DNA from: Mesorhizobium sp. SARCC-RB16n
GTDB taxonomy: Bacteria > Pseudomonadota > Alphaproteobacteria > Rhizobiales > Rhizobiaceae
Direction: 5' to 3'
Assembly: GCF_008520305.1 (NCBI RefSeq)
Contig: NZ_ML703253.1
Span: 62,001 to 126,000 of the forward strand
DNA: 64,000 nt
The position numbers and the translations under genes were made by a program. How positions within the stretch are numbered: the stretch's first letter is position 1; every line of letters starts with the position of its first letter. Shown piece after piece: positions 1-64,000 of this stretch. The notes under the pieces were generated by a model. That model ran no database searches. It worked only from the letters and a program-made list of their open reading frames with translations, and was not told the origin of the DNA.

Positions 1-199
1 GAGCCTCGCATCGTCCAGTCACGGCTCGGTGACGCTCCCGTTCCTTGACGAGCGGCGGCAATCATCATCACATTTTAGTCATCGGCGATAAATCCTGATG
101 GCGCTGCCACGATACTGAGGGAAACTGCCGGAGATCGATGGCGCGGTACCCGTGCCTTCACGTCCCGGTCACATGTCCCGGTCACAAGGAGCGATGCCG

Positions 200-355
200 A
201 TGACCATGCCCTCCCCGATCCTCGCCGGTGCATTCGTCCTTGCCGCCGCGGCTGCCCTGGCGCTACGCTCGATGGTCGTGCAGGCAGGCAGGCGCTCGAT
301 GGTCAGGGTCCGCAGCGACCGCAACCGCCACACGAACCAGAAAATCCAAGGCTGA
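200..355 (+). CDS. small single-pass membrane protein, hypothetical
   Basis: I do not recognise this protein. It is about 51 residues: a short N-terminus, one hydrophobic Ala/Leu-rich segment (about residues 5-22) and a basic, Arg-rich tail, so a single-span inner-membrane protein with a cytoplasmic basic tail is likely. An AAGGAG-like ribosome site at 186-191 favours the ATG at 200; ATGs at 194 and 152 are in frame but badly spaced. It ends 9 bases before the next gene on the same strand, so the two are probably co-transcribed. Confidence 0.5.
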   Translation: MTMPSPILAGAFVLAAAAALALRSMVVQAGRRSMVRVRSDRNRHTNQKIQG

Positions 356-364
356 GGTGAGACC

Positions 365-799
365 ATGAACGTCCAGGATATCGTCAATACCGTCTCGCAG
401 AAGGCGGGCCTCGACCAGGCAACGACGGAGAAAGTCGTCGGCACCATCTTCTCGGTGCTGGAGCATGAAGCCGACGGCACCAGCGCGTCTTCGTTCTTCG
501 CCAAGATACCCGGCGCCGACGACCTTGCGCACCAGTACGACGTCATGGCCGCCCCGGCCGGTGGCGGTGGCGGGTTCCTGTCCTCGCTGCAGGGCGCGCT
601 TGGCGGCGTTCTCGGCGAAAAGGCGGGCGCGCTGGTCAACGGCCTCGCCGCGCTCAAGGCATCCGGCCTCGACATGGCGCAGATCCAGAAGGCCGGCGAG
701 ACTTTGGTCCAGCAGGCCGAGGCCGCCGCCGGCCCCGATTTGACCAACCAGGTGCTCGGCTCGGTGCCAAGTCTGAAGAGCCATCTGGGGCTCGGCTGA
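365..799 (+). CDS. DUF2267/DUF2780-like protein
   Basis: The protein has 144 residues and no signal peptide or membrane span. The N-terminal half is helical and reads like the DUF2267 family (LDQATTEKVVGTIFSVLEHE). A Gly-rich linker at about residues 63-82 is followed by a second helical part (GLDMAQIQKAGETL) resembling DUF2780. The biochemical role of these families is unknown. It lies just downstream of a tiny membrane-protein gene, and its stop is 27 bases from the stop of the convergent glucose dehydrogenase gene. Confidence 0.65.
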   Translation: MNVQDIVNTVSQKAGLDQATTEKVVGTIFSVLEHEADGTSASSFFAKIPGADDLAHQYDVMAAPAGGGGGFLSSLQGALGGVLGEKAGALVNGLAALKASGLDMAQIQKAGETLVQQAEAAAGPDLTNQVLGSVPSLKSHLGLG

Positions 800-826
800 T
801 CGTCGGTTTGCCGAACCCCGCACCCC

Positions 827-3142
827 CTATTTCGGCAGCGCGTAGGCGATCACATAATCGCCCGGCTTGGTGCCGACCGAGCCGTGGCCGCCGGCGACAA
901 TGACCACGAACTGGCGCCCGTCCGCGACCGTATAAGTCATCGGCGTCGATTGCCCGCCGGCCGGTAGCCTGGCCTGCCAGAGTTGCTTGCCCGATGTCAG
1001 GTCATAAGCGCGCAAATAGTCGTCGACGGCGGCACCGAGGAAGGCAACACCGCCGGCGGTGATCATCGGCCCGCCGATGCCGGGCACCCCGACCTTCAGC
1101 GGCAACGGCAGAGGCGTCATGTCGTAGACGGTGCCGTTGCGGTGCTTGTAGGCGATAGCGCCAGTCCTCAGATCCACGCCGGCGACATAACCCCAGGGCG
1201 GCGCCTGGCACGGAATGCCGAGCGGCGACAGGAACGGTCCCATCACCACCGCATAAGGTGCGCCTTCGTTACGGTTCAGCCCCTGCTCGCTGCCCTTGGT
1301 GTCGCTCGGCGGCGGCACATCCGCGCGGGGGATCAGCGTGGATGTGAAGGCGAGATAGGTCGGCATGCCGAACATCACCTGCCGCACCGGATCGACCGCC
1401 ACGCCACCCCAGTTGAAAGTGCCGAAATTGCCGGGATAGATCAGCGATCCCTGCAGCGAGGGCGGCGTGTAGCGGCCTTCATAGCGCAATTTGTGGAGCG
1501 CAATCCGGCAGGCCAGCTGGTCGAACATGGTGATGCCCCACATGTCGGCCTCGGTCAGCGGCGGCGGGTTGAAGGAAAGGTCAGAGGCCGGCTGCGTCGG
1601 CGATGTGTGGTCGCCCTCGATGGCGCCCCCCGGCGCCGGCACCTCCTTGATCGCGTTGACCGGCTCGCCGGTGCGCCGGTCGAGCACATAGAGGTCGCCC
1701 TGCTTGGTCGGCGCGACCAGCGCCGGCACGACGGAACCGTCGGCCTTGGTGATGTCGACCAGGCTCGGCTGCGCAGGCACGTCCATGTCCCAGAGGTCAT
1801 GGTGCACGGTCTGGCGCACCCATTTCATCTGCCCGGTGTTGAGGTCGAGCGCGGTGATCGAGGAGGAGAATTTTTCGACATTGGCGCTGCGGCCCGTGCC
1901 GAGCTGGTCCGGCGTCTGGTTGCCGAGCGGCACGTAAAGCAGGCCGAGCTTCTCGTCGGCGCTCGGTGTCGACCACATGTTGGGCGAGTTGGCAGTGTAG
2001 GTCTGGCCGGCCGCCAGCGGCGTCGTCTGGTCCGGATTGCCGGAGTCCCAGTTCCACAGCAGCTTGCCGGTGCTTGCATCATAGGCGCGGATGACGCCGG
2101 ACGGCTCCTGCGTCGAATAATTGTCATTGACCGCGCCGCCGACGATGATTTTGCCGCCCGCGATCAGCGGCGCCGAGGTCGAGTAGTAATAGCCCGATTT
2201 CGGGTATGGCATGCCGGTCAACAGATTGAGCGTGCCGGCCTCGGCAAAGGCTGGGCAAACCTGCCCGTTGGCGGCGTCGAGCGCGATCAGCCGCGCATCC
2301 GAAGTCGGCAGGTAGACACGCGTCGCGCACGGCTGGCCGGCGGCGCCCGCGGCATCGGCATAGTAGGAGACGCCGCGGCAGGTCTGGTGCTGGCGGTCCT
2401 TGTCGAGCTTGATCTTGGGATCGTAGCGCCATTTCTCCTTGCCGGTCGCGGCATCGACCGCGATGGCAAAGTCGTGCGGCGTGCAGATGTAAAGCGTGTC
2501 GCCAATTTTAAGCGGTGTTACCTGATAGGTGGTCTCGCCGACATCGTTCGGCCCCTTCACGTCGCCGGTGCGGTAGGTCCAGGCCGGCTTCAGGTTGGCG
2601 ACATTGTCCGGCGTGATCTGGTCGAGCGGCGAGTAGCGCTGGCCGAACTGCGTGCGCCCGTAATAGTGCCATTCGCCCGCCGGCACATCGCCACCGAGAT
2701 TGGCGTTGGGAATCACCTTGTCGGTGTCGAGGGCGCCGGCGATATCTTTCGGGTCCGTGGTCATCGAATAGCCGGCCACCGCCAGCGATGCCAGCACGGC
2801 AAGGATGAGAGGCGCGCGCCCGTCCGGACCGGCAAGGCCCCGCCGCGCCCACGGTGTCAGCAGCCACAGCGCCACAAGCACGATGATGCCGCCGCGCGGG
2901 CCGAGCTCCCACCAGTCGAAGCCGGTTTCCCAGACCGCCCAGGCCAGCGTGCCGAGCACGATAGCCGCATAGAGCCAGAGCGCGGTGGACCTGCGCCTGT
3001 AGAGCAGCCAGGCCGCTACCAGGAACGCTATACCGACGATGACATAGTACCAGCTGCCGCCAAGCGTGATCAGCCAGACGCCGCCGCCGCCAAGTGCAAG
3101 ACCGATGAGGAGAAGGATGAGGGAGGTGATGGTGACAGCCAA
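827..3142 (-). CDS. gcd: membrane-bound PQQ-dependent glucose dehydrogenase family
   Basis: This quinoprotein is expected to oxidise glucose (or a related sugar or cyclic polyol such as quinate) in the periplasm and pass electrons to ubiquinone. The 771 residues match the family. About 125 N-terminal residues form five membrane helices, and the rest is the eight-bladed PQQ propeller with repeats such as AYDASTGKLLWNWDSG and ITALDLNTGQMKWV. The HHDLWDMDVPAQPSL stretch carries the catalytic Asp region of E. coli Gcd. Translation appears to start at a TTG, with AAGGAG seven bases upstream. Substrate assignment within the glucose/quinate/shikimate family is by overall resemblance only. Confidence 0.88.
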   Translation of the reverse strand: MAVTITSLILLLIGLALGGGGVWLITLGGSWYYVIVGIAFLVAAWLLYRRRSTALWLYAAIVLGTLAWAVWETGFDWWELGPRGGIIVLVALWLLTPWARRGLAGPDGRAPLILAVLASLAVAGYSMTTDPKDIAGALDTDKVIPNANLGGDVPAGEWHYYGRTQFGQRYSPLDQITPDNVANLKPAWTYRTGDVKGPNDVGETTYQVTPLKIGDTLYICTPHDFAIAVDAATGKEKWRYDPKIKLDKDRQHQTCRGVSYYADAAGAAGQPCATRVYLPTSDARLIALDAANGQVCPAFAEAGTLNLLTGMPYPKSGYYYSTSAPLIAGGKIIVGGAVNDNYSTQEPSGVIRAYDASTGKLLWNWDSGNPDQTTPLAAGQTYTANSPNMWSTPSADEKLGLLYVPLGNQTPDQLGTGRSANVEKFSSSITALDLNTGQMKWVRQTVHHDLWDMDVPAQPSLVDITKADGSVVPALVAPTKQGDLYVLDRRTGEPVNAIKEVPAPGGAIEGDHTSPTQPASDLSFNPPPLTEADMWGITMFDQLACRIALHKLRYEGRYTPPSLQGSLIYPGNFGTFNWGGVAVDPVRQVMFGMPTYLAFTSTLIPRADVPPPSDTKGSEQGLNRNEGAPYAVVMGPFLSPLGIPCQAPPWGYVAGVDLRTGAIAYKHRNGTVYDMTPLPLPLKVGVPGIGGPMITAGGVAFLGAAVDDYLRAYDLTSGKQLWQARLPAGGQSTPMTYTVADGRQFVVIVAGGHGSVGTKPGDYVIAYALPK

Positions 3143-3402
3143 GATGATACTCCTTCGACTGTTGCGCGCATGGTGGCGGCCCTGGGCAACCCGGCATCGC
3201 GTGCTACCCCCTACGCAACTTTCTCCCGACCGCCGCGCCTGTCAAGCGTAGGTCATCGGCCTGCGGCAGCAAGCTCGTTTCGCCCGCGGCCGTTCACAGC
3301 GCCGGCTGCCGCATCGTTTCAGTGGCGGCATCAGGCACTTTAGCGGAACAAAACGTAGACAGTTCTGGTCTTTCGCCACCGAATCACTACATTTCGGGGC
3401 AG

Positions 3403-6105
3403 ATGTCCGGCTTTTCCGAAGACATGCCCTTTTTCGACGAACCCAATGCGCGGCCCACGGCCCCGTCGGGCATTGCCGCGCGCGCCATGGCTGCCCGCGG
3501 CGGCCAGAACAACGCGCTCGATTATCTCAGGGGGCTTAATCCCGAGCAGCGGCTGGCGGTGGAGACCACGGAAGGCCCGGTTCTGGTACTGGCCGGCGCC
3601 GGCACCGGCAAGACCCGCGTGCTCACCACCCGCATCGCCCACATCCTTGCCACCGGCAGGGCGTTCCCCTCGCAGATCCTGGCGGTGACCTTCACCAACA
3701 AGGCCGCGCGCGAGATGAAGCAGCGCATCGGCATCCTGATCGGCGAAGGCAATGTCGAAGGCATGCCGTGGCTTGGCACCTTCCACTCGATCGGGGTGAA
3801 GCTGCTGCGCCGCCATGCCGAGCTTGCCGGCTTGAGATCCGACTTCACGATCCTCGATACGGACGACGTCGTGCGGCTGATCAAGCAGCTGATCCAGGCC
3901 GAGGGCCTGGACGACAAGCGCTGGCCAGCAAAGCAGTTCGCCCAGATGATCGACGGCTGGAAGAACAAGGGCCAGGGGCCGGCCGACATCGCCGAGGGCG
4001 ATGCGCGCAGCTTCGCCAACGGCAAGGGCCGCGAGCTCTACAAGGCCTATCAGGAGCGGCTGCAGACGCTGAACGCCTGTGATTTCGGCGATCTGCTCTG
4101 CCACCCGATCCGCATCTTCCGCGCCAATCCCGATGTGCTGAAGGACTATCACCGGCGCTTCAAATACATCCTCGTCGACGAGTACCAGGACACCAACACC
4201 GCCCAGTACATGTGGCTGCGGCTGTTGGCGCAGCGGCCCGAAGGCAAGCCGATCTCCCCCCATGAGGGGAAGATGTCCGGCAGGACAGAGGGGGGCGCCT
4301 CGCGCCGACAGGCTGGTGGGGCACCGCCCCCCTCTGTCGGCTCCGCCGACATCTCCCCCTCAAGGGGGGAGATTGGGCGCTTCTCGGCCGAAGCCCGCAC
4401 CACCGTCAACATCTGCTGCGTCGGCGACGACGACCAGTCGATCTATGGCTGGCGCGGCGCCGAGGTCGACAACATCCTGCGTTTCGACAAGGACTTTCCC
4501 GGCGCCACCATCATAAGGCTGGAGCGCAATTACCGCTCGACCGCGCACATACTGGGCGCCGCCTCCCATCTCATCGCCTATAATGAGGGCCGTTTCGGCA
4601 AGACGCTGTTCACCGACCGCAACGATCCGGAGGACGGCAAGGTCAATGTCCACGCCGCCTGGGATTCGGAGGAGGAAGCCCGCGCCATCGGCGAGACCAT
4701 CGAGGCCTACCAGCGCCAGAAGCACAATCTCAACGACATGGCGATCCTTGTCCGCGCGTCCTTCCAGATGCGCGCCTTCGAGGAGCGCTTCACCACGCTC
4801 GGCCTCAACTACCGCGTCATTGGCGGCCCGCGTTTCTACGAGCGCATGGAAATCCGCGACGCGATGGCCTTCTTCCGCGTCGTCGCGCAAGGCGCCGACG
4901 ACCTCGCCTTCGAACGCATCGTCAATGTGCCGAAGCGCGGGCTGGGCGAAGCGACCATCCGCCAGATTCACGACACAGCCCGCGCCCTGCGCATCCCGAT
5001 GCTGGAAGCCGCCGGCAATCTCGCCGAAAGCGACGAGCTGAAGCCGAAGCCGCGCGCCGCCTTGCGCGAGGTGGCGGCCAATTTCGAGCGCTGGCAGAAG
5101 GCGCTGGAAACCACGCCGCACACCGAGCTCGCCGAGACCATTCTCGAAGAGAGCGGCTACACCGACATGTGGAAGAACGACCGTTCGGTCGAGGCGCCCG
5201 GCCGGCTGGAGAACCTGAAGGAACTGATTCGTTCCATGGAGCAGTACGAGTCGCTGCGCTCCTTCCTCGAACATGTCGCCCTAGTCATGGATGCCGAGCA
5301 GAACGCCGGACAAGACGCCGTCTCCATCATGACGCTGCACTCGGCCAAGGGCCTCGAATTCGAGACCGTCTTCCTGCCCGGCTGGGAGGAAGGCCTCTTT
5401 CCCCATCAGCGTGCGCTCGACGAAGGCGGCCGCTCCGGGCTGGAGGAAGAGCGGCGGCTCGCCTATGTCGGCCTGACGCGCGCCAAGAAGAACCTGCATA
5501 TCTGGTTCGTCTCCAACCGCCTCATCCACGGCCTGTGGCAATCGACCATCCCGTCGCGCTTCCTCGAGGAACTGCCGGAAGCCCATGTCGAGGTCGCCGA
5601 AGGCGGCAATTCGTACGGCGGCTACGGCAATCCCTATGGCGGCGGCTCGTTCGCGTCCGGCCGCGGCGGCGGCCAAGGGGCAGGAAGACAGAACCCGTAT
5701 GGCGCCTCGCGCTTCGACAATGTTGGTGCCAACACGGAAAAATCCGGCGCCTTCTCCAACACCTATTCGACGCCGGGCTGGCAGCGCGCGCAGGCCAACC
5801 GCACCGAGGCGACCGACCGCAACTGGGGCACGCGCTCGGGCCATCAGGTCGAGCGCATCGGCTATGGCGAAACAGACTCCGGCTACGGCGCCGGCCGCAC
5901 CAGCGTGAAGGGCCGCACCATCGACGGCGAACTGGTCGCCAAATCCGTCTCCGACACGCCGTCGGCCTTCAGCGTCGGCGACCGCGTCTTCCACCAGAAA
6001 TTCGGCAACGGCAATATTTCAGCCATCGAAGGCAACAAGCTGACCATCGACTTCGACAAGGCCGGCCAGAAGCGCGTGCTGGACGGGTTTGTCGCGGCGG
6101 TTTGA
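3403..6105 (+). CDS. uvrD: UvrD/PcrA-family ATP-dependent DNA helicase with in-frame repeat insertion
   Basis: This is a 3'-5' superfamily 1 helicase for repair and replication-fork maintenance. The motifs are in order: Walker A GAGTGKT (about residues 65-71), DEYQDT (259), GDDDQSIYGWRGA (341), ERNYRS, TLHSAKGLEFETVFLPG and EERRLAYVGLTRAKK. A Gly-rich linker then leads to a C-terminal Tudor-like domain (VGDRVFHQKFGNGNI) of the PcrA/UvrD type. Residues of about 284-324, between motifs II and III, are encoded by a palindromic repeat and are absent from usual homologues. I chose the ATG at 3403 because the in-frame GTG at 3322 adds a tail without helicase similarity; ATG 3424 is also possible. 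Confidence 0.9.
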   Translation: MSGFSEDMPFFDEPNARPTAPSGIAARAMAARGGQNNALDYLRGLNPEQRLAVETTEGPVLVLAGAGTGKTRVLTTRIAHILATGRAFPSQILAVTFTNKAAREMKQRIGILIGEGNVEGMPWLGTFHSIGVKLLRRHAELAGLRSDFTILDTDDVVRLIKQLIQAEGLDDKRWPAKQFAQMIDGWKNKGQGPADIAEGDARSFANGKGRELYKAYQERLQTLNACDFGDLLCHPIRIFRANPDVLKDYHRRFKYILVDEYQDTNTAQYMWLRLLAQRPEGKPISPHEGKMSGRTEGGASRRQAGGAPPPSVGSADISPSRGEIGRFSAEARTTVNICCVGDDDQSIYGWRGAEVDNILRFDKDFPGATIIRLERNYRSTAHILGAASHLIAYNEGRFGKTLFTDRNDPEDGKVNVHAAWDSEEEARAIGETIEAYQRQKHNLNDMAILVRASFQMRAFEERFTTLGLNYRVIGGPRFYERMEIRDAMAFFRVVAQGADDLAFERIVNVPKRGLGEATIRQIHDTARALRIPMLEAAGNLAESDELKPKPRAALREVAANFERWQKALETTPHTELAETILEESGYTDMWKNDRSVEAPGRLENLKELIRSMEQYESLRSFLEHVALVMDAEQNAGQDAVSIMTLHSAKGLEFETVFLPGWEEGLFPHQRALDEGGRSGLEEERRLAYVGLTRAKKNLHIWFVSNRLIHGLWQSTIPSRFLEELPEAHVEVAEGGNSYGGYGNPYGGGSFASGRGGGQGAGRQNPYGASRFDNVGANTEKSGAFSNTYSTPGWQRAQANRTEATDRNWGTRSGHQVERIGYGETDSGYGAGRTSVKGRTIDGELVAKSVSDTPSAFSVGDRVFHQKFGNGNISAIEGNKLTIDFDKAGQKRVLDGFVAAV
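4251..4374. repeat. long palindromic repeat element inserted inside the helicase gene
   Basis: The 124-bp segment has imperfect inverted arms of about 46-49 bp. The left arm starts GATCTCCCCCCATGAGGGG; the right arm read backwards starts AATCTCCCCCCTTGAGGGG, and both continue through GATGTC and ACAGAGGGGGGC. The loop is about 29 bp. From memory, closely similar elements are abundant between genes in Mesorhizobium. Here the element is translated in frame with no stop codon. Confidence 0.8.
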
Positions 6106-6144
6106 GCCGAGCCTGCCATCCTTCGCGCAAGCCAGCAAAACCGC

Positions 6145-6459
6145 TCAATCAACCTTCTTCTCGCCCTTCTCCCCAGCCTTCACGATATCCCCGGTCGTGA
6201 ACAAAATCTCCTTCAGTTCCACGCGCCAGTCCGTCTTCTGGCGCAGCAGGAATTCGAGATCCATGCCGAAATGCTTGAACTCCTCGCTCTGCGCATTCTT
6301 CATGATCGCCTTGGCCTGCGGGTCTTTTTCCACCGACATGCGCTGTTCGTACCAGCTGATCGCTTCCGCCTCCTCGATCAGCGAGGTGATCATGCGGGCG
6401 AAAGTCCGCACTTCCTGCGACAGTTCCTCCGGCGGTTCGTGATACTGGTCGAAACCCAT
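6145..6459 (-). CDS. EncFtn-like (encapsulated-ferritin family) protein
   Basis: The 104-residue two-helix protein resembles the Rhodospirillum rubrum encapsulated ferritin. The stretch SLIEEAEAISWYEQR is followed by an EEFKH motif whose Glu and His have the spacing of the ferroxidase ligands of that family, and then by the LFTTGDI turn. Such proteins form annular decamers that oxidise Fe(II), usually inside an encapsulin shell. The C-terminus ends GEKGEKKVD and has no recognisable encapsulin-targeting peptide, and no shell gene is nearby. The start is set by a strong GGGAGG site ahead of the ATG at 6459. Confidence 0.72.
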   Translation of the reverse strand: MGFDQYHEPPEELSQEVRTFARMITSLIEEAEAISWYEQRMSVEKDPQAKAIMKNAQSEEFKHFGMDLEFLLRQKTDWRVELKEILFTTGDIVKAGEKGEKKVD

Positions 6460-6599
6460 GTTGTCCTCCCTCAACGGCTCGCAAATGGAGCCAGGCATTG
6501 CCCCGCATCCATGAATGCGTGGGAAGCGCTGCGGGTTCCGGGATCGTGGCCACAATTCTGGAGCAGCGAATAGGCAAGCGGTCTCACGACCAAGCTGTC

Positions 6600-8153
6600 T
6601 TACGAAACGGGCGCCGCGCCGCCCTCTTCCGTGCGCCGCGCGATGAAGGCGTCGAGCACGCCTGACGTGGCGGCGGCAGCAGCCGGCGGCTCGAAATCGG
6701 CAAGGATGCGCTTCCAGATGCCGGTGGCGCGTTCGGTGGCGTTCTTCGATCCGCTTTGCGTCCAGTTGCCGAAATTCGACCAGTCGGCCACCAGCGGCTC
6801 ATAGAAGGCGGTGCGGTAGCGCGCCATGGTATGGCCGGCCGAGAAGAAATGGCCGCCGGGCTGCACCTCGGCGATCGCCTCGAAGCCTATTGCATCGTCG
6901 TCGCCGGGGGTTGCGACACAAAGCTCCGCGACGGTCTGCAGCGCCTCGATGTCGGTGACCAGCTTTTCCAGGGAGACGCTCAAGCCCCCTTCAAGCCAGC
7001 CGGCCGCATGGATGCAGACCGTGGCGCCCGACAGCACCGAGCCCCACAACGCGAACTGCGTCTCGTGCGCGGCCTGCGCGTCCGAAATGTTGGCCGCGCT
7101 GCCGCCGCCCGAGCGCCAGGGCAGACCGGTGAAGCGCGCCAGCTGGCCTGCACCCAGCGTGGCTTTGACGTGCTCCGGCGTGCCGAACGCGGGTGCGCCC
7201 GATTTCATGTCGACATTGGAGGAGAAGGAACCGTAGACCACCGGCGCACCCGGCCGCACGATCTGCGCCAGCGTCAGCCCGGCCAGCGCTTCGGCATGCT
7301 GCAACGTCAGGGCGCCGGCCACCGTGATCGGCGCCATCGCACCCGCCAGGCAGAACGGCGTGATGATCAGGACCTGACCCGCCTTGGCGAAATCGATGAT
7401 GCCTTGCGCCATCGGAATATCGAGCTGGCGCGGCGAGTTGGTGTTGATGACGGTGTAGCAATGCGCGCCCGAGCGGAACGCGTCTTCGGACAGCCCGCGG
7501 GCCAGCCTGATCATCTCGAAACTGTCATCGACCTGCGGCGTGCCGCGCGCGAACACGAACGGGAATTTGTCCGACAGGGTCAGCTGCGCCCGGTTGACGG
7601 CATAGTGGCGAAAACGATTGTCGATGTCCTGCGGCTCGATACACGGCCCCAGCATGTGCAAGACGTCGAAATGCTGCACCAGCTTGATAAGCTCCTCGAA
7701 GGCGGCCAGCGTTCCGGGCCGCCGGCCGCGGTCGAGATCGGTGACATTGGGTGCGCCGGAGCCCGCCAGGAACGTCATCGAGCCCAGTTCGAGCGACAGA
7801 TCGCGAGCACGCGCGCCTGCATTGGCGTGGATCGATCGCGGGGCCGAGGCCAGGGCGGCCACCACCATGTCGCGGCCGATGCGCACCATGTCGGTGTCGG
7901 GATCGACCAGCGCGCCGGCGCGGGCAAGCACCTCCCGCGCCTGCGGCAGCAGCACCTTGATGCCCAGTTCTTCCAGCACGCGCAGCGCCGTGTCGTGGAT
8001 CGACGCCACCTGGTCGTCGGAAAAGATCGGCTGCGGCAGGAACGGGTTCTTCAGCGACCGGTAATCGGGCTTGCGGCTTGATTCGCTGCCGGCCTCGCCC
8101 GTGCGTCCGCGCCGGCGTTCGCGCCTGCTGTCCCGTGCCGCGTCATCGACCAT
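6600..8153 (-). CDS. MttB-family (trimethylamine/glycine betaine) methyltransferase
   Basis: The 517-residue protein belongs to the MttB superfamily. Members move a methyl group from a quaternary or tertiary amine to a corrinoid protein. No in-frame amber codon interrupts it, so it is the non-pyrrolysine type, for which glycine betaine is the best-known substrate (MtgB). Recognisable stretches include FLAGSGAPNVTDLDRGRRPG and YGSFSSNVDMKSGAPAFGTP. The ATG at 8153 has a GAGGAGG site eight bases upstream and begins 14 bases after the stop of the upstream FAD/GcvT gene, so the two form an operon. The real substrate is unproven. Confidence 0.8.
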   Translation of the reverse strand: MVDDAARDSRRERRRGRTGEAGSESSRKPDYRSLKNPFLPQPIFSDDQVASIHDTALRVLEELGIKVLLPQAREVLARAGALVDPDTDMVRIGRDMVVAALASAPRSIHANAGARARDLSLELGSMTFLAGSGAPNVTDLDRGRRPGTLAAFEELIKLVQHFDVLHMLGPCIEPQDIDNRFRHYAVNRAQLTLSDKFPFVFARGTPQVDDSFEMIRLARGLSEDAFRSGAHCYTVINTNSPRQLDIPMAQGIIDFAKAGQVLIITPFCLAGAMAPITVAGALTLQHAEALAGLTLAQIVRPGAPVVYGSFSSNVDMKSGAPAFGTPEHVKATLGAGQLARFTGLPWRSGGGSAANISDAQAAHETQFALWGSVLSGATVCIHAAGWLEGGLSVSLEKLVTDIEALQTVAELCVATPGDDDAIGFEAIAEVQPGGHFFSAGHTMARYRTAFYEPLVADWSNFGNWTQSGSKNATERATGIWKRILADFEPPAAAAATSGVLDAFIARRTEEGGAAPVS

Positions 8154-8166
8154 CAGAAACTCCTCC

Positions 8167-10578
8167 TCATTGCCGCATCGCCTTGCCCTGGGGATCATAG
8201 GGCGAGGCAGCGATGACCCGCGCCGGCCGCTCGACGCCGACAATGTGCACGCAAAGCGCCGTCCCCTCCCCGGCGAAATCGTCGTCCACCAACGCCAGCG
8301 CGACGCTCTTGCCGATCGTGTAGCCAAAACCGCCCGAGGTGACGAAACCGACGCGACGGCCATCATGCCAGACGGGCTCGAAGCCGCTGGCATCGGCATC
8401 GACGGCGTCGATCTCCAGCGTCACGATCCGCCGTGCGGCGCCGACGTCACGCTCCTTCAGCGCCGCGTCGCGGCCGACGAAATCGCCCTTGTGGAAAGCG
8501 ATGAAGCGATCGAGCCCGGTCTGGCCCGGCGTGTAGCCCTGCGTGAATTCGCGCGACCAGATGCCGAAGCTCTTCTCCAGCCTGAGCGCATTGAGCGCGT
8601 AGTAGCCGATCTCGGCCAGGCCAAGGTCCTCGCCGGCGGCAAGCAGCGTCTCGCGCAATGTGGCGTGCATGGTCACGGGGCAGCTGATCTCGAAACCGAG
8701 CTCGCCCGCGATCGACAGCCGCGCCACACGCGCAGGCACCATGCCGATGTCGAATGCGCCGCAGGCCATGAATGGCAGCGCCTTGCCCGACACGTCTTGA
8801 TGCGTCGTGCGTTCCAGGATTTTTCGCGCATTCGGCCCCGTCAGCAGGAAGCCGCTCATGGCATCGGAAAGGTCCGTCACCGTGACGCCCTCTCCTGCCT
8901 GGCTCTCGAACCAGCGCATGTGGAATTCCCTGAGATAATAGGAGCCCATCAGCCAATAGTCGCCGCCACCCCAGTTGATGACGGTGAGATCGCCCTTCAA
9001 CCGCCCGTCCGGCCCGAGCATCGGTGCCAGCCGCGCCTGACCCGCCTTCGGCAGTCTGCAGGCGAGCAACCGGTCTAGCCACGCCTCGGCGCCCGGCCCT
9101 GAAATCGCGTAGCGCGAATAGGCCGAGATATCGACGAGGCCGGCGGCACGCCGCAGCTGCAGCGCTTCGTCGCCGACGATGTCGAAGGCGTTGGAACGCT
9201 TGAGCGTGGTGTTCTCGCGAAAACCCATCGGCGCGAAATAGGCCGGGATTTCCAATCCCCAGGACGCCGTCCATTCGCAACCGGCCGCACTCATGCCGTC
9301 ATAGGCGCCTGGGCGTTTCAAAGGCCGGCCCCCCGGCAATCGCTCATTGGGAAAGGTCATGACGAAGCGGCGCGAATAGAACTGGCGCGTCGTCTGCCTG
9401 AGATATTCGCGGTTGGCGGCGAAGGCGCCGTAGCGGGCGATGTCCATGCCGAAGATGTCGGCCTGCGGCTCGCCATAAATCATCCATTCGGCCAGCGATT
9501 TGCCGACACCGCCGCCCTGGCTGAAGCCGGCCATGACGCCGCAGGCGAGCCAGTAGTTTTTCAGGCCACGCACCGGTCCGACGATCGGATTGCCGTCCGG
9601 CGTGAAGGTGAAGGCGCCGTTGACCCATTTGCGGATGCCGGCCGTCGCCAGGCAGGGAAAGCGTTCATGCGCCTTGGCGAGTTCCGGGCTGATGCGGTCG
9701 ATGTCTTCCGGGATCAGCTCGATGCCATAGTCCCATGGCGCGCCGTCCATGTTCCAGTGCTTCGGATTCTGCTCATAGACGCCGAGCAGCAAGCCCTTGC
9801 GCTCCTGGCGCAGGTAGGAGAAGCCGTCGAGGTCGACGGCGATGCCGATCTCCCGGTCGAGCGCCGCGATCTCCGGAATGTCCTCGGTGACGAAATAATG
9901 ATGCTCCATCGGCGTCACCGGCAGGTCGATGCCGACCATGCGGCCGAGCTGCTTTGCCCATAATCCGCCGGCATTGACGACATGTTCGGCGACGATTGTG
10001 CCTTGCTCGGTGACGACGTCCCACTGGCCGTCGGCGCGCGCCTTCAGCTCGACCACGCGGTTGCGCAGGATGACATCGGCGCCGCGCTTCTTCGCGGCGC
10101 CCGCATAGGCATGCGTCGTGCCGTAGGGATCGAGATGGCCTTCGTTGGAATCCTGGAGGCCACCGAGCACGCCGGTGACGTCGACGATCGGGCAGATCGC
10201 TTTGATCTCGTCGGGGCTCACCAGCCGGGCGGTTTCGATGCCGACCGACTGGAACACCGCCCAGGCCGATTTCAGCCACTCCCAGCGGGCGGGATCGCTG
10301 GCGATGTTGACGCCGCCGGTCATGTGCAGGCCGATGTCCTGGCCGGATTCCGCCTCGATCTCGCGGTAGAGGTTGATGGTGTAGTCCTGCAGCGCCGCGA
10401 CATTCGGATCGGCATTGAGCGCATGGAAACCGGCCGCCGCGTGCCAGGTCGAACCGGCGGTCAATTCGGCGCGCTCGATCAGCGCCACGTCGGACCAGCC
10501 GAACCGCGTCAGGTGATAGAGCACCGAGGCGCCGACCACCCCACCTCCGATGACCACTGCGCGATAGTGCGGCTTCAA
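8167..10578 (-). CDS. FAD-dependent dimethylglycine/sarcosine dehydrogenase, DAO-GcvT fusion
   Basis: The 803-residue enzyme is expected to demethylate dimethylglycine or sarcosine and hand the one-carbon unit to tetrahydrofolate. The N-terminal half is a DAO-type FAD domain with AVVIGGGVVGASVLYHL, and the GSTWHAAAGFHALN stretch carries the His that binds FAD covalently in this family. The second half is an aminomethyltransferase (GcvT) domain from about residue 410, with ALRLEKSFGIWSREF near its end. The start is taken as a TTG at 10578, six bases after GGGAGG; a longer upstream frame has no support. It is the first gene of an operon with the MttB-type gene. Confidence 0.85.
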   Translation of the reverse strand: MKPHYRAVVIGGGVVGASVLYHLTRFGWSDVALIERAELTAGSTWHAAAGFHALNADPNVAALQDYTINLYREIEAESGQDIGLHMTGGVNIASDPARWEWLKSAWAVFQSVGIETARLVSPDEIKAICPIVDVTGVLGGLQDSNEGHLDPYGTTHAYAGAAKKRGADVILRNRVVELKARADGQWDVVTEQGTIVAEHVVNAGGLWAKQLGRMVGIDLPVTPMEHHYFVTEDIPEIAALDREIGIAVDLDGFSYLRQERKGLLLGVYEQNPKHWNMDGAPWDYGIELIPEDIDRISPELAKAHERFPCLATAGIRKWVNGAFTFTPDGNPIVGPVRGLKNYWLACGVMAGFSQGGGVGKSLAEWMIYGEPQADIFGMDIARYGAFAANREYLRQTTRQFYSRRFVMTFPNERLPGGRPLKRPGAYDGMSAAGCEWTASWGLEIPAYFAPMGFRENTTLKRSNAFDIVGDEALQLRRAAGLVDISAYSRYAISGPGAEAWLDRLLACRLPKAGQARLAPMLGPDGRLKGDLTVINWGGGDYWLMGSYYLREFHMRWFESQAGEGVTVTDLSDAMSGFLLTGPNARKILERTTHQDVSGKALPFMACGAFDIGMVPARVARLSIAGELGFEISCPVTMHATLRETLLAAGEDLGLAEIGYYALNALRLEKSFGIWSREFTQGYTPGQTGLDRFIAFHKGDFVGRDAALKERDVGAARRIVTLEIDAVDADASGFEPVWHDGRRVGFVTSGGFGYTIGKSVALALVDDDFAGEGTALCVHIVGVERPARVIAASPYDPQGKAMRQ

Positions 10579-10861
10579 GGCTTCCCTCCCGGTCAGTTCG
10601 AAGCCGCACCATATACACACTAGACATAAGTGTCCAGTACGCCAGAGGCGTTCGAGAGGCCGACCAATAATCTCACGCCATCCAGCGTTTCTAGCGGCAC
10701 ATGGGGAGCCCGGTGGACCTGCATCGCGCACTGTCACGCCAGCATCACGTTCACGCCTTAGATCGCTTTGGGGAGGCGCGCGCGGCATCGTCGATGCGGC
10801 ACCTCTTTCCGTTTTTGTCCTTCGGCCGCTCCGGCATGCTTCGTCCCAAAGAGGATTGTCC
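10579..10861. promoter_or_regulatory. divergent intergenic region with candidate operator
   Basis: This gap separates the methylated-amine operon (leftwards) from the phytase-like gene (rightwards). Near 10617-10632 there is a small inverted repeat, ACACT-agacata-AGTGT, about 40 bases before the dehydrogenase start. A regulator could bind it, but that is inference. I see no confident sigma70 promoter. Confidence 0.25.
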
Positions 10862-12331
10862 ATGAAACACCTGTACCGAACCGCCTCGCTCGGCGTCGCG
10901 CTAGCCTTGTTCACTGCCCTCACCCCGGCGCTTGCCGACGGCGTGGCCTACATCAACAAGGGCATGGTCGGCGTCGGCCGCATGCCGGCTGCTCAGCGCG
11001 ACAAGTTCGGCGAGACCTTTGGCTCCGGCTCCGGCATGGCAATCGACACATCCGGCTGGACGCATGATGCCGGTACCTACAAGGGATCGCTCTGGCTCCT
11101 GCCCGACCGTGGCTACAATGTAGCCGGCACCACCGACTACCGGCCGCGCCTCAACACCATCGGCATCGAGTTCACACCTGTCGCGCCGGGTGCGGCTCCC
11201 GCCGCCGGCCAGGAGCAGACGGGCGTCAAGGCGACGCTTGCCGACACCGTGCTCCTCACCGACGACAAGGGAGCCGATGCCACCGGCCTCGATCCGCTGT
11301 CGGATGTACGCGCCGCGGCCGGCGACATGCCGATGCTGCCCGTCGCCACCAACGGCAAGCTCGCTCTCGACAATGAGGCCATCGTGCGACTGCCCGACGG
11401 TTCGATGTTCATCTCCGACGAGTACGGCCCCAACATCTACAGGTTCTCGGCGCAAGGCCGCCTGATGTCGGCGACCCAGCCGCCGGCAGCCCTCGTGCCG
11501 ATGCGCAAGGGAACGCCGAACTTCTCCTCCGACAATCCCGGCCCGGGTGCCGCCGACCCCGATCCGAAGGATCCCGAAACCGGGCGCCAGAACAATCAGG
11601 GGCTCGAAGGCATGGCGATGACGCCGGATGGCAAGTTCCTGATCGCCGTGCTGCAGTCGGCGACCAGGCAGGATGGCGGCGATTCCCCAGCGACCCGGCA
11701 GAACACACGGGCGCTGGTATACGACGCGTCCGACCTTTCACATCTCAAGCTCGCGCATGAGTACGTCGTGCCGCTGCCGGTGTTCAAGGACGCCAAGGGC
11801 AAGACCAAGGTCGCCGCGCAAAGCGAGATCGTGGCGCTGTCGGACACGGCCTTCCTGATGCTAGCGCGCGACAGCGGCAACGGCCAGGGCCTGAAGAAGG
11901 GTGACGCGTCGCTCTACCGCCAGATCAACATCGTCGACGTGTCCGGCGCGACCGACATCGCCGGCGGACCTTTCGATGCCGCCGACAAGCCGGTGGCGCC
12001 CAAGGGTGTACTTGATCCCTCGGTGACGCCGGCCAAGCTGACGCCGTTCATCGACATCAACGACGCCGCCCAGCTTGGCCGCTTCGGCCTGCACAATGGT
12101 GGGGCGAAGGACCACAACGAGCTTTCGGAGAAGTGGGAAGCGATGTCGTTGGCCAGCGTCCTCGACCCGAAGCTGCCCGCTGACTATTTCCTGTTCGTCG
12201 GCAACGACAATGACTTCCTCGCCCAGGACGGCTTCCAGGTCGGCGCCCCCTACAAGGCCGACGATGGCGCCGATGTCGACACCATGTTCCTGGTCTATCA
12301 GGTCACGCTGCCGGGTCTCGGCAAGAAGTAA
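10862..12331 (+). CDS. secreted esterase-like activity of phytase family protein
   Basis: The protein has 489 residues. A clear signal peptide (MKHLYRTASLGVALALF then TALTPALA) predicts export to the periplasm, with cleavage before ADG or DG. The rest matches the phytase-like esterase family (Pfam Phytase-like), a predicted beta-propeller, with stretches such as LLPDRGYNVAGTTDYRPRLN and FISDEYGPNIYRFSAQGRL. Family members have been linked to phosphate-ester hydrolysis, but the substrate here is unknown. An AGAGGA site lies ten bases ahead of the ATG. Confidence 0.8.
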   Translation: MKHLYRTASLGVALALFTALTPALADGVAYINKGMVGVGRMPAAQRDKFGETFGSGSGMAIDTSGWTHDAGTYKGSLWLLPDRGYNVAGTTDYRPRLNTIGIEFTPVAPGAAPAAGQEQTGVKATLADTVLLTDDKGADATGLDPLSDVRAAAGDMPMLPVATNGKLALDNEAIVRLPDGSMFISDEYGPNIYRFSAQGRLMSATQPPAALVPMRKGTPNFSSDNPGPGAADPDPKDPETGRQNNQGLEGMAMTPDGKFLIAVLQSATRQDGGDSPATRQNTRALVYDASDLSHLKLAHEYVVPLPVFKDAKGKTKVAAQSEIVALSDTAFLMLARDSGNGQGLKKGDASLYRQINIVDVSGATDIAGGPFDAADKPVAPKGVLDPSVTPAKLTPFIDINDAAQLGRFGLHNGGAKDHNELSEKWEAMSLASVLDPKLPADYFLFVGNDNDFLAQDGFQVGAPYKADDGADVDTMFLVYQVTLPGLGKK

Positions 12332-12634
12332 CGATCACTGCGCAAGCGGGCGCGCGCCTGGCGCGTCCGCCTGAGCAGATCGCGAAGGCTTACTTCAAGA
12401 ATTCGGCGTCCTTCGGCACGCCCGCATCGATCGGTTCGGCCGTCCTGCTCGACATGATCTTGCCGGCAGCCGACAGATTGGGACCCTGACCGGGGCGGGT
12501 CTCGTTGACCCGGCTGTAGAGGTCGATGATATCCAAGGAGCTCGCGCCATGATGGGTCACTCCCCGCCTACATCGACCTGTCCGGTTGAATCTGCGATCA
12601 TCGCGCACCGGACTCGAGATAGGTTTTATCGCCC
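12332..12634. other. intergenic gap between phytase-like and MATE genes
   Basis: This 303-bp stretch holds only one weak minus-strand open frame (12390-12560). I see no convincing promoter, terminator or RNA gene in it. Confidence 0.4.
12390..12560 (-). CDS. possible small protein, unknown
   Basis: This is an open frame of about 56 residues that may start at a GTG just after a GGGGA run. The residues are hydrophilic (SLDIIDLYSRVNETRPGQGP) and look like real protein, possibly the 3' remnant of a longer gene. I do not recognise a family and there is no partner gene. It could equally be spurious. Confidence 0.25.
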   Translation of the reverse strand: MTHHGASSLDIIDLYSRVNETRPGQGPNLSAAGKIMSSRTAEPIDAGVPKDAEFLK

Positions 12635-14107
12635 ATGGACGAAAAAATACCCGCGCGTCGGCGCACCGGCGACCTGACCAGCGGCCCGATCCCACGCACG
12701 CTGCTGCTCTTCGCCTTGCCGGTGCTCGGCTCCAACGTGCTGCAATCGCTGAACGGTTCGGTCAATGCCGTCTGGGTTGGCCGCTTCCTCGGCGAATCGG
12801 CGCTGACCGCAACCTCCAACGCCAACCTCGTTCTGTTCCTGATCCTCGGCACGGTGTTCGGCATCGGCATGGCGGCCACAATCCTGGTGGCGCAGTCGGT
12901 CGGCGCCCGCGACCTGCCCGAGGCGCGCCGAATCGTCGGCACCAGCGCCACTTTCTTTTTCCTCGTTTCGGTGGTGTTCGCGGTCTGCGGCTGGATCTGG
13001 GTCGACGCCATTCTGGGCGCGCTTGGCACGCCGGCCGATGCCTTGCCGCTCGCGCGCTCCTACCTGCGCATCATCTTCGTCGCTGTGCCGATGATGAACC
13101 TTCTGTCGTTCGTCATGACCGTGTTGCGTGGTGCCGGCGATTCACGCACGCCCTTCATCTTCATGGCGCTGGCGGTCGTGCTCGACATTGTGCTCAATCC
13201 CCTGCTCATCCGCGGCATCGGCCCGTTTCCCGAACTCGGCATCGCCGGCTCCGCCACCTCGACGCTGATCGGTCAGACCGTGAGCGTCATCGCCATCCTC
13301 GTCGTGCTTTACGCGCGCAAGCATCCATTGCGGCTGGCCGGCGCCAATCTCGCTCTGCTGCGCCCGGATCCAGCACTGCTGCGCATCGTCGTCTTCAAGG
13401 GTGTGCCGATGGGCCTGCAGATGATCGTCATCTCGGCGGCGGCGCTGACGGTGATGGGTATCGTCAACTCGTACGGTTCGCAGGTTGCCGCCGCATACGG
13501 TATCGCCGCGCAGCTGTGGACCTACATCCAGATGCCGGCGCTCGCCATCGGCGCCGCGGTCTCTTCCATGGCGGCGCAGAACGTCGGCGCCGGCCGCTGG
13601 GACCGGATCGACCGCGTCGCCGCCTCCGGCGTCGGCTTCAACCTCGTGCTGACCGGCGCCCTCGTCGCGCTGCTATGGGTCTTCGACCGCTCGATTCTGA
13701 GCCTTTTCCTGATCAGCGACAGCGCGGCGATCGATATCGCCGCCCACATCAACAGTGTCGCGTCCTGGTCGTTTATCCTGTTCGGCATCACCATCGTGCT
13801 GTTCGCCACTGTGCGCGCCACGGGTGCCGTGATGCCGCCGCTGATCATCCTAGTGATCTCGGTGCTCATCGTGCGCACCGGTTTTGCCTACTACATGCGC
13901 GGCGTGATCGGTGAGGAAGCGTTGTGGTGGAGTTTCCCGGCCGGTTCGATCGCCTCGCTGATCCTGGCCGCGGCCTACTATCGCTTCGGCGGCTGGCGCA
14001 CCTTGCATATGATCGAGAACAGGCCGGCTGCCGGCGAACCGCCCGACACCGGCCTTGGCGTGCCGCGCCAGCGCGCGAACATGACACCTGAAACGCCGAA
14101 CGGCTGA
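12635..14107 (+). CDS. MATE-family multidrug/toxin efflux transporter
   Basis: The protein has 490 residues with twelve predicted membrane helices in two MATE repeats. The first helix region reads LLLFALPVLGSNVLQSLNGS and is followed by NAVWVGRFLGESALTA. The second half opens with FKGVPMGLQMIVISAAALTV. These antiporters expel cationic drugs or metabolites using a sodium or proton gradient. It appears to be a single-gene unit, convergent with the MFS gene downstream. The substrate cannot be inferred. Confidence 0.88.
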   Translation: MDEKIPARRRTGDLTSGPIPRTLLLFALPVLGSNVLQSLNGSVNAVWVGRFLGESALTATSNANLVLFLILGTVFGIGMAATILVAQSVGARDLPEARRIVGTSATFFFLVSVVFAVCGWIWVDAILGALGTPADALPLARSYLRIIFVAVPMMNLLSFVMTVLRGAGDSRTPFIFMALAVVLDIVLNPLLIRGIGPFPELGIAGSATSTLIGQTVSVIAILVVLYARKHPLRLAGANLALLRPDPALLRIVVFKGVPMGLQMIVISAAALTVMGIVNSYGSQVAAAYGIAAQLWTYIQMPALAIGAAVSSMAAQNVGAGRWDRIDRVAASGVGFNLVLTGALVALLWVFDRSILSLFLISDSAAIDIAAHINSVASWSFILFGITIVLFATVRATGAVMPPLIILVISVLIVRTGFAYYMRGVIGEEALWWSFPAGSIASLILAAAYYRFGGWRTLHMIENRPAAGEPPDTGLGVPRQRANMTPETPNG

Positions 14108-14130
14108 AGCACGCTGCCGGGACGGCTTTC

Positions 14131-15339
14131 TCAGCACCTTTGTCTGAGCCCGAAGGCGAGCGCCACCAGCGCGAATACGATGATCATGGCCGCGAAGGCC
14201 AGGCTCGCGGCGACAGGACTGGCATAGGTCGACACGATGCCGATGCCGATGACAGGCAAGGCGTTGCCGACAAAGCAGCAGACGAAGAAGCTGGACACGA
14301 CCTCGGCGCGACGATCCTGCGGCGCGATCTCGTTCACCACTTGCAGGCCGCCGCGATAGCCGAGCGCGGCCGCCACGCCGCAGCAGGCGGTCGCCGCGAT
14401 CATCAGGGCCATCGAGGCCAGTATCTGCGCCGCCACCACAAGCATCGCGCTTGGGATCATCAAGACCAGCGCGGCCAGCATCGCCTTGCTGCTTCCCATC
14501 TGCGCCAACGCCACGATGCTGAGCGCCGCGACCATCGCCAGTTCGAAGAACAGCGCACCGGCCACGGCGTGGTTGGCCTCATGCAGTTGCTGCGCCAGGA
14601 TGCTGGGCGCCACCGCCGCATAGAAGCCGACCAGCGCCATCGCGCCAAAGCCGGTCACGGCCGGCGCCACGAAGCGCGAGCGGATTTGCGCCGGCACGGA
14701 AAGCCGCGGCCGCATGGAGACCTGGCCGAGGCCGCCCGGCTTCTTCACCGTTTCGCGCGTGCGCCAGACCAGGATCGTCACCACCGCCAGCGTCGCCAGG
14801 TAAACGATGAAAACCAGGCGCAATGGCCACGGCTCAAATTGGGTCAACAGCCCCGAGACAAGCGCCCCAAAACCGAGGCCGAGAAAGTTGGTGCTGGTGG
14901 CGATGACGCTGGCGCGCGACTTTTCGGCATCAGGCAGAAGTTCGGCAATCCAGGCGGTTCCCGTCCCGGCGCCAACGCCGATGCCAAGCCCGCTCAGGAT
15001 CCGCGCTACATCGAGGGACAGGACATTGCCGGCAAACAGGAAGACAAGCGCGCTGACGATGGCGACGATCATGGCTGCGAGGGCCGCGGGCCGGCGTCCG
15101 ACGACATCCGAAACGCCGCCGAACACCAGCAAAGCGCCGAGATTGCCGACAACATAGACCGCGTAGATCAGCGTCAAGGTGATCTGCGAAAAGCCGAATT
15201 GCTGCTTGTAGATGATATAGAGGGGCGTCAGCACCGTGCTGCCGGCAAACAGCACCGCGATCATCGCCGCGACAGTCGGGATTACGAGGACGTCGCCGCG
15301 GGCCTCGTCCTGAGTTTGCGCCAGATCGCGAAAGGCCAT
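14131..15339 (-). CDS. MFS transporter
   Basis: The protein has 402 residues with about twelve membrane segments. It carries the MFS signature loop between helices 2 and 3 (GGVSDVVGRRPAAL) and a central hydrophilic loop (RETVKKPGGLGQV). It is likely a proton-driven efflux or uptake carrier with unknown substrate. The ATG at 15339 has a GAGG site about seven bases upstream; the longer frame to 15468 adds a non-membrane tail and is unlikely. It is convergent with the MATE gene. Confidence 0.83.
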   Translation of the reverse strand: MAFRDLAQTQDEARGDVLVIPTVAAMIAVLFAGSTVLTPLYIIYKQQFGFSQITLTLIYAVYVVGNLGALLVFGGVSDVVGRRPAALAAMIVAIVSALVFLFAGNVLSLDVARILSGLGIGVGAGTGTAWIAELLPDAEKSRASVIATSTNFLGLGFGALVSGLLTQFEPWPLRLVFIVYLATLAVVTILVWRTRETVKKPGGLGQVSMRPRLSVPAQIRSRFVAPAVTGFGAMALVGFYAAVAPSILAQQLHEANHAVAGALFFELAMVAALSIVALAQMGSSKAMLAALVLMIPSAMLVVAAQILASMALMIAATACCGVAAALGYRGGLQVVNEIAPQDRRAEVVSSFFVCCFVGNALPVIGIGIVSTYASPVAASLAFAAMIIVFALVALAFGLRQRC

Positions 15340-15530
15340 GGCCAACCTCGTCACCAGTTTCAGGGATTGCGACGTTAACGCGTCCTTACCGCAGACGTTC
15401 CGGCAAACGGCCAGTCTCCTGACACCACGATGGGCCTTGCCTGACCTGGCAAGCCGATGATCGCACAAACGCCAATCGGGGCCAGCGGCCCCGATCCATC
15501 ACGGCATCCTTGTGCCCTACCAGATGCAAT

Positions 15531-15938
15531 CTACTTGCAGGAGAAACCGGGCGCGATCTTGCACTTGCCGGGACGCGGCTTGTGCGGCGGGCGGTGGTGC
15601 GGAGGACGGTGATGGGGCCGATGGTGCCAGTGCGGCGGCCGATGCGGCGGGCGCACGATGATAACGGGCGGGTGCACGACTTGGGCCCGCGAAAGATAGC
15701 CGGAACTGGCCCAGCCGCTGACACCGCCGCCATGGATCCTGCACCAGTCAGGCTGGCAGCCGGTCACGTCAACCCTGAAGCCGGCTGGCAGCGTCCCGAC
15801 CTTGGCGTATCCCGCGCCGGGCCCGGTACGCACGTTGAGGCTGGTCGTGGTGTGGGCGCTGTAGGCGAAGGCCGCGGCGGACGTCCCGAAGACGGCGGCC
15901 AGAATGGTCGCTATCGCAAGCAGAAATCGAAGTCTCAT
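15531..15938 (-). CDS. exported SH3b-domain protein with His/Pro-rich tail
   Basis: The protein has 135 residues. A signal peptide (MRLRFLLAIATILAAVFG, ending SAAAFA) is followed by a bacterial SH3 domain (TTTSLNVRTGPGAGYAKVGT to GWASSGYL). The last 45 residues repeat His, Pro and Arg (RPPHWHHRPHHRPPHHRPP) and end in a two-Cys segment KCKIAPGFSCK. SH3b domains commonly bind cell-wall peptides. The His-rich tail could chelate metal, which is inference. The start at 15938 follows an AGGGA site. Confidence 0.75.
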   Translation of the reverse strand: MRLRFLLAIATILAAVFGTSAAAFAYSAHTTTSLNVRTGPGAGYAKVGTLPAGFRVDVTGCQPDWCRIHGGGVSGWASSGYLSRAQVVHPPVIIVRPPHRPPHWHHRPHHRPPHHRPPHKPRPGKCKIAPGFSCK

Positions 15939-16180
15939 CAGTCCCTCCATTCGAGCGCCGACCGTTCGACTGCTTCGGCCGGGCCTGCATCGCAAAGGGA
16001 GAGGCAGCGGCAAGAAAAAGTCAACAAGTACCCAAGGCCAATCACCACAATCACCGGGTCGGGCGTGAAGGTTTCCCCTGATATAGTTGAGGAATTTACG
16101 GCACGGCGTTTATCGGCGCGCCAACATCCGCTAACAGTTTACTATCTTTCGGCAATTCATAGCGGACCGAGGCAGTGAGC

Positions 16181-16756
16181 ATGGGCAAAGGCAGGGTCGA
16201 GGCATTCACCGACGGCGTGGTGGCGATCATCATCACCATCATGGTACTGGACCTGAAGGTGCCGGAAGGCGAGGATTTTTCGGCGCTGCTGCCGCAGTGG
16301 CCGATCTTCCTGTGCTACGTGCTGTCGTTCGTCAATGTCGGCATCTACTGGAACAATCTGCACAACATGTTCCACACCGTGCAGCGCGTCGACGGTGGCG
16401 TGCTGTGGGCAAACCTGCATCTGTTGTTCTGGTTGTCCTTGATGCCGGTGACGACCGCCTTCATGGGCGAGAACCATTTCGCCACGGTTCCCGTCGCGGT
16501 CTACGGATTCGACCTTGCAATGTGTGCGACCGCCTACAGCATCCTGGTCATTGCGCTGCATCGGCTGCATGGGCCGGATACCGCATTCGCCAAGGCCATC
16601 GGCCGCGACCGCAAGGGAAGGATTTCGCTTGCCGTCTACGTAGCGGCCGTTGGGCTGACCTTCCTCGACCGGTGGATCGGCGTCGCGCTCTATGTCGCCG
16701 TCGCCCTGGTGTGGCTGGTGCCAGACACGCGCTTTGCACGGGTGATCGAAAAATAA
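16181..16756 (+). CDS. TMEM175-family (DUF1211) potassium-channel-like protein
   Basis: The protein has 191 residues and about six membrane spans. The first helix has the family signature RVEAFTDGVVAIIITIMVLD, corresponding to the RxxxFSD motif of bacterial TMEM175 channels. A second set of helices ends in WIGVALYVAVALVWL. Bacterial members form tetrameric, weakly selective K+ channels. It is a single gene. A GTG at 16175 is in frame, but the ATG at 16181 is the simpler start. Confidence 0.8.
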   Translation: MGKGRVEAFTDGVVAIIITIMVLDLKVPEGEDFSALLPQWPIFLCYVLSFVNVGIYWNNLHNMFHTVQRVDGGVLWANLHLLFWLSLMPVTTAFMGENHFATVPVAVYGFDLAMCATAYSILVIALHRLHGPDTAFAKAIGRDRKGRISLAVYVAAVGLTFLDRWIGVALYVAVALVWLVPDTRFARVIEK

Positions 16757-16812
16757 CTCTTTGTCCGCCGCAATTCCTGAGGGAAAACCGCCTCACACTT
16801 TGCCTGGACTTG

Positions 16813-17094
16813 CTAACCGCGCATCGCTTTCAGCTTCTCCGCCACCGAAGCGGCAAGGTCGGCATAGCGCTCTTCCAGCCGCTCCGCCGCCTTGATGATC
16901 GAGAAATCATGGCCGAACTTCTCCAGCGCCATGCGCAATTTCTCGACGAACTCCGCTTGCTTTTCCAATGCGGAGAACAAGGTCTTCACCTGAGCTTCGC
17001 TGATATCCGGGTTGGCCAGCATCTGTGGCACCTCACGCCCCATCTGGTCGCCGGTGGCGGTCTGCTCCTTCAGAATTGCAACCCAATCCGTCAA
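16813..17094 (-). CDS. hypothetical helical protein
   Basis: I do not recognise a named family. The protein is about 93 residues, charged, all-helical, with coiled-coil character (ISEAQVKTLFSALEKQAEFV, then AAERLEERYADLAASVAEKL). No membrane segment or signal is visible. A TTG at 17094 has AAGGGAGA upstream and is preferred over the ATG at 17124, which places the ribosome site inside the gene. Confidence 0.55.
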   Translation of the reverse strand: MTDWVAILKEQTATGDQMGREVPQMLANPDISEAQVKTLFSALEKQAEFVEKLRMALEKFGHDFSIIKAAERLEERYADLAASVAEKLKAMRG

Positions 17095-17263
17095 TCGGAA
17101 ATCTCCCTTTTGGCCTCGCAGCATGCGCAGCCACGACCGGACTGGTCAACCCGACGAGCCCCGACGGAGGCTTGCACAAGCCGCGGCGCGCTGGTGGTAG
17201 GCTGAGATTCGGAGTAAAAGAGAGGTGTGCGGGTGTCCGCACTTGCAGAGAGCGGATACTGTA

Positions 17264-17642
17264 ATGGCGACGGAGAAAATCGACAAACCAGAAGATTTCA
17301 TAAATTCATTTTCATTCCATGATGTCATTTTAGACCGAATAAATATCGATTTCGATAGTCGGGACTGCAGAGATAATTACACCGGATATGAACTGGAATT
17401 ACGAAGGTAGCTATGGATATGTTAAGAGACCATGCAGACTAAAATTTGGATGGACGAAGGCGTATTTCATAGATGTTATTGATTTGGAAGGAGTAAGAAT
17501 AGGAGGCATAAGTGCAAACTTCATAGGCGACTCAATTTTGGCAAATATTAATATTAATCTCGGAGGCGGCAGTTCTAGCTGGGGACAGGATCGTGCCAGT
17601 ATTAGTTTTGTGTTTAAAACTCTTGAAATAGACGACATGTAA
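17264..17642 (+). pseudogene. frameshifted unknown gene in an AT-rich island
   Basis: Two open frames join across a likely frameshift near 17400. The first (from ATG 17264) reads MATEKIDKPEDFINSFSFHD and ends ELELRR-stop. The second, one base on, continues naturally with YGYVKRPCRLKFGWTKAYFI and runs to 17642 (EIDDM). Together they would give about 125 residues of a small beta-rich soluble protein. Base composition is clearly more AT-rich than the flanks, suggesting horizontal transfer. The style resembles small immunity proteins, but I cannot name a family. A sequencing error is an alternative. Confidence 0.45.
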
Positions 17643-17795
17643 TTACTCACCCACCGAGCAAATTGTGGTCGACAGCATTGAGGTCGATCAGCCCGACATG
17701 GCTTTGCAGCCGGATCACGATGGCCAGGCCGCTTGCCGTGCAAGCCCGTTCCGGCGCTAAGTTCGGCGCCATTCGAAAGAAGGAAACCATCGCTG

Positions 17796-18662
17796 ATGAT
17801 CCCCGACACCGAGATCCAGACCGCCCTGCCGGCGCTTGGCCAAGGCAATACCGCCGTCATCACCGGCGCCGCCAGCGGCATTGGCCTTGCGGCGGCCAAA
17901 CGGCTGGCGCTGATGGGCATGAAGATCGTGCTCGCCGACATTGGCGGCCCGCGCCTCGACGATGCCTCTCGAGCCGTTTCTGCTATCGCCGGCGACGATG
18001 CCGTGCTTGCCGTTGCATCGGACGTGTCGAAGGCCGATGAGGTCGATCGTTTGGCCGATCGGGCATTCGGCGCCTTCGGCGACGTCTCGCTGCTCATGAA
18101 CAATGCCGGGGTCGGCGACAACCCGGGAAAACCCTGGGAAAACCGCGACGGCTGGAAACGGCTGCTCGACATCAATTTCTGGGGCATCGTGCATGGCGTC
18201 GAAGCCTTCGCGCCACGCATGCTGGCGTCGGCCAGGCCGGGCCTGATCGTCAACACCGGCTCCAAGCAAGGCATCACCACGCCGCCCGGCAACCTTGCCT
18301 ACAACGTTTCCAAGGCCGGCGTGAAGACCTTCACCGAGGGCCTGGCGCATGCGCTGAGGAACGAGCCCGGCGCCCGCCTGTCGGCACATCTGCTCATCCC
18401 CGGCTTCACCTATACCGGCCTGACCGAAGGCGCGACGGAAAAGCCGGCGGGAGCGTGGACCGGTGAGCAGGTGATTGATTTCATGCTGGAATCGCTGGTC
18501 AGGGGCGACTTCTACATCCTGTGTCCCGACAATGAGGTGGCGCGGCCGCTGGATGAAAAGCGCATGGCCTGGGCGATCGGCGACATCATCGAAAACCGTC
18601 CTGCCCTGTCGCGCTGGCATCCCGACCACAAGGATGTGTTCGCGGCGTTCATGAAAGGCTGA
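17796..18662 (+). CDS. short-chain dehydrogenase/reductase (SDR)
   Basis: The protein is a 288-residue classical SDR. The NAD(P)-binding TGAASGIG lies at about residues 24-31, LLMNNAGVG in the middle, the catalytic Ser region is NTGSKQG, and YNVSKAG gives the Tyr-Lys pair. The acceptor site after residue 195 (LIPGFTYTGLTEGATEKPAG) sets substrate specificity, which is unknown. AAGGA at 17779 is rather far from the ATG at 17796. It is convergent with the iron-permease-like gene, with only three bases between them. Confidence 0.85.
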   Translation: MIPDTEIQTALPALGQGNTAVITGAASGIGLAAAKRLALMGMKIVLADIGGPRLDDASRAVSAIAGDDAVLAVASDVSKADEVDRLADRAFGAFGDVSLLMNNAGVGDNPGKPWENRDGWKRLLDINFWGIVHGVEAFAPRMLASARPGLIVNTGSKQGITTPPGNLAYNVSKAGVKTFTEGLAHALRNEPGARLSAHLLIPGFTYTGLTEGATEKPAGAWTGEQVIDFMLESLVRGDFYILCPDNEVARPLDEKRMAWAIGDIIENRPALSRWHPDHKDVFAAFMKG

Positions 18663-18665
18663 GCC

Positions 18666-19091
18666 TCAAGCCGCGCTCTTTTTCGCGCCCCGCTTCTGGG
18701 CAACCGCCTTCTTGGCCGCCATGGCGGCGATCTTCTCGTCGTGCCGCTTAGCCGCCCGCTCGCATTTGTCGCGGATCTCCTCGACCTCCGATTCAGTCAG
18801 GTGTTCGATGCCGATAAAATTGTTGTGGCCCTCGCTGACTCGAATCAATTCATCGAGCTTGGCCTGGATCGCCGCGCCGTCACGGTTCTGGGTGTTCTGG
18901 ATGAGGAACACCATCAGGAATGTAATGATGGTCGTGCCGGTGTTGATCACCAGTTGCCAGGTGTCCGAGAAACCAAAGAATGGCCCGCTAACCGCCCAGA
19001 CGATGACGATCAGGCAGCAGCCAGCAAAGGTCAGCGGCAGGCCGGTTATATGGGCGACCCAGTTGGCGACCTTGGTGAAAAGCTTTTCCAT
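18666..19091 (-). CDS. low-affinity iron permease family protein
   Basis: The protein has 141 residues. Two membrane helices (GLPLTFAGCCLIVIVWAVSG and VINTGTTIITFLMVFLIQNT) are followed by the conserved QNTQNRDGAAIQAKLDELIR segment and a Lys/Ala-rich C-terminus. This is the bacterial form of the low-affinity iron permease (FET4-like) Pfam family. Iron transport by the bacterial members has not been firmly shown. The start ATG at 19091 has only a weak ribosome site. Confidence 0.8.
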   Translation of the reverse strand: MEKLFTKVANWVAHITGLPLTFAGCCLIVIVWAVSGPFFGFSDTWQLVINTGTTIITFLMVFLIQNTQNRDGAAIQAKLDELIRVSEGHNNFIGIEHLTESEVEEIRDKCERAAKRHDEKIAAMAAKKAVAQKRGAKKSAA

Positions 19092-19493
19092 GTATCGAGC
19101 ACCCCGCAATGTCTGCCGGCATGAGAAACAAGCGGCGGACCTTTGGGTTCCGATCGCGAAACGAATACAACCCGCACAATTCGATGCACGCGAAGCGAGC
19201 ATTCGGTACAAAACACACCTTATTGGTTCAACGTCATGATAACCGTGCAGGCAAGAGCCCTGTTCCTTCCGCTTCACAGCGGTTTACCTCTAGCCCCTTC
19301 CGCCGCGCCACCCCCGCATGGCGGAAGGGGTTTCATTCCGGAGCGCGCGGAGCATGGTTTCCCCAAAGCGCCGACCGGCACACGAACGCACCGTCGCCCC
19401 GCTTTCCCGAAATTTGCTTCGCAGCGACCGCCTCGCCTTGCTGATGGCCTGCGCGGCGGTCACCGCCAGGGCCGAATCGTTCTCTGCGGGAGC
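19092..19493. other. intergenic stretch with one strong hairpin
   Basis: This gap of about 400 bp between two minus-strand genes contains the hairpin at 19294-19330. I see no protein, tRNA or promoter that I can support. Confidence 0.4.
19294..19330. terminator. strong hairpin, terminator-like
   Basis: A perfect 11-bp stem, CCCCTTCCGCC with GGCGGAAGGGG, encloses a 15-base loop. A short T-rich run (TTTCATT) follows on the plus strand. It lies downstream of the acetyltransferase gene on the minus strand, where the T-run would be on the wrong side, so its direction is unclear. Confidence 0.45.
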
Positions 19494-20135
19494 TTAAATG
19501 GCGTCGTTTTCCCAGCGATCGAGGAAGGTCTCGATGGGCATTGCCTGCATGTCGGGAACCGCCCTGGCGAGTTTCTCGACCGGCCAGTCCCACCAGGCGA
19601 GAGCTTCGATCCGGGCCGCGACGTCCGTCGGGAAGCGAGCCCTGAGCGGCTTCGCCGGCACGCCGGCGACGATCGTGTAGGACGGCACGTCCCGCGTCAC
19701 CACCGCATTGGCGCCGATGACCGCGCCATTGCCGATGGCAATGCCAGGCAGGATGACCGCGCCATGGCCGATCCAGACATCATGGCCGATGGTCACGGCC
19801 TTCGACCGCCGCCGGTCGCGAAATGCGGCATCGACGCCCAGCCAGCGAAAATATTCGTTCGGCCGATAGCTGACTTTGTGCTGCGTCAGCCGCTCGATCG
19901 GATGCTCCAGCGCATTGATGCGGCTGTTGGCGGCGATGGAGCAGAATTTGCCGATCGTCGTATAAATCGCCTCGGCATGGCGTTCGAAATAGGAGAAATC
20001 GCCGACGATGACCTCGCGCAGAACAACACGTTCGCCGATCGCGGCGTAGCGGCCAAGCTTGCAGCCCTTCATCTCCGCCGTCGGATGGATGCGCGGCTCG
20101 GGGTCTTTCGCAACGAGATCTTCGGAACGGTCCAT
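19494..20135 (-). CDS. hexapeptide-repeat acetyltransferase, phosphonate-cluster type
   Basis: The protein is a 213-residue left-handed beta-helix acyltransferase. Hexapeptide repeats run through the middle (VTIGHDVWIGHGAVILPGIA, IGNGAVIGANAVVT) with the catalytic-type His in HDVWIGHG and the PSYTIVAGVPAKPLR ending. The N-terminal IGKFCSIAANSRINALEHP and the C-terminal ALAWWDWPVEKLARAVPD match the family found in phosphonate (phn) clusters (TIGR03308 type). No phn genes are adjacent here. The acyl acceptor is unknown. Confidence 0.8.
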   Translation of the reverse strand: MDRSEDLVAKDPEPRIHPTAEMKGCKLGRYAAIGERVVLREVIVGDFSYFERHAEAIYTTIGKFCSIAANSRINALEHPIERLTQHKVSYRPNEYFRWLGVDAAFRDRRRSKAVTIGHDVWIGHGAVILPGIAIGNGAVIGANAVVTRDVPSYTIVAGVPAKPLRARFPTDVAARIEALAWWDWPVEKLARAVPDMQAMPIETFLDRWENDAI

Positions 20136-20219
20136 GCCGGCGGCTTTACGTCAGAGCGATTGGTCCCGCAAGCGGGGCCAATCATCGGTCAGAACAGTAC
20201 CGGGAAAAGTCCAACCCGC

Positions 20220-20753
20220 CTATTTCGGCTTGCTGTTGCTCCACACCACGCTCTGGCCGTAGAGCGGCACCGTGGTAACCGACATCTTGGCGGAACCGTT
20301 CTGCACCTGGCGCGAGTGCGACAGATAGATCAGCGTCTCGTTCTTCTTGTCGTATACGCGGTTCACCACCTGCTTCTTCCAGATCAGGCTGAGGCCTTGT
20401 TTGAACACCTCCTCGCCGCCCTCGCTCATATCGATGTCGCCGATGGTGATCGGGCCGGTCTGGCGGCACGAGATCGAGGAATCGCTGGGATCCTCGAACC
20501 AGTTGCCCTTGTGCAGGCGGTCGATGACGCTTCGGTCGAAATAGGCGACATGGCAGGTCACCCCATCGACCTTGGGGTCCTTGATCGCGTCGATCATGAT
20601 GTCGTTGCCGACCCAGTCGACGCCGACCTTGCCGACTTCCTCGGCGAGGGCGCTACCGGCGCCAAACAGGACGCAGGCGGCCAACGCGCCGCCGATCAGT
20701 TTTCGCCCAGCCAGTTTTCGCCCAGTCCGTTCGAGCCCAATCAGTTCGAGCAA
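20220..20753 (-). CDS. creA: CreA family protein
   Basis: The protein has 177 residues. A signal peptide (LIGGALAACVLFGAGSALA) is followed by the CreA core: EEVGKVGVDWVGNDIMIDAI, CHVAYFDRS, SDSSISCRQTGPI and NETLIYLSHSRQ. CreA is a conserved proteobacterial periplasmic protein without a settled function. Translation probably starts at a TTG (20753), five bases after GAGGAGG. The first 20 residues are encoded by four imperfect 15-nt repeats, giving LELIG-LERTG-RKLAG-RKLIG. Confidence 0.82.
   Translation of the reverse strand: MLELIGLERTGRKLAGRKLIGGALAACVLFGAGSALAEEVGKVGVDWVGNDIMIDAIKDPKVDGVTCHVAYFDRSVIDRLHKGNWFEDPSDSSISCRQTGPITIGDIDMSEGGEEVFKQGLSLIWKKQVVNRVYDKKNETLIYLSHSRQVQNGSAKMSVTTVPLYGQSVVWSNSKPK
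20693..20753 (-). repeat. 15-nt tandem repeat in the creA leader
   Basis: Reading the minus strand, four units follow each other: CTCGAACTGATTGGG, CTCGAACGGACTGGG, CGAAAACTGGCTGGG and CGAAAACTGATCGGC. They encode five-residue blocks at the start of the CreA signal peptide, so copy-number change would keep the frame. Confidence 0.7.
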
Positions 20754-20947
20754 AGAAGCCTCCTCGGTTCGAGTTGCCGGTCTCAGGTGGGGCGGACTGT
20801 GCGGCTTTGCAAGCAGATGCGTCAACACCGCGGCGGTTGCGGCAACGCGGCACTTTGCCGTGCGGAGCCAAACCGCTAAGACTGTGGCCGAACAAGAGGC
20901 GCACGGTTTTGGTCGGCGCGCCATGACATTACGGACGGACTTTTCTG

Positions 20948-21526
20948 ATGATGCGTTCTATCCTGGTCGGCATTCTCGTCTTGATGGCCGCCGGCATCGG
21001 CTGGCTGACGTTCGACTGGTATCGCGGCCACTATGGCGGCGAACCGTTCGGCGCTTCTTTCACCCTGGTCGACCAGAAAGGCGCACCGATCACCGAGGCC
21101 GCTTTCCGGGGCCAGCCCAGCGTCGTCTTCTTTGGCTTCACCCATTGCCCCGAGGTCTGCCCAACGACGCTGTTCGAGCTCTCCGGCTGGCTGAAGTCGC
21201 TCGGCGACGACGGCAAGAACCTGCATGCCTATTTCGTCTCGGTCGATCCAGAGCGTGACACGCCGCAGGTCATGAACGCCTATGTCAGCAATTTCTCCGA
21301 CCGCATCACCGGCATCACCGGCGACCCGGACAAGGTCCATGCCATGGCCAAGGCGTTCGGCATCTATTGGAAGAAAGTCGACACCGGCGACGGTGATTAC
21401 ACCATGGACCACACCGCCTCGGTGCTGCTGCTCAACGCCAAGGGCGACTTCGCGGGCACGATCGCCTACGGCGAGAATGCCAGCACGGCCGTGGAGAAGC
21501 TGAAGCGCCTTGCCGCGAAGGGCTGA
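20948..21526 (+). CDS. SCO1/SenC family copper chaperone
   Basis: The protein has 192 residues. One N-terminal membrane anchor ([18 protein letters not shown]) places a thioredoxin-fold domain in the periplasm. The copper ligands are present: [18 protein letters not shown] gives the CxxxC pair, and [12 protein letters not shown] gives the His. SCO proteins deliver copper to the CuA centre of cytochrome c oxidase. The gene ends 10 bases before prmA and is probably co-transcribed with it. ATGs at 20948 and 20951 are adjacent and either may be used. Confidence 0.88.
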
Positions 21527-21536
21527 CAAAACTCGC

Positions 21537-22409
21537 ATGACCCAGACCCGGCTCCATTTCACCACCGGAAAGATCGAGGCTGAACGCATTTTCGCGGCGC
21601 TCGAAACCGCCTTCGAGGATCAAGGCCTGCCGATCGCGGTGCTGGAGGTCGACGAAGACGCCGACATCCACGAGGTCTCGCTCTACGCCGATGGTGACGT
21701 CGACGCGGCCGAAGCGCGGCTGAAGGACATTCTCGCCGGCCTCGCTTTGTCGAGACCGGTCGAGCGCGAAGCGCTGCCCGACATCGACTGGGTGGCGCGT
21801 TCTCTGGAAGGCCTGAAGCCGGTGCGCGCCGGCCGTTTCTTCGTCCATGGTGCGCATGACAGCAGGAAGCGTCGCAGCGGCGAACTCGCCATCGAGATAG
21901 AGGCGGGCCTTGCCTTCGGCACTGGCCATCACGGCACCACCGCCGGATGCCTCGAAATGCTGGAGAACGTCGTGCGCCGCGAGCACCCGCGCAACGCGCT
22001 CGACCTCGGCACCGGCAGCGCCGTGCTGGCGATCGCCGTCGCCAAGCTGGCGCATATTCCGGTGCTGGCCACCGACATCGATCCGGTGGCGGTCAAGGTC
22101 GCCGCCGCCAATGCGCGGCTCAATCACGTCAAGGCACTCATCGAGGCGGTGACCGCGCCGGGCTTTCATCATCCGATCTTTGCCAGGCGCGCGCCCTTCG
22201 ACCTCATCGTCGCCAACATATTGGCGCGGCCGCTGATGCGGCTGGCGCCGCAAATGGCAAGGCATATCGCGCTTGGCGGCTCGATCGTCCTGTCAGGCAT
22301 TCTCGATCGCCAGCGCGACGCGGTGATCTCGGCCTATGTCGGCCAGAACTTCCGCCACGTGAAAACCCTGCATCGCGAGGGCTGGGTGACGATCCACCTC
22401 AAGCACTGA
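21537..22409 (+). CDS. prmA: ribosomal protein L11 methyltransferase
   Basis: The protein has 290 residues. It uses S-adenosylmethionine to methylate ribosomal protein L11. The N-terminal substrate-recognition domain is followed by the Rossmann fold: [16 protein letters not shown], the SAM-binding [25 protein letters not shown], and the NILARPL motif that replaces NPPY in this family. The start at 21537 lies ten bases after the SCO gene stop; no strong ribosome site is seen, which fits translational coupling. Confidence 0.9.
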
Positions 22410-23071
22410 GGTTGCGCGGCAGCGTTATCTCTTGTTCCGACCTAAATTGGGCAAAGCGACGGAGTTGGACATGCGGTCACAGCCGACAGCTTCTCGTGCT
22501 TCACAAGTTTCGGCCGTTCATATGTCTTTTTCATGAGAACCCCCGTTGTCCCTCGAATGACAAGTTTGCCTTGCGCCGGCAAAGACAGTCAACCGGAACA
22601 GCTAAATTAGGCCGAACTTAACCCACCGGTGTTGCCGATTGGCTATGGACACCAAGCGCTTCTGACGCCGAAAAAATGACCTCTCGCACCAGCTTGGCAC
22701 GGAGTCCGACCTCGGTCAGATCGTCCGCTCGCCTCAGCCTTCCGTTTAGAACTTGATGCCCAGATTGGCCCTGAAGCCATTGTCGAAGGCGTCAGGTCCG
22801 AACTGGCCGGCATAGGACAGGCCGAGTGTGGCGTTCTGCGCCGAAACCACGCAATGGTGAGCTCCAAAAGGAAATCCGCGCGGGTCCGTTGCGAATTTGC
22901 ATCAATGGATATTTGCCGAAGCGCGCACGGTTCTTCGGCATGGCTGGACCAAGCGCGATCGGTTGTCAGCCAGGCGACGCTGTAGCAGTTTGCGCCGGCT
23001 GGAAATCGATTCCGATTTACAGCCCCATAGGTTACGGTCGCGCGAATACCGCGAATACCAGGAGGCTCATC
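22410..23071. other. 660-bp stretch holding only a gene remnant
   Basis: Between prmA and pepP I find only the autotransporter remnant (22746-22853) and a short direct repeat of CGCGAATAC just before the pepP ribosome site. Open frames here are not protein-like. Confidence 0.5.
22746..22853 (-). pseudogene. C-terminal remnant of an autotransporter beta-barrel
   Basis: On the minus strand, a short frame reads VSAQNATLGLSYAGQF, then GPDAFDNGFRANLGIKF and a stop. This is the typical last two strands of an outer-membrane autotransporter domain, with the terminal Phe recognised by the BAM complex. No start or passenger domain remains upstream, where pepP now begins, so it is a deletion relic. Confidence 0.55.
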
Positions 23072-24916
23072 ATGTTCCAGACCTTCGATTCCGCGGGCGA
23101 CCCGGCGGTCGGCAAGCCGCGCGTGGCGCTGCTGCGCCAGTGGCTGGCCGCGAATGGCCTCGACGGCTTCATCATTCCGCGCGCCGACGAGCACCAGGGC
23201 GAATATGTCGCCGATCGTTCTGCGCGGCTGAAATGGCTGACCGGCTTCAGCGGCTCGGCCGGCGTCGCCGTGGTGCTGCGCGACCGCGCCTTTGTCTTCG
23301 TCGACGGCCGCTACACGCTGCAGGTGCGCAACGAAGTCGATCTCGACATCTTTTCGATCGAGAGCCTGGTCGACAACCCGCCCGCGGTCTGGCTCAGGGA
23401 TAACATCGGCAAGGGCGCGCGGCTGGGCTTCGATCCCTGGCTGCACACGATCGGCGAAGTCAAGGCGCTGCAGGCCTCAGCCGACAAGACCGGCGCGGTG
23501 CTCGTTCCGCTCGACAGGAACCCGATCGACATCATCTGGAAGGATCAGCCCGCCGCACCCGTGACTCCCGTCGAGCTGCACCCGATCGGCTTTGCCGGCG
23601 AACTCGCCAAGGACAAGCTCGCGCGGCTGGCGGCGGCGATCGGCAAGGACGGCGCCACCCATGCGGTGCTGACCGACCCCTCCTCCATCGCCTGGGCCTT
23701 CAACATCCGTGGCGGCGACGTGCCGCACACGCCGCTGGCGCTCGGCTTCGCCATCCTCGCCGCCGACGGATCGCACCAGCTGTTCATGGACAGCCGCAAG
23801 TTCTCGCGTCAGGTGGCGGCTTATCTCACGCAGCTCGCCGATCCCCATGAGCCCGGCGAATTCGAAGCCGCGATCGTGGCGCTTGCAAAAAGCGGCGCGA
23901 AAATCGCGCTCGATCCGGTGCTGGCGGCCGACCGGCTGCGCATGCTGGTCGAGGACAATGGCGGCACGGTGATTGCCGCGCCCGACCCTGCCCGCATCCC
24001 GCGCGCCACCAAAAACCAGGCTGAGATCAACGGCTCGCGCGCCGCGCATCGCCGCGACGGCGCGGCGATGGCCAAGCTGTTGTGCTGGCTGGAGCGCCAG
24101 AAACCCGGCTCCCTCGACGAGATCGCGGTCGTCACCAGGCTGGAAGAGACCCGCCGGCAGACCGGCGAGGAAACGCAGATGCCGCTGCGCGACGTGTCCT
24201 TCGACACCATTTCCGGCGCCGGCCCGAACGGCGCCATCATGCACTACCGCGTCTCGCGCGCCACCAGCCGCACACTGCAGGCCGGCGAACTCTTCCTGCT
24301 CGATTCCGGCGCGCAATACCAGGACGGCACGACAGACATCACCCGCACCGTGCCGATCGGCCAGCCGACCGAAGAGATGCGCGAACGCTTCACGCTGGTG
24401 CTGAAAGGCATGATCGGCATTTCGATGCTACGCTTCCCCGCCGGCACGCGCGGCTCGGAAATCGATGCGGTGGCCCGCATGGCGCTGTGGAAGCATGGCT
24501 GCGACTTCGCCCATGGCACCGGCCATGGCGTAGGCTCGTACCTGGCCGTGCATGAGGGGCCGCAGCGCATCGCCCGCACTGGCACCGAAAAGCTGCTCGA
24601 GGGCATGATGCTGTCCAACGAGCCCGGCTACTACAAGGAAGGCTCCTACGGCATCCGCATAGAGAACCTCATCCTGGTGACGCCGGCCGAACAGATCGAG
24701 GGCGGCGACATCGCCATGCACGGTTTCGAAACGCTGACGCTGGCGCCGATCGACGTCAGGCTGGTGCGCACCGATCTGCTGACGCGTGACGAACTGCACT
24801 GGCTCGACACCTATCATGCCCGCGTGCTGGCCGAGATCGGACCGATGCTCGACGGCGAAACGCTGGCCTGGCTGGAAAAGGCGACGGCACCGCTGCCGCA
24901 CGACGCGAAGATTTGA
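23072..24916 (+). CDS. pepP: Xaa-Pro aminopeptidase P (M24B family)
   Basis: The 614-residue protein has the long three-domain layout of aminopeptidase P: two creatinase-like N-terminal domains and a C-terminal pita-bread metallopeptidase. Metal ligands are visible: LLDSGAQYQDGTTDITRT supplies two Asp, FAHGTGHGVGS the His, LSNEPGYY and GIRIEN the two Glu. It removes N-terminal residues that precede proline. The ATG at 23072 has an AGGAGG site six bases upstream; the longer upstream frame is not part of the protein. Confidence 0.9.
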   Translation: MFQTFDSAGDPAVGKPRVALLRQWLAANGLDGFIIPRADEHQGEYVADRSARLKWLTGFSGSAGVAVVLRDRAFVFVDGRYTLQVRNEVDLDIFSIESLVDNPPAVWLRDNIGKGARLGFDPWLHTIGEVKALQASADKTGAVLVPLDRNPIDIIWKDQPAAPVTPVELHPIGFAGELAKDKLARLAAAIGKDGATHAVLTDPSSIAWAFNIRGGDVPHTPLALGFAILAADGSHQLFMDSRKFSRQVAAYLTQLADPHEPGEFEAAIVALAKSGAKIALDPVLAADRLRMLVEDNGGTVIAAPDPARIPRATKNQAEINGSRAAHRRDGAAMAKLLCWLERQKPGSLDEIAVVTRLEETRRQTGEETQMPLRDVSFDTISGAGPNGAIMHYRVSRATSRTLQAGELFLLDSGAQYQDGTTDITRTVPIGQPTEEMRERFTLVLKGMIGISMLRFPAGTRGSEIDAVARMALWKHGCDFAHGTGHGVGSYLAVHEGPQRIARTGTEKLLEGMMLSNEPGYYKEGSYGIRIENLILVTPAEQIEGGDIAMHGFETLTLAPIDVRLVRTDLLTRDELHWLDTYHARVLAEIGPMLDGETLAWLEKATAPLPHDAKI

Positions 24917-24997
24917 TCTGAACAAGGCGTTGACCAGATATCGACCTGCAACGATCGCTTAAAAGTCGCTGGATCGCCCACTAGGCAAGCCTAAGGC

Positions 24998-27100
24998 ATG
25001 GAACAGGAAACTATTCCCGAAGGGCAAAACCCGCGATCGTCTGCCGAAATCTTTGCAGACCTACGCGTGCTGACGCAAAGCGCTGGGTCTCTGCACGAAA
25101 TCTCCGCTATCATTTATCGCGATTGGGTCGTCACGGTCGACACTCAGGAGGGCCGAGTAACAGATGATCCAGAATATCGATGGTCCACGTCAAAGCTTAA
25201 TAAGAACGAGCTTTTGCTATTGTTAGGCCTATGCGTTCAGTCGCAGAGTGATTTAAATTATTTGGTGCTGGCGGCTGACGACAATTTTGCGGTGCAAGCC
25301 GACCAACTTCTCCGCGAGCTTCACGATCGCATTTTACAGGATAGTGCGCCCGCATTCGAAGCGGACACGGAGACATTTATCGCACGCCCTGAGTCGATTG
25401 GGCTCGTTGCGCGCGAGGCGATCTATTACGGCGCCGAGAGTCTATACTTGCACCAATTTTTAGGCTTCACGCGGCAACGCTACCGAGAAGACGCGATATG
25501 GTTGTTGCAGAATGCTGGCCTCTCAATCCTTCCAATTATCGAGATCGCGAAATTCATCGTTGATCGTATCAATACCCAAATGACGGCCATGGGCTATATG
25601 CGCAAAGAAGGCCGCAAGTTTACCCAAGGCGACCTGACAAATAGCCTCCTGATTTCGAAGTCGGATATTCAAAAGAAGTTCGGGCAGAAGGCAAACGCAT
25701 TCTTCACGCGCTTCACCACTCCCGCCACGGGGACGAACGCCAGCTTCGTCGATCCATTTGCGATCAATCAAGTGGCCGTCGCACCGATCATCGACCTCGG
25801 CGAACACCTCTATGTGCCGAGCCAATACCGGCTTTTCGAGACTATCTACGAGAGCCCGTTCTACTGGATGATGGCCGACAAGTCATATCGCGACACAGCT
25901 GCATTGCATCGAGGGGCATTCCTCGAAAGAGCTACAGCTCGCATTTTTCGTTCGGTCTTTGGTGCGGAGAATGTTTACGAGAACGTGACTATCCGCGATG
26001 GATCGAAAGACATTGCCGGCGAAATCGACGTGCTCGTTGTCTACGGTGAGTTCATCCTTGTTACGCAGGCAAAATCGAAGCGCGTGACCTTGAAAGCGCG
26101 TGCCGGCGATACGGACGCATTGAAGACAGACTTTGAAGGCGCGATCCAAGCTCCCTACCGGCAGGCGGTCGAATGCGCGAAATTGATCCGCAAAGGCGCT
26201 GACTGCATCACGCAGGAAGGCAAAGTCCTCACTTTCCATTCCCTGCCACGCATCTTTCCGGTCGTGATCCTCAGCGACCCTTTCCCAGCTTCAACCTTTC
26301 TCTCTGGCACGATGCTTGAGCGCGGCGACGATATCGCTCCTGTCGTCTGGGACCTAGGCGTACTGGACTGCGTCGCCCGGCTTCTGCCCACTCCGATCGA
26401 AATGATCTTTTACCTGAAGAGCAGGTCAGAGGTCTTCGATAAGGTACTTTCGGACAGCGAGTACAATTTCCTCGGATATCATATCCGAGCCAAGCTCGCG
26501 CTGTCCGATGAGTTTGACATGATGATGTTGGAGCGGGATTTCGCAACCGTCGTCGACGACTACATGATCACAGCCGACTTGGGGATCATGGCGGAACGAC
26601 CGCTTGGGATTCTGGAGCGCCTTAAGATACCTGCCATCTCCGATCTGCTTGCTGCGCTGAAAACCGCCGAGCCGAGGATAGCGTCAATGGTGATCGACCT
26701 TTACGATTTTTCCAGTGCAGCGCTTGAGGATTTGTCGGCCACCATCATAGAGCTTCGAAAGGAAATAACCTCGACCGGCAAAGCGATAAAAGCATTCTCG
26801 ATCCCGACCGCAACCGGCGGCCTCACCTATGCCGTTACGCAAAAGCGCGATTCGAACGCCGCGCAAGCCGCCCAAGCGATCGGTGCCAAACACAAGTACG
26901 ACAGCAAGAGCGATCGATGGTACGTCATCTTAGACAGTGTCGAGACCGACATTCCTATTGATGGACTACTTCCACTGGTTTGGCCTTGGAAAGAAGATGA
27001 GCAGGAGGCACAGAATTCTGATCGGATCGCCAAGCTCTTCAAATCGCGGCAAGAAATCAGAAGGGTGGGCGACGCTGCGATTGCAAAGAAACGGCGATAG
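24998..27100 (+). CDS. large unknown protein with PD-(D/E)XK nuclease-like core
   Basis: The protein has 700 residues and I cannot name it. The centre carries a probable PD-(D/E)XK site: a Glu in RGAFLERATARIF (about 310-322), GEIDVLVVYGE with Asp about 344, and QAKSK with Gln 357 and Lys 359, the QxK variant seen in NERD and Mrr-type nucleases. N- and C-terminal parts are helical with no known domain. Its composition is less GC-rich than neighbours and it stands alone between housekeeping genes, which suggests acquisition. A defence or DNA-processing role is inference. Confidence 0.6.
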   Translation: MEQETIPEGQNPRSSAEIFADLRVLTQSAGSLHEISAIIYRDWVVTVDTQEGRVTDDPEYRWSTSKLNKNELLLLLGLCVQSQSDLNYLVLAADDNFAVQADQLLRELHDRILQDSAPAFEADTETFIARPESIGLVAREAIYYGAESLYLHQFLGFTRQRYREDAIWLLQNAGLSILPIIEIAKFIVDRINTQMTAMGYMRKEGRKFTQGDLTNSLLISKSDIQKKFGQKANAFFTRFTTPATGTNASFVDPFAINQVAVAPIIDLGEHLYVPSQYRLFETIYESPFYWMMADKSYRDTAALHRGAFLERATARIFRSVFGAENVYENVTIRDGSKDIAGEIDVLVVYGEFILVTQAKSKRVTLKARAGDTDALKTDFEGAIQAPYRQAVECAKLIRKGADCITQEGKVLTFHSLPRIFPVVILSDPFPASTFLSGTMLERGDDIAPVVWDLGVLDCVARLLPTPIEMIFYLKSRSEVFDKVLSDSEYNFLGYHIRAKLALSDEFDMMMLERDFATVVDDYMITADLGIMAERPLGILERLKIPAISDLLAALKTAEPRIASMVIDLYDFSSAALEDLSATIIELRKEITSTGKAIKAFSIPTATGGLTYAVTQKRDSNAAQAAQAIGAKHKYDSKSDRWYVILDSVETDIPIDGLLPLVWPWKEDEQEAQNSDRIAKLFKSRQEIRRVGDAAIAKKRR

Positions 27101-27120
27101 GCGTGCCACGGCTGCTCCGT

Positions 27121-27417
27121 CTACCCCACGAACTGCCGTGCCAGGATCAACACCGCCGCACCCGCAAGAAACATCGCCATGAGCCCGCCACGCAACGAAA
27201 CCACCGCCGTGACGACCAGCGCCGCCCACTCCGCCGGTCCGGCATGCAGCAGCTCCGGCGCCACCAGCGTCGTCAGCACCGCCGCCGGCACGGCATTGAG
27301 GCCAGCTTCCACGCGCGGATGGATGTTCTCGAAGCGGGAGATGACCAGATGGCCGCCGACGCGCGTGAGATAGGTGGCGATCGCGCCGGCGATGATGATC
27401 CAGAATGTCGTGCTCAT
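27121..27417 (-). CDS. azlD: AzlD family branched-chain amino acid export subunit
   Basis: The protein has 98 residues and four predicted membrane helices, with the family stretch WIIIAGAIATYLTRVGGHLV and the Pro-Ala-Ala-Val turn NAVPAAVLTTLVAPEL. AzlD is the small partner of AzlC in exporting branched-chain amino acids and analogues. Its ATG overlaps the azlC stop (ATGA), so the pair is translationally coupled. Confidence 0.85.
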   Translation of the reverse strand: MSTTFWIIIAGAIATYLTRVGGHLVISRFENIHPRVEAGLNAVPAAVLTTLVAPELLHAGPAEWAALVVTAVVSLRGGLMAMFLAGAAVLILARQFVG

Positions 27418-28142
27418 GGCCTGGTCTCCACGCCGCTGTGGTGCGGCGGCAGGATGACGGCAAGCAGCACGCCGGCAACGGCGCCGATGGAAACATGCCA
27501 GGGCGAACCTACCGTCTTGTAGGCGATGATGGAGGCAGCGCCGCTGGCGATGACCACCGGCAGCCACAGTGGCCGCTTGCGGAAGCCCATCACGAGACCA
27601 AGGAAATAGATCGGCAGCAGGAAATCGATGCCCAGCGCATGCGTGTCGGGGATGAGCTTGCCGAACAGTGCGCCGAGCGCGCTTTCGACGATCCAGAACA
27701 GATAGACCGGCAGGCCAAGCCCCAGATACCAGGCGAAGCCCACGGTCTGGCCGGATTGCGCCCGCGCCTCGGCGACCGCGAATTGCGGGTCGGTGAGGAT
27801 GAAATAGCCGAGTGCCTGCTGGACGACAGGCCAGTGCGCGATGCGCCGGCCGATGCCGGCGGAGTAGAGCACATGACGAAAGTTCACGGCGAAGATCGAC
27901 AGCACGATCAGCCACGGCGCGACATGCTGGCCGAACAGCTGGATGCCGACCATCTGGCTGGCGCCGCCATAGACCAGCGCGCTCATCAGGAAGGCTTCGA
28001 GGACCGAGAAGCCATTGTCGACGGCAAGCGCCCCGAACAGCACCGCAAACGGCGCCGACGCCACCACGACCGGCATGGAGAGCCGCACGCCCTGCCAGAA
28101 GTCGCTTCTGCCGCCGCTCTCTGAAATCACGTCCGTCGCCAT
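27414..28142 (-). CDS. azlC: AzlC family branched-chain amino acid exporter subunit
   Basis: The 242-residue integral membrane protein opens with FWQGVRLSMPVVVASAPFAV and carries GGASQMVGIQLFGQHVAPW and NFRHVLYSAGIGRRI, typical of AzlC. Together with AzlD it forms a branched-chain amino acid exporter (azaleucine resistance in Bacillus). AGGAG lies six bases before the ATG at 28142. The longer frame upstream is out of family. Confidence 0.87.
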   Translation of the reverse strand: MATDVISESGGRSDFWQGVRLSMPVVVASAPFAVLFGALAVDNGFSVLEAFLMSALVYGGASQMVGIQLFGQHVAPWLIVLSIFAVNFRHVLYSAGIGRRIAHWPVVQQALGYFILTDPQFAVAEARAQSGQTVGFAWYLGLGLPVYLFWIVESALGALFGKLIPDTHALGIDFLLPIYFLGLVMGFRKRPLWLPVVIASGAASIIAYKTVGSPWHVSIGAVAGVLLAVILPPHHSGVETRP

Positions 28143-28311
28143 CGGCCACTCCTGATGCATGTTGCCCAAGGTGCGTAGCGGTTCTGGGACAACGACATGC
28201 ACGAGAACAAAGGGAGTGGCGGTATTTAGGTGGCACGGCTTGCCGTGTCACACGAATTCGCTTGAGCCAAACGATCAGCGGAAATGATCGTCGCGGCGCT
28301 TGCGTGGAAAC

Positions 28312-31287
<2,976 letters not shown>

Positions 31288-31342
31288 TCCTGAACAGCAG
31301 GATGGAGCCATATCCTGACTCGCCCCATGACGCCCGATAGTC

Positions 31343-33016
31343 TCATGCCGCGTTTGTATTCTCGCGCAGCAGCCGCTCGGCCGCGGCGCGCGCCTCGTCG
31401 GTGATCGTCGCGCCGGCCAGCATGCGGGCGATCTCCTCCTGCCGCGCCGTCCTGTCCATCTCGGCAATGCCGGTCGCGACACGGTCGGTGCTGCCCGATT
31501 TGGAGATCAGGAAATGTGTTGCCGCGCGCGCCGCCACTTGCGGGGCGTGGGTGACGGAAAGCACCTGGACGCGCTTCGACAGCCGCGCCAGCCGCTGGCC
31601 GATGGCGTCGGCCACCGCGCCGCCCACGCCGGTGTCGATCTCGTCGAAAACCAGTGTCGGCGCGGAACCCCGATCGGCCAACGCCACTTTCAGCGCCAGC
31701 AGGAAGCGTGACAGTTCGCCGCCGGAAGCCACCTTCATCATCGGCCCGGGCCGCGTGCCGGGGTTGGTGCGCACCCAGAACTCGATCTGGTCGATGCCCT
31801 CCTCCATGCGCGCGTCAGCCTCGCTCTTCATCTCGACGATGAAGGCCGCGCGTTCGAGCTTCAGCGCCGGCAATTCGGCCATCACCGCCTTGGTCAGGCC
31901 GACCGCCGCGCCATGGCGAAGCGAGGACAACTGTGCGGCGGCGATGTCATAGGTTTCGCGCGCGGCGGCGGCCTGCTTTTCCAGTCCGTGCAGGCGCTCC
32001 TCGCCGGCATCGAGATCGGCGAGATCGGCAACCATCGTGTCGCGCAGCTGTGCCAGATCGTCGACGGCGACGCTGTGCTTGCGCGACGCCGCGCGCAGCG
32101 AAAACAGACGCTCTTCCGCTTTCTCCAGCCGCTGTGGATCATACTCCGTGGCGCGAAGCGCCACCTCAACGCCCGATTGCGCCGCATCGAGCGACAACAT
32201 TGCTTCATCCAGCGACTTGACCACGTCCTCGAGCAGTCCGGGCGCCTCGGTCGCCTTGCGCTGCAGCCGCCTCAGCAGGCTGGCCAGTTGCGGCAAGGGC
32301 GAGGACGGGCCCGAAAGCACATCCTGCGCGTCGTGGATTTCGGAGGCGATCTTCTCTGCGCGCATCATGTGGGCGCGCAGCTCGGCAAGTTCGGTTTCCT
32401 CGCCGGGCTGCGGATCGAGCTTGGTCAGTTCGGCGACCGCGGCGCGCAGATAGTCGGCCTCGCGTGCCGCGGCTGCCACCTTGGCGCGATGGCGCGTCAA
32501 CTCCTGCTCGCAGGCGCGCCAGTGCCGCCATGCCTCGCCCGTCGAGCGGACGGCGCCGAGATGGCCGCCGAAAGCATCGAGCACATCGCGGTGTGCGCCG
32601 GGATCGACCAAGGCGCGTTCATCATGCTGGCCGTGGATCTCGACCAGAGCCCGGCCGACATCGCGCATCAACGTCACGCTGGACGGCTGGTCGTTGACGA
32701 ACACACGGGTCCGGCCATCCGCCGTCTGCACGCGGCGCAGGATGACGTCGCCGTCATCCTCGATGGCGTTTTCGGCAAGGAGCGCCCGCACCGGATGGTT
32801 GCGCGGAACATCGAATACGGCAATGACCTGGCCCTGGGATGCGCCATGGCGCACCAGCGAGGCATCGCCACGCGCGCCGAGCGCCAGCGACAGGGCATCG
32901 AGCAGGATGGATTTGCCGGCGCCGGTTTCGCCGGTCAGCACGGAAAGACCCGGCTGGAAGTCGATGTCCAGCTTTTCGATCAGGACGATATCTCGGATCG
33001 ACAGTCTGGAAAGCAT
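31343..33016 (-). CDS. recN: DNA repair protein RecN
   Basis: The 557-residue SMC-like ATPase acts in double-strand break repair. The N-terminal head has FQPGLSVLTGETGAGKSILL (Walker A). Long coiled coils fill the middle, and the C-terminal head has the ABC signature region VASGGELSRFLLALK and Walker B TLVFDEIDTGVGG, ending in VLSVTHAPQVAARA. It lies downstream of bamD, separated by a terminator and a palindromic repeat, so it probably has its own promoter. Confidence 0.95.
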   Translation of the reverse strand: MLSRLSIRDIVLIEKLDIDFQPGLSVLTGETGAGKSILLDALSLALGARGDASLVRHGASQGQVIAVFDVPRNHPVRALLAENAIEDDGDVILRRVQTADGRTRVFVNDQPSSVTLMRDVGRALVEIHGQHDERALVDPGAHRDVLDAFGGHLGAVRSTGEAWRHWRACEQELTRHRAKVAAAAREADYLRAAVAELTKLDPQPGEETELAELRAHMMRAEKIASEIHDAQDVLSGPSSPLPQLASLLRRLQRKATEAPGLLEDVVKSLDEAMLSLDAAQSGVEVALRATEYDPQRLEKAEERLFSLRAASRKHSVAVDDLAQLRDTMVADLADLDAGEERLHGLEKQAAAARETYDIAAAQLSSLRHGAAVGLTKAVMAELPALKLERAAFIVEMKSEADARMEEGIDQIEFWVRTNPGTRPGPMMKVASGGELSRFLLALKVALADRGSAPTLVFDEIDTGVGGAVADAIGQRLARLSKRVQVLSVTHAPQVAARAATHFLISKSGSTDRVATGIAEMDRTARQEEIARMLAGATITDEARAAAERLLRENTNAA

Positions 33017-33032
33017 GAGAAACCGGACCTAT

Positions 33033-33077
33033 TGCATGCCGCCCAAAGTGGACCCGGTTTCGGGATAACGACAGGCA
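33033..33077 (+). repeat. palindromic repeat upstream of recN
   Basis: The element runs from TGCATGCCGCCCAAAGTGG through ACCCGGTTTCGGGA to AACGACAGGCA. It is a diverged copy of the element at 34112-34158, in opposite orientation, so the pair brackets bamD. Confidence 0.55.
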
Positions 33078-33161
33078 CGAAACAAAAAGACTTAAGGCGG
33101 CACCCGACAGTTGGAGTCGCAGCGCCGCACTATCTTTTTGTTTGAGCTTCGGATCAATCCG

Positions 33162-33183
33162 AAAAAGCGCGCTGCGCGCGCTT
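33162..33183 (-). terminator. rho-independent terminator of bamD
   Basis: On the minus strand, AAGCGCGC-GCA-GCGCGCTT forms a perfect 8-bp stem with a 3-base loop followed directly by TTT. It starts about 20 bases after the bamD stop. A second small palindrome, TTCGGATCAATCCGAA, follows. Confidence 0.7.
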
Positions 33184-33202
33184 CGCTCGGATGCTCTGCG
33201 GG

Positions 33203-34072
33203 TCAGGCGCCGGTGATCAGCTTCCCGGCCTTGGATATCCACGATCCGGCATTTTCGCGCGGCGCCAGCCCGTTGCTCTGCAGCAGCTTGTAGGAATCCT
33301 TGTACCACGAGCTGTCGGGATAGTTGGTACCGAGCACGGCGGCGGCCGTCTGGGCCTCCGAGGTCAACCCCAATGCGTAATAGCTTTCGGTGAGGCGGGC
33401 GAGCGCTTCCTCGACATGGCGGGTGTTGGAATAGTTTTCGACCACGGTGCGGAAGCGCTTGACGGCGGCGATGTATTCGCGGCGCTCCAGATAATAGCGC
33501 CCGATCTGCATTTCCTTGCCGGCGAGCTGGTCGTTGGCGAAGCGGATCTTTTCCTTGGCGTCGTCGACATATTCCGACGTCGGCCAGCGCGTCACCAGAT
33601 CCTGCATCGTCTGCAGCGTCTGGCGTGCTTCCTTCTGGTCCTGCGTCACGTCCTTGATCTGGCGATAGTAGCTGAGACCAATGATGTACTGGGCATAGGG
33701 CGCGTCATCCGTGGACGGATAGAGGGCCAGGTACCGCTTTGCCGACTGGATCGCGTCGTCGTAGCTGCCCTTCCGATAATCGGCGAACGCGCCCATCACC
33801 ATCGATTTGCGGGCCCATTCCGAATAAGGATGCTGGCGGTCGACCGCGTCGAACTTCTTGCTCGCCTCGTCCAGGCGTCCCGCATTCATGTTTGCGAGGC
33901 CCTGATTGTAGAGAACGTCGGCCGGCTCGGTCTGATCGACATAGGTCGACAGGTCGATATCTTTCTCCGACGACATGCAGGCCGCCAGAAAGAGCGATGG
34001 AACAACCACCGAAAGCGCCAGGAAAACAGACCGCTGCGGCGCTTTCGATTGACCGACTCGCTTGAAGAACAT
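33203..34072 (-). CDS. bamD: outer-membrane assembly lipoprotein BamD
   Basis: The 289-residue protein has a lipoprotein signal ([10 protein letters not shown]) with the acylated Cys at about residue 33. TPR repeats follow ([40 protein letters not shown]), the layout of BamD/ComL. It is an essential part of the BAM machine inserting beta-barrel proteins. The start at 34072 gives a normal signal peptide; the longer frame does not. It sits between lpxC and recN as in other rhizobia. Confidence 0.92.
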
Positions 34073-34111
34073 GATTGGATTCCGCCCTTTCGGCGTTATT
34101 TTAATGCTCGT

Positions 34112-34158
34112 TGCATGCAGTTCCCCCAAAACTGGTCCCCACTTCTAGGCGACATGCA
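34112..34158 (-). repeat. palindromic repeat between lpxC and bamD
   Basis: TGCATG and CATGCA ends enclose GTTCCCCCAAAACTGGT and CCCCACTTCTAGGCGA. Read on the minus strand it aligns with the element at 33033-33077. The rest of the 262-bp lpxC-bamD gap holds nothing else I recognise. Confidence 0.6.
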
Positions 34159-34334
34159 CTAATCGACGGCAGCAGCCATAAACCATAACCGCCTTGCCCG
34201 GCAACGCTATGTCCAGCCAATCGCACATTTTTGTGGCGGCGGACTGCGGCGTGAAAATCTATGCAATTTCGCTGATGGATGATGCATTCATGCAACACCC
34301 ATGCAGCCATGGAATACGAAAAAGATTAAGAAAA

Positions 34335-35285
34335 TCAAATCATCCAGGGCGCATAGAGCGGCGCATTGACGGCGCTCATTTCCGCCGCGCGACCACGCTC
34401 ACGGCGTGTCGTCTCGACGATCTCGAAGGCCGTGCGGTCCGACAGCAGGCGCCGCAGCGCGGCTGCGTTCAGCCGATGGCCGCCGCGATAGGATCGGAAA
34501 CAGCCGATGAAGCGCGCACCGGCCAGTGCCAGGTCGCCCATGGCGTCGAGCGTCTTGTGGCGCACGAATTCGTTGGGGTAACGCAGGCCGCCCATATTGA
34601 TGACGCGGTTGTCGTCACCGATCACCAGGGAATTTTCCAGCGAGGATCCCAGCGCATAGCCGGCGGCCCACAGCCGTTCGACGTCCTTCATGAAGCCGAA
34701 CGTGCGGGCACGGGCGATGTCGCGGCGGAAAATATCGGCATTGATGTCCGATGCGAAGAGCTGACGGCCGATCGCCGGGCTTTCGAAATCGATCTCGACC
34801 TCGAAACGGGTACCGTCATAGGGTCTGAACTCGGCCCAGGAGGCGCCGTTCTCGATGCGAACCGGCTTGACCACCCTGATATAGCGGCGCTTGACGGCCA
34901 ACACCTCGATGCCGGCCTGGTCGATGGCTTCGACGAATGCCATGGCGCTGCCGTCGAGGATTGGGACCTCATGGCCGTCGATCTCGATGAGGACATTGTC
35001 GATGCCGAGCCCGAACAGGGCGGCCATGATGTGCTCGACGGTGGCGATGTGCTCACCCGAGGGATCGCCAAGCATGGTGCAAAGATCGGTGGCGCCGATT
35101 TCGGAAAACAGGGCACGGAACTCGCGGCCTTGCCCATCCCCATTGAGGAGCTGGAACACGATGCCGGTGTCGGCATCCGAGGGCAGGAAACTGATAGAAA
35201 CTTCTTTGCCGCTGTGAACGCCGGTGCCTGCAAGCGACGCGCGCGTCTTCACTGTCGTCTGGTGGTCGTGCAAGACAATCCCCAT
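34335..35285 (-). CDS. lpxC: UDP-3-O-acyl-N-acetylglucosamine deacetylase
   Basis: The 316-residue zinc enzyme makes the committed step of lipid A synthesis. Visible features are GTGVHSGKEVSISFLPSDAD near the N-terminus, the zinc-binding His in TVEHIMAALFGLGIDN, the HKTLDAMGDLAL motif with His and Asp ligands, and the late HRLNAAALRRLL. The ATG at 35285 begins MGIVLHDHQTTVK as in rhizobial LpxC; the frame upstream is not conserved-looking. It follows ftsZ, as in E. coli, but after a hairpin and a 280-bp gap. Confidence 0.95.
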   Translation of the reverse strand: MGIVLHDHQTTVKTRASLAGTGVHSGKEVSISFLPSDADTGIVFQLLNGDGQGREFRALFSEIGATDLCTMLGDPSGEHIATVEHIMAALFGLGIDNVLIEIDGHEVPILDGSAMAFVEAIDQAGIEVLAVKRRYIRVVKPVRIENGASWAEFRPYDGTRFEVEIDFESPAIGRQLFASDINADIFRRDIARARTFGFMKDVERLWAAGYALGSSLENSLVIGDDNRVINMGGLRYPNEFVRHKTLDAMGDLALAGARFIGCFRSYRGGHRLNAAALRRLLSDRTAFEIVETTRRERGRAAEMSAVNAPLYAPWMI

Positions 35286-35506
35286 GAGCCCGTAATGCCT
35301 AGGTCCGCTTCTCCAGCCCGAGGGCGCGGCTCTTGTTAAATCGGCAGGCAGGGCTACTTCCCCCGAAATCCCGGCAAACCGACTATGGTAGGCAGCGAAG
35401 ATAGTGTCCCGGCAGGGAGACTCCAAATCACGGTTTCTTACTCTTTGTAACCGCGAACTGGAACATGTACGGCGTCATAACCGATTGATTATGCTATGTT
35501 TTAAAC

Positions 35507-35542
35507 GTTAACAGGCAAGCAATTTCTTGCCTGCCTGTTAAC
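35507..35542 (-). terminator. hairpin downstream of ftsZ
   Basis: The arms GTTAACAGGC (35507-35516) and GCCTGTTAAC (35533-35542) are a perfect 10-bp inverted repeat, with inner GGCAAG/CTTGCC pairing possible. On the minus strand it lies 24 bases beyond the ftsZ stop and is followed by GTTTAAAAC, so it may end or attenuate the ftsZ message before lpxC. Confidence 0.5.
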
Positions 35543-35565
35543 AATTGTTACAGTCCGTTAACCGC

Positions 35566-37248
35566 TCAGTTGGCTTGGCGGCGCAGGAACGCCGGAATCT
35601 CCAGCTGATCGTCGTCCTGAGTCGCCCTCACCTGCGGCGTCAGGCGGCCCTGGTCGTCCAGCTGGCCGCGGCGTGGCGCGTAGAGCTGGGCATCCTGGCT
35701 GGCGAGGCGGCGCACTTCCGGTGCGGCCTGGCGCAGTTTGGGCTCGCGCGGCTGCGCCGGCTGCAGCCGTGCAGGTTCCTCTTCGCGACGGGTCAGGCCA
35801 TTGGTCAGGCGCTTCAGGAGACCCATCGGCCCGCTGTTCTCGTGGTCGGCCGGGCGGCTTTTGGCATCCACCTCTGCCTTCACCACCGGCGGAAAGTCCT
35901 CGACGCGCGGCATGCGCTGCGGCGCCATCGCCACCGGCTGCTGGACCTCACGCAGCATCTCGCGCGGCTGCGGGGCCGGCTGCATCATCTGCTGGACAGG
36001 CATCGGCTGTGGCTGCGGCTGCGCGGGCGGCGCCTGGAAGATCTTGCTCTGCGGGCGGAAATCGTCCGCATGGGCGACCGGTGCCGGACGAGCCTGTGCC
36101 ATGGCAGCGGCATTCGCTTCGGCCAACTGGATGGCTTCGGCAACCGGATCGGCGGCGCGCGGCTCATACACCGTCTGCTGGACCGGCGCCGGGCGGCTTT
36201 CCACCGCGGCGACTGCCGGCCGGGCGGCCGGCTTCGGCGGCGCGGTGCGGATCGAGATCGGCGCGGCGGCAATTTCAGCCGCCGACTTGTCGATGCCGGT
36301 CGCGACCACCGAGACGCGGATGACGCCTTCGAGTTCCTCGTCGAAAGTGGCGCCCAGGATGATGTTGGCGTCCTGGTCGACTTCTTCGCGGATGCGGGTC
36401 GCCGCTTCGTCGACTTCGAACAGGGTCAGGTCGCGGCCGCCGGTGATCGAGATCAGCAGGCCCTTGGCGCCCTTCATCGAGGTTTCGTCGAGCAGCGGGT
36501 TGGCGATCGCGGCTTCCGCGGCGGCCATCGCACGGCCTTCGCCGGAAGCCTCGCCGGTACCCATCATCGCCTTGCCCATCTCGCGCATCACCGAACGCAC
36601 GTCGGCGAAGTCGAGGTTGATCAGACCTTCCTTGACCATCAGGTCGGTGATGCAGGCGACACCGGAGTAAAGCACCTGGTCGGCCATCGCGAAGGCGTCG
36701 GCGAAGGTGGTCTTGTCATTGGCCAGCCGGAACAGGTTCTGGTTGGGGATGACGATCAGCGTATCGACGCACTTCTGCAGCTCTTCGATGCCGAAGTCGG
36801 CCGTCTTCATGCGGCGCTGGCCTTCGAAGTGGAACGGCTTGGTGACGACGCCGACGGTCAGGATGCCCTTTTCGCGGGCTGCGCGTGCAACAACCGGAGC
36901 CGCACCCGTACCGGTGCCGCCGCCCATGCCGGCGGTGACGAAGCACATGTGGGTGTTGGTGAGATGGTCGAGGATCTCGTCGATGCACTCCTCCGCCGCC
37001 GCGCGGCCGACTTCCGGCTGCGATCCGGCACCGAGTCCCTCGGTGACATGCGCGCCAAGCTGGATCAGCCGGGAAGCCTTCGACATGGTCAGCGCCTGCG
37101 CGTCGGTGTTGGCCACGACGAACTCGACACCGCGCAGTCCGGCGGTGATCATGTTGTTCACGGCATTGCCGCCGCCGCCGCCGACACCGAACACGGTGAT
37201 GCGCGGCTTAAGCTCGGTGATGTCCGGCTTCTGCAGATTGATGGTCAT
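35566..37248 (-). CDS. ftsZ: cell division protein FtsZ (long form)
   Basis: This is the tubulin-like GTPase that forms the Z ring. The N-terminal core has [18 protein letters not shown], the tubulin signature [17 protein letters not shown], and the T7-loop region [12 protein letters not shown]. At 560 residues it is much longer than E. coli FtsZ (383). The extra length is a Pro/Gln/Ala-rich linker from about residue 320, ending in the conserved tail LEIPAFLRR that binds FtsA and other partners. It starts 66 bases after the ftsA stop. Confidence 0.96.
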
Positions 37249-37314
37249 TGTCTCCGTCCTTTGCCTTTCACGCCGCTTCGCCGCCGCGGCCGCCTATGGG
37301 GCTGTCCCCGTCAA

Positions 37315-38622
37315 TTAGAAACTGTCTCTCAACCACTGACTCATGCGATGCAGTTTTCCACCCGTTCCGGTCATTCTGAGACCGGAAATGCCTTTCGCCG
37401 GATGGCTCTCGAAGTTCGCCATCTGCGGATAGATCAGAAGCCCGACCGCGGCCGAGAAAGCCGGGCCTTTCGCCGCCTCTGGCAGGCCCGCCACGCCGAG
37501 CGGGCGGCCGATGCGCACATTGCGCCCCAGGATGCGGCGTGCCGCCTCGGGCAGGCCGGCCAGTTGGCTGGCGCCGCCGGTGAGCACGACGCGCTTGCCG
37601 ACAGCATTGCCGTAGCCGGATTTGTTGAGCCGGTCGCGCAGCAGTTCGAGCGTCTCGTCGATGCGGGCGCGCACGATGCGCGTCATCACCGAACGCGGGA
37701 TCTGCAGCGGCACGTCGCCATCGTCGCCGATCGGCTGGATCGAGACCAGGTCGCGGTCGTCGGCGCTGCCCGGCAGCGCCGAACCGTGCATCACCTTCAG
37801 CCGCTCGGCGGCATCGAGCGAAGTCGAAAGCCCCTTGGCCATGTCGAGCGTGACATGGTTGCCGCCTATGGCGATGGCGTCGCCGTGAACGAACTTGCCT
37901 TCCGAAAACACCGAGATCGTCGTCGTGCCGCCACCCATGTCGATGCAGGCGGCACCGAGTTCCAGCTCGTCGTCGACGAGGGCGGCCAGCCCGCTGGCGT
38001 AGGGCGTCGCCACCATGCGCTCGACCGACAGGTGCGAACGGTTGATGGAGAGCTCCAGGTTGCGCATCGGTGCCGCGTCACCCGTCAGCACATGCATGTC
38101 GACGCCAAGTGCATCGCCCACCATGCCGCGCGGATCGCGCACGCCGCGTTCGGCGTCGAGCGAGAAGCCGACGGGCAGCGAATGGATCACCTCGCGCTCG
38201 GCCTTGAGCGCCTGCTTGGCGCCGGCACCGAGCACGCGTTTGATGTCGGCCTGGTCGGCCTCATGGCCGCCAAGGTTGATGGTGGCCGAGAAGCTTTCGC
38301 TCTTCAGCCGGCCGGCAGTCATGTTGACGATGAGCGAATCGACCGTCAGCCCGGCCATGCGCTCGGCGGCGTCGACGGACAGGCGAATGGCATGCTCGGC
38401 GCGGTCGAGATCGACAACGACGCCCGACTTCACGCCTTGCGATTTCTGATGGCCGATGCCGATCACCTGGATCCGGTGCGAGCGACCGCGCAAAAGCTTG
38501 CCGTCATCGTTCGGCTTCAGCTTGGCCACCATGCAGCAGACCTTGTTCGAGCCGACATCCAGCACCGTCAGGGTGCCGGACCGGCGCGACGAGGCGTCGC
38601 CAGAACCGCCAAGCCAGCTCAT
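37315..38622 (-). CDS. ftsA: cell division protein FtsA
   Basis: The 435-residue actin-like ATPase tethers FtsZ to the membrane. The phosphate-1 region is LTVLDVGSNKVCCMVAKL, the phosphate-2 region AACIDMGGGTTTISVFS, and the adenosine motif VVLTGGASQLAGL. The C-terminus ends in a short amphipathic helix (HRMSQWLRDSF), the usual membrane-targeting sequence. Its ATG overlaps the ftsQ stop by four bases. Confidence 0.95.
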   Translation of the reverse strand: MSWLGGSGDASSRRSGTLTVLDVGSNKVCCMVAKLKPNDDGKLLRGRSHRIQVIGIGHQKSQGVKSGVVVDLDRAEHAIRLSVDAAERMAGLTVDSLIVNMTAGRLKSESFSATINLGGHEADQADIKRVLGAGAKQALKAEREVIHSLPVGFSLDAERGVRDPRGMVGDALGVDMHVLTGDAAPMRNLELSINRSHLSVERMVATPYASGLAALVDDELELGAACIDMGGGTTTISVFSEGKFVHGDAIAIGGNHVTLDMAKGLSTSLDAAERLKVMHGSALPGSADDRDLVSIQPIGDDGDVPLQIPRSVMTRIVRARIDETLELLRDRLNKSGYGNAVGKRVVLTGGASQLAGLPEAARRILGRNVRIGRPLGVAGLPEAAKGPAFSAAVGLLIYPQMANFESHPAKGISGLRMTGTGGKLHRMSQWLRDSF

Positions 38623-39560
38623 ATCTTCGTCTCCGGCTTGCGCTTGAGGGTCTTTGGTTTCTCGTTGAGCGCGGCCTCGCGCTGGGTCGCCGCCTGCGGC
38701 GTCAGCTCCACCACCAGCCGGTCCGTCAGGCGCATGTCGACAGCGGCGATGTCGCGCGACAACAGCCCCTTGTCATGGTCCATCTTGACGAGTTCGGCGA
38801 GCGCCTTGTCCTCGCCGTCTTCTGGCAACTTGATGGTGATGCCATTGTCCAGCTTCAGGTCCCAGCGCCGCTCGCCGACGCGGACATAGCCTCTGATGCG
38901 GCCGGCGAGGTCGGGATATTGTTCGATCTTGGCCAGGAAATCGGGCGCCTTTTCCGCCGCGCCGGTGCCGATCAACAGCGGCAGGAGCACCTGCTTGCCG
39001 CCCGAGAACGGCGCGATGACGGTGCCGTCCTTCTCGATGACGGAGAGATCGTTGCCCTGCTGCCAGAGCGCGAAGGCTTCCCGCTCCTCGACGCGCACTT
39101 CCAGCGTGTGCGGATAGACCTTGCGCACCGCGGCAACCTGGATCCACGGCAAGGTGGCTATGCGCTCCCGCGCGGCCTCGGCATCGAAGCCGATCAGCGA
39201 CGTCCAGCCATCGAGCTCGAGCCTGTCGAGAATGTCTATCTCCGAAGTCTGACGGTTGCCGACCACCTTGACCTGATCGACGGCAAAGCCGGTGCGGGCG
39301 GTGATGCTTTGAATGATGCCGTCGGCATGACCGCCAAGGTAGGCACCATAGGCCCCACTCGAGACCAGCAGCACCGCCGACATGATCGCAGAGGAGAATC
39401 GCGGCGCCTGGAATTCGCCATCACCCAGGCGCGTCAGAATGCGCACCGGGCGGCGAAGCACGCGCGGCAGAACGAAATGGTCCAACGACAATGGCAGGCC
39501 GAACAGCGACGGCCCGGCCGCGCCCCTCACCTTACCCTGTCCCCATTTCAACGCAGACAC
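38619..39560 (-). CDS. ftsQ: cell division protein FtsQ
   Basis: The 313-residue bitopic protein has a cytoplasmic basic tail of about 70 residues, one membrane helix ([20 protein letters not shown]), a periplasmic POTRA domain ([20 protein letters not shown]) and the FtsQ beta domain ([20 protein letters not shown]). It links early and late divisome proteins. The start is a GTG (39560) six bases after GGAGGA, and overlaps the ddl stop by 13 bases. Confidence 0.9.
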
Positions 39561-40474
39561 GAAGCGTCCTCCACCATCCAACTCAACAGCTCACCAAACG
39601 AATGCCCGGCATGGGCGGCAATTTCAGGCACCAGAGACGTCGGTGTCATGCCCGGCTGAGTGTTGACCTCGAGCCATACAACCTCGCCATTTTCGGAGTG
39701 ACGATCGTCATAACGGAAGTCCGACCGGGAAACGCCCCGACAGCCGACAGCTTGGTGAGCCTTGAGCGCCAGTGTCTGTATTTTTTGGTAAATATTCGGT
39801 GAAACTTTTGCGGGGCATTCGTGTTTTGATCCCCCCGCGACATATTTTGAATCATAGTCGTAGAAGGAATGGCCCGTCGGGATGATCTCGCAGACACCAA
39901 GCGCCACGTCGCCCATGACCGCGCAGGTCAGCTCGCGCCCATGAATGTAGCGCTCGACCATGACGGTATCGCCATATTTCCACTCGGACGACCCGATGAC
40001 CTGCGGCGGATGCGACTGCCCCTCCGACACGATGACGACGCCAAAGCTCGACCCCTCGCTGACCGGCTTGACCACATAGGGCGGCTTCATCGGGTGCTTG
40101 TTCTGGATGGAAAAGCGATTGGCGACCTTCGATTCGGCGACGGGAACGCCGACCGATTTGACGATCTTCTTCGCCTGCTCCTTGTTCATGGCAAGCGCCG
40201 AGGCGAGCACGCCGGAATGGGTGTAGGGAATGCCGAGATATTCAAGGATGCCCTGGATGGTGCCGTCCTCGCCAAAAGGCCCATGCAGCGCATTGAACGC
40301 GACATCAGGCTTGAGTTCGGCAAGCACCGAGCCGACATCGCGCCCGACATCGACGCGGGTGACATGGTAGCCTTCCTGCTCAAGCGCATCGGCACAGGCC
40401 TTTCCGGAAGACAGGGACACGGGCCGCTCGGACGAGAAACCTCCCAGCAATACGGCCACATGCTTGCCCTTCAT
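39548..40474 (-). CDS. ddl: D-alanine--D-alanine ligase
   Basis: The 308-residue ATP-grasp enzyme makes the D-Ala-D-Ala dipeptide for peptidoglycan. Features are [47 protein letters not shown] and the metal-binding [10 protein letters not shown] near the end. It is the first gene after the 300-bp gap downstream of murB, so it likely heads a separate ddl-ftsQ-ftsA-ftsZ transcript. Confidence 0.94.
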
Positions 40475-40774
40475 TCCCCGTCATCCCCTCTCACTGCGGA
40501 TCAAAATCCAAGATTTCCGCAACATTGAGTCCGAGTCTCCCAGCAGGTTGCCCCCCAGACGGAAAACGCGGGTAACGCGTCGAACGACTCAAATCAGGAA
40601 ACGCTTTAGGGCAGAGAATCAGAGAGTTGATTCACTGGCAAGTACTTATGAATCCGAGAGATTCACTTTCTGAGAAAATGGATGCGAAAACCGCGTCGTT
40701 GAGTCTTTGCAGCAACGATTTCACGGCATTTCGATCCGGTTCAAGTTCACGCATCACGTGAACTTCAAGATGCG
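40475..40774 (-). promoter_or_regulatory. gap within dcw cluster between murB and ddl
   Basis: This 300-bp stretch is the only large break in the dcw cluster. A 9-bp inverted repeat, AAGTTCACG/CGTGAACTT (40743-40765), lies just beyond the murB stop and may end the upstream transcript. The remainder, 5' of ddl, is less GC-rich and may hold a promoter, but I see no convincing -35/-10 pair. Confidence 0.4.
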
Positions 40775-41740
40775 CTAAAGAAGCTGGCCTAGGAACTCCT
40801 GCACGGCATGTCCGGAGCGGAAATTGCCGATGCGCTTGATCTCCCACTGCAAGCGGATGCCGGAATGCTCGAGCACTCGCGCGCGCACCGTCTCGCCGAG
40901 ATATTCGAGGTCGTAGCCGGTCGCGGTGCCGGTGTTGATCATGAAGTTGCAATGCATCGGCGACATCTGCGCGCCGCCGATCATCAGGCCACGGCAACCC
41001 GCCTTGTCGATTTCCTTCCAGGCCGAGGTGCCATCCGGATTCTTGAAGGTCGAGCCACCGGTCTTCTCGCGGATCGGCTGCACGGTCTCGCGATGGTTCT
41101 GCACCGCATCCATCGCCGCCTTGATCACCGCCCTGTCCTCGGCAAAGCCTTCGAAAACGGCCGAGGTGAAGATCAGCCCGGACGGCGCCGCCGAATGGCG
41201 GTAGGCATAGCCCATCTCGGCATTGCTCAGCGTCTGGACATTGCCCTTGCGGTCGAGCGCGCGCACCTCGACGACGCGCTCGCGGGTCTCGACGCCATTG
41301 GCGCCGGCATTCATCCTGAGCGCGCCGCCGATGGCGCCTGGAATGCCGTGGTAGAAATGGAAGCCGCCAATGCCGGCCTCGAGTGCCGCCGCCGCCACTC
41401 GCTTGTCGGGCGTCGCGGCACCCGCCTTGATCCTGATCGGGGAGATGACTTCGGCCTCGCCAAAGCCCTTGGCGGAAAGCCTGACGACGAAACCCGGAAT
41501 GCCGCCGTCGCGGACCAGAAGGTTCGAGCCGACGCCGACAATCGTCAGGGGGATCTCTTCGGGAACCGCCTTGAGGAACGCGGCAAGGTCATCCTCGTCC
41601 GCCGGCTGGAACAGCGCCTCGGCAAGGCCGCCTGCCCGGAACCAGGTGATCTTGTCCATCTCGGCATTCGGCGTGATACGGCCGCGCAGGCCGGCCAGCC
41701 GGTCGCCAAGTCTGTCGATCAGGGCCTGGCCGTTCATCAT
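40775..41740 (-). CDS. murB: UDP-N-acetylenolpyruvoylglucosamine reductase
   Basis: The 321-residue FAD enzyme reduces UDP-GlcNAc-enolpyruvate to UDP-MurNAc. FAD-binding and core motifs are [37 protein letters not shown] and the catalytic Ser region [13 protein letters not shown]. The ATG (41740) overlaps the murC stop as ATGA and has GAAGGAG about ten bases upstream. It is the last gene before the gap in the cluster. Confidence 0.94.
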
Positions 41741-43137
41741 GAGGCGGCAAGCTCCTTCGGCAGAGCATAGGCCCATTGGGTGATATTGCCGGCGCCAAGG
41801 AAGACCACGAAGTCGCCAGGCTTGGCGATGTCGCGGATGACGGGTGCGATATCAGCAGGCCCCTCGATATAGCGCGCGTCGCGATGACCGCCGGCGCGAA
41901 TGCGCGACACCAGCGCATCCGATGTCACGCCCTCGATCGGCTCTTCGCCGGCGGCGTAGACCGGAGCTACCATCACCGTGTCGGCATCGTTGAAGCAGGC
42001 GGAGAACTCGTTGAACAGATCGTGCAGCCGGGTGAAGCGATGCGGCTGGGCAATGGCGATGACGCGCCCGTTGGTGGCGCTGCGCGCCGCCTTCAGCACC
42101 GCCGAGATCTCGACCGGGTGATGGCCGTAATCGTCGAACACGTCGACGCCGTTCCAGGAACCGGTATGCGTGAAGCGGCGCTTGACGCCGGCGAAGGACG
42201 ACAGGCCTTTCTTGATCGCATCGGCCGACAGGCCGAGTTCGTGCGCAACCGCTATCGCGGCAGTGGCATTGGAGACATTGTGGCGGCCGGGCATCGGCAG
42301 GCGCAGGCCCGATATCGTCGTCTGGCCGCGCCCCTTGCGGTCGCGGATGACCACGTCGAACTCCGAGGTCGCCCCTGCCATCCGATGATTGCTGAAGCGC
42401 ACATCGGCCTGTGCGTTCTCGCCATAGGTGATGACGCGCCGGTCCTCGATGCGGCCGACCAAGGCCTGCACTTCCGGGTGATCGGTGCACATCACGCCGA
42501 AGCCATAGAAAGGCACGTTCTCGACGAACTGGCGGAACGCCTCGCGCACATTGTCGAAGTTGCCGTAATGATCGAGATGCTCGGGATCGATGTTGGTGAC
42601 GACGGCGATGTCGGCCGGCAGCTTGAGGAAAGTGCCGTCGCTCTCGTCGGCTTCGACCACCATCCACTCGCCGTCGCCCATGCGGGCATTGGTGCCATAG
42701 GCATTGATGATGCCGCCATTGATGACGGTCGGGTCGAGCCCGCCGGCTTCGAGCAGCGTCGCCACCATCGAGGTCGTCGTCGTCTTGCCATGCGTGCCGC
42801 CGATGGCGACAGCCTGGCGGAAACGCATCAGTTCAGCCAGCATCTCGGCGCGGCGCACGATCGGCAACAGCTTTTCACGCGCCGCCTTCAGTTCCGGATT
42901 CGACTTCTTGATCGCCGTCGAGACGACGATGACCTCGGCGTCACCGAGATTCTCGGCCTTGTGGCCGACGAAGCATTCGATGCCCTTGTCGCGCAGCCGC
43001 TGCACATTGGCGCTATCGGCCTGGTCGGACCCTTGGACCTTGTAGCCGAGATTGTGCAGCACCTCGGCGATGCCGCTCATGCCGATGCCGCCAATGCCGA
43101 TGAAATGCACGAGGCCAATGGTCTGCGGCATCTTCAT
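41737..43137 (-). CDS. murC: UDP-N-acetylmuramate--L-alanine ligase
   Basis: The 466-residue Mur ligase adds L-Ala to UDP-MurNAc. The N-terminal Rossmann motif is [18 protein letters not shown], the ATP loop [18 protein letters not shown], and the central domain has [15 protein letters not shown]. The C-terminal domain has [14 protein letters not shown]. It overlaps murG by four bases. Confidence 0.95.
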
Positions 43138-44261
43138 GCGTGCGTACCCTTCCTGAAATCCGATACTGTTTTGCGGGACGCAATAGCCTCTGTGAGGTCG
43201 GCGAGCAACCGTGCGGCGTCGGGCCTGCCGACCGACTTCGCCGCAGCAGCCATCGTCGCGAGCCGCTCCGGTTGGTCCACCAGGGCGCCGAGCAGTGCCG
43301 CGATGCGCTCGGGCGAAAGCGAGGACTGCACATGCACTTCGCCGCCGCCGGCGGCGGCAAGGGCCGCCGCGTTGGCCGCCTGATCGTGGTCAAGCGCGAA
43401 GGGATAGGGCACCAGCAGCGCCGGCCGGCCGATGACGGCGATCTCCGAGACGGTCGAGGCGCCGGAGCGCGAGATCACCAGATGCGCCGCCGCTATGCGC
43501 GCCGCCATGTCGGTAAAGAACGGCGAGACCTCGACGGCGACGCCGAGCGCCGCATAGGCCGCCTTCACCCGCGCCACGTCGTCCGCGCGGGCTTGTTGCG
43601 TAATGACGAGGCGTCTGCGCTGCGCATCGGAAAGCAGCGCGACCGCCCCCGGCATGGCATCGGAAAAGAATTGGGCACCCTGGCTGCCCCCGAACACCAG
43701 CAGGCGGAAAGGCTCATCCCCGGCCGAAGCCACGTAAGGTGTCCTCGCTGCTTCGAGCACAGCCGGCCTGACCGGATTGCCGGTCGTCACCGTCTTGACG
43801 CCGGTCGCACTCTCATCCTGCGGCAGGAAGCCGCCGGCAATGGCATCGACCCGGCCGGCCAAAGCCCGGTTGGCGCGCCCCATCACCGCGTTTTGCTCAT
43901 GGATCAGCGTCGGCACCTTGCGCCGCGTCGCCGCATAGAGCGGCGGCAAGGTCGGATATCCGCCGAACCCGACCACGACCTCCGGCTTGACCCTGCCGAT
44001 GACAGCGGAGGCCTGACGCACGCCGCTCCAGATTTTCCAGAAAGCGCCAAGCAGGGCGAAAGGATTTTTCGAGCCCAACGTCGCCGACTGGATCGGATGG
44101 ACGGCAGCGGCCGGGAAATGGGCGGCAAACCGCTCTGCGCGGGTATCGGTCGCCAGATGCACCGCCCAGCCGCGCTCGATGAGTTCATGCGCCAGCGCTT
44201 CGGCTGGAAACAGATGTCCGCCGGTTCCGCCCGCCGCGAGAAGGATAACGCCCCTGGCCAT
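43134..44261 (-). CDS. murG: lipid II-forming glycosyltransferase MurG
   Basis: The 375-residue GT-B enzyme transfers GlcNAc to lipid I on the inner membrane face. It has the glycine loops [17 protein letters not shown] and [15 protein letters not shown], the linker [18 protein letters not shown], and the donor-site [15 protein letters not shown] with [10 protein letters not shown]. One base separates it from ftsW. Confidence 0.94.
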
Positions 44262-44262
44262 G

Positions 44263-45414
44263 TCACTCCGCCGGCATGGCGCGCTGCGGCAGCGTAAAGC
44301 CCATCTGCTTGCGCCTTTCCGGCCGCTTGCGCGTCAGCGCCAGCACCATCCCCATCGAGATGGCGATGGCGATCTGCGAGGAGCCGCCATAGGAGATGAA
44401 GGGCAGCGTCATGCCCTTGGCCGGCACCAGCTGCAGGTTGACGCACATATTGATGACGGCCTGCAGGCCGAACACGGTGACCAGACCGCCGACCGCATAA
44501 CGGGTGAAGTCGTCATGTTCCTTCAGAGCCGTGTTGAGGCCGCGCAGCACGATGAAGGCGAAGATCGACATGATGAAGAAGCACATGATCAGCCCGAACT
44601 CCTCGCCCGCGACCGAGAAGACGAAGTCGGCATGGCTGTCGGGAATGACCCGCTTGACCGTGCCCTCGCCCGGCCCGACCCCGAACCAGCCGCCATTGAT
44701 CAGCGCATCGCGGCCCATGTCGACCTGGAACGTGTCGCCTTCGCCGGTGAGGAACTTGTCGATGCGCAGCGCGACGTGCGGAAACACCGTATAGGCGGCG
44801 AAGACGCCGCCGACACCGGCGGCGCCCAGCACGATGATCCACAGCCAGGGAAGCCCCGCCATGAAGAACATGATGCCCCAGGTGCCGGTGGTCAGCATGG
44901 TCTGGCCGAGGTCCGGCTGCGCCACCAGCAGCGACACGACCAGCACCAGGAGCAGCATGGCGAACAGATTGCCGGGAATGTCGGGCTGGCGCTTGTGTTC
45001 GGCGAACAGCCAGGCGCACATGATGACAAAGGCCGGCTTGAGGAATTCCGAAGGCTGGATCGACAGCCCGGCGAGCGACACCCAGCGGCGCGCCCCCTTC
45101 ACCTCGACGCCGACATAGAGCACCGCCACCATCAGCACCAGCATAAGGCACAGCATGATCAGCGACATGCGCCGGATCTGCCTGGAATCGAGGAAGGAGA
45201 CCGCCAGCATCACGCCGAGCGCAGGCACGGTGAAGATGATCTGTCGGGTGGCGAAGTGGAAACTGTCGAGGCCGATGCGTTCGGCGACCGCCGGGCTTGC
45301 CGCGAAGGACAACACGATGCCGAGCCCCATCAGCGACAGGAACGCCGCCAGGAACCAGCGATCGATGGTCCACCACCAGGTTGCGACCGGACTTTTATCG
45401 AGACGGCTCTGCAT
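44263..45414 (-). CDS. ftsW: SEDS-family peptidoglycan polymerase FtsW
   Basis: The 383-residue protein has ten membrane spans. The SEDS signatures are [17 protein letters not shown], the long periplasmic loop with [20 protein letters not shown], and [19 protein letters not shown]. FtsW polymerises septal glycan with FtsI. The ATG at 45414 shares a base with the murD stop (TAATG) and has GGAGGGG upstream; the frame extends 35 residues further without membrane-protein character. Confidence 0.94.
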
Positions 45415-46814
45415 TATCGTGCCCCTCCGATGGGTTTGACGCCATCTATAGCGCTCGCAGCTTGCCTGAAGGCTTCGCCGCGGACCTCGAAATTCTTGAA
45501 CTGGTCGAAACTGGCACAAGCCGGCGACAACAGCACCACGGCCTCGCCGCCGTCGTCTTTTGCCGCGTCATGCGCGGCGTGTTCGACAGCGGCCGCCAGC
45601 GAGCCCGAGATCTCATAGGGCACGGCCTCGCCGAGTGTCGCCGAAAAGGCAGGTGCCGCCTCGCCGATCAGATAGGCCTTGGCGATGCGCGGGAAGAAGC
45701 CGCGCAGCGGCTCGATGCCGCCTTCCTTAGGCAGGCCGCCGGCGATCCAGTAGATGCGGTTGAAGCTGGACAGGGCCGGCGCCGCGGCATCGGCATTGGT
45801 TGCCTTGGAATCATTGACGAACAGCACATGATCCTTGCGGCCGACCTGCTCCATGCGGTGGGCGAGGCCCGGGAAGCTTTCGAGCCCCGACTGGATTTCG
45901 CCGAGGTCGAGCCCGACCTTGAGGCAGGCGGTGACGGCGGCCAGTGCGTTCTGCGCATTGTGCTGGCCGCGCAGCGAGCCGATGCCTTCGAGGAAGGCGA
46001 CACGGCTGTAGCGGCCATGCACCGCTTCCATCAGATTGGTGCCGTCGGCGAAATAGCCGTCGGTCAGCGGCAGCCGTTTGGAAATGCGGATGACCTGCCG
46101 TCCCGCCCGCTCCAGCCGCTCGGCGATCTGCGCGCACCAGGAATCGTCAATGCCGATGATCGCGGTGTCGCTGCCCGCCACCAGCCGCTCCTTGATCGAA
46201 GCGTAGTGCTGCATGGTGCCGTGGCGGTCGAGATGGTCGGGCGTCAGATTGAGGAGGATGCCGGCCGTCGGATTGATCGAGGGCGCAAGGTCGATCTGGT
46301 AGGACGAGCACTCGACCACATAATGCCGGTCGGGCTTCGGCGGATCAAGCGTCATCACCGCGCGGCCGATATTGCCGCCCATCTGCGTGTCGCGCCCGGA
46401 AGCTTGAAGGATATGCGCCGTCAGCGCGGTCGTCGTCGACTTGCCATTGGTGCCGGTGATGGCGATGAAGGGAGCATCCGGCGCACGCTGCGTCCGCTCC
46501 CTGCAGAACAACTCTATGTCGCCGATGACCTCGACGCCTGCCCCGCGCGCCAGTTCCACGGTCCAGTGGGGCTTGGGATGGGTCAGCGGCACGCCGGGCG
46601 ACAGCACGAAGGCGGAAAACCCTGCCCAGTCTGCGCCACGCAGGTCACCGGTGGCAATGCCGGTGGCGGCCGCCTTGGCGACGCTGTCGGGATTGTCGTC
46701 CCAGGCCAACACCTCAGCGCCGCCCTCGATCAGCGCGCGCGCCGTGGCGATCCCCGAGCCGCCGAGCCCGAAGAGCGAAACACGCTTGCCTGCGAAGGAT
46801 GCGGCGGGGATCAA
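45414..46814 (-). CDS. murD: UDP-N-acetylmuramoyl-L-alanine--D-glutamate ligase
   Basis: The 466-residue Mur ligase adds D-Glu. The N-terminal domain has [20 protein letters not shown], the ATP loop is [19 protein letters not shown], and the middle has [15 protein letters not shown]. The C-terminal domain has [18 protein letters not shown] and [11 protein letters not shown]. It begins 8 bases after mraY. Confidence 0.95.
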
Positions 46815-46822
46815 ATGGCGGC

Positions 46823-47905
46823 CTATCTGAGCTTGAGGGTGGAGAGGCCGACCAGCGCCAAGATGACGGCGATGATCCAGAAGCGGATCACCACCTGGCT
46901 TTCGGTCCAGCCAAGCTTTTCGAAATGATGGTGGATCGGCGCCATCAGGAACACGCGCTTGCCGGTCATCTTGAAGTAGCCGACCTGGATGATGACCGAG
47001 AAGATCTCGACCACGAACAGGCCACCGACGATGACCAGCACAATCTCGTGCTTGGTGGCGACCGCGACCGTGCCGATCAGGCCGCCCATGGCCAGCGAGC
47101 CGGTGTCGCCCATGAAGATCGCCGCCGGCGGCGCGTTGAACCAGAGGAAGCCGAGGCCGGCGCCGATGACCGCGCCGAGCACGACCGCCAGCTCACCGGT
47201 ACCGGGCACGAAATGGATCTGCAGATATTCGGCGAACACCGCGTTGCCCGAGAGATAGGCGATGACACCGAAGGACGCCGCCGCGATCATGATCGGCACG
47301 ATCGCCAGGCCGTCGAGACCGTCGGTGAGGTTCACCGCATTGCCGGCGCCGACGATGACGAAGCAGGAGAACGGAACGAAGAACCAGCCGAGGTTGATGA
47401 TGAATTCCTTGGCGAAGGGGAATGTCAGCGACGACGAGAACGGCGCCTGGCCATTGTGCATGATCGCCCAGGCGGCGATGCCGGCGATAACGAATTCCAA
47501 CGCAAGCCGCGCCTTGCCGGAAAAGCCGAGATGAGACTGCTTCGTCACCTTCAGATAGTCGTCGTAGAAGCCGATCGAACCGAAGCCGATTGTCACCAAA
47601 AGCACCACCCAGACATAGATGCTCGACAGGTTCGCCCATAAAAGCGACGAGCCGATGATGCCGGACAGGATCATCAGTCCGCCCATCGTCGGTGTACCCG
47701 CCTTCTTGAAATGCGTCTGCGGCCCGTCGGCGCGGATCGGCTGGCCCTTGCCTTGCCTGAGCCGCAGCGAATTGATGATGGTCGGCCCGAAGATGAAGAC
47801 GATCAGCGCCGAGGTGATCAGCGCGCCGCCGGTGCGGAACGTGATGTAGCGGAAGACATTGAAGACAGAGATCTTGTCCGCGAAATCGACCAGCAGTGTG
47901 AACAT
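46823..47905 (-). CDS. mraY: phospho-MurNAc-pentapeptide transferase
   Basis: The 360-residue, ten-helix membrane enzyme makes lipid I from UDP-MurNAc-pentapeptide and undecaprenyl phosphate. Signatures are [13 protein letters not shown], the catalytic Asp region [46 protein letters not shown] and the [17 protein letters not shown] loop. The ATG at 47905 gives the usual MFTLL start; the open frame continues upstream over the 3' end of murF but is not coding. Confidence 0.95.
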
Positions 47906-47928
47906 GCGCTTTTCGTCCCCGACTTGAT

Positions 47929-49386
47929 CTAGGTCTGGTTGCTTGTTGTCGTCTCGGCCGGGAATTTGCCCAGCAGCGCATCGACCAGTTTTGCAAAACC
48001 GATGCCCTTCGACGATTTGATCATCACCACGTCGCCCGGCTTCAGCGCGGCGAGCAGCACCGGCTTCAACTCCTCGACGCCGGCGCGGTATTCCGTCCTG
48101 ATATCGCCCGGCAGTGCTTCCGACAGCGACCGCATTTCCGGCCCGCCGAGAAAGACCGTCCGCGTGCCCGTGCCGACGATGAGATCGGCAAGAGCGGCAT
48201 GCAGCTTGGCCGAGTGGTCGCCGAGTTCGAGCATATCGCCAAGAACGGCGATGCGCCTGCCCTCGCCCGTCACCGGCGTCGCGTTGAGCAGCGCCATGGC
48301 GGCCGCCATCGAGGCCGGATTGGCATTGTAGCTCTCGTCGATCAGCGTGATTTGGCCACCGGCCTGGCCCGAAGTCGGGCCACCGGGATGCCGCAGCACA
48401 TGGCGCTTGCCGCGCCCGCGCTCGGCTGAGAGATCGGCCAGCGCCAATGCCACCTTGTCGAGATCGGCGCCGACCAGATGCGCGGCGCCGAGCACCGCCA
48501 AGACGTTCTGCACCATGTGCCGGCCGGGAGCTCCGATACGAGCGATCATATCGTGGCCGCTGATCCTGGCGGCGATGTCGGAATGATCGGCATGCAACTC
48601 GCACTTGACCAGCTTGAAGGTCGAGCGCGCATTCTCACCGAAGCCATAGATATGCTCGACGCCGGCAGCCTGTGCCATCTTGTCCAACAGCTTGAAACGC
48701 GCATCGTCGCGGTTGAGGATCGCGGCCCCATCGGGCTCAATCCCCTCGAAAATCTCGGCCTTGGCCCTGGCGATCTCGTCCAGATTGCGGAAGAAGCCAA
48801 GATGCGCGGCCGCGATCATGGTGACGACGGCGACGTGCGGTCGCACCATCTTCACTAGCGGCCGGATCTCGCCGGGATGGTTCATGCCGATCTCGAACAC
48901 GGCATAGTCGCAGTCAGCGGGCATGCGCGCCAAGGTCAGCGGCACGCCCCAATGGTTGTTGAAGGACTGCGCCGAGGCATGCACCTTGCCGACGGCCGAA
49001 AGCACGTGGCGCAGCGCCTCCTTGGTTGTCGTCTTGCCAGCGGAACCGGTGACCGCGATGATCTTGGCTTGCGAGCGGGCGCGCGCCGCGACACCGAGCT
49101 TTTCCAACGCAACCAGCACGTCGTCGACGACGATGATCGGCGCGGTCAACCGGCCGAGCGACGGCAGCTTGCCTTCCGCCACCACCAGCACGCCGGCGCC
49201 GGCCTTGATGGCCGCGGTGACGAAGTCATGGCCGTCCATCGCTTCGCCCTTGATGGCGAAGAAAGCCTCGCCCGGCTGCAGGCTGCGGCTGTCGATCGAA
49301 ATGCCCGATATGCCTTCGGGCATGGGGCCGAGCGGCCGCCCGTCCATGGCGGCAACCAGCGCTTCCGAGGTCCACAGCAAACTCAT
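47929..49386 (-). CDS. murF: UDP-MurNAc-tripeptide--D-alanyl-D-alanine ligase
   Basis: The 485-residue Mur ligase adds the D-Ala-D-Ala made by Ddl. The N-terminal domain has [20 protein letters not shown], the ATP loop is [17 protein letters not shown], and the middle has [14 protein letters not shown]. The C-terminal part has [17 protein letters not shown]. Its ATG overlaps the murE stop by four bases. Confidence 0.95.
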
Positions 49387-50837
49387 GCGGCACGCTCCCT
49401 GAGCGCGGCGCGCACTTCCTCGTGGTCGGAGAAATGCAGGGTTTCCGAGCCGATCGTCTGGCCTTCCTCGTGGCCTTTTCCAGCCACGATCAGCGTGTCG
49501 CCGGCATGCAGCATGCCGACAGCCTCGTGGATTGCCTTGCGCCGGTCGCCGATCTCGATGGCGCGGGGCGCGGCGGCAAGAATGGCGGCACGGATGGTTT
49601 CGGGCACTTCGGAGCGCGGATTGTCGTCGGTGACTATGACGACATCGGCAAGCCGTGTCGCGATCTCGCCCATGATCGGCCGTTTGCCACGGTCACGATC
49701 GCCGCCGCAGCCGAACACCACCATCACGCGCCCGGTGGTGAACGGACGCACCGAGGCCAGCACGTTCTCCAGCGCATCGGGCTTGTGGGCGTAATCGACA
49801 TAGACCGGTGCGCCGCTTGCCGTGGTGCCGACTAGGTCGAGCCGGCCCGGCGCGCCTTTCAATTTCTCCAATGCCGCCAAGGCCTTGGCGACAGGTGTTC
49901 CAGTGGAAATGGCAAGTCCTGCCGAAACCAGCGCATTCGCGATCTGGAAATCGCCAGCGAGCGGCAGGTCGATCTCGTATATCACACCGTCGGCCTCGAC
50001 CTCGGCGCGCTGGCGATGACGCTCATGCTCGACCCGCTTCAGCCTGAGAAAATCGCCGTGGCGGCCGACCGTCAGCACGTCAAGCCCGGCGGCCCGCGCC
50101 GCCTTTATCGTCGGTTCCGACCACGGATCATCGGCGAAGACGATGGCGGGTGCGCCCTTCGGCAGCAGCGTATCGAACAGGCGCAATTTGGCGCGATGAT
50201 AATCCTCGACCGTCGGATGGTAATCCATGTGGTCTCGACCGAGATTGGTGAAGCCGCCAGCGGCGAGCTTGACGCCGTCCAGGCGGCGCTGATCGAGCCC
50301 GTGGCTGGAGGCCTCCATCGAGGCGTGGGTAACGCCGGCATCCGCCAGTTCCCTCAGCAACTGGTGCAGGGCGACCGGATCGGGTGTCGTCAGCGAACCG
50401 TATTCATTGCGGCCGGGCGCGACCACGCCGGTGGTGCCGATCGAGGCGGCTGCATATCCCGCCTGCTCCCATATCTGCCTGGTGAAGGCGGCGACCGACG
50501 TCTTGCCGCTGGTACCGGTCACGGCGACCATGGTTTGCGGCTGTTTGCCGAAGTAGCGGGCGGCACTCAACGCCAGTGTCAGGCGCGGATCATCGACCGC
50601 CAACACCGGAACCGGCAAATCGCCAAGGGCGCTGCCTTTGCCCGCGACGATCGCGGCAGCGCCACGAAGGGCCGCATCGGCGGCGTAGCTCGCGCCATCA
50701 GCCCTGGTTCCGGCAAGCGCGAAAAAGACGACGCCGGGGTTCACCTGGCGGGAATCGGACGAGATGCCGGTAACCTCCAGATCGGCGGAAGCTGTTCCTT
50801 CGACTGGCAGGATACCGGCTAGATCTTTGAGCTTCAT
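49383..50837 (-). CDS. murE: UDP-MurNAc-tripeptide synthetase
   Basis: The 484-residue Mur ligase adds the third stem residue. The ATP loop is [17 protein letters not shown], and [17 protein letters not shown] contains DNPR, the motif of enzymes that use meso-diaminopimelate rather than lysine. The ATG at 50837 has GGGA upstream, 54 bases after the ftsI stop; the upstream frame extension is unlikely. Confidence 0.95.
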
Positions 50838-50891
50838 CGAGTCCCGTTCACCGCAACAAAATAGCGCGCAGTTGCCGGCGCGCCGCAAGAA

Positions 50892-52616
50892 TCACTGATA
50901 GGAAACCAGCGTTGCACCATTTTCATGGCTGAAATCTGGCTTCACGCCAAGCATGGCCGCTGCACGCCTGATGATATTGCCGGCCATCACCCCAGCATTG
51001 TTGGCAGCGACGTCGGTCATCCCCGGCTTTTCCGGATGCGGGGCGTCGGCGATCGTGAACACCAGATATTGCGGATCGTCCATCGGGAAGGCGGCGACAA
51101 AGGTGTTGAAATTCAACTCCTTCGAGTAACGGCCGTTGATGACCTTCTCGGCCGTTCCAGTCTTGCCGCCGACGCGGTAGCCGGGGACCCGGGCGTTTCT
51201 GGCCGACCCCTTCTCGGCATTGAGCGAATAGAGATAGCGCATGCCCTCGACAGTCTTTTCAGTAACCACTTTCTTGGCCGCCGCCATCGCATCCTCCTGG
51301 CTGCGGACCAGGAATGTCGGCTGCATCAGGAAGCCGCCATTGACCAGTGCCGCGCAGCCGACAGCCGCTTGCAGCGGCGTCGTCGACACGCCATGGCCGA
51401 AGGCGATGGTGAACGAATTGACCTGCTTCCAGACCTTGGGCTCGGTCGGGCGGGCGACTTCGGGCAGTTCGGTCTGCATCTTCTCCAGAATGCCGAGGCG
51501 ATGCAGGAATTCGCGGTGCGCCTCGATGCCAACCAGTTCGGCCTCCCTGGCCGACCCGATGTTGGACGAGTAGAGGAACACCTCCGGCAACGACAGCACA
51601 CGGTTCTTGCCGTGGAAATCGTGAATGGCCTGGTGGCCGACCCGGATTGGATGCGAAGCGTCGAAGCGGCTCGACATCGTCGCCTTGCCGGAATCGAGCG
51701 CCATGGCCGAGGTGAAGCTCTTGAAGGTCGAGCCCATCTCATAGAGCCCGGCCGACATCCGATTGAGCCGGTCCTTGTCCTGTGCATTGTAGGGATTGTT
51801 CGGATCAAAATCCGGCACCGAGGCCATGGCCACCACTTCGCCGGTCTTGACGTTGAGCACGACGGCACCAGCGCCCATGGCGCGATAGCGTTCCAAGCCG
51901 GCGGCGATCTCGTCGCGCACTACATGCTGGACGCGCAGATCGATCGAAAGCTTCACAGGCCTGAGATCCCTCGCCACCGCGAGGCCCGACGCCTGCAGGT
52001 CGCTCAGGCCCTGCTCATCGATATATTTCTCCATGCCGGAGATGCCCTGGTTGTCGATGTTGGTCAGGCCGACAATGTAGGACGAGGTTTCGCCGCTCGG
52101 ATAGAAACGGCGCTTTTCGGTGCGGAAGCCAAAGCCCGGAATGCCAAGCTGCATGATGTCGGCCTGCTGCTTGGGCGTCAGCTGCCGCTGCAGCCAGACG
52201 AAGCCTGCACCGCTCTTCAGCTTGTGGTAGGTCTGCTCGTAGTCGATTTCGGGTAGCACTGTCGACAGCTTCTCGATCGCCTCGTCGGCATCGACGATTC
52301 GGCGCGGCTCGGCGAACAGCGACGCCGTCTTGATGTCGGTGGCCAGCACTTCGCCGTTGCGGTCGACAATGTCGGGGCGTGAGGCTGTCACCCGGCTTTG
52401 CGGACCGCCCGACAGGTCGGGTGTCTGGAAACCGAGATAGACCAGCCGCCCCGATATGATCGAGAAAATGCCGAAGAACACCGCCATCGTCATCACGATG
52501 CGCGCCTTGCCCTTGCCGCCGGTCGCCTTGCGGGCGCCTTCGACCACGATCGATCCGTCCCCACCCGTCCTGGCGCGGCCGACCGTGGCGAAGCGCTTCA
52601 GCAGTTTGCCGATCAT
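50892..52616 (-). CDS. ftsI: septal transpeptidase FtsI (PBP3-type)
   Basis: The 574-residue class B penicillin-binding protein cross-links septal peptidoglycan with FtsW. It has a basic cytoplasmic tail, one membrane anchor (VMTMAVFFGIFSIISGRLVY), a dimerisation domain, and the three transpeptidase motifs: SxxK in YEMGSTFKSFTSAMAL, SxN in YSSNIGSAREA, and KTG in GYRVGGKTGTAEKVING. Its ATG overlaps the ftsL stop by four bases. Confidence 0.95.
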   Translation of the reverse strand: MIGKLLKRFATVGRARTGGDGSIVVEGARKATGGKGKARIVMTMAVFFGIFSIISGRLVYLGFQTPDLSGGPQSRVTASRPDIVDRNGEVLATDIKTASLFAEPRRIVDADEAIEKLSTVLPEIDYEQTYHKLKSGAGFVWLQRQLTPKQQADIMQLGIPGFGFRTEKRRFYPSGETSSYIVGLTNIDNQGISGMEKYIDEQGLSDLQASGLAVARDLRPVKLSIDLRVQHVVRDEIAAGLERYRAMGAGAVVLNVKTGEVVAMASVPDFDPNNPYNAQDKDRLNRMSAGLYEMGSTFKSFTSAMALDSGKATMSSRFDASHPIRVGHQAIHDFHGKNRVLSLPEVFLYSSNIGSAREAELVGIEAHREFLHRLGILEKMQTELPEVARPTEPKVWKQVNSFTIAFGHGVSTTPLQAAVGCAALVNGGFLMQPTFLVRSQEDAMAAAKKVVTEKTVEGMRYLYSLNAEKGSARNARVPGYRVGGKTGTAEKVINGRYSKELNFNTFVAAFPMDDPQYLVFTIADAPHPEKPGMTDVAANNAGVMAGNIIRRAAAMLGVKPDFSHENGATLVSYQ

Positions 52617-53008
52617 TGGGCGATGTCTCCGGTCACGACGGGATCCTTGTCGCCCGAAGGCGCCTTGTCGGAATTGTCGGCCATGGCGCCCTGGCGCCCG
52701 TTCAGGATGTCCTGGATGTCGAGGGCCTTGGCAGGCAGGTCGCCCAGGCCCACGATCTGCCGGGCGCTGACTGGCTCCAGTGCGAGCTGGGATTTATAGA
52801 GTTCGGCCAGCCTCTGCAGCCGCGACGGCTGGGTGAGCAGGCTCCAATCGGCCTTGAGCAGGTCGATCGTGTCCTCCTCGTAGCGTATCTCGGCATGGAT
52901 CTTCTGCACGGCCGCCAACTGGTCCTCGGCCTCGCGCTTGGCCTTGTAAGTCAGGGCGGCTGCCGAAACCATGACGGCGATCAGGACAATGTCGCTGGTA
53001 CGAAACAC
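52613..53008 (-). CDS. ftsL: cell division protein FtsL
   Basis: The 131-residue bitopic protein has a short N-terminus, a membrane helix (DIVLIAVMVSAAALTYKAKR), then a periplasmic coiled coil (AAVQKIHAEIRYEEDTIDLL) and the WSLLTQPSRLQRLAE segment shared by FtsL proteins. It works with FtsQ in the divisome. The start is a GTG (53008) seven bases after AGAGG, leaving four bases to the rsmH stop. Confidence 0.85.
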   Translation of the reverse strand: MFRTSDIVLIAVMVSAAALTYKAKREAEDQLAAVQKIHAEIRYEEDTIDLLKADWSLLTQPSRLQRLAELYKSQLALEPVSARQIVGLGDLPAKALDIQDILNGRQGAMADNSDKAPSGDKDPVVTGDIAQ

Positions 53009-53012
53009 GTGC

Positions 53013-54029
53013 TTACCTCTCCCCCGGCCGATCGATGCCGGGAAGTTTTGGAAGGCCGAAGATCGAAAAATCGCCGCCGCGCGCCGGCGCCTCGGTGCGG
53101 ATCGCGGCACGCAGCCTGGCCGAGCGGGCCCGTGGATTGGCGGCGACCTCGGCGTCACCTGCCGTCACGCCGCCACCAGCCTTGCGGAAAGTCGCGGTGC
53201 GCGCCTGCGCCTCCGGCATGTGGCGCGAGCCGGTCATAGCGTCGGCGCGGTCGGCGATGAAGCGCTTGACGATGCGGTCTTCCAGCGAATGGAACGTCAC
53301 CACCACAAGGCGCCCGCCAGGCTTCAGCGCGCGTTCGGCCGCCAGCAATGCCCTGGCCAATTCGCCGAGCTCGTCATTGACGAAGATGCGCAGCGCCTGG
53401 AAGACGCGCGTCGCCGGATGGATCTTGTCCTTTGGCGCCCGGCCGATATGCGTCTCGATCGCGTCGGCGAGTTCCAGCGTGCGCTCGAACGGCCGCTTTT
53501 CGCGCCGGGCCTCGATCATGCGGGCGATGCGCCCCGCGTGACGCTCCTCGCCGAGAAAGCCGAAGATGCGGGCAAGGTCGCCCGGCTTGAAACTGTTGAC
53601 GACATCGGCGGCGCTCAGGCCCGCCTGCGCCATGCGCATGTCGAGCGGGCCGTCGGAGCGGAAGGAAAAGCCGCGCTCGGCCTGGTCGAGCTGCATCGAG
53701 GAGACACCGATGTCGAGCACGACTCCATCGGCGCTTTCAACGTATTCGTCGAGCGTCGAGAACGGCGCCTGCACGAGCCTCAGCCGGCCGCCGGACTGCG
53801 CCTCGAGGTCGCGGCCGGCCGCGATGGCATCCGGATCGCGGTCGATGGCAACCACGGACGCGCCAGCCGCCAGGATCGCCTTGGTGTAACCGCCGGCGCC
53901 GAACGTACCGTCGATGACGATGTCGCCTTCCGCCGGCGCCAGCGCTTCCAGCACTTCGCCAAGGAGGACCGGAATGTGGCGGGCCGATCCGCCAACGGCG
54001 TTGATATCATCGCCGTGGCCCACCGTCAT
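53013..54029 (-). CDS. rsmH: 16S rRNA m4C1402 methyltransferase RsmH (MraW)
   Basis: The 338-residue SAM-dependent enzyme methylates N4 of C1402 in 16S rRNA. It has [15 protein letters not shown], the SAM loop [39 protein letters not shown] and [12 protein letters not shown]. The ATG at 54029 overlaps the mraZ stop (ATGA). The frame stays open far upstream across mraZ, but only this part is RsmH. Confidence 0.95.
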
Positions 54030-54499
54030 TCCGGTCGCTCCCCAGCCTTGGCCTCGTGAGCCTTCGTCCCCTGCCGAAGCTGCAAAAGCCTGGCCCGAGC
54101 CTGTGCCCCATAGGTCGCAAGCCGTCCCGGCTCCCAGATCTGAAAGAAATTGCCGCGCCCGACAAAGGCCACCTCCGCCGAGATGCCGGTATGTTCGCGA
54201 ATGAAATCGGTCATGGTTATGCGGCCATCCTGGTCGAGTTTCAGGAATGCGCCGTCGCCATGGCAGAAGAACGACATGTCGTCGGCCGTCTGAAGGAACG
54301 GATCTTCCTGAGCGATGCGCTGCTCGTAGCGGTCGAGCAGGTCGAGCCCGCCGACATCCATCGCCGGCAGGTCCAGGCAACGCAGCGCATAAAGCTCCGA
54401 ATAGCTGCGCCTCTGCACCACGGCACGGAAATGCGCCGGAACGGACACCCGCCCCTTCGCGTCGATCCTGCTCACCGTGTTCGACAGAAACCGGTCCAT
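54026..54499 (-). CDS. mraZ: transcriptional regulator MraZ
   Basis: The 157-residue protein has two SpoVT/AbrB-like halves: [16 protein letters not shown] near the N-terminus and [19 protein letters not shown] in the second, followed by [12 protein letters not shown]. It is the first gene of the dcw operon and in E. coli represses it by binding TGGGN repeats, which are present upstream here. ATG 54499 is preceded in frame by a GTG (54502); neither has a strong ribosome site. Confidence 0.94.
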
Positions 54500-54684
54500 C
54501 ACACGTTACGGCCGCTTGCGCCGCCGCACCCCTCTTCGTCGTGTCGCACGCGCCACCGCCGCGCGTTGCCTGCCCCGCACCAACCCCGTCCGCACCGGCG
54601 AAAACCGGCAAACGCGCAGCCGCCGCGGCTGCCCGATTGGCGTACGCTTTACCCTGACGCGGAACGAAAGCTTTGGTATGGAAA

Positions 54685-54719
54685 TGGGATATCATGGGGC
54701 ACTATGGGCGTCAACGGGA
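54685..54719 (+). promoter_or_regulatory. MraZ operator: four TGGGN repeats, 10-bp period
   Basis: TGGGA (54685), TGGGG (54695), TGGGC (54705) and a degenerate CGGGA (54715) are each separated by exactly five bases. This is the arrangement reported for E. coli MraZ. The repeats are on the strand opposite to mraZ and lie directly over its promoter, so MraZ should block RNA polymerase. Confidence 0.75.
54686..54714 (-). promoter_or_regulatory. sigma70-type promoter of the dcw operon
   Basis: On the minus strand TTGACG (54714-54709) is followed after 17 bases by TATCCC (54691-54686). A start near 54679 would give a leader of about 180 bases before mraZ. The match at -10 is moderate; the overlap with the MraZ repeats supports it. 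Confidence 0.55.
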
Positions 54720-54824
54720 ATAGGCGTCACAAACACGCACGTCAGGCCGATGAGCGCAGCCTGACAGCACGTCTCGTCTTTATGATCCATTAAGCCTAAC
54801 GAAGCGTTAAGCTTAATTTCTTCC

Positions 54825-54836
54825 CACTAGCGGGAC
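54825..54836 (+). promoter_or_regulatory. candidate phage RNA polymerase promoter 1
   Basis: CACTAGCGGGAC matches the core of the two stronger candidates at 54894 and 58028 and the CACTATAGGGA core of T7 promoters. The upstream half differs from the other two, so it is the weakest of the three. Confidence 0.45.
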
Positions 54837-54893
54837 GAACCCCCGAACGCCTTGAAATCCCCGGCTTTGCGCTGGGGTTTCAGCCTCTTTCCC

Positions 54894-54913
54894 GATCATT
54901 GCACTGGTGGGCC
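54894..54913 (+). promoter_or_regulatory. candidate phage RNA polymerase promoter 2
   Basis: GATCATTGCACTGGTGGGCC agrees with 58028-58047 at 17 of 20 positions. The CACT-NNN-GGG core has the same spacing as the T7 promoter. It lies about 60 bases before the first phage gene. Confidence 0.6.
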
Positions 54914-54971
54914 AAATGCTGTGACAGATCGGTCCCTGAAACAATCCCTGTTACACCAAGGAGAACTGACC

Positions 54972-55325
54972 GTGAACATCAATTCCCACCTCGACGGCCA
55001 CGTAAGCATTACCGTCGAACCAGTAGGCCCATATGGCGACCCATGGCTCTGCCTCGACGGCTACTGGAGGAGCGACCCCGACGCGCCCGCTGTGAAGATC
55101 GTGGTCGATGCCTATGGCTACCTATCGATCAAGGCTGAAGGCAGAAAGAAAGCAGTCTGCATCGACAAAGAGTTGCTGACAGTTCTCAGCAGCCTAGAAG
55201 CGCTGCTCGACGACTTTGAAGAAAGCCTTGCCGCTGGTGCCTGCCCGGATGTTCAGTCGGTTCTAGCCATGGCCACGGCGCGTAATGCAGCCTTTGGGCG
55301 TTTCGTGGTCTTGAGGGCTGCCTGA
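54972..55325 (+). CDS. phage early protein, unknown
   Basis: The 117-residue soluble protein has no recognised family. The N-terminal half is beta-rich (HVSITVEPVGPYGDPWLCLD, then VKIVVDAYGYLSIKAEGR) and the C-terminal half helical and acidic (TVLSSLEALLDDFEESLAAG). It is the first gene of the phage module, in the position where T7 phages carry host-takeover proteins. The GTG at 54972 is preferred because AAGGAG lies eight bases upstream; the open frame from 54852 crosses promoter sequences. Confidence 0.6.
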   Translation: MNINSHLDGHVSITVEPVGPYGDPWLCLDGYWRSDPDAPAVKIVVDAYGYLSIKAEGRKKAVCIDKELLTVLSSLEALLDDFEESLAAGACPDVQSVLAMATARNAAFGRFVVLRAA

Positions 55326-55561
55326 TGGCTAAGAACCGAACAGGCGTCCACATCCTCGCCAACCGCGCCGGCCTCTCCTACGCAGACACCAAGCTGCTCC
55401 TCTTCGACATCATGCTGAACACCTGTCGGGCTGCTTCAGCGGCTCGAACGCTGGCTATGGCCATCGGCGGTGACCAGCATTTCGTCCCTCTCGAACACCA
55501 AGGAAGACGCATTGACCCAACACGACCACTTACTCCAGCGCCAGATCGAGCTGGAGATTGA
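55325..55561 (+). CDS. small phage protein, unknown
   Basis: The 78-residue basic protein opens with NRTGVHILANRAGLSYADTK and has no known domain. Its ATG overlaps the previous stop (TGATG) and its 3' end overlaps the RNA polymerase gene by about 50 bases, so it is coupled to both. The late part could be a fortuitous extension. Confidence 0.5.
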   Translation: MAKNRTGVHILANRAGLSYADTKLLLFDIMLNTCRAASAARTLAMAIGGDQHFVPLEHQGRRIDPTRPLTPAPDRAGD

Positions 55562-58028
55562 AATGTCGGGCCTCGGGCGGGATCGCTACCTCTCCCGGGT
55601 CCGCAAGAACGTAGACAAGGAGCGCGGCTATGAGACGGATACGGGGCGCACGATCCTCGAAAGCGTGGTCGGTCCCGTCGCAGCGAGCATCACGAAGTTT
55701 GTCGACGAGGTGTACTCGGGTCGTCCTGGGCCGCGCGCCGTCGCCGCGAAGCTGATCAAGGACATGGACCATAGCGTGGTCTCCTATCTCGCCTGCAGGG
55801 CAATCCTCGGGCGCATGATGAAGCCGCGCGCTCCGGTCCTCCTGACGCTGGCCGTGGCGGTTGCCCGTGCGGTTGAGCTGGAAGCCCGGTTCACTGAGTT
55901 CCGCAAGCAGGACAAGGATCGGTTCGACTATGAGCTGCGCAAGCTGTCTGATGACGGCGCGACCGAGCAGCACAAGGCCGTCGTCCTCACCTTCGCCATG
56001 GGCAAGCACAACATCGCCTGGGACAGGTGGAGCCGGACGCAGATGATCCACCTCGGCATCCGTCTGGTCGAGCTGTTCGCGGAGAATACTGGCCTAATCA
56101 TGATCCAGCAGGCCCATGAGGGTGGCGACAAGAACGCCCCCAAGGACCAATACCTCGTCCACCTGAGCGAGCGCGCCATGGCATGGATCGACCAATCCAT
56201 CCGTGGTGGCCAGCACCTATACCCCGACTTCCTACCCATGCTGGTCCCGCCGAAGGACTGGACGGGGCTCTCAGGTGGCGGCTATTACACCGACCTCGAC
56301 CGTCCTCTTAAGCTCGTCCGCAGGGCAAGCAAGAAGCAGTTCGAGCTGCTCAAGCGCAAGCTGGCCGAGACGCAGCACAGGGGTGTCCTCCTGCGTGGTC
56401 TCAACGCCATTCAGCGGACGCCTTGGCAGATCAACCAGCGGGTCCTCGACGTCATGACCGTGATGGCCAAGACGAATGAGGGCATCGCCGGCCTCGTGCC
56501 GGGGGACAGTCCCAAGCCGGATCGACCCATCGGCATCCCTGAGGATGTCGACCCCAAGACGCTGCCTCCGCATCAGCAGAAGCAGCTCCAAGAGTGGAAG
56601 TGGGCTGCCCGCGACGTCTACACCGAGAACCTCCAGCTTCGCCAAGACCGGCTCCATCAGGAGACCCTGTTCGGGCTGGCTCAGCGGTTCCGCGACGAGC
56701 GGGCGATCTACTTCCCACACAACCTCGACTTCCGTGGCCGCGCCTATCCGGTTCCTCTGGTCATGCATCCGCAGGCCGGCGATCCGGTCAAGGCCCTGCT
56801 GCGGTTCGCTGAGGGGAAGCCTCTCGGGGCCGATGGCGCGCGCTGGCTGGCCATCCATGGGGCGAACACGTTTGGCGTCGACAAGGTGTCGTTCGACGAG
56901 CGCGTCAAATGGGTTGACGAGAACCATACTCGAATCATTTCGTGTGCCCGTGATCCGTTTGAGGATCGCTGGTGGACTGAGGCCGACAAGCCTTGGTGCT
57001 TCCTGGCGTTCTGCTTCGAGTACCGCGACTACATCAACGGCTTGGGTAGGACCGACTTCGTCTCGCACCTCCCTATCGCCCTGGACGGCTCCTGCAATGG
57101 GCTACAGCACTTCTCGGCCATGCTCCTCGACGCTGTCGGCGGGCGGGCTGTGAACCTGATCCCGGCGAAGAAGCCACAGGACATCTATCAGGTCGTCGCT
57201 GACCGCGTGATGGAACAACTGCGCGCTATCCTCTCCACTGAAGGGATGAATGCAGAAAGGGGACGATGGGCCTACGAATGGCTCACCATGGGGATCGATC
57301 GCAAGGTCACCAAGCGGCCAGTCATGGTGCTGCCCTACGGCGGAACGCCACGGTCGTGCCTGAAGTACGTCGACGAGGCTGTGAAGGCCAAGATCGCTGG
57401 CGGCTACAAGCATAACCTGGGCGACGATCTGAAGAAGGCCATCGGGTTCCTGTCCAGCATCATCTGGGACAGCATCGGGGACGTGGTCATCGCCGCTAGG
57501 GAGGCCATGGGGTGGCTTCAGAAGACGGCCAGGACAATCGCTAAGGTGAACCTTCCGATGCACTGGGAGACGCCGAGCGGGTTCGTGGCCTACCAAGGCT
57601 ACGTCAACTTCAAGTCGCGGCAGATCGAGACGAAGATCGCCGGCAAGCTGGTCAAGCCTCGCGTCTATGAGGAGACCGACCTGATCGACGTGTCCAAGCA
57701 GGCTACCTCGATCAGCCCCAACTTCGTCCACTCCATGGACGCCTCTGCCATGATCCTCACTGTCGACGAGCTGGCTGCCAAAGGTCTCACCGACTTTGCC
57801 ATGATCCACGACAGCTATGGCACCCACGCCTGCAACACAACGCTGCTGGCCTCGACCCTCCGCAAGGTGTTTGTCGAGATGTACCAGGGCGATCCACTGA
57901 CCAAGCTGCGGGACCAACTTGTCCTGCAGTCACTCGTCGCTCCCGACATTGGAGCGTTCGAAGAGCTTCCCTCGAAAGGAGACCTCGACCTGTCACAGGT
58001 CACCAAATCAGACTTCTTCTTCGCATAG
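55512..58028 (+). CDS. T7-like single-subunit DNA-directed RNA polymerase
   Basis: The 838-residue phage polymerase (T7: 883) transcribes phage genes from its own promoters. Key residues align with T7: the metal-binding Asp in LDGSCNGLQHFSAML (about 525), RKVTKRPVMVLPYGG with Lys about 601 and Tyr about 609 at T7 spacing, and the second metal Asp in MIHDSYGTHACNT (about 767). The C-terminus ends KSDFFFA, like the FAFA foot of T7. The TTG at 55512 follows AAGGAAG; a GTG at 55470 would add 14 residues. A promoter candidate begins at its stop codon. Confidence 0.95.
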   Translation: MTQHDHLLQRQIELEIEMSGLGRDRYLSRVRKNVDKERGYETDTGRTILESVVGPVAASITKFVDEVYSGRPGPRAVAAKLIKDMDHSVVSYLACRAILGRMMKPRAPVLLTLAVAVARAVELEARFTEFRKQDKDRFDYELRKLSDDGATEQHKAVVLTFAMGKHNIAWDRWSRTQMIHLGIRLVELFAENTGLIMIQQAHEGGDKNAPKDQYLVHLSERAMAWIDQSIRGGQHLYPDFLPMLVPPKDWTGLSGGGYYTDLDRPLKLVRRASKKQFELLKRKLAETQHRGVLLRGLNAIQRTPWQINQRVLDVMTVMAKTNEGIAGLVPGDSPKPDRPIGIPEDVDPKTLPPHQQKQLQEWKWAARDVYTENLQLRQDRLHQETLFGLAQRFRDERAIYFPHNLDFRGRAYPVPLVMHPQAGDPVKALLRFAEGKPLGADGARWLAIHGANTFGVDKVSFDERVKWVDENHTRIISCARDPFEDRWWTEADKPWCFLAFCFEYRDYINGLGRTDFVSHLPIALDGSCNGLQHFSAMLLDAVGGRAVNLIPAKKPQDIYQVVADRVMEQLRAILSTEGMNAERGRWAYEWLTMGIDRKVTKRPVMVLPYGGTPRSCLKYVDEAVKAKIAGGYKHNLGDDLKKAIGFLSSIIWDSIGDVVIAAREAMGWLQKTARTIAKVNLPMHWETPSGFVAYQGYVNFKSRQIETKIAGKLVKPRVYEETDLIDVSKQATSISPNFVHSMDASAMILTVDELAAKGLTDFAMIHDSYGTHACNTTLLASTLRKVFVEMYQGDPLTKLRDQLVLQSLVAPDIGAFEELPSKGDLDLSQVTKSDFFFA

Positions 58029-58062
58029 ATCGTTGCACTGGCGGGACATTCCTTCCAGTGCA
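58028..58062 (+). promoter_or_regulatory. candidate phage promoter 3 with overlapping hairpin
   Basis: GATCGTTGCACTGGCGGGAC (58028-58047) begins at the polymerase stop codon and matches candidate 2. The segment TGCACTGG also pairs with CCAGTGCA (58055-58062), giving an 8-bp hairpin with a 12-base loop that could end read-through or act as a processing site. Confidence 0.6.
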
Positions 58063-58113
58063 TCAATAGCCCCTCCACTAGCCCTACGAAACATTCTCGA
58101 AGGATTTCACCTA

Positions 58114-58314
58114 ATGCAGAACATCACCATTCGCATGGGCGCTGCCCACCACGACATCACCGTTGGTTCGGTCAACATCGACCTAGCTGCCGCCTCCAAG
58201 ACGGATCGATACGAGGTCCGCAAGACCCTGATCGAGGGCCTGAAGGAGAAGGGCTACTTCGGCAAGAAGGAACAGCGCAAGGCCGTCTTCCGCAACCGGA
58301 GGGCTGCTGCATGA
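58114..58314 (+). CDS. small basic phage protein, unknown
   Basis: The 66-residue protein has a beta N-terminal part (ITIRMGAAHHDITVGSVNID) and a strongly basic helical end (EKGYFGKKEQRKAVFRNRR), so it may bind nucleic acid; that is inference. GAAGGA lies ten bases before the ATG. It is the first gene after promoter candidate 3, and its stop overlaps the next start. Confidence 0.6.
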   Translation: MQNITIRMGAAHHDITVGSVNIDLAAASKTDRYEVRKTLIEGLKEKGYFGKKEQRKAVFRNRRAAA

Positions 58315-58430
58315 GTGAGGCCATTCAAATCATCGGGGTTCTCGTCGCCGGGTTGTCCCTCTGTGCCATGGCCGGGATCATCATCGGCACCTCCCTCGTG
58401 GCATCCACAAAGTTGTTGGGGCGCCTATGA
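58311..58430 (+). CDS. micro membrane protein 1 (39 residues)
   Basis: The protein is MSEAIQIIGVLVAGLSLCAM followed by AGIIIGTSLVASTKLLGRL: one long hydrophobic helix with a basic end. It starts at the ATGA overlap with the preceding gene and its own stop overlaps the next start. The function is unknown. Confidence 0.5.
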   Translation: MSEAIQIIGVLVAGLSLCAMAGIIIGTSLVASTKLLGRL

Positions 58431-58534
58431 GCAGCGGCCGCAACATAGCGGTCGCCCTGCTGTTGGCCCTGCTGGTCAACCTTCTGGCCATCGACCTGGG
58501 CGTCATCGCGGCAATCACATGGTGGTTCTCATGA
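58427..58534 (+). CDS. micro membrane protein 2 (35 residues)
   Basis: The protein begins MSSGRNIAVALLLALLVNLL and ends AIDLGVIAAITWWFS. It has a single hydrophobic helix, with ATGA overlaps on both sides. It reads like a small phage membrane peptide; no family is recognised. Confidence 0.5.
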   Translation: MSSGRNIAVALLLALLVNLLAIDLGVIAAITWWFS

Positions 58535-58623
58535 GCATCCAGTGGGCTGCCCTGATCATCTCCATCGCAATCATCATCACCTTCATCTCCACCAATTCGA
58601 AAGGTCCACATGCCCCGGCTTAA
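58531..58623 (+). CDS. micro membrane protein 3 (30 residues)
   Basis: The protein is MSIQWAALIISIAIIITFIS followed by TNSKGPHAPA, a single-span peptide. It starts at the ATGA overlap with micro protein 2, and its end overlaps the next gene by 14 bases, which carries that gene's ribosome site (AAAGGT). Confidence 0.5.
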   Translation: MSIQWAALIISIAIIITFISTNSKGPHAPA

Positions 58624-58876
58624 CCGTGACGTGCTGAACACGGCGACCCCTCGGGACGTCGCCATGGCGTCCATGACTGTCCTCGACCGACTGCAGGACT
58701 TCCGCCCCGAAATCCAGATCATGGGCGCAGCCACAGTCTTCCTCACCCTCGCAGACCACCTCGGCATTCCTGCTCAGGAAGCCTTCACGGTCACCAAGAA
58801 CCTCATCAACGGGGACGACGGCAAGCGCGCCGAGTTCCGTGGCATCGACGCATACATGAAAGGCGAACTGAAATGA
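58610..58876 (+). CDS. phage protein, unknown
   Basis: The 88-residue helical, soluble protein contains VAMASMTVLDRLQDFRPEIQ and FLTLADHLGIPAQEAFTVTK. I recognise no family. It overlaps the previous micro gene and the next gene (ATGA), as expected in the compact class II (DNA metabolism) region of T7-like phages. Confidence 0.6.
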   Translation: MPRLNRDVLNTATPRDVAMASMTVLDRLQDFRPEIQIMGAATVFLTLADHLGIPAQEAFTVTKNLINGDDGKRAEFRGIDAYMKGELK

Positions 58877-59232
58877 GCATCAAGGCAGGTGACACCGTAG
58901 AGTGCATCGACACCGTGTCCGGCAGCAAGATCAAGCTTGGCACCCAGTATGTGGTCAGGGAGGTCCGCTACGACGGCTTCCTTCGCTTCGAGGGCATGGT
59001 TGGCAGCTTCCGTCCGTCCCGCTTCCTTGAGGTGGAGCCCAAGACCGCTGGCAAGGCCAAGCCGGCTGCCTTCGGCCAGATCAAGTCGGTCACCGTCAAC
59101 ATGTCCGACATCCATGACGTGCTGACCCAGTACGTCCGCTTCGGCCTCGGCATCAACGCCACGGTCGAGAAGCTGGTCGACAAGTTCCCCGAGGCCGTCG
59201 AGCTGGTCCTGAAGCACGAGGTCGCCGCGTGA
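58873..59232 (+). CDS. phage protein with SH3-like N-terminus, unknown
   Basis: The protein has 119 residues. The first 50 look like a small SH3/KOW-type barrel (VECIDTVSGSKIKLGTQYVV, REVRYDGFLRFEGMVGSFR). The second half is helical (SDIHDVLTQYVRFGLGINAT). The function is unknown. It starts at an ATGA overlap and ends at a GTGA overlap. Confidence 0.6.
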   Translation: MSIKAGDTVECIDTVSGSKIKLGTQYVVREVRYDGFLRFEGMVGSFRPSRFLEVEPKTAGKAKPAAFGQIKSVTVNMSDIHDVLTQYVRFGLGINATVEKLVDKFPEAVELVLKHEVAA

Positions 59233-59354
59233 GCTACCTGACCCTCGCCAAGTTTCACTGGAAGCGCGGTCAGCCGCTGCCGGTCGATCTCTTCATCAAG
59301 CTGACCGACCTGGGCTTCGACGTCGAAGCACTTGAACGCCACTACTCCGTCTAA
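59229..59354 (+). CDS. micro phage protein (41 residues)
   Basis: The GTG start overlaps the preceding stop (GTGA). The protein begins MSYLTLAKFHWKRGQPLPVD and is soluble with an acidic helical end. It has no family that I know. Support comes from the coupled start and the fully open, phage-like codon use. Confidence 0.45.
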   Translation: MSYLTLAKFHWKRGQPLPVDLFIKLTDLGFDVEALERHYSV

Positions 59355-59382
59355 ATCCCTCCACTCACGAGACAATTGCACA

Positions 59383-60144
59383 ATGGCAAACGATACCAAG
59401 AAGAAATCTCTCCCCTCATTCACCTCCCCGCGTCTGGTCTTCGTCTACCCGAAGCTGACCGAGCCGGACTACGGCAACAAGGACTTCCCGAAGCCGGACG
59501 GCGAGTATTCGCTGAAGGGCAAGATGTCGGCTGCCGCACTGGCCGAGTTCACCGCTCGCAAGAACAAGGACAACGTGTCCCTCGACGACCTCTACGAAGA
59601 GGCCAAGCGCGATGCCGAGAAGCAGTTCGCTGAGCTGTCGGTCAAGACACGCAAGGAGTTCGAGAAGAAGAACATCACCGGCCCGGTCATGAACTCACTG
59701 TTCGAGACCCTGTACGACAAGGAGAGCGAGGAAGAGACCGGCGAGGTCTGCCTCAAGTTCACCAAGAAGGCCTCGGGCATCGTCAAGAAGGGTCCGCGCG
59801 AAGGCAAGAAGTGGACGTCGGCTCCCGACATCTATGACGCGCGCGGCAAGAAGATGGTCGGCAAGCTCCCCAACATCTGGGGCGGCTCCGAGGGCAAGGT
59901 GTCCTTTGCCGTCTCGTCCTACTTCATCCCGGGCACGGCGGCTGCCGGCCTCAAGCTGATGCTCAACGGCGTCCAGATCATCGACCTCGTGTCGAACGGT
60001 TCGCGCTCCGCTGACAGCCATGGCTTCGGTGAAGAGGACGGATATGGCTACGACCCGAGCGAGTACCAGGACGAGAACGAAGGCGAAGACAAGTCCGAGG
60101 GTGGTTCCGAGGGCGGCAAGTCGGCAGGCGAAGAAGACTTCTAA
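59383..60144 (+). CDS. T7 gp2.5-like single-stranded DNA-binding protein
   Basis: The protein has 253 residues. The N-terminal OB-fold region has SFTSPRLVFVYPKLTEPDYG, and the middle has VMNSLFETLYDKESEEETGE. The last 45 residues are very acidic and end EEDF. T7 gp2.5 has the same acidic tail with a terminal Phe, which contacts its polymerase and helicase. Gene order (after RNA polymerase, before endonuclease I) also matches T7. The first ATG after the gap, at 59383, is chosen; the longer frame begins inside the previous micro gene. Confidence 0.82.
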   Translation: MANDTKKKSLPSFTSPRLVFVYPKLTEPDYGNKDFPKPDGEYSLKGKMSAAALAEFTARKNKDNVSLDDLYEEAKRDAEKQFAELSVKTRKEFEKKNITGPVMNSLFETLYDKESEEETGEVCLKFTKKASGIVKKGPREGKKWTSAPDIYDARGKKMVGKLPNIWGGSEGKVSFAVSSYFIPGTAAAGLKLMLNGVQIIDLVSNGSRSADSHGFGEEDGYGYDPSEYQDENEGEDKSEGGSEGGKSAGEEDF

Positions 60145-60147
60145 GCC

Positions 60148-60630
60148 TTGCCAAGGCCTTTCCCCAAGCGGACCTCGACGCGGCAGAACGCTGTCGCCAA
60201 GGGGTTCCGCTCAGGGCTCGAAGATAAGGTGGCAGGGGAGCTGGACCGCGCGTCCGTCCCCTACACCTACGAGAGCTTCAAGATCACCTACGAGATACCG
60301 GCCCGGCTGGCGAAGTACACACCTGACTTCCGCCTGCTGGGCAACGGCATCATCGTGGAGACCAAGGGGCAGTTCGTCACGGCGGATCGCCAGAAGCACA
60401 AGCTGATCAAAGAGCAGAACCCGGAACTCGACATCCGGCTCGTGTTCAGCCGCTCAGGCACCCGAATCTCCAAGCAGTCCCAGACCACCTACGCCATGTG
60501 GTGCGAGACCCATGGCTTCCTCTATGCGGACAAGTCAATCCCCCAAGCCTGGATCGATGAGCCACCGACTGCCGGTCGCATGGAGGCCCTCAACGCAATC
60601 CTCAACTCCCAATCGAAGGTCAAGAAATGA
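60148..60630 (+). CDS. T7 endonuclease I-like Holliday junction resolvase
   Basis: The 160-residue protein closely follows T7 gp3. FRSGLEDKVAGELDRASVPY carries the catalytic Glu, YTPDFRLLGNGIIVETKGQF carries Asp, Glu and Lys, and NPELDIRLVFSRSGTRI and ETHGFLYADKSIPQAWI complete the fold. It resolves branched DNA before packaging and helps to break down host DNA. The start is a TTG three bases after the SSB stop. It overlaps the next gene by ATGA. Confidence 0.9.
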   Translation: MPRPFPKRTSTRQNAVAKGFRSGLEDKVAGELDRASVPYTYESFKITYEIPARLAKYTPDFRLLGNGIIVETKGQFVTADRQKHKLIKEQNPELDIRLVFSRSGTRISKQSQTTYAMWCETHGFLYADKSIPQAWIDEPPTAGRMEALNAILNSQSKVKK

Positions 60631-60863
60631 GCATCCTCTCCACCGTCATCAACTTCATCAAGCGCACCCCCTCGACCGCCAAGGCCGTCGCCGGCTTCAA
60701 CAAGGCCATCACCGAGCTGGAGGCTGTGATCGAGCATCACAACGTCAAGGCCGAGCTGATCGACGCCGAGATCGCCATCAAGGTTGCCGCCCAGGTCGCC
60801 GCGAAGGAAGCTGCTGCCGAGGCCGACAAGATCGCCAAGCGCATCCGCAAGCTGGTGGCCTGA
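60627..60863 (+). CDS. small helical phage protein, unknown
   Basis: The 78-residue protein is rich in Ala, Lys and Glu (ITELEAVIEHHNVKAELIDA, VAAKEAAAEADKIAKRIRKL), forming one long coiled-coil helix after a basic N-terminus. It starts in the ATGA overlap with the endonuclease gene. T7 places its lysozyme (gene 3.5) about here; this protein is unrelated to it. Confidence 0.55.
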   Translation: MSILSTVINFIKRTPSTAKAVAGFNKAITELEAVIEHHNVKAELIDAEIAIKVAAQVAAKEAAAEADKIAKRIRKLVA

Positions 60864-60865
60864 TC

Positions 60866-61045
60866 ATGAAGGGCATCATCATCCTCTACGTCGCCACCAT
60901 GGTCGCTGCCTTCTATGGCTGGGTCATCAACCTGATCGACGTGATCCACGCGGCCACCTCGGGCGCACCGTTCACGACCATGCTCATCTGCCGCATCGTG
61001 GGTATCCCGCTGTTCGGCCTGGGCGCGATCCTCGGCTGGTTCTGA
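60866..61045 (+). CDS. small two-span phage membrane protein
   Basis: The 59-residue protein has two hydrophobic helices (IIILYVATMVAAFYGWVINL and MLICRIVGIPLFGLGAILGW) joined by a short loop. Holin-like in size and layout, but no lysis gene is adjacent, so I leave the function open. Confidence 0.5.
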   Translation: MKGIIILYVATMVAAFYGWVINLIDVIHAATSGAPFTTMLICRIVGIPLFGLGAILGWF

Positions 61046-61549
61046 TTGGAACTTGACAGCAAGGCTTGGACGGGTCGAGAGGCCCGTTCCAAGTCCTACC
61101 CTTCGGTCACCGAGCTGATCGACAAGTACCTTCCGCGCACGACCCGCCACGAGGTCTACGCGATGTCCCGCGCCTATGAGGCCCGGATCACTGACCTGAT
61201 GCACACCATCCACGACTACCATCTGCGCTGCGAGGCCATGGCCAAGCACATGGATGGCATGGAGAAGGAGTTCTACAGCAGGGTCGCCATTCCGGTCTCC
61301 TTCGGGAAGCTGGAAGCCCACGCCGAACGGCACCCCTACGAGATGCTCAATAGCTACACGGTCAACTGGCGCCCCGATCCGGCGCGGTGCCGGGTGGTTA
61401 TTCGAGACGACTACGCGATCAACCAGCAGGACCACCCTCACCTCTTCGAGATGGTCTGCAGGCAGTTCGAGGAAGCGCTCAAGGCCGACCTGATCCCGAG
61501 GCTCCGCAACGAGTTCGGGAAGCTCTACGCGAGCATCAGACGCAGATGA
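61046..61549 (+). CDS. phage protein, unknown
   Basis: The 167-residue soluble protein is mostly helical (YEARITDLMHTIHDYHLRCE) and more beta-like near TVNWRPDPARCRVVIRDDYA. I recognise no family. It seems to start at a TTG immediately after the previous stop (TGATTG) and ends in an ATGA overlap. It replaces nothing obvious in T7. Confidence 0.55.
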   Translation: MELDSKAWTGREARSKSYPSVTELIDKYLPRTTRHEVYAMSRAYEARITDLMHTIHDYHLRCEAMAKHMDGMEKEFYSRVAIPVSFGKLEAHAERHPYEMLNSYTVNWRPDPARCRVVIRDDYAINQQDHPHLFEMVCRQFEEALKADLIPRLRNEFGKLYASIRRR

Positions 61550-61713
61550 TCAGAAGTCTTCTGCAAGGCGTCAGCATTTGTTGGGGCTTCGTCCTCACCA
61601 TCGTCGGCGTACAGGTCGCCTGTGAGATTTCATCCGCCCTGGGCGTAGCCCTGATCATCACCATCGTTGGTCTGGTCATGGGTTTCCTCATCCACGCCAT
61701 CAGGGAAATCTGA
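61546..61713 (+). CDS. small two-span phage membrane protein
   Basis: The 55-residue protein has two hydrophobic helices (VSICWGFVLTIVGVQVACEI and ALIITIVGLVMGFLIHAI). The start overlaps the preceding stop (ATGA) and its stop overlaps the next start (TGATG). It could be a pinholin-like or superinfection-related membrane peptide; nothing proves either. Confidence 0.5.
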   Translation: MIRSLLQGVSICWGFVLTIVGVQVACEISSALGVALIITIVGLVMGFLIHAIREI

Positions 61714-61904
61714 TGACCGCCGCTGAGAAGCTCGCGGTCCTCCGCTACCAGCTCGCCCTCCACGGAGCGACCTTCGTTCTTCGCACGGGGGACAACGTGA
61801 GGGTGCTGGACCCTACCGAGATCATTGGCACTCGCGGCGACCTGATCCTCGTCGACGAGATCGCCCAACGACAGCAGTTCCAGAACAACCCGCCGCAAGG
61901 CTGA
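61713..61904 (+). CDS. small phage protein, unknown
   Basis: The 63-residue soluble protein (LAVLRYQLALHGATFVLRTG) looks like a helix followed by a small beta sheet. It is coupled by TGATG to the gene before it, and its stop directly abuts the primase-helicase ATG. Confidence 0.55.
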   Translation: MTAAEKLAVLRYQLALHGATFVLRTGDNVRVLDPTEIIGTRGDLILVDEIAQRQQFQNNPPQG

Positions 61905-63557
61905 ATGCACGAAACCGACAGTGAGTTCCTCCGCAAGGAGCCATGCCCAAAGTGTGGTTCCCGCGACAATCTCGCCCGGTACACGGACGGCCACGCCTAC
62001 TGCTTCACAGGTGGCTGCCGCTACTACGAACCCGGAGACAATGATTTGACAGAACAGACCGAGGCTTCGGAGCCCCGGACCACAGACTTCGTTCCGCTCG
62101 GTGAGCCATCTGATTGGGCAAGCCGAGGCATCAATCTCGAAAGCGCGCAGAAGTGGGGCTTCACCCGTTCGAACCTGAACGGTCAGCCCGTCCGCTTGTT
62201 CAACTACCGAAACAGCGCGAGCCAGCTTGTCTGGCAGAAGGTCCGGTTCGCCGGCAAAGACTTCCGATCCAAGGGTCACAAGGACGACATGTGCCTCTAC
62301 GGCCAATGGCTGTGGCGGGACGGCGGCAAGCGTGTCGTGGTCGTCGAGGGTGAGCTGGACGCGATCTCGCTCAGCCAGATGCAGGGGCATAAGTGGCCTG
62401 TCGTCTCGATCCCAAACGGGTGTGACGGCGCGGCCAAGGCCCTCCGCAAGAACCTTGCATGGCTGGAGCAGTTCGAAGAGATCGTCCTCATGTTCGATGG
62501 CGATGAACACGGCCAGCGGGCGACCGACGAATGCAAGGTGATCCCGTTCACTCCGGGCAAGCTGAAGATCGCCTCACTGCCCCTCAAGGACGCCAACGAG
62601 ATGCTCATGGCGGGCCGCATCAAGGAGACCATCGACGCCATTTGGGGTGCCAAGGTCTACCGCCCTGACGGTCTCGTCGGGGTCTCGGACATCATGGGCG
62701 ACCTCCTCAAGCCAGTCGAGTGGGGCCTACCGTGGTGCCTGGAAGAGCTGACCAAGCAGACCTATGGCCGGCGCTTCGGTGAGGTCTATGGCTTTGGCGC
62801 CGGCACGGGCATCGGCAAGACCGACTTCCTGATGCAGCAGATCGCGTTCGACATCACCGATCTGAAGCAGCACGTCGGTGCGATCTTCCTCGAACAGAAG
62901 CCCGTCGAGACGGCGAAGCGTGTTGCAGGCAAGTTGGCCGGTAAGATGTTCCACGTCCCCAACGCTGGGTGGACAGCCGAGGAACTGACCCGCGCCGCGA
63001 CCGAGCTGGATGGCAAGCTGTTCTTCTACGACAGCTTCGGCCAGACGGATTGGGAGTTGGTCAAGGGGCATATCCGCTACATGGCGGTGAGCCTTGGCAT
63101 CAAGCTGATCTACATCGACCACCTGACAGCCATGGCCGACACTGGCGACGAGAAAGGCACCCTCGAACAGATCATGAAGGAGATGGCCGGGCTCGCAATG
63201 GAGCTGGGCATCATCATCCACTTCGTCTCGCACTTGTCGACCCCGGATGGGAAACCTCACGAGGAAGGCGGGCGCGTCATGATCCGTCACTTCAAGGGCT
63301 CCCGAGCGATCGGCTTCTGGTCCTACTTCATGTTCGGCCTCGAACGAGACCAGCAGAACGAAGATCCGATCATCGCCACCACCACCATCTTCCGCATCCT
63401 CAAGGACCGCTACACCGGCAGATCGACGGGCAAGACCATCATGCTCGGCTTCAAGCAGGAGACCGGGCGCTTGTTCGTGCGGGAAGACGATCCCTTCAAA
63501 GACAAGGACGTTAATGACCACGGCTTCAACAACGAAGACGACGAACTCCCGTTCTAG
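61905..63557 (+). CDS. T7 gp4-like primase-helicase
   Basis: The 550-residue bifunctional replication enzyme (T7: 566) opens with a zinc ribbon (CPKCGSRDNLARY to CFTGGC) that recognises priming sites. A TOPRIM primase domain follows, with VVVVEGELDAISLSQ and LMFDGDEHGQ. The RecA-like helicase has Walker A GAGTGIGKTDFLM, KLIYIDHLTAM for Walker B, and IHFVSHLSTP. The C-terminus is acidic and ends DDELPF; the terminal Phe is the T7 contact to DNA polymerase. The start ATG directly follows the preceding stop. Confidence 0.94.
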   Translation: MHETDSEFLRKEPCPKCGSRDNLARYTDGHAYCFTGGCRYYEPGDNDLTEQTEASEPRTTDFVPLGEPSDWASRGINLESAQKWGFTRSNLNGQPVRLFNYRNSASQLVWQKVRFAGKDFRSKGHKDDMCLYGQWLWRDGGKRVVVVEGELDAISLSQMQGHKWPVVSIPNGCDGAAKALRKNLAWLEQFEEIVLMFDGDEHGQRATDECKVIPFTPGKLKIASLPLKDANEMLMAGRIKETIDAIWGAKVYRPDGLVGVSDIMGDLLKPVEWGLPWCLEELTKQTYGRRFGEVYGFGAGTGIGKTDFLMQQIAFDITDLKQHVGAIFLEQKPVETAKRVAGKLAGKMFHVPNAGWTAEELTRAATELDGKLFFYDSFGQTDWELVKGHIRYMAVSLGIKLIYIDHLTAMADTGDEKGTLEQIMKEMAGLAMELGIIIHFVSHLSTPDGKPHEEGGRVMIRHFKGSRAIGFWSYFMFGLERDQQNEDPIIATTTIFRILKDRYTGRSTGKTIMLGFKQETGRLFVREDDPFKDKDVNDHGFNNEDDELPF

Positions 63558-63765
63558 CTGGGGCTTTTGGGTGGCCCTCGGGTTCATCTGCTGGGTGGCA
63601 TTCCTCTGCCCTCCAGCCCACTCCGAAGAGAACCACCAGGCACCGCGGAAGTGCCTTCTGGACGTGAGCAAAGCGGACAGCCCCACCCCGTTCTTCATCC
63701 CCTGCGCGAAGGCCGAGCCAAGCGTCCTCCCGATGGTTTGGTACTGGGAGGGCCAAGAGGTCTGA
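63514..63765 (+). CDS. small exported or membrane phage protein
   Basis: The 83-residue protein has a Thr/Ser-rich start, a hydrophobic helix (WGFWVALGFICWVAFLC) and a two-Cys tail beyond it. It overlaps the end of the primase-helicase gene by 44 bases. AAGGA is well placed before the ATG. It resembles a small lipoprotein or signal-anchor protein, but the Cys context (FLCPP) is not a good lipobox. Confidence 0.45.
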   Translation: MTTASTTKTTNSRSSWGFWVALGFICWVAFLCPPAHSEENHQAPRKCLLDVSKADSPTPFFIPCAKAEPSVLPMVWYWEGQEV

Positions 63766-63956
63766 CCTTCGACAACACCAACGAGAACATACCCTCAGCG
63801 CTGATCGTTCGGCGCGAGGGCTCCCGCCTAATCCTCCAAGGCAGAACTGCCAGCATCGTCCTGTTCGCGGAAGCGTGGAGGGACCTTGTGGGCGCAATTC
63901 AAGAGGTAATGAATGGAAACGACAGTCCACAATCTGACGCAACTCCTGCTCGCTGA
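63762..63956 (+). CDS. small phage protein, start uncertain
   Basis: The open frame of about 64 residues (NIPSALIVRREGSRLILQGR, IVLFAEAWRDLVGAIQEV) looks like a real helix-sheet protein. No ATG or GTG is available; a CTG at 63762 after GGAGGG or a TTG at 63738 may serve. It overlaps the next gene by 44 bases. Confidence 0.4.
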   Translation: MTFDNTNENIPSALIVRREGSRLILQGRTASIVLFAEAWRDLVGAIQEVMNGNDSPQSDATPAR

Positions 63957-64000
63957 GAAGGAAGAGAATCGCCAGCTCTACAACCGCTTCAAGGTGATTG
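63913..64000 (+). CDS. partial phage gene running off the window
   Basis: An ATG with AGAGGT six bases upstream opens a frame (METTVHNLTQLLLAEKEENR) that stays open to the window edge. Only 29 residues are visible, helical and charged. The position suggests it precedes the DNA polymerase gene of T7-like phages, but that lies outside the window. Confidence 0.45.
   Translation, partial: METTVHNLTQLLLAEKEENRQLYNRFKVI

Follow-up and report, generated by a model that had tools for sequence, protein, structure and literature searches.

Our analysis finds that a temperate T7-like (Autographiviridae) prophage, resident in a Mesorhizobium-type chromosome, has its left end at positions 54809-64000 of the window, the whole 64,000-nucleotide stretch of Mesorhizobium sp. 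SARCC-RB16n DNA that was analysed. We hold with high confidence that a temperate T7-like phage close to Lo5R7ANS was placed by a tyrosine integrase into a 15-bp core between mraZ and a PLP-enzyme gene. In the proposed mechanism, the phage integrase would carry out site-specific recombination at this core, which lies in the spacer separating mraZ from the divergent PLP-enzyme gene. The phage genome would open at attP, bringing its RNA polymerase (RNAP) end beside mraZ and its integrase (int) end beside the PLP gene, and insertion would preserve the site's host arm together with its core. Temperate T7-like phages are already known and are reportedly the subject of a study by Boeckman et al. in 2022; what is new is that an attachment site other than a tRNA gene, between mraZ and the gene divergent from it, is used recurrently. 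The literature searched, by title, yielded no mraZ or dcw attachment site for such a phage.

On the host side, the minus strand carries a dcw-cluster gene for an FtsI/PBP2-like transpeptidase (50892..52616, assigned by protein comparison), whose product is matched in 393 of 397 genomes and is 92-96% identical in the best six, followed by rsmH/mraW (53013..54047; PF01795, E 5e-90) and mraZ (54026..54502; PF02381, E 2e-10), the latter 78-93% identical in all 17 genomes searched. The conserved mraZ promoter block (54685..54719, minus strand) comprises four TGGG/CGGG repeats at 10 bp spacing, which we take to resemble an MraZ box. A promoter-like TTGACG-N17-TATCCC lies within it on the same strand, and the block is retained with few substitutions in 8/8 aligned relatives. 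A sigma-70 scan of 54400-55600 reported no promoter, and this interval contains three terminator-like sites, all on the minus strand, against 1.2 expected. The insertion does not touch the promoter block, so expression of the dcw cluster should continue.

The attL core GCCTAACGAAGCGTT, the host/phage crossover region, occupies 54794..54808 as a single copy in the window, 75 bp from the promoter block, and phage DNA follows from 54809, 90 bp from the block. The original prediction had the phage module starting within about 100-300 bp of the mraZ promoter; the RNAP gene in fact starts some 790 bp from the promoter block. Comparison with insert-free relatives, which had been proposed as a check, gave a sharp boundary: homology to six related chromosomes (those of the genomes whose FtsI is 92-96% identical), at 84-90% DNA identity, ends at 54811 in every one. 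An imperfect palindrome read from the sequence (54789..54817) surrounds the core, its left arm formed by host DNA and its right arm by phage DNA. A tRNA gene as the integration target was rejected, the tRNA count of the window being zero.

The T7-order module that had been claimed for the phage side is present in full, with RNAP, a gp2.5-like single-stranded DNA-binding protein (SSB), endonuclease I and a gp4-like primase-helicase open, uninterrupted and collinear on the plus strand, as judged from Pfam and PHROG profile matches. The assignment to Autographiviridae rests on the phage-encoded single-subunit RNAP together with the collinear order RNAP, SSB, endonuclease I, primase/helicase. The 838-aa RNAP (55512..58028, TTG start assumed; PF00940, E 5e-114; PHROG 414, E 1e-261) is 68-84% identical across the six phage relatives compared. 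As a correction to the original account, the first phage gene is a 117-aa ORF ahead of it (54972..55325, plus strand, GTG start assumed), for which we found no Pfam match, no phage tblastn match and no match in the six relatives. Between the two lies a small plus-strand ORF (55325..55561), a homologue of Lo5R7ANS_17 with 56% identity over 78 aa. Downstream of RNAP, all on the plus strand, follow a conserved small phage gene (58610..58876; 84-99% identity in 6/6 relatives), an unknown phage gene (58873..59232; 35-64% in 5/6), the SSB gene (59383..60144; PF21265, E 1.6e-14; PHROG 112), the gp3-like endonuclease I gene (60148..60630; PF05367, E 4e-52; PHROG 945), a small phage gene (60627..60863; PHROG 2380), a second unknown phage gene (61046..61549; 45-76% in 4/6) and the primase-helicase gene (61905..63557; PF21268, PF13155 and PF03796; PHROG 239, E 1e-170). 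The window stops inside the phage, such that 9.2 kb of its left end are seen.

Two plus-strand motifs are candidate promoters for the phage RNAP. One, TTGCACTGGCGGGACA (58033..58048), lies directly 3' of the RNAP stop, and the other, TTGCACTGGTGGGCCA (54899..54914), differs from it by two mismatches. The motif after the RNAP stop recurs at the same position in three of the six relatives scanned (L074 with one mismatch, L088 and L090 with three) and is absent in L001, L075 and L006. A plus-strand hairpin lacking a T run sits just inside the phage end (54853..54882; -18.4 kcal/mol, z -1.8) and is weak, with 10 of 200 shuffles equally stable. The first 500 bases on the phage side (54809-55314) gave only chance-level matches to phage records.

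That a T7-like phage has integrated next to the cell-wall operon, which had been expected to be unusual, is supported by a second case in Mesorhizobium loti LU (NZ_PJRO01000023.1; IMG/VR 2922124256_000001), where a sister phage occupies the identical base position and can be followed across both of its junctions. The order in LU, from the mraZ side, is the 15-bp core GCCTAACGAAGTGTT, a 44-kb phage whose distal end carries int, a second copy of the core and the divergent PLP-enzyme gene. The phage contig of 44,084 bp starts and ends with the core; RNAP lies towards one of these ends and int towards the opposite one, about 72 bp from the core. Overlaps of 127 bp connect this contig on either side with those bearing mraZ and the PLP gene, and the mraZ contig continues through attL, making the integrated form the assembled chromosome path. 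When the LU flanks are joined at the core, they align end to end with five unoccupied loci from four genomes (799-806 columns, 81-89%). The contig encodes an exonuclease, head-tail adaptor, major head, tail, internal virion and terminase proteins, a transcriptional regulator and the integrase; its MarR-type regulators fall under the Pfam cut-off and have a PHROG match. Several of the genes that had been proposed for checking to the right of the module (DNA polymerase, capsid, terminase and integrase), which would lie beyond the window, were thus covered in this sister phage.

The window shares with LU the mraZ-side site, the core and the module; its left junction has the position and core of the LU attL, and LU displays the two-sided structure. 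The two cores differ by one base, T in LU for C in the window, giving the 15-bp consensus GCCTAACGAAG[C/T]GTT, and the RNAPs are 68% identical, with approximately 71% identity at the DNA level. On the phage side next to the core, only three bases (AAG) are common before the sequences diverge, and the first ORF of the LU prophage has no match to that of the window; these differences weigh against the reading, and a like integrase in the window phage is no more than probable. We infer that the window prophage carries such an integrase, that its right end lies about 44 kb from its left, and that int should be found some 34 kb past the window end. The prophage would presumably be able to excise, and MarR-like control would silence it. 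In LU, the breaks of the assembly coincide with the core, which suggests that attP DNA, joining phage end to phage end, was present in the sample beside the prophage.

In support of the proposed arrangement, int and RNAP lie at opposite ends in 15 of 18 virus records with both genes and are adjacent in the remaining three; with attP between int and RNAP, these two genes come to mark the opposite ends of a prophage. The nearest named relative of the window phage is Mesorhizobium phage vB_MloP_Lo5R7ANS (Autographiviridae, Pairvirus; KM199771), which is named in a passage of PMC10783043. Its gene order equals that of the window from RNAP onward, and mean DNA identity is 82.7% over the megablast-matched parts, which amount to 52% of a 14-kb query containing 4.8 kb of host sequence; by piece, blastn gives 75-88%. 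Lo5R7ANS has, upstream of RNAP, a putative integrase that is 31.6% identical to that of LU, and a tRNA-Leu between int and RNAP, so its attachment site is probably different. In L074 (IMG/VR 2791355132_000001), whose RNAP is 84% identical to that of the window, RNAP and int lie at opposite record ends and, as a point of difference, int is about 270 bp from a tRNA-Leu; a repeat of the tRNA-Leu 3' end was not found at the RNAP end, where the record stops. Among the temperate or integrase-bearing T7-like phages LUZ100, Pasto, ProddE and CRP-125, int is upstream of RNAP in all four records viewed; a tRNA-Leu is beside or near int in LUZ100 and Pasto, and the stretches viewed of ProddE and CRP-125 list no tRNA. 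The initial comparison with integrase-bearing pelagiphages was apt, as passages of PMC10134795 describe T7-like phages in which an integrase gene lies upstream of that for RNAP and report integration of HTVC019P and Pasto, while still terming lysogeny by T7-like phages ambiguous.

The attachment site itself is well conserved. With at most one mismatch, the 17-mer CCTAACGAAGCGTTTAG, which spans 14 bases of the core and three of the host, has a single occurrence in 129 of 146 genus-pool genomes and two in none, whereas a reversed control pattern matches in 10 of 146; its position adjoining mraZ was verified in 6 of the 129. Sixteen of the remaining 17 genomes have a diverged form at the mraZ locus, and in the other, L178, the site form was not seen there. 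The site is occupied in one of 394 family-pool genomes, that of M. loti LU. A search of viral contigs for a free phage with the same attL gave no match to an exact 20-mer spanning the core and phage side, and an 18-mer found one stretch, the LU contig itself. The single occupied genome, the lack of a 20-mer match and the chance-level phage matches of the first 500 phage-side bases weigh against the proposed integration. The LU integrase has matches at E 1e-10 or better in 120 of 146 genus genomes, including LU's own; among the matches listed, the non-LU integrases are 32-45% identical to it, mostly over the C-terminal 110 aa. At mraZ in viral contigs, LU itself was the only case (one of six pattern matches confirmed).

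Since the phage region continues to the window edge with no return to bacterial DNA, the join could in principle be a chimera of bacterial chromosome and phage contig. This is extremely unlikely, because six homologies all stop at 54811 and the LU sister phage joins at the identical position within the core. Furthermore, both flanks are of Mesorhizobium type and LU displays both phage ends. The LU case, independent of the window and differing by one base of the 15-bp core, bears out the original view of the junction as a real integration. An unlikely explanation is that a defective left part of the prophage is all that remains, unable to excise. There are, it seems, decayed relatives: an N-terminal RNAP fragment in G458 abuts, by eye, an apparent C-terminal integrase fragment, and the RNAP match in G425 is shortened. 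Against such decay, the window ORFs with homologues are open and ordered as in Lo5R7ANS and L156.

Integration might also be a transient step of a lytic cycle rather than lysogeny, which we consider highly improbable. Passages of PMC8776855 describe T7-like cyanophages that integrate without forming stable lysogens, and the attP DNA suggested by the LU assembly would fit such a course. However, the integrated form is the chromosome path both in LU and in the window, and LU has the MarR-type regulators that match a PHROG, though below the cut-off of Pfam.

The element upstream of mraZ that contains the core is strongly conserved, and from this setting it may be speculated, as a distinctly doubtful proposal, that the phage lineage has adopted a dcw regulatory site as a switch. 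If so, integration and excision would alter the sequences surrounding the promoters of mraZ and the PLP gene, a lysogen could tune division, and, with the candidate phage promoter just inside attL, the boundary would act as a control region in both directions.

Our findings add a precise attachment site for the few temperate T7-like phages, and document its core, its empty sites and, in LU, its two junctions. This site is not a tRNA gene, lies where the dcw cell-division cluster has its promoter region and is occupied by two diverged phages in two hosts. The integrase could be put to use for inserting DNA into Mesorhizobium at a conserved site present in single copy, and the window strain and M. 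loti LU form a natural pair for the direct study of lysogeny by T7-like phages.

The DNA to the left of the junction carries a host dcw cluster of Mesorhizobium type, with an FtsI 92-96% identical to that of six genomes, 86% to that of M. escarrei and 79% to that of M. loti LU, the last two being included in our genus pool of 146 genomes. The original prediction of a phage insertion beside mraZ proposed a comparison with strains that lack the insert, and this comparison bears it out. The alignments of six such relatives with the window begin at 51001 or 51003 (query start), run at 84-90% DNA identity and all end at 54811, beyond which a short spacer and then a divergent gene follow in these relatives, whereas the window passes into phage DNA; the alignments of two more distant relatives stop at 54808 and 54809. 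After the common block ...CATTAA-GCCTAACGAAGCGTT, the close relatives read TAGAG and the window reads AAGCTTAAT, an arm that lengthens an imperfect palindrome (54789-54817). With at most one mismatch, the 17-mer CCTAACGAAGCGTTTAG is present as a single copy in 129 genus-pool genomes and as two copies in none, while its reversed control pattern has matches in 10 of the 146; the position of the 17-mer beside mraZ was confirmed in six of the 129. All 17 remaining genomes were inspected, and 16 have a diverged form in the mraZ locus (two to six mismatches to a 26-base motif), with none found in the mraZ stretch available for the other (L178). A longer element 5' of mraZ, TTTAT..TCCATTAAGCCTAACGAAG[C/T]GTTTA (window 54780-54811), is well conserved in the loci inspected.

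The second case, M. loti LU, is one of the 17 genomes without the 17-mer, and its mraZ contig shares with the window (core at 54794-54808) the AAG that follows the core. The LU phage contig (NZ_PJRO01000023.1, 44,084 bp) begins GCCTAACGAAGTGTTAAG and ends GCCTAACGAAGTGTT; its first 127 bases are the end of the mraZ contig and its last 127 the start of a third contig, in which the core is followed by the divergent gene, judged by eye to encode a cystathionine-type PLP enzyme. The exact core has four matches in LU, namely the mraZ contig, both ends of the phage contig and the third contig. Fusing the LU flanks at the core gives 800 bp that align along their entire length with five unoccupied loci, from four genomes, at 81-89%; alignments with six more distant loci, at 68-71%, cover most of it. 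This two-sided structure is the standard demonstration of site-specific integration and fixes the core at 15 bp. Searching ten LU phage proteins against PHROGs returned exonuclease, head-tail adaptor, major head, tail, internal virion protein, terminase, integrase and transcriptional regulator families for eight, families of unknown function for the first ORF, and no match for one. The integrase (PF00589 in Pfam) is encoded at the far contig end, from 42909 up to about 72 bp from the core; the regulator just upstream resembles MarR_2 below the Pfam cut-off. Tyrosine recombinases matching this integrase (E 1e-10 or better) occur in 120 of the 146 genus-pool genomes, LU's own included; among the matches listed, bar LU's own, identity is 32-45%, mostly over the C-terminal 110 aa, and these relatives perhaps represent a resident, conserved integrase.

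The mraZ promoter block (54685-54719) consists of four TGGG-type repeats at 10-bp spacing, the kind of repeat bound by MraZ, and is kept in all eight aligned relatives. At a distance of 75 bp from the core the block is left intact, which suggests that mraZ expression was probably spared by the insertion. The repeat described for Mollicutes, (AAAGTGKN3)3, differs (PMC5282649). Elsewhere in the window, G+C falls to 0.52-0.55 at 17001-18000 and 25001-27000, against about 0.65 in much of its length.

On the phage side, the four genes of the predicted module, for a single-subunit RNA polymerase (RNAP), a gp2.5-like SSB, endonuclease I and a gp4-like primase-helicase, are indeed all encoded on the + strand from 55512, with small phage genes interspersed. 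A megablast search of window 50000-64000 against 50,697 phage records gave two matching records, both of Mesorhizobium phage vB_MloP_Lo5R7ANS; the matches set in at the RNAP start and average 82.7% identity (75-88% by piece in plain blastn). The protein order in the window is that of the matches in Lo5R7ANS, IMG/VR 2791355132 and the LU phage. Residues invariant in a six-sequence RNAP alignment include D539, K615, Y623 and D781 (numbering from 55470), which we take to be the counterparts of the T7 catalytic residues. Few genomes of the genus pool carry a T7-like RNAP: at a cut-off of E 1e-20, matches come from 5 of the 146, and one of these is a fragment. In G458 (L209:1167-1746), an N-terminal RNAP fragment, 73% identical to the window RNAP over 71 aa, leads straight into what by eye is an apparent integrase C-terminal fragment; the locus looks like a decayed T7-like prophage, as if an internal deletion had fused both prophage ends. 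In G425 (L208), a shortened T7-like RNAP match (34%, residues 9-617) shares its locus with a tRNA-Leu at 348-432.

In the Lo5R7ANS, Pasto, LUZ100, ProddE and CRP-125 records, the integrase gene (int) precedes RNAP by 0.3 to 3.3 kb, and recombination between the two genes would open the phage circle to leave RNAP at one prophage end and int at the other. Among 25 virus records that we selected from 80 loci, 18 have an integrase match (4 of 5 and 14 of 20), and coordinates place int and RNAP at opposite ends in 15 of these and adjacent in three. As attachment recombination would put int at the far prophage end, the absence of an integrase from the window is expected.

At both of its ends the LU phage contig breaks off precisely at the core. 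Provided that the 127-base overlaps correspond to the word length of the assembler, the 15 bases common to attL and attR would be too few to break the graph by themselves. On the simplest reading of this assembly structure, attP DNA, either from free phage or from a tandem copy, was sequenced along with the LU prophage, and attB was not assembled, since the mraZ contig runs through attL. For the window prophage, its open genes are the sole evidence bearing on activity.

A 16-bp motif occurs at 54899 (two mismatches) and at 58033, right after the RNAP stop. Of six relatives scanned, three have it at the same position behind RNAP, with one to three mismatches, and the other three (Lo5R7ANS, L075 and L006) lack it there; at three to four mismatches, matches are scattered across host and phage DNA. 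For these reasons the motif is only a candidate phage promoter. LUZ100 is described as having a phage promoter upstream of RNAP (PMC10134795). Three related copies with a common TAGGGCCTCTACTAG, at 12971-13008, 22916-22953 and 44986-45023 of Lo5R7ANS, one just after RNAP, form another candidate promoter, and a string read by eye as similar lies at 58065-58087 of the window.

Published T7-like phages include some that combine a MarR-like regulator and a tRNA-Leu with an integrase encoded upstream of RNAP, and both Pasto and HTVC019P are reported to integrate (PMC10134795). Integration at tRNA-Leu that does not lead to stable lysogeny is reported for T7-like cyanophages (PMC8776855), and nine of ten Autographiviridae roseophages are reported to carry a tyrosine integrase (PMC11092137). 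Our records agree in part with the published tRNA-Leu association: Lo5R7ANS, Pasto, LUZ100, IMG/VR 2791355132 and G425 have a tRNA-Leu close to int or RNAP, and none was found in the ProddE and CRP-125 stretches inspected or in the relatives L006, L088 and L090. The attachment site of this lineage at mraZ differs from the published tRNA-Leu sites, and no title in the literature searched concerned it. We file the element as a known kind of phage with a new attachment site at mraZ.
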